Shown: one piece after another, positions 1-25,312 of the stretch
How positions within the stretch are numbered: the stretch's first letter is position 1
Layout of the letters: the number at the start of each line of letters is the position of its first letter
Notes under the pieces: generated by a model
The model's database searches: none
Told to the model about the DNA's origin: nothing
Seen by the model: the letters and a program-made list of their open reading frames with translations, nothing else
Made by a program: the position numbers and the translations under genes
Source of the DNA: a virus
IMG/VR virus record: IMGVR_UViG_3300050821_002018
Span: 1 to 25,312 of that record
Reading direction: 5' to 3' (one strand)
Length of the DNA: 25,312 nucleotides

Positions 1-277
1 TGTTGCTAGTATCTAAAGAAAACTGTCCACCCGGAGTGAGCGGTTGGTCTCCCCTAAACAACTCAACGGTCCAATCTGGATTTCCCTTATAGGACACCAC
101 CAAAGAGCCCGTATTGGTCGCTCCGTGGGAATTCTTGTCTACGGTAAAGCTCTTGATCGCATAAGGCGTTCCGTTAATGACGGCATACGCTCGAGGAGCA
201 TTTGACGAGTAGGACGGGGAAAATGTGACCGGTAAAAGGTCGCTTGAACCGCTTCCGGTCACAAACCCACTGCTCAT
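1..277 (-). CDS. Baseplate hub-like tail protein, N-terminal part (runs off the left edge)
   Basis: An open frame of 92 codons starts at the ATG at 277-275 and continues past base 1 without a stop. The ATG overlaps the TGA of the LysM-bearing gene upstream (ATGA), so the two are translationally coupled. The visible part reads as a beta-rich domain that includes VINGTPYAIKSF, then GSLVVSYKGNPDW and LFRGDQPL. That order (a name-your-own-constant strand, a charged strand, then a strand with a potential/gradient-like 'GD') resembles the first domain of phage hub proteins of the Mu gp44 / P2 gpD type. Its position directly after tape measure and a LysM protein fits the hub. The family call rests on context and pattern recall; the open frame and start are seen directly. 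Confidence 0.7.
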   Translation of the reverse strand, partial: MSSGFVTGSGSSDLLPVTFSPSYSSNAPRAYAVINGTPYAIKSFTVDKNSHGATNTGSLVVSYKGNPDWTVELFRGDQPLTPGGQFSLDTSN

Positions 278-1221
278 GTAAATTGCCCCGAAGAACCAAG
301 AGGAGGAAGAACCACCGTGACAGACTGGGCACTAGGAATGATCGGAGACACAAGGCCGTTGGCGGCCGCTAGGGCGAACGCTTGGGTGGGGTCTCCATAT
401 ATTTTAGTAGCCAGAGAGAAGAGGTCGCCTCCCTGCTGGATGGACACCTGGGGAGACTGCCCGCTTTGAAGGTTTCTTCCGAGAAGTTGGGAGTAATTCA
501 CCAATTGATTTGCCCAAAAGAATTGCTGAGAGTTTCCATTCGGGCCAAAGGTGTTAAGGTATGCCTCTGCTGCGTCTATACCAGCGGACACTAGCTGATT
601 GAGGGCAGTAAGTGCTGGCCCCGTCAACTGCGACAGGAGCCCAGCGGCTTCAATGGCCGCAAAGAGAACGTTGAATGCCGCCACAATGCCAGCCGTGCCG
701 ATAGAGTCTTGCGCGGCCATTTGATTGATCAAAGTTTGACAGGCAGTGGAGCATCCGTCTATCTGCTGCTGAATGCTAGCCGGTACGGTGGTGTTGTACT
801 GACCAGATACTGGCTGTATTATCTCAACGGTGATTGTATACTGCGCCCGCCAGCGGTGAAGCCATTTGGGCTCGAATTCTGTCACCACAACCAGATATGC
901 CTGGTCGAGGTAGGCCATGCTTACTTGTTGGCCTGATGCCATAAGGGCGTTGAGTTGAGCTATCCGGTTTTGAACATTCTGATCGAATAGCTCTCCACTC
1001 CAAGTTACCGGGTCCGGGACGACGCCCAGAGACTGACTGACCTTTGAGCCGCCGATGTTGACCGTTGTAGCCAGGGCCTGCTTGAGTTTAATGACGAGAT
1101 CGTTGGGGGTCTCTTCGTCAAGAAAGGTAACCGGCCCAATGATCAGGGAGTCGCTTGTGGAGATGGGGTTGAACGGGTTAGCGTTAACCCCTCCGAAGCC
1201 TAAGCCTAAGCCGAAGCTCAT
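274..1221 (-). CDS. LysM-containing baseplate / tail protein (XkdP- or gp53-like)
   Basis: This 315-aa protein probably joins tape measure and tube to the baseplate hub. Residues about 25-135 form a beta-rich N-terminal domain (FLDEETPNDLVIKLKQ, then LDQAYLVVVTEFEPKW and QYTITVEII), of the kind seen in tail proteins that precede the hub. Residues about 150-225 are Ala-rich and helical. Residues about 258-306 look like a LysM module: VSIQQGGDLFSLATKIYGD, then AANGL and a closing VTVVLPPL strand. LysM modules in XkdP/gp53-type baseplate proteins bind peptidoglycan or stabilise the hub. The ATG has a strong ribosome site (AAGGAGATACT). The stop overlaps the next start by 4 nt. Exact family is inferred; the LysM pattern is visible. 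Confidence 0.75.
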   Translation of the reverse strand: MSFGLGLGFGGVNANPFNPISTSDSLIIGPVTFLDEETPNDLVIKLKQALATTVNIGGSKVSQSLGVVPDPVTWSGELFDQNVQNRIAQLNALMASGQQVSMAYLDQAYLVVVTEFEPKWLHRWRAQYTITVEIIQPVSGQYNTTVPASIQQQIDGCSTACQTLINQMAAQDSIGTAGIVAAFNVLFAAIEAAGLLSQLTGPALTALNQLVSAGIDAAEAYLNTFGPNGNSQQFFWANQLVNYSQLLGRNLQSGQSPQVSIQQGGDLFSLATKIYGDPTQAFALAAANGLVSPIIPSAQSVTVVLPPLGSSGQFT

Positions 1222-1230
1222 AGTATCTCC

Positions 1231-3177
1231 TTAGCCAAATGCCGGGAAGAGAAGTCCATAGTTGTCAAGCGGCGGAGCCTTGGGACTAGTCATCGTGCTA
1301 CCGTGAGACTTCATAGTGGAACGCATGTCCCCGGAAGCTAGTGCAACAATTTGCTTGGCTTGTTCTTGGGTGGTCCCAGGAGCAAGCTGAACGTTCATAG
1401 AGACATGGGTAACATGCGGTGGGCCACCAAACGGTCCAAGGTGTTTTCCTGGCAAAGGCGCCCCTGGCGGAAATGTTCCCTTGTCGTAATTCCAGGGCCA
1501 TTCACTGCCATAAGCGTGTGAAGCCTTTAGTTTGTTTGCATAAGCTGCGCCATAATGCTGAGCCATCCAATTGTATGCTCCGGTGGCATCTGATTGCTGA
1601 CGCATGTTAATAGGAATTATTGCCATAAGCGGCCCAAGGGCATTTGCAATTGAGCTTATACCGGAAGCCAAAGCCAGCAATCCGCCAGCGGCACGCTCGG
1701 CAATAAGTAAGCTCGCAATAGCAGCCCTAGTTGACAGCAGCTTCTGAGCTAATCCCATGAATGCAAAATTATCTAATGCCATAAACGCCTTGGTTGTCAT
1801 GGTGAGTCCTGGCCCTATTTTACTGACTCCAGCCAAAACTCCAAAAAACTCAACCAATTTACCGAGAGCGAACCTGGCGGCCATAAACTCAGTGATGTGA
1901 ATGATTAGGTTTTCCCAATAAACGGCCGCATCTTTATGAGTGTTCAGATAATCTATCATGTTAGTCAGATGATTTGACCAGTCAACTAATTCCCTAGTGA
2001 ACAATGGAAGGGAATTTTTAAACAAAACCATGTCAAGGGTTTGCAGGTTGGTGATAAATCTTTGCAATGCCACAATGAAATCTTGATTTTGAAATACAGC
2101 AAAGAATCTTTCAAGTACCCCGCCAAAGGGCTTGCCAAGAACATCCATTTGCTTGAATTGCTCTTGGATAAATCTCATTTGCTTTTGAACGTCAGGTTGA
2201 TACAGAACGGCATCAAATTGAGTTGCCTGTTTCCCTAGGCCAGACTTAAGGGCATTGACGAAGTCCACCGGTTTCATGTGAGTCGCATCACTGGCCAGCA
2301 ATGTATTGAGTTTGCCCCAATCCAGTCTCCCGCCAGTTAATAAAGTGTTTCTTCCGCCCGACAGAATGCCCAAAGCCCCTAGCCCCTCGCGCTGCTTGGC
2401 CTGAGAGTGTCCGGTTAGCGTAGCCGCCCCAATAGCCCCAAGAAGAGTGTTTTCAATTGATGTGCCACCCTTGCCGCGCAAGAATCCGGTTTGCCCCATC
2501 ATGGCCAAAATAGTAAATGCCTGCTCAGTGTTCATTCCTAATGCGTGACCGAGCGGAATAAAATACTTGGCCTGAGTTATAGCTCTCTGAGGGGACTCAG
2601 AGGTTACATTGGTTAGCTTAACCATCCATTCAAGCATGTTCTTCATTTTGGTCGCGTCATACGCCTGGAACATGTGGGCGAACTGAACGCCATAAGAAAT
2701 CGCTTCTGTTGGCTGGAAGTCCCTGCCCTTAGCTTTGGCCTGAAAGTATTCGACATCGGCAAACTGAGCGAGGGCCGGAAACAGTGCCTTGAGTCTTGAG
2801 TAGGAACCCAACCCACCTTGAGCCGCTGTGGTCATTTCCTGAGCAATAGTTACACCACTCTGAGCAGTAACGTCTGCCATGTGCATGGCCATGTTGGACA
2901 AGTCTTCCAACTGTCCCTTGGTGGCATTTACCGTAAGCCCAACGGACTGCATGGCCAATTGAAACTTAGCGGCGCTCATAACTCCATAGCCTATAATCGC
3001 TCCGCCCATAAGGGCGAAGACTCCGGCCACTGACGTTCCCAGGTTTCGGAAACGAAGGGCGGCGGCCTCGGCCTTGGCTATCCCGGCGTTTAAGCCCTTG
3101 ACCTGATTATTGATGCCCTGAAGACCTGTTGCGCCGAAGCGCATGGCGACTGAGATCAGCCAGCGGTCTCCGAACAT
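1231..3177 (-). CDS. Tail tape measure protein
   Basis: This 648-aa protein sets tail length and is ejected ahead of DNA. The N-terminal 45 residues are helical and Ala-rich, followed by a hydrophobic stretch at about 47-68 (VAGVFALMGGAIIGYGVMSA). Residues about 100-260 match the conserved core of TP901-type tape measures (MTTAAQGGLGS, then ALFPALAQFADV, later GKGGTSIENTLLGAI). A second long hydrophobic region lies at about 480-523, and the C-terminal 100 residues are Gly/Pro-rich. The start is taken at the ATG at 3177 rather than the TTG one codon earlier, because GGAG lies 6 nt upstream of it, formed from the end of the preceding gene. At about 0.15 nm per residue the tail would be roughly 95-100 nm (inference). 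Confidence 0.9.
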   Translation of the reverse strand: MFGDRWLISVAMRFGATGLQGINNQVKGLNAGIAKAEAAALRFRNLGTSVAGVFALMGGAIIGYGVMSAAKFQLAMQSVGLTVNATKGQLEDLSNMAMHMADVTAQSGVTIAQEMTTAAQGGLGSYSRLKALFPALAQFADVEYFQAKAKGRDFQPTEAISYGVQFAHMFQAYDATKMKNMLEWMVKLTNVTSESPQRAITQAKYFIPLGHALGMNTEQAFTILAMMGQTGFLRGKGGTSIENTLLGAIGAATLTGHSQAKQREGLGALGILSGGRNTLLTGGRLDWGKLNTLLASDATHMKPVDFVNALKSGLGKQATQFDAVLYQPDVQKQMRFIQEQFKQMDVLGKPFGGVLERFFAVFQNQDFIVALQRFITNLQTLDMVLFKNSLPLFTRELVDWSNHLTNMIDYLNTHKDAAVYWENLIIHITEFMAARFALGKLVEFFGVLAGVSKIGPGLTMTTKAFMALDNFAFMGLAQKLLSTRAAIASLLIAERAAGGLLALASGISSIANALGPLMAIIPINMRQQSDATGAYNWMAQHYGAAYANKLKASHAYGSEWPWNYDKGTFPPGAPLPGKHLGPFGGPPHVTHVSMNVQLAPGTTQEQAKQIVALASGDMRSTMKSHGSTMTSPKAPPLDNYGLLFPAFG

Positions 3178-3180
3178 CAA

Positions 3181-3699
3181 CTACTCCTCATTCGCACCAC
3201 TACCGGTGAGCATAGATACTGGATTCTTAAGGCTGGCAAACTTGCCAGATACGGTAAACACTTTAACGCCTGGAGCTAGGGCAACTAGGATTTCTTTGAT
3301 CTCCGGTATCGACTCGTAAACTCCAATGGCGAAGAAGGGGCGCGCCGGATTAATCGTGTTAAAGGGAATGTTTACCGAGCCGTGCTCATGGTAGTAAGCT
3401 ATTGGCTCTGACGTTCCTACGGCCATAAAGGCCCCGAGCCCCATCTCTCCATAATCTTTTTCTATGGAGTTTTCTATGATTTCCCCGGTTTGGTAAAGGG
3501 GCGTGTCTCCGCCTCCGCGCAGGTCTATCGTAGTCTGGGACAAAGGTTTGAGCTTGGAGTCGTCACCAATCACCCGCTTGATCTTATCTTCAGTGATGGA
3601 AGCGGCGGCCCCGGCAACTGCAACCATTCTTTGAGGCAAGGTAAACTCGTAAGCCTCAAAGAAGGCAGAAAACTCCTTAATGCTGGCAAAGAACTTCAT
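3181..3699 (-). CDS. HK97 gp10 / Mu gpG-like virion morphogenesis protein
   Basis: This 172-aa protein resembles the tail-completion / virion-morphogenesis family (HK97 gp10 or Mu gpG type). The family-like middle reads LSQTTIDLRGGGDTPLYQTG, followed by a YYHEHGS segment and NTINPARPFFAIG, i.e. a 'ligand-to-tube' sequence with His-Glu-His-Gly and Arg-Pro-Phe landmarks. The ATG at 3699 is preferred over a GTG at 3735: it has AGGTG 6 nt upstream and lies 5 nt after the stop of the frameshifted chaperone product, whereas the GTG lies inside that product. It ends 3 nt before the tape measure start. Its place between chaperone and tape measure is unusual, since members of this family more often sit with neck genes. 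Confidence 0.65.
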   Translation of the reverse strand: MKFFASIKEFSAFFEAYEFTLPQRMVAVAGAAASITEDKIKRVIGDDSKLKPLSQTTIDLRGGGDTPLYQTGEIIENSIEKDYGEMGLGAFMAVGTSEPIAYYHEHGSVNIPFNTINPARPFFAIGVYESIPEIKEILVALAPGVKVFTVSGKFASLKNPVSMLTGSGANEE

Positions 3700-3704
3700 A
3701 GCAC

Positions 3705-4297
3705 CTACATTGGCATGGTGGGCTTGGTTCCCCACAGGCCGGTCTTAGGATTGTAGTCCTTGCCGCCACACAATTCGCCCATCTCAATATACATAAAGAG
3801 GCGCTCGCTGGCGGTAAGCTCCATTGCGTCTTTATAGCTCATGCCAAAGAGGACGAGCAGCCCGACTAGACGCCTTGTGGGGCTGCTGGTTCTTTTTTTA
3901 TCTCTTCAGAAGTCAAGGGATTGCCCATAAATTCCTGAGCATAGGCGGCCATCAGGGCGAACATTTCGCGCTGCGTAAGTCGCTTCGCCACGGCCTTGAT
4001 CTCTGCGTCATTTCTTGCACGTTGCGGGATGACTTCGCCGTTGATCGTCAACGACTTGAGGGCATAAAGGGCATAGAGCTTGGTCATCAGCATGCCATTG
4101 GCTTCCGGGGGAAGCATCTGGTCAATCTGAATAGACTGAAAGCCATTAAGCTCTTTAATGGTCGCCGAAGCCCTGTCGCTAAGCTTGACGACGGTGTTTC
4201 CTTCGGCGTCAAGCTCAACAGGAATCTTCTCTTCAGGTTTTGTGGGCTTAGACTCGTCTTCATCCTCGTCTTGGATGTCTTTAAAATCGAAGGCCAT
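3705..4297 (-). CDS. Tail assembly chaperone, long form by -1 frameshift (gpGT-like)
   Basis: A run of seven A on the coding strand (ATA AAA AAA G, plus-strand T at 3893-3899) lies 10 codons before the stop of the short form. A -1 slip there leads into an open frame that continues to a TAG at 3707-3705. The product would have the first 135 residues of the short form plus about 62 more, total about 197 aa. The extension includes MSYKDAMELTASERLFMYIE and then MGELCGGKDYNPKTGLWG, which reads like real protein and resembles the T part of gpGT proteins. The extension also has an internal ATG at 3842 (45-aa frame), so separate initiation is an alternative. Such frameshifts are conserved in many tailed phages. 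Confidence 0.75.
3866..4297 (-). CDS. Tail assembly chaperone, short form (gpG-like)
   Basis: This 143-aa acidic protein sits between tail tube and tape measure, where myo- and siphophages carry the tail assembly chaperone that coats tape measure before tube assembly. The N terminus is rich in Asp and Glu (DIQDEDEDESKP). The centre is helical (MLMTKLYALYALKSL), followed by RLTQREMFALMAAYAQEF. The end contains the slippery A7 run that feeds a longer frameshifted product. The ATG has a ribosome site (GAGAGGATTAGAAT). Sequence alone gives no catalytic motif; the call rests on gene order, size, charge and the frameshift arrangement. Confidence 0.8.
   Translation of the reverse strand: MAFDFKDIQDEDEDESKPTKPEEKIPVELDAEGNTVVKLSDRASATIKELNGFQSIQIDQMLPPEANGMLMTKLYALYALKSLTINGEVIPQRARNDAEIKAVAKRLTQREMFALMAAYAQEFMGNPLTSEEIKKEPAAPQGV
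3893..3899 (-). promoter_or_regulatory. Slippery heptamer for -1 ribosomal frameshift
   Basis: The coding strand reads A AAA AAA followed by G, in the right phase for tandem -1 slippage of two Lys tRNAs. It lies near the 3' end of the chaperone gene and the -1 frame stays open for about 62 codons. No strong downstream pseudoknot was worked out by eye. Confidence 0.75.
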
Positions 4298-4320
4298 ATT
4301 CTAATCCTCTCGTATTACTA

Positions 4321-4776
4321 TTATAGGGGCTGGCGAGACTGACAGCGGAAGTCAAGCCTGATCTCGATTGCCGAGTCCTTCTTGGCCGTACCGGCAGATT
4401 GCATGCGTAGCTCTGCGCCAGAGTACAGGAAAATATCCACAGAGCCATCATCATCAACGGTCGTTTCCGTGATGGTGAAATACTTCTGCGTTTGACCTTG
4501 ATGGTACAGGGCCTCCTGCACCGCTTCAAAGTTGTCCGCAAGGGCGTTGTTGCGGGCAATGGTAATTGTGCCCTTCCACCCTGCGCGGTCGGTCTTAAAC
4601 TTATCGTAACCCTGCGTCGAAATTGGTTCAATGGTGATGTCTTTCGTGATCGGAGAGGCCTCCAGGTCAAGAACATCGCCGCCGAACGGTACGGGCAAGT
4701 TTGTGGTGTTATCCACTATCAATATCGAACGCTGAATGCCCGTATTGAATCCGAAGAATCCCGGTCCAAAAGACAT
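4321..4776 (-). CDS. Tail tube protein
   Basis: This 151-aa protein follows the sheath gene, as contractile-tail tube proteins do. It opens with a Gly/Phe-rich segment (MSFGPGFFGFNTG), as does the LysM protein further left. The body is beta-rich with alternating hydrophobics: QRSILIVDNTTNLPVPFGG, WKGTITIARNN, QKYFTITETTVDDDGSVD, and a closing SAIEIRLDFRCQSRQPL. The size and strand pattern fit the hexameric tube fold of P2 FII and related proteins, although no signature motif is decisive. A GGAG lies 11 nt before the ATG. The gene is 22 nt downstream of the sheath stop. Identification depends mostly on gene order. Confidence 0.8.
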   Translation of the reverse strand: MSFGPGFFGFNTGIQRSILIVDNTTNLPVPFGGDVLDLEASPITKDITIEPISTQGYDKFKTDRAGWKGTITIARNNALADNFEAVQEALYHQGQTQKYFTITETTVDDDGSVDIFLYSGAELRMQSAGTAKKDSAIEIRLDFRCQSRQPL

Positions 4777-4797
4777 ATTAAACTACTCCGTTCAGGA

Positions 4798-6453
4798 TTA
4801 GAGTTGCGGAGGGGTTTGGCTAACCGTAACTCCGGTGCCGCCCTGCAGAGTGATGTAAAGGATTCTGATTACGCCGAGGTAGCGAACGAGAACCTGAACA
4901 TTACAAATGCCCTGAGCGATACTCGAGGGGGTGTTGTTGGTCAGGTCGCAAGTTGTGTTAAACTCGTCAATCTGGGGTTGGCCACCGTTGGGAATCAAGC
5001 CATCCAGGAAGTTGTCGAAGGCGGCCTTGATCGCAGCGCGAGTCGGGTCGTTCGGCTGAATGCTTTGATTCTGGCCAACGAACGGTCCGCCAATTTGCTG
5101 AAGTGCTTGAGACAAGAAGGCCGTCATGCGGATAACCGGGATGTAATTGTTAGGGTTGCCAGAGCCAGCCATCGTTACGTCATTGAAAAACCCGAAGGCG
5201 CCATTGTTGAGCGGCATCTGATTCGTGATCGAACAAATACCATTCGTGGTGAGCGCAGCCAAGGCGTCCTGAGAGCGGGGACCGAGGATTGATTGTTCGG
5301 TTCCCTCCACGCTCGAGGCACTGGCCCCGGTCGTGTTATAGGGCTGATTGATCGGCGACTGGTAAGCCGGGAGACCTCCAATGATGCCAGCGGCCTTGCC
5401 CATAGGCGAGACATATCGATTGTAGCCCTGAACGGTGTCGAAGACGTATATGAAGTCCTTGCAGCAGACCATGTTGGTATCCACTGCGCCAACCGTGAGA
5501 CGGTCGGTGAAGGCTGCGGCGTCAGTCGTTCCCTTGGGAACGGTCGTGAACCCCAGGGCGGCATTCTGTGCGGCCACAAACGAAGAGATCGTCGGGACCG
5601 AAACAAAGTTGTCGTCCAGGCCACAGATGACCAATTGGAAGAAGGGTGTACCGGCCAGGGCATTCATACCGGTCAACGTATCGGCCGAGCCAAGAAGCTC
5701 TGCCGGAGAGACCGTGCTCGAGCCGTCTGCTCCGCCGCTTGCGCTAGCTACAGTCGCCAACACCGGGATTGCGCTCGAAGAGCCAGCCGAGGCGACTACC
5801 CACTGCGAGGCAATGGAGTTGGGCGCCGTGCCGTTGATCGCCGCGAGGGCGTTGGCCTTAAACACCGTGGCAGAGTAAGCTCCGCCAGGCGATGAATAGC
5901 CAATGATGTTGTTGAACACTTCCGGTCTCGCATTGCGGGGCGGGAAGATCGTCACGCGAAGGACCGGCGAAACCGAGGAGGTGCCGGACACAAGGTCAAT
6001 GCGCGCTCCGGCTACATTGTCTCCAGGGGCGGCGGTGCCTGCGCCGGGGCCATTCGGAAGCGAGCCGGTAGACTGGAAGGTAAGCGTAAGGACGGTGGCC
6101 GGAACGGCATCTGGAAGCACAATCGTGGCGGCCGTGTCAGCGCCATTCGTAGCTCGAACGCCAATCATGTTTCCGTCTTCAACGAGCGACATCAACATCT
6201 CCTGAACGAGGGAGAAGTTGTAATTGGTCGAGTTGAAGGTCGAGGCGCCAATGGTGTCGTCACCAAATGCCGCAAAGATTTGCGCCGCAGACCCGATAAC
6301 CACTGGAACCCCTACGGGTCCGTAGTTAGCCGTGCCAACAAAGGCGTTAACGGTGGTATTAACATAGGGTGCAACCCCTTGCTGCGGATTCTGTACGTTG
6401 ACATACGCACCCGGAACAACAAGATTGCTTGCACCTAAGTTGGTGGTAGGCAT
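4798..6453 (-). CDS. Contractile tail sheath protein
   Basis: This 551-aa protein forms the sheath around the tube and identifies the particle as a myovirus. The N terminus has the usual sheath opening: LVVPGAYVNVQNPQQGVAP, then VNAFVGTANYGPVGVPVVIG (a 'goal of passing through polar insertion' strand pair) and NYNFSLVQEMLMSLVEDG. The middle is an Ala/Gly/Ser-rich variable region. The C-terminal domain carries PNNYIPVIRMTAFLSQALQQ, and the end is a beta pair (CNVQVLVRYLGVIRILYITL) that normally interlocks adjacent subunits. AGGGAG lies 7 nt before the ATG, within a small inverted repeat. Codon use is strongly biased, leaving long open frames on the other strand that are not genes. Confidence 0.92.
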   Translation of the reverse strand: MPTTNLGASNLVVPGAYVNVQNPQQGVAPYVNTTVNAFVGTANYGPVGVPVVIGSAAQIFAAFGDDTIGASTFNSTNYNFSLVQEMLMSLVEDGNMIGVRATNGADTAATIVLPDAVPATVLTLTFQSTGSLPNGPGAGTAAPGDNVAGARIDLVSGTSSVSPVLRVTIFPPRNARPEVFNNIIGYSSPGGAYSATVFKANALAAINGTAPNSIASQWVVASAGSSSAIPVLATVASASGGADGSSTVSPAELLGSADTLTGMNALAGTPFFQLVICGLDDNFVSVPTISSFVAAQNAALGFTTVPKGTTDAAAFTDRLTVGAVDTNMVCCKDFIYVFDTVQGYNRYVSPMGKAAGIIGGLPAYQSPINQPYNTTGASASSVEGTEQSILGPRSQDALAALTTNGICSITNQMPLNNGAFGFFNDVTMAGSGNPNNYIPVIRMTAFLSQALQQIGGPFVGQNQSIQPNDPTRAAIKAAFDNFLDGLIPNGGQPQIDEFNTTCDLTNNTPSSIAQGICNVQVLVRYLGVIRILYITLQGGTGVTVSQTPPQL

Positions 6454-6488
6454 AGTCTACTCCCTAAAGGGAAGAGAGAAATATATGT

Positions 6489-6725
6489 TTACTTGACAGC
6501 GCCGGGTAGCGCCGCTCGGTCTCTCGTATCAGGAGAAACCGGGTCTTTGGGTGCTTCAACCGCCTTGGGGGCGGCGTCAACGACGGCATTACGCCGTATA
6601 ACCTTCTTTTGATAGTGCGGGTCGTCTGCGATCTTCTCGGCATCATCGCCAGTAACGACATCGCCCTTTTCGTATGAGCGCCCATTCAGGCGGAAGCCCG
6701 CATCACGCACAACGTACTCGAACAT
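6489..6725 (-). CDS. Small protein of the neck/sheath junction, unknown function
   Basis: A 78-aa charged protein is encoded between a tail-completion-like gene (1 nt upstream) and the sheath gene. The first 45 residues look folded (MFEYVVRDAGFRLNGRSYEK then GDVVTGDDAEKIADDPHYQK); the rest is an Ala/Pro-rich tail. The folded part loosely recalls small proteins with a 'FluMu-type' N-terminal domain that often precede sheath genes in Mu-like phages, but the similarity is faint. No membrane segment or signal is present. Function is not known; a role at the head-tail junction is inferred only from position. Confidence 0.7.
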   Translation of the reverse strand: MFEYVVRDAGFRLNGRSYEKGDVVTGDDAEKIADDPHYQKKVIRRNAVVDAAPKAVEAPKDPVSPDTRDRAALPGAVK

Positions 6726-7577
6726 CTAAGAACCTCCAGTGTAGATCGGATTAGGGTCTATCCCGGTGATCGGAATAGATTCGACCGCAGTGCCTGTGGT
6801 CGTGGCGACGGTGGCGTACTCTGCTTCTAACAGAGCTTCCCATACGTACAAACTATAGGATGACTGAGAGTCATCATTCCATCCAGGCTTTGCCCAGCGA
6901 ACCCAAACATACGAGAGGTCTGGGGCGGTTAGCATAGGGGATGGATAGGTGGGGGCTAAGAGGTTTTCTAGAAGGGCCCCGATCTGGTTTCGAATTGGAG
7001 CGTTTGCCGCCCAAACTTTCACAGAGATGGGGCACATTGTACGGCGCATTTCTGCGATCATCGTACAGTTTCCACCTATGCCGCACCGCATGGTGGGTGC
7101 TCCAGTTACCGTTGCCACCGGCCCTGAGGCAGAGGCGCTTATCCCGGAAATGGATTGGTTGGTAATAGACAGGGCCACGGCAGTGGCCACGCTGTCAAGG
7201 GTGTCATTGGCCTGCGTTTGATAATAGCAGTCATTGCGAGACCCATTGGGAAATGTGTGGATATTGTATCCACCGGCTGCAACTCCGCCAAAGGTAAGGG
7301 TCCAGGTATTAGAATTCCTCAAGACCTGTACCGTTAATGTCACCGGAGGGTCAATCGAGGTAACCCAGTGAGGCTTACGTGAAGTGCGATTCTGGGCGGC
7401 CTTGGGGATGGGAAATATAGAAATCTGAGCCTGGTATTGACCAAGGATTTCAGACAGTGATTGTCCAAACGGTTGGCCGACTCCAACTTGCCCAGGAGGA
7501 AGACCCACCGAGTTGGCCTGCATAATGCCTAGAACCTCGGTCTGTATCAGAGTGCAGACCTGATCAAGACTCGGCAT
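6726..7577 (-). CDS. Tail completion / neck protein, putative
   Basis: This 283-aa protein lies between the receiver gene and the sheath block. The N terminus is helical (MPSLDQVCTLIQTEVLGIMQ), which resembles the start of tail-terminator proteins that cap the tail before head joining. A central beta domain (PPVTLTVQVLRNSNTWTLTF, HTFPNGSRNDCYYQTQANDT, then VATAVALSIT) looks like an insertion of the Ig- or baseplate-like kind. Residues after 180 (MIAEMRRTMCPISVKVWAAN, later LSYVWVRWAKPGWND) return to a mixed alpha/beta pattern with a tail-terminator look. Function is inferred from place and pattern, and a general structural role is safer than a named one. Confidence 0.65.
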   Translation of the reverse strand: MPSLDQVCTLIQTEVLGIMQANSVGLPPGQVGVGQPFGQSLSEILGQYQAQISIFPIPKAAQNRTSRKPHWVTSIDPPVTLTVQVLRNSNTWTLTFGGVAAGGYNIHTFPNGSRNDCYYQTQANDTLDSVATAVALSITNQSISGISASASGPVATVTGAPTMRCGIGGNCTMIAEMRRTMCPISVKVWAANAPIRNQIGALLENLLAPTYPSPMLTAPDLSYVWVRWAKPGWNDDSQSSYSLYVWEALLEAEYATVATTTGTAVESIPITGIDPNPIYTGGS

Positions 7578-7578
7578 T

Positions 7579-7941
7579 TTACACCTGCTGGGATTGAATG
7601 TATTCTATCTCTGCGGCTATCTGCTCGGCAGAGATGGGCTTTGTTAGAGTCCTAACGCCAGCAGCACGAAGCGGCTTAATAGTAGAATCTTGAGAATTCG
7701 ATGTGATAACAAGAACATTCTTCACCACCCCCCTCTGCTTTAGGTCGAGAGCAACATCTTTCCCACTGCCTGGAACCATGATGACATCCAATACGGCAAG
7801 GTCTGGCTTAAGCTCTTCGCATAGCTGCGAGGCAGATCGGGCGCTCGTCGCGCAACCAACAATCTTGCAACCAGCCATTTTAAGGTACTGGTTAAGCCTT
7901 CCGCGCATAATCACCGAATCGTCGGCATAGATCGCCGTCAT
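7579..7941 (-). CDS. CheY-like response regulator, receiver domain only
   Basis: This 120-aa protein is a complete stand-alone receiver domain. Starting from the ATG at 7941 the canonical residues are all present: the acidic pair D7-D8 (TAIYADDSV), phospho-acceptor D52 (LAVLDVIMVPG), the switch Thr T80 (VLVITSNS) and Lys K101 before Pro (LTKPIS). The length matches CheY and there is no output domain. Receivers of this type accept phosphate from a histidine kinase; no kinase is present here, so a host kinase would have to serve (inference). The ATG shares its A with the stop of the 40-aa membrane protein gene (TGATG), and AGGAAGG lies upstream. It is an unexpected gene among neck and tail genes. 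Confidence 0.93.
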   Translation of the reverse strand: MTAIYADDSVIMRGRLNQYLKMAGCKIVGCATSARSASQLCEELKPDLAVLDVIMVPGSGKDVALDLKQRGVVKNVLVITSNSQDSTIKPLRAAGVRTLTKPISAEQIAAEIEYIQSQQV

Positions 7942-8063
7942 CAATTAGCCTTCCTGATTGTAAGCTTAGCCACAACCCAAGCCGAAAGGTGCCAGCCGAA
8001 GCCTATTACGAAGCCAACGGCAAGCAGAAAGAGAAAGTATTCCCATGACCAATGAGGTTGCAT
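7941..8063 (-). CDS. 40-aa single-span membrane protein
   Basis: A short frame fills the space between the neck gene and the receiver gene exactly. Its ATG at 8063 follows the neck gene TAA directly, and its TGA overlaps the receiver ATG by one base (TGATG). The product begins MQPHWSWEY, continues with a hydrophobic span (FLFLLAVGFVIGFGWHL, residues about 10-26) and ends in a basic tail (KLTIRKAN), which suggests an inward-facing C terminus by the positive-inside rule. It is rich in aromatic residues. Tight coupling on both sides supports it being real. Function is unknown; holin-like, regulatory or receiver-partner roles are all possible. Confidence 0.75.
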   Translation of the reverse strand: MQPHWSWEYFLFLLAVGFVIGFGWHLSAWVVAKLTIRKAN

Positions 8064-8867
8064 TTATGTTCCCATCTTCTCGCAGATGCAGATATACCCA
8101 CTGAAACCGGTGGCCTCGCTCGTGTAAACCGAGGCGGCCTTATACCGGTCTGAGTTGGGGAAGTTGAAGTTGTCAAACTCTTGAATTTGAATTCCGGTCA
8201 ACAGCGGGACATAAATCACGAAGTGCTCGCGATAGAATGCCGTTGGAATCTTAATGTCGCTGCCATCTCGGATGCGGTTAAGCTGAGACAAGCCAGCCGG
8301 GACTCCAGCCAAAGATGGAAGCTGATTTTGAGTAAAGAAATACCCTCCATCCTGGAGGACCATTCCAAACTCATTTTGCTTATCAATACCCATGTATCCG
8401 GGCGCAGCAATCCATCCAGACTGAGGCTGCTGCCCACTCTGTCCACCAAGGGGTTGGGGACGAGTTACTGACACGGTAGCTTCTGCTCGGCAAACTATTG
8501 TCGAATAGGTGTAGTTGGTTGGTCTAATCTGGGCGACAATGAAGATGTTTCCCTCTTCGGATTCATAACCGGTCTCTACCAAAATGTCGCCAAGCTGTAG
8601 GATTCTGTTGTCGCAAATGGCTATCTTGACTTGAAGGTTGAACGGGTCGTTCTCAACGAGATTCTTGCCAGCAGGCTTGATATACATTGGGAAATTAGTA
8701 GCAAGAGGGGTCCCGTCAAATACAGAGCCGCCAGAGTTTTCATTCAGGCGATAGATGCTGTATTGAGAGCCGGTGACCGCAGCGGCGGCACCGTTGCCCT
8801 GCTGGACGGCAGAGTCAATGATGGGCATAGTGCCAAGCCAGGGGAGAAAACCTGGAGCATCACTCAT
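8064..8867 (-). CDS. Neck / head-closure structural protein, putative
   Basis: This 267-aa protein is coupled to the upstream connector gene by a TAATG overlap. It is Gln/Gly/Pro-rich in the middle (QPLGGQSGQQPQSGW) and otherwise beta-rich: YSIYRLNENSGGSVFDG, PFNLQVKIAICDNRILQLGD, GNIFIVAQIRPTNYTYSTIV. The C-terminal part (HFVIYVPLLTGIQIQEFDNF, then SDRYKAASVYTSE) resembles a second beta domain. The segment 'LQLGDILVETGY' is typical of barrel proteins that close the head or carry DNA-contact loops. No catalytic motif is seen. The role as head-closure or adaptor is inferred from position between capsid and sheath. Confidence 0.65.
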   Translation of the reverse strand: MSDAPGFLPWLGTMPIIDSAVQQGNGAAAAVTGSQYSIYRLNENSGGSVFDGTPLATNFPMYIKPAGKNLVENDPFNLQVKIAICDNRILQLGDILVETGYESEEGNIFIVAQIRPTNYTYSTIVCRAEATVSVTRPQPLGGQSGQQPQSGWIAAPGYMGIDKQNEFGMVLQDGGYFFTQNQLPSLAGVPAGLSQLNRIRDGSDIKIPTAFYREHFVIYVPLLTGIQIQEFDNFNFPNSDRYKAASVYTSEATGFSGYICICEKMGT

Positions 8868-9694
8868 TATGCAACACTACCGGAGCGACCGGAGCCTCCA
8901 AACATTTGGACATATTCCATTCCGCCGATCATCTGGGCCAACTGCGTGCAATACTCTTTATAGAGCGCACGGCGCCTGGGCAATTCCTTGTCTTGGAATG
9001 AAGCCGGGCCAGCCTGGGTTAGCCAAAGACTCAAGCCCTGCTGAGTCATATTCATGGCCAAGTAATCTAAGATCGCCACATACCCATAAAGGGTTACAGA
9101 TGCTCCGGTTACAACATTCTGGAACGTCCCAACCACTGGACTCTGCGTGCCGGGATTCTCAACTGAAAGGTTTGTGGTTCCGGTTACGCTTTCGGTGAGC
9201 GTAAAGGCAAAGTTTCCCGGGGCCGCAACGTACACTTCGGCAAAGTATGGCGGCATAAACTGCGGGGACATTAGGTCGGCTGGCATAACCCCGGTTGCCG
9301 CAAACTGAATCGGAGAGACAACCTGGCTGATTGCGTTAGCTGAATTCAAAGCTATGCTATACAGCGGAGAAGAGTCTGGCGGGTTGACGGGGTTTGGGGG
9401 AATGGAGAAATCTTGCGATCTAACGGTGTAGGAAGCATTGTAATTCGTGTTGTTGTAATTTAATGTGAAGTTTAGGACATCTTCAACGGTGGGATTGCCC
9501 TGAATTTTATAGGCACCAAGTGAGTAGCCGGTGATCAACTGCTCTTCAGGCATGGTCATGTTGTTCATTCGGTACTCGAGGTCTTCCCGATAGAACGTAA
9601 AGCGCCAGCCGTATAGACGGCCACCATACGAGTTTCCAGAAAACGGAACACCAAGATGCCGCCTGATTGCGGTCTTCATCGTTTGTGGTAACAC
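8867..9694 (-). CDS. Head-tail connector-type structural protein, putative
   Basis: This 275-aa protein is encoded directly after the capsid gene. The GTG at 9694 is favoured as start because GGAGG lies 8 nt upstream; an ATG five codons later is an alternative. The N-terminal part is basic and aromatic (RRHLGVPFSGNSYGGRLYGW, then YREDLEYRMNNMTMPEEQL). The middle is beta-rich and Asn/Pro-rich (SIPPNPVNPPDSSPLYSI). The end is helical (FQDKELPRRRALYKEYCTQL, then QMIGGMEYVQMF), which recalls connector proteins that end in a helix packing on the portal. The identity is inferred from position; the frame itself is secure. Confidence 0.65.
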   Translation of the reverse strand: MLPQTMKTAIRRHLGVPFSGNSYGGRLYGWRFTFYREDLEYRMNNMTMPEEQLITGYSLGAYKIQGNPTVEDVLNFTLNYNNTNYNASYTVRSQDFSIPPNPVNPPDSSPLYSIALNSANAISQVVSPIQFAATGVMPADLMSPQFMPPYFAEVYVAAPGNFAFTLTESVTGTTNLSVENPGTQSPVVGTFQNVVTGASVTLYGYVAILDYLAMNMTQQGLSLWLTQAGPASFQDKELPRRRALYKEYCTQLAQMIGGMEYVQMFGGSGRSGSVA

Positions 9695-9719
9695 TTAGGC
9701 CGCCTCCAGAATAATAGTA

Positions 9720-9741
9720 GGGGGCCCATTGCTGAGCCCCC
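9720..9741 (-). terminator. GC-rich hairpin after the major capsid gene
   Basis: The transcript would fold as GGGGGC, a 10-nt loop, then GCCCCC, followed by TACTATTATTCT. It lies about 35 nt downstream of the capsid stop. It lacks an unbroken U run, so it may be a partial terminator or an mRNA-stabilising hairpin that lets capsid be made in excess over the next genes. Confidence 0.45.
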
Positions 9742-9774
9742 ATTGCGATAAGCATCCTAACGATTAGAATTCGC

Positions 9775-11268
9775 TTAAAATGCACTCGCGCACTGAATCA
9801 TCACGCCACGCTTGTAGCGCATGTAGTCAGACGACAGGATGATCGTCGGGTTGGACGATTTATCCGTGCGCGGAACGAAATCGCCCTGGTAGTCATACGC
9901 CATTTTCACAACGTCGCCCAGGGTGTCAATCGCGGCCAGGGTGCGGAATTTAATCCGGTCAACCCAGCGGGTATCAGCTACGTCTCCAATGCCAGCAACG
10001 ATGCTGGAGGCTTCCTTCGCGCCCTTGAAGGGGTGCTCGGCGATAACGTCTTGCCCGAAGACAAGGCCGTGACGCAGTTGGAACTGACCTGCAGCAGCCG
10101 GGGCCGCGTAGGTCGGAACCTGGGTCGCTTCCGTGAACTCAAGGCCCCAACCGGCAGCAATCACGCCGTCTTGGAAGACCGGCGAAGAATGCCAACGTGT
10201 AGCCGTCGCACGCTCGAAGCCCTGGTCCTGGTAGACCTGAGCAAGCAGCGTCGAGTCAATGGCGCAGCCGTAAAGACCATTGGCCAGTTTCGGAACGCCA
10301 CGACGCTTCAGAATCGAAGCGGCATAGGGGAACATCTGAGTCGGGTTCAGGATGTTGGTCGAAGCCATCGCGTAGGCGGTGGTGATCATATTCCCAGAAC
10401 CGTTCAGCGGACGCACAACGAAGGAGCCGTCCTTGAACACTGGGTTCAGGGGCGAGCCAACGGTGGGCGGGTTAGCTGCGAGCGATGCGCCGGGGTCAAG
10501 AGCGACAATGCGATCACCGGTGGACCACGTTTCCGAGGCCGCGAGTGTCAGCGTGCCGCTTTGACCGAACACCTGATTGCCACCAACCATGTAAGATTGG
10601 CTGGGCGAGTCAAGCGAGACCGCAGTTACGGTCGTCAACGACAGAATGTCGCCGGTAGAGTTGGAGACAATCGCGACGTTGATCGGGTTGCTCGAAGAGA
10701 CGGCAGACGGCGTCTTATAGTTGGGCAGGTCCGCAGACGGGAACTGAGCCAAGAAGCCGTTGCAGTTGTCGGCATGGAAGCTGGTCGAGGTCGCCCCGGC
10801 AAGAGCGAACGTGTCGCCCGAGTCATACGCCTGCCACAGACGGTTGGCGCAAACCAACTCGAGGGAGTTACCGGCCTTCTGGCCGATGGCGTAGATGTTG
10901 TCGAGGTAGACGCTGGCGATCAGCGCCGTGTCGCCGGTAACGAAGGTCGGGAGGAATCCCGGCCAACGATTCAGCGTAGCGGTCCACTGCTCAAACGAAC
11001 GAACATCGGCGGTCATGCCGTTGTCAAGGCCCGTATTAAGCGCCGGATTGAGAGGGTTAATGTTCGGAGCGATGAGGGCACGCGCAGTGAAGGTTTTAGT
11101 TTCACCGATATTCGCGTCGAACCAGTCATCAGCACTGACATTTTTGGGGCGAAAAACGTAAGACGGAAGCATGGCTTCCCGGATTTTTCTTTCCAGGAAG
11201 AGTTTCTGCTCCATTACGTCAATCATTGGCAAGGGAAAACCATTGCCCCCGCCGCCATTGATAGGCAT
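9775..11268 (-). CDS. Major capsid protein (HK97 fold)
   Basis: This 497-aa protein forms the icosahedral shell. It follows a scaffold gene, as expected. The N-terminal region (DVMEQKLFLERKIREAMLPS, then FDANIGETKTFTARALIAP) has the N-arm and extended-loop look of P22 gp5-like or related coat proteins. A beta-rich insert at about 200-265 (SNSTGDILSLTTVTAVSLDS, then TLTLAASETWSTGDRIVALD) resembles a small I-domain. The rest returns to the P and A domains (YAMASTNILNPTQMFPYAAS, RGVPKLANGLYGCAIDS, HGLVFGQDVIAEHPFKG) and ends with KRGVMIQCASAF. The ATG has GGAG 9 nt upstream. Fold assignment is by pattern; the family subgroup is uncertain. Confidence 0.88.
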   Translation of the reverse strand: MPINGGGGNGFPLPMIDVMEQKLFLERKIREAMLPSYVFRPKNVSADDWFDANIGETKTFTARALIAPNINPLNPALNTGLDNGMTADVRSFEQWTATLNRWPGFLPTFVTGDTALIASVYLDNIYAIGQKAGNSLELVCANRLWQAYDSGDTFALAGATSTSFHADNCNGFLAQFPSADLPNYKTPSAVSSSNPINVAIVSNSTGDILSLTTVTAVSLDSPSQSYMVGGNQVFGQSGTLTLAASETWSTGDRIVALDPGASLAANPPTVGSPLNPVFKDGSFVVRPLNGSGNMITTAYAMASTNILNPTQMFPYAASILKRRGVPKLANGLYGCAIDSTLLAQVYQDQGFERATATRWHSSPVFQDGVIAAGWGLEFTEATQVPTYAAPAAAGQFQLRHGLVFGQDVIAEHPFKGAKEASSIVAGIGDVADTRWVDRIKFRTLAAIDTLGDVVKMAYDYQGDFVPRTDKSSNPTIILSSDYMRYKRGVMIQCASAF

Positions 11269-11393
11269 TGTGTAATGCTCCTAAGGAGAGTGTTGAAATG
11301 GTTTGAGCACTTTGCCTCTCATCCAAGCGGCTGGCTCGCGACCGAATCACTGCCATCCGGCAGGCTCTTCAGGTCGGCACTGATGTGCAGGGG
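11269..11393 (-). other. Largest intergenic gap (125 nt), leader of the capsid gene
   Basis: This is the longest gap in the window. It holds a small hairpin (CTGCC, loop GGAT, GGCAG at 11350-11363) and, just before the capsid ATG, a short inverted repeat (CTCC TTA GGAG, 11278-11288) that includes the ribosome site. No convincing -35/-10 promoter pair was seen. Confidence 0.4.
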
Positions 11394-12164
11394 TTAGGCT
11401 CGCTTTGAACGAAGCCGCTCCTCTAATTTATCGAAGTCTTCTTTCGAAAGCTTCGATGCATCAACGTTTTTGTCACTGCCGCCCTTTTTGCTATCGGGGC
11501 GCTCGAAGCGACCAGTTGCAGTGCGGCTTTCGGTGGTTTCCTCGTCCTCGCCATCTGTTTTAGGCTTGAACCAGGCTTCTTTTTCCTCAACAAGACTGTC
11601 AAGGAAAGCTTTAAGCTCCTCTCGGTTAATGCGACCATCTTTAACGGTCACAATATCGAGATCGAGCAAATCTACTAATTCTTCGGTGATCAGACCACGA
11701 GAAACTGCTCCAGACCTAACGGCCTCTTTAACAAGTGCCTCGTCACGAGCCTTGAGCGTTGCGTCAAACTTGACTCGCTCGGCCTTGGTCATGTCCTCGA
11801 AGTTTTTGTGCTGAGCGTCTAAGGCCTTTTCCAATTTTTCGATTCGCTGCTTTGAGGTAAGCTCTTCGTTTTCTTTCTTGGCCTTTTCGGCCTCTTCGGC
11901 CTTAGCTCTTTCGAGATCGGCGGCTTCGCGCTCGGCGATCTTAGCCTTGGTCTCATTCAACTCTTTTTCAAGAGTCTCTGCTCGCTCGCGGTGAGACTTA
12001 GCCTCTTCGTTGCGCTTATGGATGGCCTTTTGGGCTGTGTCGTCAATGCCAAGCTCTTTAAGCTTTGCCTCAACGGCGGCACTCAGGGCCTTATCGTCAA
12101 CGACGGGCTTATTCTCTTCTGTATTCGGGGCAACGTTTTTAACTGAACCTAGGGCGTCAGCCAT
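11394..12164 (-). CDS. Capsid scaffolding protein
   Basis: This 256-aa, highly charged protein is the internal scaffold for shell assembly. Residues about 25-140 form an almost uninterrupted coiled coil rich in Glu, Lys, Ala and Arg (KSHRERAETLEKELNETKAK, then AEEAEKAKKENEELTSKQR). Residues about 145-200 look like a small folded domain (VSRGLITEELVDLLDLDIVT, then INREELKAFLDSLVEEKEAW). The C-terminal 55 residues are disordered and charged, and end in a basic segment (EERLRSKRA) that in other phages contacts the coat protein. It precedes the capsid gene, the standard order. AGGAG lies before the ATG. Confidence 0.88.
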   Translation of the reverse strand: MADALGSVKNVAPNTEENKPVVDDKALSAAVEAKLKELGIDDTAQKAIHKRNEEAKSHRERAETLEKELNETKAKIAEREAADLERAKAEEAEKAKKENEELTSKQRIEKLEKALDAQHKNFEDMTKAERVKFDATLKARDEALVKEAVRSGAVSRGLITEELVDLLDLDIVTVKDGRINREELKAFLDSLVEEKEAWFKPKTDGEDEETTESRTATGRFERPDSKKGGSDKNVDASKLSKEDFDKLEERLRSKRA

Positions 12165-12223
12165 AGTATTCTCCTGTGTATCCTCACGGAAAAAGTAGCT
12201 CGCTATCCTGCGAGTTTAGGCGA

Positions 12224-12439
12224 CTAACCCTCACCCAGAATTCGTCTTGTGCCGGGAGTCGAACGACCGAGCTTCCTCTCAACCGCTCGCGCAACTTTTT
12301 TCTTTTGTGCGCTCGTTAAGGCAGGCTTGGTCTGATTGAGTCGGACCATTGCATTTTTGGCCCTCCCCGTGGTATTGGTCGGGAGTTTATAGCCACCCCC
12401 GACCTTAATCGTGCCACTCTTGTGTGAGCCTTCAGCCAC
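12224..12439 (-). CDS. Small basic protein, unknown
   Basis: A 71-aa, strongly basic protein starts with GTG and has a good ribosome site (AAGGAG, 7 nt upstream). The first 30 residues are Gly-rich and probably disordered (GTIKVGGGYKLPTN). The rest looks helical and basic (LTSAQKKKVARAVERKLG), ending in STPGTRRILGEG. There is no Cys, membrane span or export signal. It could bind DNA or stick to the inner capsid, but nothing in the sequence shows this. It lies 59 nt upstream of the scaffold gene. Confidence 0.65.
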   Translation of the reverse strand: MAEGSHKSGTIKVGGGYKLPTNTTGRAKNAMVRLNQTKPALTSAQKKKVARAVERKLGRSTPGTRRILGEG

Positions 12440-12449
12440 GACAGACTCC

Positions 12450-12995
12450 TTACTTCAGGAGTCCCGAGCCGCCGAGAGCGTTAAACACAACCGTGCCACC
12501 GTGACAGTTAACCGAAACGAGCGGAGAGCCAGAAGTGGCGATCTCATTCTCAACCTGGAACATCGAGTTACCGTTATACGGGAAGTCGTACACTCCAGAG
12601 GCCGTAATCCAGCCGGTGATATTGGCGACGTTATACAGGTTGGCAACGGTACTCGCCTGAGTTACCGCCATCGTATCTGCAAACGCAGAAGCTGCCGTTA
12701 CAGAAACTTCACAATATCCGCTTTGAACGGCGGTGTTAAGGTTCACAATCGTAACTGCGGTCGAGACCGTGTTAAGGTTGAAGGCATTGTACCAGGAGTT
12801 GGGGTAACCAGCCGACAGACCGAGGTCTGGGCTCGGAGCACCAACGGCGGTTGCAACTGCAGTCGGGGTCGCGGCAGGGGCCGTGATCGTCGCAGCAGGA
12901 GCGGGCGCCCCACCCATTTCGGGAGCGAAGTGGATGTTTACGCCGACACCGAAGAAGGCAGCGGCGACGAACAGTCCGATGAAAAGACGTTTCAT
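12450..12995 (-). CDS. Exported or membrane-anchored beta protein, unknown
   Basis: This 181-aa protein begins with a classical export-type N terminus: basic MKR and a hydrophobic core (LFIGLFVAAAFFGVGV). No clear AxA site follows, so it may be an anchor or be cut later in the Ala/Pro/Thr-rich linker (residues about 30-55). The C-terminal domain is beta-rich, with two Cys in a layout like the exported domain of the glycosidase gene: SGYCEVSV early and VSVNCHGG late, suggesting one disulfide and secretion (inference). It lies 3 nt after the portal stop and has AAGGA before its ATG. An exported protein between portal and scaffold is odd. Confidence 0.7.
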   Translation of the reverse strand: MKRLFIGLFVAAAFFGVGVNIHFAPEMGGAPAPAATITAPAATPTAVATAVGAPSPDLGLSAGYPNSWYNAFNLNTVSTAVTIVNLNTAVQSGYCEVSVTAASAFADTMAVTQASTVANLYNVANITGWITASGVYDFPYNGNSMFQVENEIATSGSPLVSVNCHGGTVVFNALGGSGLLK

Positions 12996-12998
12996 TGT

Positions 12999-14639
12999 CT
13001 ATCCTTTTGAAGACGAAGAGGCGTTCGCGCCACTTCCAGGAGGTGTAGATGGTTTATTTGGGTCAATCGGTGGAGGCGTTACCTCGCCGCTGCCCTTGAT
13101 GTCTTGATATGGACCGTGAAGTCCAATATCAGATGCAAGCTTAGCGCCAGCGGCGTCATCACTAACCAACTCCTTGGGATTTTGCAGTGAACCACCACAG
13201 GCAAGTTGAAGGCCGGTAACGTGGTCGAGCAACTCCTTGCCTTGGAGTACATTATCACTGGCCCACTCGAGGAGCCTTTTTGCGCCATCAGGTATATCCC
13301 CGATTTCAAATCCTGGGATATTCAGAAGGCCAATTGAAATTCCGTAAAGCGTTAGGGATATAAGCTTAAGGTAGCCGTAATCCCCATAAGGGTAACGCTG
13401 ACGGCGGATAAGTCTTTGCAGAGGCTTGCCGCTCTTGTCTACTGCGGGACCAGAATCAACACCCTTAAGGTGTTCGGCTCGCATTTTAGAGCCACCGAGA
13501 ATCTCCATGATGTACTCTCGCACATCTTGAACAAACTCTCTCTGCTCCTTTAATCCCTGAGCATTGATCTCAAGAACCTTTGCATCCGCATACTGTCCCT
13601 GCCCAACTAGGACATTGGTTGGACCGCTCACCGGACGACCCTTGTCGTCATCGTGAGTTGAGGTTCCGCCTAGCGCGCTAGAGCTTCCGCCTGGCCCAAC
13701 GGTTAATTCGTTGTTACCGGTGTAGTCTAACTCGCCGAGGCGAATGAAGAGGCGCGGGTCTGCCGTGTACCGAAGGCCACGACCGGCTTGAGAGAGGGCG
13801 TAGTCTGCAGCAATCAAAAGATTGCGGGCTGGCCACCAAAGGCACATCCCGTCTTGATCGCGGCGCTTACCGCCAAAATTCTTGATTACAAAGAATGGAC
13901 AAACACCCTTCCAGCCGTGAGGCTCAACCGAATGCTGCTTAAAGGAAATGATGTCTCCATACTTATCCTTCGTTCCCAGATCAATATAGGTCCTGTCTGG
14001 CAATGGGACATATTCGGTAATGCTGTATGAATCAATCAGGTAGCGATACCAAAAGGTATCTTCTCCCTTGTTCTCATCATCGTCTAGATTGGCACCCTTT
14101 TTAGCTGCAGCTTCCGGGGAGATGGGATAGGTAACCATGAGTCCCGAGGGGTTTGCTTGATTCCTCGAGACGAATACCTCTTCGCACCACTTACCGGGAA
14201 GAACGTCGTAAATCGGGAGGGCGCAATCGTCTGCCTTGTGAATGACGACCGCCACCGAACCAATGACTCCGTCCTCATATATCTCTTGCATGACGCCTTC
14301 AAGGTGAAGGTCTCTTGCTAGATCATCGAGAGCAGACTCAGCTTTGGCGTCTTCCTCGCCCTGCTTGGATACAACCTTGATCGAAGGAAACTGCTCGTCT
14401 CCGAACAGACCGGCGAAGGTGTCCTGTGTAACTTCCCATGCAAACGGGAGATCAGTGTCGGGACGCCGCTCCTTGAGTTGGATGTATCTCTTGCCGGGGG
14501 CGCTATCTTGATCAAACGACCAGTCAAGGTCTTCGTATAGCTCACCCGTCAGTTGGCGTCCAAGGGCCTCGTGTAGACGAAATCTAGGCGAGGCCCCGCG
14601 AGGAAGCTTAAGACTGTCCTGTAATTCTCTGAACGCCAA
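12999..14639 (-). CDS. Portal protein
   Basis: This 546-aa protein forms the dodecameric ring through which DNA passes. It starts with TTG, with AAGGAG 8 nt upstream and no ATG nearby. The N-terminal half contains portal-like segments (LERRP-type turn in KERRPDTDLPFAWEVTQDTF, then EGVMQEIYEDGVIGSVAVVI and YDVLPGKWCEEVFVSRNQ). The stem and helices follow (ARNLLIAADYALSQAGRGL, then EQREFVQDVREYIMEILGG and RMRAEHL-like KMRAEHLKGVDSGPAVDKSG). The C-terminal 35 residues are Pro/Ser/Gly-rich and disordered. It is most like SPP1 gp6-type portals, though the subgroup is not certain. It lies far from terminase, with about 10 kb of other genes between. Confidence 0.85.
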   Translation of the reverse strand: MAFRELQDSLKLPRGASPRFRLHEALGRQLTGELYEDLDWSFDQDSAPGKRYIQLKERRPDTDLPFAWEVTQDTFAGLFGDEQFPSIKVVSKQGEEDAKAESALDDLARDLHLEGVMQEIYEDGVIGSVAVVIHKADDCALPIYDVLPGKWCEEVFVSRNQANPSGLMVTYPISPEAAAKKGANLDDDENKGEDTFWYRYLIDSYSITEYVPLPDRTYIDLGTKDKYGDIISFKQHSVEPHGWKGVCPFFVIKNFGGKRRDQDGMCLWWPARNLLIAADYALSQAGRGLRYTADPRLFIRLGELDYTGNNELTVGPGGSSSALGGTSTHDDDKGRPVSGPTNVLVGQGQYADAKVLEINAQGLKEQREFVQDVREYIMEILGGSKMRAEHLKGVDSGPAVDKSGKPLQRLIRRQRYPYGDYGYLKLISLTLYGISIGLLNIPGFEIGDIPDGAKRLLEWASDNVLQGKELLDHVTGLQLACGGSLQNPKELVSDDAAGAKLASDIGLHGPYQDIKGSGEVTPPPIDPNKPSTPPGSGANASSSSKG

Positions 14640-14677
14640 GACGGAATCTCCTTATGGTGCCAGAAAGTAAAGGGAGT

Positions 14678-16663
14678 CTAGAAGTGGACTGAGCCGCGAA
14701 GTATGATGTCGAAGTTTGAGGAAAGCGTGAAGCCGTGAAGCATGGTAAACACGCTAGAGGGCCACGGATTCGCTCCGCTTGCAGATAAGCCAAACCTGAA
14801 GGCTGGCACTGAACCAGTGTCTGTTACATAAGCTCCATACTGTTGAAGTTGAACGCAGACGGCTATCGCCTGAGCAGACGGCTCGGTGGCACAATTAATT
14901 GAGCCGGGTCCGACTGATCTCAACCGAAGCAAGTCGCCCATCATCAAGCACGAACCAGATGATGTTCCACAGGTCCCTGCGCCATTTCCAATGCCCGGCG
15001 AGATATTTACACCGCCGCTACCGTTAAGGAGCGCTGCAGTGGGAATGATCACGCTGATCGGGTGGTTGATTGATGGCAGGGCGGCGTCTTCTCCGAGGTC
15101 AGCAAATCCCAACATTGGGATTCCTCCAACCTGGACATTGTCACCCTTGTTGGCCGACTGAGAGTCGTAGGAGTAGGCCAGACAGTCAACTAATCCGTTG
15201 TAGGCATCGAGTGGCCCACTGGGAGAGGTCCAATTCCATGCGCCTCCTTCGATCACGCATCCCGTATCGGTGTTGACTGTTACGACATGACAATCGCCAG
15301 AGCAACCAGAAAGAACGGTGCCCTCCATGTGGAAGACTCCATTGACCCAAGGAGCACTATAGCCAGTGCCTCCCCCGTGCGGTCCAACCGATATGGGAGG
15401 ACTGTGCCCAGACGGGCAATTAGTTGGCGGAGAGTACACGGCTCCGTTGGCGCAGTGAACCAGGAATGTTCCCGTTGCATTAGTCGCGATATTGGTTATC
15501 AGCAGGTCTGCATCATTTCCGGTCGGGAAGGTGATGAGGTGACTGACATTACCAATAATCGTAGAGCTATTCGGGTCAACCGACATCCCAGAAATTACGG
15601 CATTAACAATCGGGTCCGGTGCAGCAGAGGCTCCACTGTATACCTGAATGTTATCCCAGCAGTAGGCGCCAGCGGGACAGGCTCCCGGCGTAGCCGTTGG
15701 GCTTGGCGTTGGCGTTGGCGTGGGAGTTGGCGTGGGAGTTGGCGTCGGTGTAGGCGTAGGAGTCGGAGTAGGTGTGGGCGTCGGGCTCGGAGTAGGAGAA
15801 GGGGTGGGGGTGGCCGACGAAGCCGGTGCGAACAAATCCAGAACGGTATCCTGATGGGCAAAGCTATTGGGGGCCGTCATTGTCATGCTTGCGGAGTACG
15901 AAGCAAAAGAACTGAGATTTGTGTCGCTATAAAGATTGGTCGTAAACGTAGCAGAGCTAGCGCCCAAAACAAGAGTCGTAGGAGACACCGAGCTAACGGT
16001 CTGCCCTCCGGTACCCGTCATCAATAAGGCAACCGGAAGGTCACCAAGATCGGTTGGAATCAGGGACGACGTAGAGAATGGGCCGGACCCAGAAATAGAT
16101 GTCTTAGCGAATTGATGCTGGTCAAACGGTGAGGTTTGATTAACCTGCGTTACGTCTATTGTGAACGCGAGACACTGTCCGTTGGCCACGGAGTCGGCAT
16201 AGGTCCAGCTTGTTCCATCCGAACCGGTGGAATACTTCCAATACTCTGCGTACGGGAAGTTGGTGCTGGTCGAAGAGTCTTCAGTCGCGAACCCTGCCGG
16301 TGCCGTGAAGGCTCCGGTGCTATTAGAAATCAGATAGATGACGATGGCATCGCCAGCCGCAGGCTGTGATGCGAGAGCGGCGGTAGTGTTCGACGTTGAG
16401 CACGACCCAGAGGCGTTGGTCGGCGTTTGAGCCATTGTCGGCAGCGGAGCCGGAGTTGGAGTTGCCGTAGGCGTCGGGGTTGGTGAAGGCGTCGGGGTTG
16501 GGCTAGGCGTTGCCGTGGGTGAAGAGGTTGGGGCCGGGGTGTGGCAGTTGTTGCCACGGCGGCAACAGCAATGTTTCTGCGCCACTTGGGCGTGACTTAG
16601 CTGGGTCCCAATTCCAATACAAAGAGCAAGGAAAAAGAGCGCTGAGACAATTGCCTTCTTCAT
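14678..16663 (-). CDS. Secreted multidomain protein with Pro-Thr linkers
   Basis: This 661-aa protein has a Sec signal peptide (MKKAIVSALFFLALCIGIG, likely cut after SHA at residue 25). Next come a Cys cluster (HCCCRRGNNC, 31-40), a Pro-Thr linker (about 42-76), and a beta domain at about 85-280 with GDAIVIYLISNSTGAFTAPA, like the N-terminal domain of the 727-aa protein. A second, near-perfect Thr-Pro linker (about 284-326) leads to a C-terminal domain (330-661) with many Cys and the segments SINHPISVIIPTAALL, GDLLRLRS and QLQQYGAYVTDTGS, which recall a secreted bacterial domain of unknown role. It is coupled to the upstream gene by TAATG. Function unknown; polysaccharide binding or cleavage is a guess. 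Confidence 0.75.
   Translation of the reverse strand: MKKAIVSALFFLALCIGIGTQLSHAQVAQKHCCCRRGNNCHTPAPTSSPTATPSPTPTPSPTPTPTATPTPAPLPTMAQTPTNASGSCSTSNTTAALASQPAAGDAIVIYLISNSTGAFTAPAGFATEDSSTSTNFPYAEYWKYSTGSDGTSWTYADSVANGQCLAFTIDVTQVNQTSPFDQHQFAKTSISGSGPFSTSSLIPTDLGDLPVALLMTGTGGQTVSSVSPTTLVLGASSATFTTNLYSDTNLSSFASYSASMTMTAPNSFAHQDTVLDLFAPASSATPTPSPTPSPTPTPTPTPTPTPTPTPTPTPTPTPTPSPTATPGACPAGAYCWDNIQVYSGASAAPDPIVNAVISGMSVDPNSSTIIGNVSHLITFPTGNDADLLITNIATNATGTFLVHCANGAVYSPPTNCPSGHSPPISVGPHGGGTGYSAPWVNGVFHMEGTVLSGCSGDCHVVTVNTDTGCVIEGGAWNWTSPSGPLDAYNGLVDCLAYSYDSQSANKGDNVQVGGIPMLGFADLGEDAALPSINHPISVIIPTAALLNGSGGVNISPGIGNGAGTCGTSSGSCLMMGDLLRLRSVGPGSINCATEPSAQAIAVCVQLQQYGAYVTDTGSVPAFRFGLSASGANPWPSSVFTMLHGFTLSSNFDIILRGSVHF
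15686..15814 (-). repeat. Thr-Pro linker repeat (second tract)
   Basis: About 43 residues of nearly pure Thr-Pro pairs (with a few Ser-Pro) are encoded here. The 6-nt unit varies at third positions, so it is maintained as protein and is not a recent slippage product. It separates the two large domains of the 661-aa protein. Confidence 0.85.
16436..16540 (-). repeat. Pro-Thr linker repeat (first tract)
   Basis: About 35 residues of Pro/Thr/Ser/Ala repeats follow the signal peptide and Cys cluster of the 661-aa protein. Such linkers are common between modules of secreted bacterial enzymes and adhesins. Confidence 0.8.
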
Positions 16664-17544
16664 TAGTACGCTTCAGCCTTTACACTACAGTTACCATAAA
16701 GGGTGTCGTTAACAGTGGTTGAACCTTCGGCGTAACACGCCATCGTAAAGGTTGCTCCATTGGCCACCAACAGGTGAGCCTGAGCGTGCTGACTTAATCC
16801 AGGAGCGGCAACTGCGTTGTCTCCCCAGCCTGGGCCACCCATGAATGTATTTGTGAGAGGAGAGGTGGCGGTTTGACACTGACTTGCCGCATCAGTGGTA
16901 GAGTCCTCAAGGTTATACGTCGAAGACGAGGTGGCGCACATATAGTCAATTTGGGCTGAGTTGGTAGCCTTACTAAGGTCCATGTTAACCGTGAGGAGCC
17001 ACTCGTTGTTGGCTCCATTAGAGGTTGATGGGACAGTTATGGAGACATTTGAGCCAAGCTGAACATAAACCGTTGCGGTCGTTCCAGTTTGAACATTATG
17101 CTGGCCGGTCGAAGCGAAAATTGTTCCGCCACAAACCGGCACATTGGTTACAACGCTTGGGAATGACCCCGTATCCGAAACCGCGGCACCGCAGGCCGTA
17201 GCCGTAGCTGCGGGAGAAGGAGCAGCCGTACCGGTGCCGCCATTTGCAACTGAAATCGGTAGCGGAGGTGGAGTATTGGAAACAAAGCAATTGTAATTAG
17301 AAACCACTCCGTCGCCGCTAGAACCAACGGTATACCCATAAAAAGCACACGCAGTTGGGGCCGGTGTGGGGGAGCCGCAAGCAAAGGTCGTAGAGGATTG
17401 GGCCCCGCCATTGGTGACCGTATAGGACACCTTTTCGCATCCAGACTGCTGAGCTTGAGCGGCCTTGAAATGCAACCCGTGCGTTCCGGCGAGACCGCCT
17501 AAGATGGCGACGAACAGGGCTAAAGATACTAAAATCTTCTTCAT
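16663..17544 (-). CDS. Secreted protein with tail-fibre GGTG motif
   Basis: This 293-aa protein combines an export signal with a tail-fibre hallmark. The signal peptide is MKKILVSLALFVAILGG, cut probably after AQA (residues 29-31). Residues 36-95 hold two short Cys-containing repeats (SYTVTNGGAQSSTTFACGSP and YGYTVGSSGDGVVSNYNCF), which look like one ancestral unit duplicated. PISVANGGTGTAAPS (96-110) is the motif seen before the distal domain of many phage fibres. The C-terminal 170 residues form a beta domain (EWLLTVNMDLSKATNSAQI, then NGATFTMACYAEGS) with several Cys. AAGGA precedes the ATG. It could be a surface-displayed receptor mimic or fibre; the signal peptide argues against simple virion assembly. 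Confidence 0.75.
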   Translation of the reverse strand: MKKILVSLALFVAILGGLAGTHGLHFKAAQAQQSGCEKVSYTVTNGGAQSSTTFACGSPTPAPTACAFYGYTVGSSGDGVVSNYNCFVSNTPPPLPISVANGGTGTAAPSPAATATACGAAVSDTGSFPSVVTNVPVCGGTIFASTGQHNVQTGTTATVYVQLGSNVSITVPSTSNGANNEWLLTVNMDLSKATNSAQIDYMCATSSSTYNLEDSTTDAASQCQTATSPLTNTFMGGPGWGDNAVAAPGLSQHAQAHLLVANGATFTMACYAEGSTTVNDTLYGNCSVKAEAY

Positions 17545-17552
17545 GGTATTCC

Positions 17553-17984
17553 TTACAGGGCGGCCCCAGGAGCAGCATTACAATGGACGTTGCCGGTGAT
17601 CACCGGGGAGGTTGCCCCGCTAAGGACGAGAGCTAGAACCGATTCTCCACTCACAGGAACTGTGATGTGTTTTCCAGCGGCCGTAATGGTTTGCGTAACC
17701 GTGCCCGGTACGCCCATGTCGGCGGCTCCACTAACGGCGTAATATGTCGTAGTGGCATCTGCGTTAACTTCCAGCGTAATGGTGCCGGAGCCCATCGTTG
17801 AGCCGGAGTTTACGGTGACCACACAGTAGCTCATGCCGTCAATGTTGTTAATCGTAACCGTGCCATTAGCTGCGAAAGAAAACGGTTGCGTGGGAAAAGA
17901 CGTATAGGGGACTTGTGCCGAAGCGCCCAGCGGGAGCAGGGTCAGGGCAAATCCCAATAGAATAGCCTTAGCCAGATTTAACAC
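17553..17984 (-). CDS. Secreted stand-alone copy of the glycosidase N-terminal domain
   Basis: This 143-aa protein is a signal peptide plus a single domain. The GTG at 17984 is chosen as start: GGAG lies 8 nt upstream and the product then begins with a clean signal peptide (MLNLAKAILLGFALTLLPLG, cut after ASA at 23). Longer frames upstream run deep into the glycosidase gene. The domain matches residues 29-137 of the upstream glycosidase at 79 of 109 positions (72% identity by hand alignment, no gaps). Two Cys are shared (MSYCVVTV and TGNVHCN). The gene overlaps the glycosidase stop by 17 nt. It is a tandem partial duplication; the domain's ligand is unknown, with binding to glycan or the cell surface inferred. 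Confidence 0.8.
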   Translation of the reverse strand: MLNLAKAILLGFALTLLPLGASAQVPYTSFPTQPFSFAANGTVTINNIDGMSYCVVTVNSGSTMGSGTITLEVNADATTTYYAVSGAADMGVPGTVTQTITAAGKHITVPVSGESVLALVLSGATSPVITGNVHCNAAPGAAL

Positions 17985-19809
17985 TAGTAACGCTCCAGGG
18001 CGGAATCGAGATTGTAAAATTAGTCGTCCAGGCAGGCAGGGTTGATGCCTGAGGGCCATCCCAGGTCGGCGTGGCACTATTCGTTAGGTCGAACAATGTC
18101 TTATAATACTGCGTGATTGTTCCACCAGCACCGGTTGTGTGGCTGTCTATTGACACAGTGACAATGTGAGCCTGTGTCTGTGATCGGTTAACGATCATCA
18201 GAGAAACGCCAGAGCTTTCAGAGCAGGAGTACTCTGCCAGGTCTCCGGTGGCATCCGTGAGGGTGCTCTTGATAATGTTTATGCAGCCCTGCATGAAGCT
18301 TCCGGCGACCTCGAGTCCTGCGCCAGGAGCTAATACCGTTCCAGCCGCAGGCTGCCCAGAAACACCGTTGCACGTTCCCGTGAGCGACGCGTTAGAAAGC
18401 GATTGAGAGCCGGTAAAGGTCAGCCATGCTCCGTATAGACCTGAGCGAGCGTTAATCGCCTGGCAATTCGCCGTTCCTGCGTGAAACTCTAAGACAGAAA
18501 CCCCATCCTGGGCCGCCTCTCCAACCATCTCTGCGTTGAAGAGAGCCTGGACAATGCTCTGAGTCTGGTAGGAGTAGCTGGAGGGGATGGTACTGTATTC
18601 GCCGACAATCATCTTGGCCGATGGGCTCCCGCTCGCCGCTATGTCAGCCTTAAGCTGAGTCATAAAATTAGCGGTGAAGTCACCTGCCGGAGCCGCCAGG
18701 GCGCCAGCGTCTGTTTCGTTGCCAGGAGTCGTCCAATAGTAGTGGGCGTCTGCACAGTCAAACGTCTGCGCCATGACCACGCCATCCCAGGCTGCGCCTT
18801 GAGGGCCAGACTGTTGGGGGTCGGCATCTAAGCAGACAGAAATCCCGGAGTCTTGAGCCAGCATAGCCGTGCGGAAGGTCGAGAACTGAGCCTTATAGCA
18901 ACTATCGTTTGTATTCGGAGTACAAGATAAGGTCAGGGCACCGGAGTTGTATTGCTCATTGTCTACGGTCCAGTAATGGCATTGGGTATCTGGACACCCA
19001 TTCGTTACGACAATGTCGTTGATCATGCCCTGAACATCGGCGGTCGTATTCCCGCCGGTGCAAGCGGCATTGGTGGCCTCATTGACGATGACATGGCCAA
19101 GCCTTGTGCCCAAAAGGGCAACAAAGGCGGCGTCAGTATTGACCGGGGTTTGGCTAATGAGGCAAGACCCTGAGCCGCAGGTATTCGTTGACCAGTGCAG
19201 GCAATTGCCAACCGTGCCCTGCGGATACCGCATAGAGGTGAGGCCGATTGTTGAAGCCGCCGTCGCCACTGATGCCCCAGTAAATGGGCCAGAGCCAGAC
19301 AAGAGGTTCCCGCCAATTAGATCAGGGGAAGCCGGGCCGTAGGTTTGAGTGGGATGAACGACCAGCGTCGAAAGAGAAGCGCTCCCCATGAGGGAGAATC
19401 CCGGAGCCGAGTTACAATGAACGTTCCCGGTGATAGAGGGCGATGTGGCTCCGCTAAGAGTCAAAGCTAATGTAGCCTCACCAGAAACCGGGATGGTCGC
19501 ACGAGCCCCGGCAACCGATATAGACTGAGAAACTGAACTAGGGGCCCCCATGTCTGGGGTTCCGCTAACCGGGAAGTAAGTTGTAGAGGCATCTGAGTTT
19601 ACGCCAAAGGTAATTGACCCAGAACCCATTGTTGAACTGGAATTCACCGTCACCACGCAGTAACTCATTCCGTCAATATTGTTGACCCGATAGGTTCCAT
19701 TGGCGGAAAAAGAAAATGGCTGGGTGGGGAGGTGTTGCCCCTGAGCAGAGGTGATTATCGGAGAAACCAGCAGGACCAAACCAAACAGGAGTGTCCAGAA
19801 TCTAACCAT
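17968..19809 (-). CDS. Secreted clan GH-A-type glycoside hydrolase with N-terminal beta domain
   Basis: This 613-aa protein has a signal peptide (MVRFWTLLFGLVLLVSPIIT, cut near SA at 22), a beta domain at about 29-137, a TIM-barrel-like catalytic region at about 155-500 and a C-terminal beta-sandwich (about 515-610). Barrel landmarks are MRYPQGTVGNCLHW (193-206), acid/base Glu E285 in YWTVDNEQYN, the ADAHYYW strand (354-359), and likely nucleophile E404 in KMIVGEYST. The 119-residue spacing between the two Glu and the 'R-Y-P-x-G' strand fit retaining enzymes of the GH39/GH51/GH79 sort. The exact family and substrate are unknown. Expected action is on plant, soil or bacterial polysaccharide outside the cell (inference). 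Confidence 0.8.
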   Translation of the reverse strand: MVRFWTLLFGLVLLVSPIITSAQGQHLPTQPFSFSANGTYRVNNIDGMSYCVVTVNSSSTMGSGSITFGVNSDASTTYFPVSGTPDMGAPSSVSQSISVAGARATIPVSGEATLALTLSGATSPSITGNVHCNSAPGFSLMGSASLSTLVVHPTQTYGPASPDLIGGNLLSGSGPFTGASVATAASTIGLTSMRYPQGTVGNCLHWSTNTCGSGSCLISQTPVNTDAAFVALLGTRLGHVIVNEATNAACTGGNTTADVQGMINDIVVTNGCPDTQCHYWTVDNEQYNSGALTLSCTPNTNDSCYKAQFSTFRTAMLAQDSGISVCLDADPQQSGPQGAAWDGVVMAQTFDCADAHYYWTTPGNETDAGALAAPAGDFTANFMTQLKADIAASGSPSAKMIVGEYSTIPSSYSYQTQSIVQALFNAEMVGEAAQDGVSVLEFHAGTANCQAINARSGLYGAWLTFTGSQSLSNASLTGTCNGVSGQPAAGTVLAPGAGLEVAGSFMQGCINIIKSTLTDATGDLAEYSCSESSGVSLMIVNRSQTQAHIVTVSIDSHTTGAGGTITQYYKTLFDLTNSATPTWDGPQASTLPAWTTNFTISIPPWSVTSVKSG

Positions 19810-19818
19810 GACTCCCCT

Positions 19819-20166
19819 TTAGGTTGGGCTTTGAGTGCCTTGAACGAATAGACCCTTGCGATAGTCAAATGAAAAGGTTTCAAATCCCGTATTGGTGATC
19901 TTAACCTGAACGTCATACCAGCCGGGCCCAGAGGCCGCAAACTCTCCGCCAACCCGTACGTAGCTAGCAATGGAGCCACCAGTATTTGGGCTCAGTGAAA
20001 GCTCTATTGGGGTTGTATTGCCGGGAGGATTGAGCGTCAACCAGAGCGTAGCTACATCGCCAGCGTTGAATACATACGGAGCGACGTTGACGCTTATTGG
20101 GACCCCAACGCCGTTGATCGGTATAACGCCAGGGGCTTGATACTGAAAGGGTGGAAGACCCGCCAT
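19819..20166 (-). CDS. Small beta-rich protein, unknown, possibly fibre-associated
   Basis: This 115-aa protein lies between the long repeat protein and the glycosidase. It has no signal peptide or membrane span. It reads as a single beta-sandwich: VPISVNVAPYVFNAGDVATL, WLTLNPPGNTTPIELSLSPN, then SYVRVGGEFAASGPGWYDVQ and VKITNTGFETFSFDYRKGLF. The pattern resembles small Ig-like or carbohydrate-binding-like modules that decorate phage fibres, though no family motif is decisive. It starts with ATG just after the 727-aa protein stop, preceded by GGGGG, and stops 9 nt before the glycosidase start. Its role may be tied to the fibre-like protein upstream. Confidence 0.65.
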   Translation of the reverse strand: MAGLPPFQYQAPGVIPINGVGVPISVNVAPYVFNAGDVATLWLTLNPPGNTTPIELSLSPNTGGSIASYVRVGGEFAASGPGWYDVQVKITNTGFETFSFDYRKGLFVQGTQSPT

Positions 20167-20169
20167 TCT

Positions 20170-22353
20170 TTAGCCCCCAATGGTGATAGTAACGGAGGTG
20201 ACGGCTGGAAGCGTAAGCTCCGTGCTATTTAGGATTTGAGTGTTTAGGGTGACCTGTGAGTAAACCGGAAGGTTCAGGGTTATGCCCATGTGGGCTTCCC
20301 CGCCAGTAAACAGACTCGAGATCGCCGTGATAACGGCGCTCCATGCCCGGGAGATCATTCTGTTGATCGTTCCGGCAGGGGTGATCGAGTCTAACAGGGC
20401 CTTGAAGATCGGGACAATGGTCTGCAGGGCGCCGGTCTGAGTAATCGAACCGGTGAACCTGCGGGCTATCGCGGAGGCAAGCGTACCCGCCCCCGCAACC
20501 GCCCCAACCAGGGCGATGGCCGTCTGCTTGGTGAGGAAGCCTACGGCCGTCATCGAGCCCGAGAGGAAGGCGACGACGCTCCTGGAAGTCTGTCCTAGGG
20601 CCGTGATCGAACCAGACAAAGCCGCCCCAATAGAGCGGCCCATAGAACCGGATTGATCTACCGACCCAGACACAGGCATCTCTGCCTGCTTGGAAATATC
20701 ACTCTGAGGAAAGATGTGCTCGGTCAAGAGGGTGATCACGAACAACTGACCGCTCTCAACTAGCGTTCCTGTGGCCGTTATGGCCCCTGAGAGCCCGGCA
20801 AATATGGCCCGCCCCATAGAGCCCGCAAGGGTCACGGAGCCCGCCAGAGCCTTAAAGAAGCCCCTAGAAATGGCACCGGTCGGGGTGACCGAGCCGGTCA
20901 ACAGGGATTCGATAGACCTGCTGAGAGAGCTTAGCCCAGTGATCGAGCCATTTAGTAGGGCGACCACTTGTTTTGATAGGGCCGAGTTTGGGGCTATCGA
21001 GCCAGCCAATCCGACAAAATACCCGGCAGCGGTGGTGAGGCCGCTCGCCGCTGTGATCGCACCGGTGAGGATGACGGTCAGGACGGAATTGGTCGTCATG
21101 GAGCTTGCCGAGGTTATGGAACCTTCAATAGCTCGAGCCGTTATTGTAGCTTGTGAGCTAACCTGCACTATGGTTCCGGCCAGATTGGCAAAGACTGTCT
21201 TTAAAATAGAGCTTGTGGCGGTGACCGAACCGCTCAAGACGGCAGACGGGTTTCGGATTACCGAATGCTGGTTGGGCTTAACCTGGCCAGACAGGGCCCT
21301 AGCCGTGGACCGCAAAATCGAACTGGCGCCGGTAATTGACCCGGTTAAAAGCGAGACAATATTCTTCGAGAGCGCCCCGCCAGCGGACGTTATGCTCCCG
21401 GTGAAGCTAATAAAGAGCCCGGCAACAGAGGAGAGGGCGCTGGCCGGAGTTATTGAGCCAGACTGAAGGGCGGTGATTACTCGTCTATTCGCCGAACTAA
21501 CTGCAGCGATTGAGCCTGACAGCGCTCTCTGAGCTTGCTTTGCTAATGTCCCGACCGGAGTTAAGTTACCGGACAGAATCGCCGAAAGAAAGTAAAGGAG
21601 CGTGCCAACCGCAGTTATAGAACCAGTGAGAGAATGAACTATGGCCGCCTGAATTGCCGAGCCAGCCGAGGTGACTGACCCAGAAATGGCGCTTCCAACA
21701 GACTTGACAATCGAACTAGCTGGAGTAACGCTACCGGAAACATTCGAGCCAACGATCTCGTACAGGGCTATGATCGCTGCGCCAGAAACGGCGGTGGTAG
21801 AACCTGTCCAGGTACACGTTCTCGTGAGCGAAGAGGTGCCAGCCGTAATTTGCGTGAAGCACGCGCCGGTTCCCGTGGTTCCCCCACTCAGTGCGAGTTG
21901 ATGGACCATGCCGGTGATCAGGGTTGGCGCAGTATCTGCTGCACTGGCTGCATAGCAAGTCAAGAAGAGCGCATTAACTGCCTGCGTCGGCGTGATTGCC
22001 GTCGTGGTGATTACCGGAGGAGAGGCGGTGGCTTGCTGCTTAGTGCTAAAAGTAAACGTTTGAATGGGCGCAAATGAACCCAAGTCTGAATGATACTGAA
22101 CGACCGAGGTATTTCCACTGGTTGTAAACGGTGTTACCGTCGTAGTTGAGCCAGCCGGTACAATCTGATAGGCCAACTGCAGCGACCAAGTAGAGGCGTT
22201 GAGATTGCCGATGGCCGTCCAGCCAGCAGTAACTCCTGAAACCGTAGACTGATTCCAATTGGCAGCGATCAGAATGTCGCCTTGCGTCGGCGCCGTTCCT
22301 AGAACGGCAGAGGTTCCAGAACCCTGAGCAGACTGAACGACCGTTATAGCCAT
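20170..22353 (-). CDS. Large repeat protein, putative tail fibre or adhesin
   Basis: This 727-aa protein has three parts. Residues 1-200 form a beta domain (GDILIAANWNQSTVSGVTAG, then ALFLTCYAASAAD) of the jelly-roll kind also found in the 661-aa protein. Residues about 205-680 hold about 25 tandem copies of an 18-residue unit with consensus [ST]G[SA][IV]T, a small residue cluster, then a short helix-like half ending in hydrophobic-Leu (for example TGSITGASSILRSTARAL). The last 40 residues are beta-rich (TLNLPVYSQVTLNTQILNS, later ELTLPAVTSVTITIGG). The unit suggests a solenoid or fibrous stalk. AGGAG precedes the ATG. No signal peptide. It is likely a virion-attached fibre, but this is inferred. 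Confidence 0.8.
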   Translation of the reverse strand: MAITVVQSAQGSGTSAVLGTAPTQGDILIAANWNQSTVSGVTAGWTAIGNLNASTWSLQLAYQIVPAGSTTTVTPFTTSGNTSVVQYHSDLGSFAPIQTFTFSTKQQATASPPVITTTAITPTQAVNALFLTCYAASAADTAPTLITGMVHQLALSGGTTGTGACFTQITAGTSSLTRTCTWTGSTTAVSGAAIIALYEIVGSNVSGSVTPASSIVKSVGSAISGSVTSAGSAIQAAIVHSLTGSITAVGTLLYFLSAILSGNLTPVGTLAKQAQRALSGSIAAVSSANRRVITALQSGSITPASALSSVAGLFISFTGSITSAGGALSKNIVSLLTGSITGASSILRSTARALSGQVKPNQHSVIRNPSAVLSGSVTATSSILKTVFANLAGTIVQVSSQATITARAIEGSITSASSMTTNSVLTVILTGAITAASGLTTAAGYFVGLAGSIAPNSALSKQVVALLNGSITGLSSLSRSIESLLTGSVTPTGAISRGFFKALAGSVTLAGSMGRAIFAGLSGAITATGTLVESGQLFVITLLTEHIFPQSDISKQAEMPVSGSVDQSGSMGRSIGAALSGSITALGQTSRSVVAFLSGSMTAVGFLTKQTAIALVGAVAGAGTLASAIARRFTGSITQTGALQTIVPIFKALLDSITPAGTINRMISRAWSAVITAISSLFTGGEAHMGITLNLPVYSQVTLNTQILNSTELTLPAVTSVTITIGG
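20310..21740 (-). repeat. About 25 tandem 18-codon repeats
   Basis: Units of about 54 nt encode the GSIT-type repeat of the 727-aa protein. The protein pattern is kept across all copies, but the DNA has diverged, so the array is old. A few units are longer (19-22 residues) and one or two are degenerate (for example one starting TEHIFPQSDIS). Limits are approximate. Confidence 0.8.
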
Positions 22354-22377
22354 ATCTGCTCCTGGTGTCTAAAATGA

Positions 22378-22405
22378 AAGAGCCTCCCGGTTAAGAGAGG
22401 CTCTT
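22378..22405 (-). terminator. Hairpin between the accessory block and the fibre block
   Basis: A perfect 9-bp stem (AAGAGCCTC / GAGGCTCTT) with a 10-nt loop is followed on the transcript by TCATTTT. It sits in an 83-nt gap between the 109-aa gene and the 727-aa gene. It has the form of a modest intrinsic terminator; partial read-through is likely, since no promoter was seen after it. Confidence 0.65.
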
Positions 22406-22436
22406 GTGCCCAATGACAGAGGCCGTGTTTCGCAAT

Positions 22437-22766
22437 CTAAATTGGAGCGGCTTCTGTGTCGGAGGCCTCTGGAATCAGAGGGAGTTGATCTTTATGAATT
22501 GCATTCTCTGCTGGAGCCTTCTCTGCAGACTCTGATAGCTGGATAAGCTCTGCAAGCGAGCTTAAAACCATCTTTGCGGTTTCGGATGCAATAACTTGAA
22601 TCAACTGAGGATTCATTCCTGCCGTAACGGTGAACGGAGCGTCAAACTCCTGATCGCCGTTCTTCATGGTGGTGTACTGCATTTTGGGTTCTCGCGGCCG
22701 AATAGCCGTCGCTACAGGCTTAACCATTTGAGTCCCGGCCTGTTTAATCGCTTCCACTAAATCCAT
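22437..22766 (-). CDS. 109-aa protein with acidic tail, unknown
   Basis: The start is set at the ATG at 22766, which has AGAGAGG about 9 nt upstream; a GTG at 22814 would add 16 residues but deepens the overlap with the zinc-ribbon gene and lacks a better site. From the ATG the product is MDLVEAIKQAGTQMVKPVAT, a basic segment with PREPKMQYTTMKNG, then a helical stretch (LIQVIASETAKMVLSSLAEL) and an acidic Pro/Ala-rich tail. No Cys, signal or membrane span. It overlaps the zinc-ribbon gene by 23 nt. The function is unknown. The hairpin downstream marks the end of this small-gene block. Confidence 0.65.
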   Translation of the reverse strand: MDLVEAIKQAGTQMVKPVATAIRPREPKMQYTTMKNGDQEFDAPFTVTAGMNPQLIQVIASETAKMVLSSLAELIQLSESAEKAPAENAIHKDQLPLIPEASDTEAAPI

Positions 22767-22971
22767 TCTTAGGGGCCTCTCTCTGTCTATTGTCTGTGGA
22801 GTAATATCCTCCACCGGTTAAAATAATGCCTGCAGGCTTCTTGATGATCGAACCCATGTCTCCGTGACACTTTGGGCAGGCAGCGAAAATTCTCTCTGTA
22901 TGAGTCTTGATACTCTGAAAAAAATCTGTTTCATGCTCACAATCGTAACACTTAAATGTGTAGGTTGGCAT
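22744..22971 (-). CDS. FmdB-type small zinc-ribbon protein
   Basis: This 75-aa protein matches the FmdB/CxxC zinc-ribbon family closely. It begins MPTYTFKCYDCEHETDFFQS with Cys8 and Cys11, then CPKC (Cys32, Cys35), and ends with the family's Gly-rich stretch (GIILTGGGYYSTDNR). Four Cys would bind one zinc. Members are small and often annotated as regulatory; the true role is poorly known. The ATG directly follows the lipoprotein stop (TAAATG). Phages quite often carry one near terminase or portal, which fits here. Confidence 0.85.
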   Translation of the reverse strand: MPTYTFKCYDCEHETDFFQSIKTHTERIFAACPKCHGDMGSIIKKPAGIILTGGGYYSTDNRQREAPKNGFSGSD

Positions 22972-23205
22972 TTACCAGCCCTTCCAGGCTCCGCCGCCGT
23001 CCTCCGGAGAGGGCGACGGGGAGGGTCCAATGAACGGGAGATCATCTGAGACTCCAGTATCAAAATCTCCCCCGTCCATCTGGCCAGAAGATGAGGAGCT
23101 AGAGGTACTCGGCACTAGGCCCAACGTAACGTTAGAGCCCGAGCAGCCGGTGGCTGAACCCGCTAGCGACATGGCGAGAAAGGAGATAAGCGCCATTTTT
23201 CTCAT
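22972..23205 (-). CDS. Small lipoprotein, putative
   Basis: This 77-aa protein has an N terminus of the lipoprotein kind: MRKMALISFLAMSLAGSATG followed by Cys21, which fits the general lipobox pattern (small residues at -1 and -2, uncharged core). The mature part is only about 57 residues, Ser-rich, then acidic and Gly-rich (GGDFDTGVSDD), and ends with a SPSPSP stretch. Phage lipoproteins of this size include superinfection-exclusion proteins and outer-membrane spanins, but no inner-membrane spanin partner or endolysin is visible here, so neither is assigned. AGGGA lies upstream of the ATG. Confidence 0.75.
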   Translation of the reverse strand: MRKMALISFLAMSLAGSATGCSGSNVTLGLVPSTSSSSSSGQMDGGDFDTGVSDDLPFIGPSPSPSPEDGGGAWKGW

Positions 23206-23215
23206 CTTAGAATCC

Positions 23216-23398
23216 CTATTCTACGTGGTTTGGTGTATTTCCTGCTAAATAGGTATGGCTTTCCCAAAAACCTTGAGGCACGTATTGCACAGCAATTAGG
23301 GGCTTACCACAGCACGGGCAGGCGCTGCAGTTGAAGCTATGCACCGGACAGGGCGGCTTTGGAATAATGGAATTCCAGACCATGTTACAATTGCACAT
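23216..23398 (-). CDS. Cys-rich 60-aa protein, putative metal-binding
   Basis: A short gene fills the space between the 263-aa protein and the lipoprotein. Its ATG at 23398 has GGTGAT upstream. It is rich in Cys: C2, C4, C17, C24, C27, C29 and C30, with H20. The segment NCSACPCCGKPLIA looks like a zinc-ribbon knuckle. The C-terminal half (VPQGFWESHTYLAGN) has no further Cys. Binding of zinc or another metal is inferred from the Cys pattern only. It does not closely match FmdB, which lies two genes downstream. Its compact fit between neighbours supports it being a real gene. Confidence 0.6.
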   Translation of the reverse strand: MCNCNMVWNSIIPKPPCPVHSFNCSACPCCGKPLIAVQYVPQGFWESHTYLAGNTPNHVE

Positions 23399-23416
23399 AA
23401 ATCACCAAGCCCAGCC

Positions 23417-24208
23417 CTACGAACCCGAGGGGAGGCTGAGCGTGAAGCTGAACTGGATGGAGTCTCCGTTGATCACGTTGATCGCCGAAAAGACCTGGTG
23501 ATCGAGCATAACCGGGCGGATGGTCAGGGCGTCGGCGTTGGCCGGAGTCGTACCTGCGGCAGTGCCGTCAGTGACCTTATACCAAGCCGGGACGGTAATT
23601 ACGCTCGAGGTATTCGAGATACACAGACCGTAGATGTTTGGCGACTTCGTGGTGTCAACAAAGATGAACTGCTGCTGTCCCTGCACGGTTGAAGACGACG
23701 CCGTGTAGGGCGTGCCGGTAACCGTACCACTCGTGGCGGAGCCCGCAGTGAACGGGGTCCCGGTCGTGGCCGTAAGGGTGGCACTGTCAAACAGGCCCCA
23801 CTCGGTGACCGCTTCCGTGCCGGTGTAGTTGATCGTTCCGACAACCTTGGACGCCTGCGAGTTGGCGGCAGAGACCAAAGAGATCACGCCGGTCGCCGGG
23901 GTCATTGCGTCTGCGGTCTGCAGAGAAATGTCTGTCGCAGCGGCACCGGTGACTCCGGTCCCGGTGGCCATAAACTTCTGAATGGCGAGCGTGTTGATCG
24001 CCGCGCCAGAGGGAGCGGCCCAGGCCGAGTCATTGGCCATAGCCATGACGCCAACGTTGGTTACCGTGCCGTAGCCGATGTCAATGACGTTCTTAAGTTT
24101 CTTGTCTCCATCGAAGTGATGGGCCAAGAGGTGTCCCTTCGGAACGAGGTCGTGCCCATGCTCAATAACATGGAGTCCCAATTCAGAATAGTATTTGTAA
24201 TTTTTCAC
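23417..24208 (-). CDS. Virion-type structural protein, putative
   Basis: This 263-aa protein starts with GTG (AGGAG, 7 nt upstream), overlapping the stop of the preceding gene by 4 nt (GTGA). It resembles a family of phage structural proteins recognised by a Gly/Thr-rich centre, a 'GTINYTGTEAVTEWGLFDSA' strand-turn-strand, and a closing motif FSAINVINGDSIQFSFTLSL; all are seen here. The N-terminal 40 residues (ELGLHVIEHGHDLVPKGHLL) are His-rich and helical-looking. These proteins are usually annotated as decoration, fibre or virion proteins with no proven role. There is no signal peptide. The role here is not known. Confidence 0.75.
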   Translation of the reverse strand: MKNYKYYSELGLHVIEHGHDLVPKGHLLAHHFDGDKKLKNVIDIGYGTVTNVGVMAMANDSAWAAPSGAAINTLAIQKFMATGTGVTGAAATDISLQTADAMTPATGVISLVSAANSQASKVVGTINYTGTEAVTEWGLFDSATLTATTGTPFTAGSATSGTVTGTPYTASSSTVQGQQQFIFVDTTKSPNIYGLCISNTSSVITVPAWYKVTDGTAAGTTPANADALTIRPVMLDHQVFSAINVINGDSIQFSFTLSLPSGS

Positions 24209-24363
24209 TTGGAGGCTCCTATTAATGCCGCAAGGCGGTAGAATAGAGATTTTAATTTGGAAGGCTTAACCGGTTCTTGACTGCCATCCTTATGGATGAC
24301 CACCTCATCGAGGTTGCTTTCGGGGCCTACCGTTCCTTCTGGCCCGCCTGGACTTGCACTCAT
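24205..24363 (-). CDS. 52-aa protein, unknown
   Basis: The ATG at 24363 overlaps the stop of the 33-aa membrane protein gene (ATGA), and its TGA overlaps the GTG of the 263-aa gene; GGGG lies upstream. This start is preferred over a TTG at 24414, which has no ribosome site. The first half is Gly/Pro/Glu-rich and disordered (SASPGGPEGTVGPESNLDE). The second half is basic and helical (KPSKLKSLFYRLAALIG). It might be a peripheral membrane or protein-binding peptide. Function unknown. Confidence 0.65.
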   Translation of the reverse strand: MSASPGGPEGTVGPESNLDEVVIHKDGSQEPVKPSKLKSLFYRLAALIGASK

Positions 24364-24461
24364 AGGTGTACCCCAAAGACTTGTAATAGAAAGTGAATTC
24401 CAATGGCCGCCCAAGCGGCAACGGTGAAGAACAAAAGAGCTTCTTGCTCTTCGTCGGTCAC
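24360..24461 (-). CDS. 33-aa single-span membrane protein
   Basis: A tiny frame fits exactly between its neighbours: the GTG overlaps the stop of the 72-aa gene (GTGA) and its TGA overlaps the next ATG (ATGA). The product is acidic at the start (MTDEEQEALLFF) and continues as a hydrophobic span (TVAAWAAIGIHFLLQVFGV). With only about 8 polar residues outside the span it is almost all membrane segment. Double coupling makes chance unlikely. Function unknown; holin-like or regulatory roles are possible. Confidence 0.7.
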   Translation of the reverse strand: MTDEEQEALLFFTVAAWAAIGIHFLLQVFGVHL

Positions 24462-24676
24462 CGCATTAACCAGCTAATGAACATTTGCGCCATCCAGAGC
24501 ATCCGTTCAAATGTTGGATTACCATAACACTTACGAAATACGCGACCATCACGGTCACTGCCAATCACAATCATTGTCGTGCCATCTTTTTCACACATGC
24601 ACTTTATGAATTCCACAAGTGCCTGCTGGCCAACAATAGATTCCATTTGCTTGTCTAAGCCTACCGGTTCATCCAT
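24458..24676 (-). CDS. 72-aa protein downstream of terminase, unknown
   Basis: The ATG at 24676 lies inside the terminase gene's last codons (16-nt overlap), and the stop overlaps the GTG of the 33-aa gene. The product is MDEPVGLDKQMESIVGQQAL, then FIKCMCEKDGTTMIVIGSDR, RDGRVFRKCYG and a hydrophobic, Trp/Met-rich end (MLWMAQMFISWLMR). The C-terminal segment may be amphipathic rather than a membrane span. No known family was recognised. Its tight linkage to terminase suggests a shared expression unit. Confidence 0.7.
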   Translation of the reverse strand: MDEPVGLDKQMESIVGQQALVEFIKCMCEKDGTTMIVIGSDRDGRVFRKCYGNPTFERMLWMAQMFISWLMR

Positions 24677-25312
24677 CCCATATACCTCTCAGCTACGTCT
24701 GATTTTCTGTACCCGTTTTGACGCTGAATGGACCTGATCATCATTTGACCCAACATCAAGGACGTTGTGTCAACCTGGTCGTCCTTCTTGTTAGCACTTC
24801 CGGGAAACTCCAGATGCTCTTTAACCCAAGCATGAAGCCAGGGTGCGTACTTCGGGAGCTTAACCTTGTGCGCCATGAAGGGACCAAGGACTCTTTCTGC
24901 TCGAGTTTCCTTGGAGTCCATTGGGACAACGCCCACGATTGGTAGGCGAGTCTGCATGCGAACGGTTTGAATCACGCCGGTACCAGATTGCTTGTCTTCA
25001 ACGACAATCAAATCCGGCTTCCAGATTTCAGCCTGTTGTTTAACGGCCTCAATCAAAATCGGCAGAAGAACCCGCGCTCTCCAAACGTCGAGAAGGTAAT
25101 ACCAGACATCATCCATGCCCCACGTTGCGATCACCGAATAGTCATTCGATGGGCCATCTTTCCACGCGGAGTCAATAGCTTGTCCAACGAATAACTTCGA
25201 CCCTCCAGTAATGTTGCCGAAGAAGTCGCGATTGATGATCACTCGCTCTGGTTGCTTGTCGTAGGTCTCGGTGAACCAATCGGAATTAAAAAGAAGCCCT
25301 CCTTCTGGGAGG
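24661..25312 (-). CDS. terL: Terminase large subunit, C-terminal nuclease part (runs off the right edge)
   Basis: The frame is open to the right edge, so the ATPase half lies outside. The visible 216 or so codons are the RNase H-like nuclease that cuts packaged DNA. Seen in order: a lead-in (LPEGGLLFNSDWFTETYD), the first acidic strand region with D at AIDSAWKDGPSNDYSVIATW, then WYYLLDVWRARVLLPILIEA, PDLIVVEDKQSGTGVIQ (a second acidic site), RLPIVGVVPMDSKETRAERV, and the last acidic pair in ANKKDDQVDTTSLML. This order is that of the TIGR01630-type terminase C terminus. It gives the transcription direction of the whole block. Confidence 0.93.
   Translation of the reverse strand, partial: LPEGGLLFNSDWFTETYDKQPERVIINRDFFGNITGGSKLFVGQAIDSAWKDGPSNDYSVIATWGMDDVWYYLLDVWRARVLLPILIEAVKQQAEIWKPDLIVVEDKQSGTGVIQTVRMQTRLPIVGVVPMDSKETRAERVLGPFMAHKVKLPKYAPWLHAWVKEHLEFPGSANKKDDQVDTTSLMLGQMMIRSIQRQNGYRKSDVAERYMGWMNR

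Follow-up and report, generated by a model that had tools for sequence, protein, structure and literature searches.

A stand-alone receiver protein is encoded at a conserved site among the neck genes of a group of divergent phages

CheY-like genes have been reported in the late modules of the Alteromonas phages V22 and A5, where they were called auxiliary metabolic genes (PMC10579305, PMC7289586). Stand-alone receivers are encoded by V22 (gp30), A5 (gp11), H4/4 (gp44), R8W, R9Y1-3, PB15 and XX1924 and, like the receiver described here, lie in the late region; they differ, however, in being found beside tail-fibre chaperone or lysis genes rather than neck genes, and in being 125–153 amino acids in length. 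The receivers of H4/4, PB15, XX1924 and R9Y2 match PF00072 and have no recognised output domain. In each of these four phages a single-span membrane protein is encoded directly before the receiver, and in PB15 and R9Y2 an M15 peptidase or lysozyme is encoded directly after it (the arrangement occupies L217 4696–5818, L255 1742–2836, L256 2187–3240 and L257 3639–4959); the four loci possibly represent a receiver-containing lysis cassette. Divergent receiver (cREC) domains that are linked to NAD/ADP-ribose enzymes have also been described in jumbo phages, and these resemble the protein studied here in being phage-encoded receiver folds with conserved aspartates (PMC7824862). Our locus, unlike those of the cREC domains, encodes an ordinary receiver and has no NAD/ADP-ribose enzyme as a neighbour. 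A search of the open-licence literature turned up no account of a receiver that is fixed in a neck module.

The window, by which we mean the whole 25,312-base stretch that was analysed, is an IMG/VR virus record whose recognisable genes are encoded on the minus strand. On that strand, which the earlier note did not specify, the receiver gene runs from an ATG at 7941 down to 7579, where it ends in a TAA stop; the plus strand across 7579–7941 contains stops and no open frame. There is an alternative start at an in-frame TTG one codon upstream, but ATG 7941 is the better predicted start because an AGGAAGG Shine-Dalgarno sequence lies seven bases ahead of it. The product is a stand-alone receiver, that is, a single-domain response regulator of CheY/Spo0F size (120 amino acids), identified through PF00072, an AlphaFold2 model and homologues at the same site. 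An earlier note on this DNA had described a complete receiver with the residues D7, D8, D52, T80 and K101, and with the ATG counted as residue 1 these are exact. The match to PF00072 (E 3.3e-15) scores 56.6 bits, above the curated cut-off of 30.2 bits, and spans residues 6–112 of the 120, with no output domain, as the earlier note had also stated. The protein matches 48 distinct PDB sequences as well. Its AlphaFold2 model, which was built from seven homologues (mean pLDDT 94.9), has the full (βα)5 fold with five strands and five helices, and solved receivers in the PDB match this model at TM 0.80–0.89. By its profile score, its acid pair, Asp, Thr and Lys, and its fold, the protein is a member of the PF00072 family. 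CheY chains are among its best sequence and fold matches, and the fold matches to NarL-, DesR- and PhoP-type receivers are as good as those to CheY.

The surrounding genes form a structural operon. In order of transcription, all on the minus strand, the window encodes a portal protein (12999..14639; matched by the portals of Komagataeibacter phages phiKX1 and phiKX2, tblastn E 1e-22), a scaffold-like protein, the major capsid protein (9775..11268; 29% to the annotated coat protein of phiKX1 and 60–70% to those of L083, L084 and L085), a probable head-tail adaptor or connector (8867..9694; function by position), a probable head-closure (stopper) protein (8064..8867), a 40-residue membrane ORF (7941..8063) and the receiver. 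These are followed by a probable tail terminator (6726..7577; phrog_13532, role by position), a small protein (6489..6725) with ORFs of similar size at that place in L083, L092 and L177, the tail sheath (4798..6453; phrog_23, E 1.7e-26, and the phiKX1 sheath), a tail tube-like protein (4321..4776; phrog_12993, role by position) and the tape-measure protein (1231..3180; a weak PF10145 match, E 0.0027, and tblastn relatives). In all relatives the receiver is preceded by a homologue of the stopper-like gene. We consider this gene only a probable stopper because its AlphaFold2 model is moderate (pLDDT 73) and its Foldseek matches to the necks or stoppers of phages Chi, Douge, Pam3, 7-7-1 and T1, although consistent, are weak. 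In every relative the receiver is followed by a homologue of the tail terminator-like gene, and phiKX1 has one too. The distant relatives phiKX1 and phiKX2 share with the window its portal, coat, sheath and probable tail terminator genes, but the receiver is missing from the site. The earlier note's assignment of the gene to a late structural operon, among neck and tail genes, thus stood, whereas its description of that placement as unusual applies less well given the late-region receivers of Alteromonas phages, which are unrelated to these (PMC10579305, PMC7289586).

The receiver start overlaps the TGA stop of the 40-residue ORF (TGATG), with which the gene is translationally coupled, and a single base separates the receiver stop from the ATG of the probable tail terminator gene. 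The 40-residue ORF is predicted to span the membrane once (Kyte-Doolittle 1.94 over 19 residues) and has no Pfam match. It had no homologue among the related loci that were compared, and none beside the receiver in the six other lineages described below; a conserved membrane partner for the receiver was accordingly dropped, the ORF being peculiar to the window. The window has the first half of the Alteromonas arrangement, a membrane ORF and a receiver, but its relatives do not. Elsewhere on the minus strand, 24661–25312 encodes only the nuclease domain of the terminase large subunit (PF17289), in a gene that is probably cut off because its reading frame is open to the contig end. The stretch between portal and terminase (14678–19809) encodes several proteins whose N termini resemble signal peptides and which carry PTPTPSP runs; within this stretch, 17553–18077 and the start of 17968–19809 look like paralogues, and 20170–22353 encodes a 727-residue protein of short degenerate repeats (GSIT...) with no Pfam match.

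Relatives of the window were reached only through alignments of the capsid and sheath with phiKX1, which yielded about 200 related loci, including pieces of the same contig that overlap. Neither single-protein scans of viral contigs nor tblastn against phages, run with the receiver or its downstream neighbour, returned a hit. The window receiver had no close homologue in 50,697 phage records, and the neck protein alignments were too divergent, with insufficient conservation for scanning; a scan with three of the receivers returned no records beyond those already known. A search of 150 Acidisoma-group genomes found full-length host regulators and no receiver at this phage site, and the flanks of the large contigs, read for host assignment, gave none. 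Among the related loci, however, the interval between the stopper-like and terminator-like genes holds a receiver in the window and in six other divergent phages, making seven lineages on nine IMG/VR contigs (besides the window: L083, L085, L088, L092 (also L172, L174 and L175), L151 (also L162 and L171) and L177). The acceptor site is kept in all six. Absence from all related phages, which the earlier note had named as grounds for abandoning its proposal, is not what we found. That six further divergent phages carry the receiver at this very site is far beyond chance.

Across the lineages the receiver overlaps or lies close to its neighbours in the neck cluster. In L085, 3.9 kb separates the stopper gene from the receiver, which still abuts the terminator gene; the insert (12455–16344) carries tail-spike-like genes with a pectate-lyase-like fold (PF12708 just under the cut-off), and in the same phage a Prp cysteine protease (PF04327, E 1.9e-20) is encoded at 10878–11225, between the adaptor-like and stopper-like genes. 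Two other relatives, L091 and L178, have clear stopper homologues and no receiver, and no receiver at all was found in about 130 non-identical related loci (1.5 Mb). Each receiver-bearing record contains exactly one PF00072 match. No histidine-kinase ATPase domain (HATPase_c) was detected in 11 phage records (the window and ten related ones), in agreement with the earlier statement that no kinase lies nearby; several of these records are fragments, for which the absence is weak, and two are contigs of 64.5 and 128.9 kb. Any kinase acting on the receiver would thus have to be the host's.

The receiver and its neck neighbours appear to share a history. Pairwise identities of the receivers correlate with those of the stopper-like genes (Mantel r 0.72, p 0.006) and of the terminator-like genes (r 0.73, p 0.004), but not with those of the coat (r 0.08) or adaptor (r 0.23) genes; among the head genes themselves the correlation is 0.75. 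Between neck and head genes (L083, L085, L088, L092, L177 and the window) the Mantel r was 0.2–0.3, which is not significant. L083 groups with L177 in both the neck tree and the receiver tree, whereas in the head tree its partner is the window. The different histories of neck and head genes make the neck look like a recombining cassette, and the finding that divergence of the receiver tracks the neck genes, not the head genes, indicates that the receiver travels with this cassette as it recombines against the head genes. A phylogeny of the receiver, which the earlier note had proposed as a check, placed the seven phage receivers in one clade against 33 others (cellular, plus two from other phages) with support of 96/86; this drops to 73/72 once the longest branches are removed. 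H4/4 gp44 falls outside the clade. The simplest reading of these trees, though not proven, is one ancient acquisition of the receiver followed by some losses. Because support for the clade is only 73/72 without the longest branches, the receiver gene may instead have been replaced from host pools. The comparisons show that the receiver is not a recent capture.

Pairwise identity among the seven phage receivers is 24–44%. Invariant in all seven are D7, D8, G24, P46, D47, D52, M55, G60, A64 and K101, with T or S throughout at position 80. The least conserved elements are the kinase-facing helix α1 and the output elements α4, β5 and α5. Compared element by element with similarly divergent cellular receivers, the phage receivers are broadly alike, with α1, α4 and α5 weakly conserved in both, and we therefore rejected low conservation of these three helices as a sign of host-specific tuning. 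Only β5 differs, its conservation being far lower in the phage receivers (0.12, as against 0.27 in cellular receivers) because of the residue three before K101 (K-3). The equivalent of this residue in CheY is Tyr106, through which phosphorylation is coupled to the output face. In the seven phage receivers K-3 is T, V, F, T, L, V and V (Thr98 in the window), and thus non-aromatic in 6/7, as compared with 6/31 cellular receivers (Fisher p=0.002, a test in which the seven are related and count as one lineage, within which the position varies freely); H4/4 gp44, in contrast, has an aromatic residue at K-3. The alignment indicates that constraint on the aromatic switch residue is lost in the phage receivers. 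No phage-specific conserved surface was evident beyond the generic receiver positions.

These phage proteins share fold, size and catalytic residues with cellular single-domain regulators of the CheY, Spo0F and CcdB type but, unlike them, are fixed in a neck operon, have usually lost the switch aromatic and have no kinase gene found with them. The explanation that we favour, to which we give about an even chance, is that the receiver is a single-domain response regulator which one phage lineage has fixed in its neck module and makes late, and which drains or competes with a host pathway. Judging from its position in the operon, it would be made late in infection together with the neck proteins. 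D52 would then accept phosphoryl groups from host histidine kinases, phosphotransfer proteins or small phosphodonors, and the receiver would drain or compete with a host two-component or phosphorelay pathway at that stage. Conservation of the catalytic chemistry argues that phosphorylation is probably in use, and since the search of phage records detected no kinase, the phosphoryl groups probably come from a host donor or from a small phosphodonor. The residue that relays the signal to the output face varies among these receivers, so they would more likely serve by accepting, holding or passing on a phosphoryl group than by CheY-like motor binding; a phosphoryl drain or competitor would be more likely than a motor-binding CheY. 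The earlier note had put forward a decoy that drains phosphate from host kinases, mimicry of CheY and the timing of late functions, and of these three the decoy would fit best. A Spo0F-type phosphorelay intermediate or a phosphate sink would be compatible with loss of the switch residue. Weak conservation of α1, α4, β5 and α5 is what would be expected for host-specific partners, and cellular receivers show the same except in β5.

The persistent location of the gene within the neck cluster, and the co-inheritance of receiver and neck genes, would also fit an assembly factor that binds neck or tail-completion proteins and whose phosphorylated form gates head-tail joining, or a minor part of the virion. 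Linkage alone explains the co-inheritance, however; the same neck genes work without a receiver in L091, L178, phiKX1 and about 130 related loci, and a conserved surface peculiar to the phage proteins is missing, so that we regard such a role as unlikely. The late position of the gene raises instead the possibility of a timer that reads host state by phosphorylation and acts on a phage partner to control lysis or late expression, and the membrane ORF overlapping the receiver start, together with the single-span protein that precedes the receiver in H4/4, XX1924, PB15 and R9Y2 (a hydrolase following in two), points the same way. Yet in none of the other six lineages was the membrane ORF found next to the receiver, no recognisable lysis gene adjoins the receiver in any of the seven, and the only Alteromonas receiver in the tree, that of H4/4, lies outside the clade of the window; we therefore hold a timer to be rather improbable.

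Mimicry of CheY to change motility, as suggested in the earlier note, would mean altered flagellar switching or pilus motility. The CheY-like size and the CheY chains among the best matches are in keeping with such mimicry, but the other receiver types match the fold equally well, the aromatic residue is kept at K-3 in only 1/7 phage receivers and not in the window, and the gene lies in a phage structural operon with no HATPase_c rather than in a CheA kinase context. We consider mimicry of CheY very unlikely. A passenger gene that has no function and was captured recently or is decaying would account for the lack of close homologues among the 50,697 phage records and for the sister phages that have no receiver; this explanation, which we find scarcely credible, is already contradicted by seven lineages with the gene at one site, invariant catalytic residues and a good ribosome-binding site. 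Returning to the phosphoryl drain or competitor, we put forward, as a speculation that we think has a small chance of holding, the broader proposal that late stand-alone receivers are a recurring phage device, which here became fixed in the neck cassette and acts as a drain on a host phosphorelay, or as a timer of assembly or lysis that responds to the state of phosphorylation in the host, with neither the usual output switch nor a kinase of its own.

The receiver is a real, conserved phage gene. Stand-alone receivers in the late regions of phages were already known from Alteromonas phages, and what the present phages add is fixation in the neck module: a phosphoacceptor protein with intact chemistry is kept at one site among structural genes by phages whose contigs encode no recognisable histidine kinase. 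D52 alone separates the models, which makes the proposal easy to test. If the protein does drain or read host phosphorelays, it would be an instance of a virus using a bare receiver to interfere with two-component signalling. A conserved receiver at the neck site with an intact phosphate-accepting site suggests that these phages may interfere with host signalling late in infection.

Follow-up and report, generated by a model that had tools for sequence, protein, structure and literature searches.

Predicted exported, disulfide-type proteins are encoded among the structural genes of a contractile-tailed phage and its relatives

Results

Gene order and operon structure

The window (the whole stretch of DNA analysed here, 25,312 nucleotides) is a linear contig of 25.3 kb from IMG/VR that belongs to a contractile-tailed phage, and every gene lies on its minus strand. 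The genes follow the order TerL C-terminus, a cassette of unknown genes, portal, a 181-aa gene, a 71-aa gene, a scaffold-like gene and then the major capsid protein (MCP), after which come neck genes, sheath, tube and tape measure. The features considered here are listed from the TerL end; "exported" stands for a predicted export signal throughout, and the signal scores are explained below.

24661..25311, minus strand: TerL, C-terminal part, context (PHROG 38, E=4e-33; Terminase_6C)
23417..24208, minus strand: 263-aa cassette protein, 70-78% identical to its counterparts in the related contigs G009 and G004, no signal in the window
22972..23205, minus strand: 77-aa predicted lipoprotein, lipobox ATGC, score 8.7
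20170..22353, minus strand: 727-aa non-exported cassette protein with many 'SGSITxxx' repeats, score 1.8
19819..20166, minus strand: 115-aa non-exported Ig-like cassette protein, with homologues in G004 (49301) and G009 (44563)
17968..19809, minus strand: 613-aa exported protein, signal peptide 19738-19809, score 9.5, 16 Cys
17553..17984, minus strand: 143-aa exported protein, single-domain paralogue of the 613-aa protein, signal peptide 17916-17984, score 10.3
16663..17544, minus strand: 293-aa exported GGTG protein, signal peptide about 17488-17544, score 9.7, 10 Cys
14678..16663, minus strand: 661-aa exported Pro-Thr protein, signal peptide 16589-16663, score 10.1, 18 Cys
12999..14639, minus strand: portal gene, context, non-exported (25% identity to a Komagataeibacter phage portal, E=1e-22)
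12450..12995, minus strand: 181-aa exported protein between portal and scaffold, signal peptide 12942-12995, score 7.9

The exported genes directly adjoin one another as well as the portal gene, and their junctions, all in one direction, are tight or overlap. In the exported-gene region, promoter-like sites were no more frequent than expected by chance, and no convincing promoter or terminator was found that would separate the exported genes from the structural genes; judged by this layout, exported genes and head genes apparently share one transcript. The GC content is 50-58% across the whole block, and base composition gave no sign of a foreign origin. An integrase gene was not visible within the window. 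The stretch holding the five exported genes also includes the portal gene, which is itself non-exported.

Export signals

Signals were scored with a rule-based scorer written for this analysis, which evaluates a charged n-region, a hydrophobic core and an A-x-A type cleavage site. It was calibrated on three regions of E. coli K-12 comprising 26 known exported and 69 cytoplasmic proteins; all 26 exported proteins scored at least 7.76 and all 69 cytoplasmic proteins 6.96 or less, while some inner-membrane proteins also get high scores. The sequence-only reading had proposed five genes with export-type signals at this place and a lipoprotein further upstream. All five ORFs are present on the minus strand and all five exceed the calibrated cut-off, and the lipoprotein is there as well: it was scored separately, as an overlapping ORF had displaced its gene in gene calling, and it carries a lipobox Cys after its signal, the criterion for a bacterial lipoprotein (SPase II). 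The 24 other called genes of the window scored 3.4 or less. Among shuffled N-termini, 0.9% of those from the window and 3.4% of those from the five proteins themselves reached the cut-off, and the probability of all five exported genes landing in one six-gene run was P = 4e-5. The start codons of the five genes are firm, because the genes overlap or abut, a Shine-Dalgarno-like match precedes four of the five signal-bearing starts and none of the later in-frame starts retains the signal. It was thus confirmed that the five genes encode Sec/SPase I-type export signals by sequence criteria, from which we infer translocation itself.

The same scorer found no signal in any of the 86 core structural genes examined across the lineage (top score 5.6). 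Control structural regions yielded 0 of 26 genes in Mu, 2 of 29 in P2 (both lysis genes) and 1 of 25 in lambda, namely Lom. Lysis proteins (SAR endolysin, spanin, holin) were considered as an identity for the window proteins and rejected, as the five matched no lysis domain, are 143-661 aa long and all lack a second hydrophobic segment.

The weakest of the five signals is that of the 181-aa protein, which has a poor cleavage site in the window; this protein may be membrane-anchored rather than exported. Its orthologues at the same place score 11.3 (L002) and 11.1 (G010), so that the signal is kept in all three members of this family. Signals were likewise kept in four of four GGTG proteins (window, G002, G009, G004), three of three Pro-Thr proteins (window, G004, G009), three of three members of a fibre-like family, here called family C (G004, G009, G012), and both NHL-repeat lipoproteins (G004, G009).

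Cysteine content

The mature exported proteins contain 2.7 Cys per 100 residues, compared with 0.60 in the other window proteins. Across the lineage, an even number of Cys was found in 22 of 25 exported proteins versus 28 of 62 core structural proteins (Fisher p = 2.5e-4), where the core set comprises structural proteins with any Cys and orthologues are not independent of one another. The predicted mature parts are thus both Cys-rich and even in Cys number, a pattern to be expected if disulfides form once the proteins have left the cytoplasm.

Domains of the exported proteins

Searches of Pfam, PHROG, NCBIfam and PDB gave no functional-family match for any of the five exported window proteins, nor was a confident fold obtained for any of them. 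The 613-aa protein consists of an N-terminal beta-domain in common with the 143-aa protein, followed by a large region in which glycosidase-like motifs (WTVDNEQY and VGEYS, clan-A-like) were recognized by eye. It had been labelled a glycosidase from its sequence, a name that the searches did not bear out, since no Pfam, NCBIfam (including GH) or PDB family and hence no glycosidase profile was matched. The proposed single-domain paralogy of the 143-aa protein held up well (E=5e-51): relative to the N-terminus of the 613-aa protein, its mature part is 69% identical and its signal 32%, indicating that in this pair the signal sequence has drifted yet kept its predicted signal character. The 143-aa protein is predicted to form an eight-stranded beta-sandwich with one Cys pair (AF2 mean pLDDT 57, low confidence). 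Its best PDB sequence match was a phage cementing protein (weak, E=0.06), and the low-confidence model matched a phage baseplate chain best (Z 9.2); the fold matches, which include a phage baseplate cup, YomS and Ena2A fibres, are at the level of common beta-sandwiches. Ena-like disulfide fibres were considered for this domain and set aside, the fold match being too weak.

The 293-aa protein, for which an alternative cleavage site lies after residue 31, carries a tail-fibre-style VANGGTG motif and had no PHROG match. In the 661-aa protein, the signal peptide is followed by two Pro-Thr linkers, a beta domain and a C-terminal domain of about 330 aa that is common to exported proteins of G004 (E=9e-56) and G009 and for which AF2 gave no usable model (pLDDT 31). 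The 181-aa protein has an Ala-Pro-Thr linker and a small domain with two Cys. Among the non-exported cassette proteins, the 115-aa protein showed a sub-threshold match to Pfam He_PIG.

Family assignments were obtained for exported proteins of two relatives. The G012 protein encoded at 10010-12085 contains a Peptidase_S74 domain (Pfam 25.6 bits, cut-off 22) and has PHROG tail and tail-fibre matches, and a 3147-aa protein of G011 contains a GH26 domain (Pfam 27.7 bits, cut-off 20.2; PDB GH26 E=6e-10). An S74 domain is highly characteristic of virion tail fibres and spikes. Neither Peptidase_S74 nor the Ail/Lom beta-barrel family (Pfam) was matched by the five exported proteins of the window.

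Position of exported genes in related phages

Related IMG/VR contigs were recruited with the MCP, the 263-aa protein and an alignment of portals, and whole or near-whole contigs were read; the recruitment rested on few conserved peptides and the sampling of relatives is thin. Single-protein scans of IMG/VR with the portal, the 613-aa protein and TerL returned no relative, neither a tblastn search of named phages with several block proteins nor one of plasmids with the 613-aa protein gave a match, and two scans of bacterial and archaeal genomes for a host found no relative. The window portal is 53-54% identical to those of L002 and G002, and TerL had no blastp match at E 1e-4 to the TerL proteins of the relatives. 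Homologous portals are also encoded by the cultured Komagataeibacter phages phiKX1 and phiKX2, and the tail region of phiKX2 includes a single exported protein of 198 aa.

The exported set had been put forward as a 'late secretome' module. Its TerL-to-portal block is not itself conserved: of nine portal relatives, eight have TerL directly next to the portal gene or one small ORF away from it, and the block was not seen in these eight; the ninth contig (L049) ends before TerL. Placement of exported genes between TerL and portal is thus peculiar to the window among the phages compared. Nor did the five genes hold together as one module. By sequence and position, the 181-aa gene, which lies between portal and scaffold, is an orthologous trait of the subclade formed by the window, L002 and G010, and the other four belong to a fibre-type cassette that varies in position. 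In G002 and G009 this cassette (263-aa, SGSIT-repeat and 115-aa genes) separates the neck genes from the sheath gene, and in G004 it follows the baseplate genes, with homologues of the 727-aa protein near the 263-aa gene in all three; G011 and G013 have different large genes among the neck genes.

Several of the related phages carry one to six exported genes amid their structural genes; the usual site is the tail-fibre locus or the interval from neck to sheath. They are richest directly after the baseplate genes: exported proteins of 883 and 447 aa are encoded there in G004, of 395 and 324 aa in G009 (directly before the GH25 endolysin gene), one of 3147 aa in G011, and in G012 six exported genes (149 to 1284 aa) stand in a row directly after the baseplate and fibre genes. 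Two relatives have few exported genes, a single one in G002 and none that clearly belongs to the fibre locus in G013, and the trait is therefore not essential. The window is better described as one arrangement of a practice found across the lineage, in which exported, disulfide-type proteins related to fibres and glycans are placed among structural genes.

Discussion

Structural operons of tailed phages are usually read as inventories of virion parts made in the cytoplasm. The exported run in the window is a real and unusual feature, and the open-access literature yielded no account of a tailed phage whose structural operon encodes fibre-type proteins with export signals or several exported genes in a run. 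The basis for its interpretation lies at the level of sequence: signals and their conservation, gene order, tight junctions, Cys enrichment and parity, and fibre and enzyme domains in relatives.

We consider it moderately probable that these genes encode late, Sec-exported, disulfide-bonded proteins of fibre or glycan type that act at the cell surface or outside the cell. The five genes and the short lipoprotein gene would be translated from one late structural transcript that also covers the head genes, the operon structure being our reason for presuming late expression, and the products would pass through the host Sec system, as their signals suggest, and then be oxidised outside the cytoplasm. 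Their building blocks appear to be of fibre and glycan type (GGTG and Pro-Thr linkers, small beta-sandwich domains and variable C-termini), and the relatives' proteins add the S74 tail-fibre chaperone and GH26 domains. They would be released across the membrane late in infection, be spread further by lysis and, before as well as after it, bind or trim polysaccharides, the presumed targets, of the infected cell and its surroundings, so that receptors would be masked or removed and the matrix loosened, to the phage's presumed benefit. The sequence-only reading took an exported run inside a structural operon to imply a job outside the infected cell, and a job outside the cytoplasm gains support from the signals and the apparent co-transcription with head genes. 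Carbohydrate-active genes among viral genes are known from soil viruses, which encode active glycoside hydrolases such as a GH5 endomannanase (PMC6786970). The GH26 protein of G011 is a parallel within this lineage, but the main text of that study makes no mention of signal peptides or secretion, and the 613-aa protein of the window matches no GH profile.

It is rather unlikely that the proteins are instead virion appendages that leave the cytoplasm by export, form disulfide bonds and fold in the periplasm or outside, and are docked on finished virions during or after lysis. Exported genes are located within fibre-type cassettes, and the S74 domain of G012 stands behind a signal peptide at a place that immediately follows the baseplate and fibre genes. 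This exported protein is like S74 fibres and spikes by domain (a domain that the window itself lacks), and it makes the argument that exported means not virion, as advanced from the window alone, too strict. To our knowledge, known S74 tail fibres and spikes lack a signal peptide. In family C, too, the N-terminal 250 aa are conserved (35-39% identical) and the C-termini only poorly so, as in fibres attached by their N-terminus. Against docking on virions, we know of no tailed phage established to mature virion appendages outside the cytoplasm, and non-exported fibre-like genes adjoin the exported ones (G012 12094, G009 28926); homology between the non-exported fibre-like protein and exported family C is weak (hhalign probability 21%). 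PblA and PblB, tail proteins of the Streptococcus mitis phage SM1, have an additional action at the bacterial surface (PMC7600539); unlike the window proteins, which carry their own export signals, these structural components of the tail depend on holin and lysin for their release.

Lysogenic-conversion genes (morons), whose exported products change the surface of the lysogen, are distinctly improbable as an account of the window. In favour of this reading, the related contigs G009 and G011 carry a serine recombinase domain and a tyrosine integrase, respectively, and lambda Lom, the known system closest in gene position, is an exported product of a gene within the tail operon (score 9.9 in the same test) that is also expressed in the lytic cycle (PMC9836094). 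Lom is, however, a single 206-aa protein whose mature part has no Cys, as opposed to five Cys-bearing proteins of up to 661 aa. The tight, one-directional junctions, with no convincing promoter or terminator of their own, are unlike those of an autonomous moron, and the window shows no integrase.

Superinfection exclusion as the sole role, with exported fibre-like proteins and lipoproteins occupying or shielding the phage's own receptor, is very unlikely. The 263-aa cassette protein starts with a lipoprotein signal in G004 and G009, and Ltp-type lipoproteins of temperate Streptococcus thermophilus phages exclude superinfection at the host surface (PMC3952083). Ltp resembles the present case in being a phage-encoded surface lipoprotein, but no sequence match to it or to another known exclusion family was found in the window, and large enzymes such as GH26 would be unnecessary for exclusion. 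Finally, that the signals are merely hydrophobic N-termini of ordinary cytoplasmic or virion proteins is barely credible: the scorer was built for this analysis, membrane proteins can mislead it, and the cleavage site of the 181-aa protein is weak in the window, but calibration, A-x-A sites, conservation among orthologues and Cys parity all argue against it.

The lineage thus embeds one to six predicted exported, disulfide-type proteins, some of them fibre-like, among its structural genes. Should they act as free proteins, the phage would prepare the cell surface and neighbourhood before release, with bearing on adsorption, superinfection and carbohydrate turnover. If exported proteins did join virions, this would amount to an extracytoplasmic maturation step and an exception to the assumed site of tailed-phage assembly. 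Annotation by position can also mislead in such operons, where an exported gene of the head operon may be called a virion protein and an exported GH a metabolic gene.

The large terminase subunit (TerL) gene of the window (24661-25311, minus strand) encodes a product that gave no blastp match at E 1e-4 to the TerLs of contigs with a homologous portal, and this lack of a match suggests that a module was exchanged in the stretch from TerL to portal, the site of the block of genes for predicted exported proteins. Just upstream of the gene for the non-exported SGSIT-repeat protein lies a hairpin with an 11-bp stem (AAGAGCCTC...GAGGCTCTT; 22378-22405, minus strand), at which the TerL transcript may be ended or processed. 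Another hairpin, GC-rich, follows the capsid gene (9720-9741).

Genes for predicted exported proteins were also found in related phages. In contig G012, baseplate genes are followed by six consecutive such genes (L060:3-12085), one of them coding for a fibre-like protein with a Peptidase_S74 domain; the cluster is cut by the contig end. Directly 3' of baseplate and fibre-type genes, contig G011 encodes a 3147-aa predicted exported protein (L058:480-9923) with 37 Cys, Pro-Thr linkers and a glycoside hydrolase family 26 domain. The cultured Komagataeibacter phage phiKX2 (L003), whose portal is homologous to that of the window, encodes in its tail region a 198-aa predicted exported protein with two Cys (26704-27300).

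The window also encodes, flanked by neck genes, a free-standing response-regulator receiver domain (7579-7944, minus strand; Pfam Response_reg, E = 3e-15), homologues of which lie within the neck genes of the related contigs G009 (49574-49936) and G013 (20957-21313).
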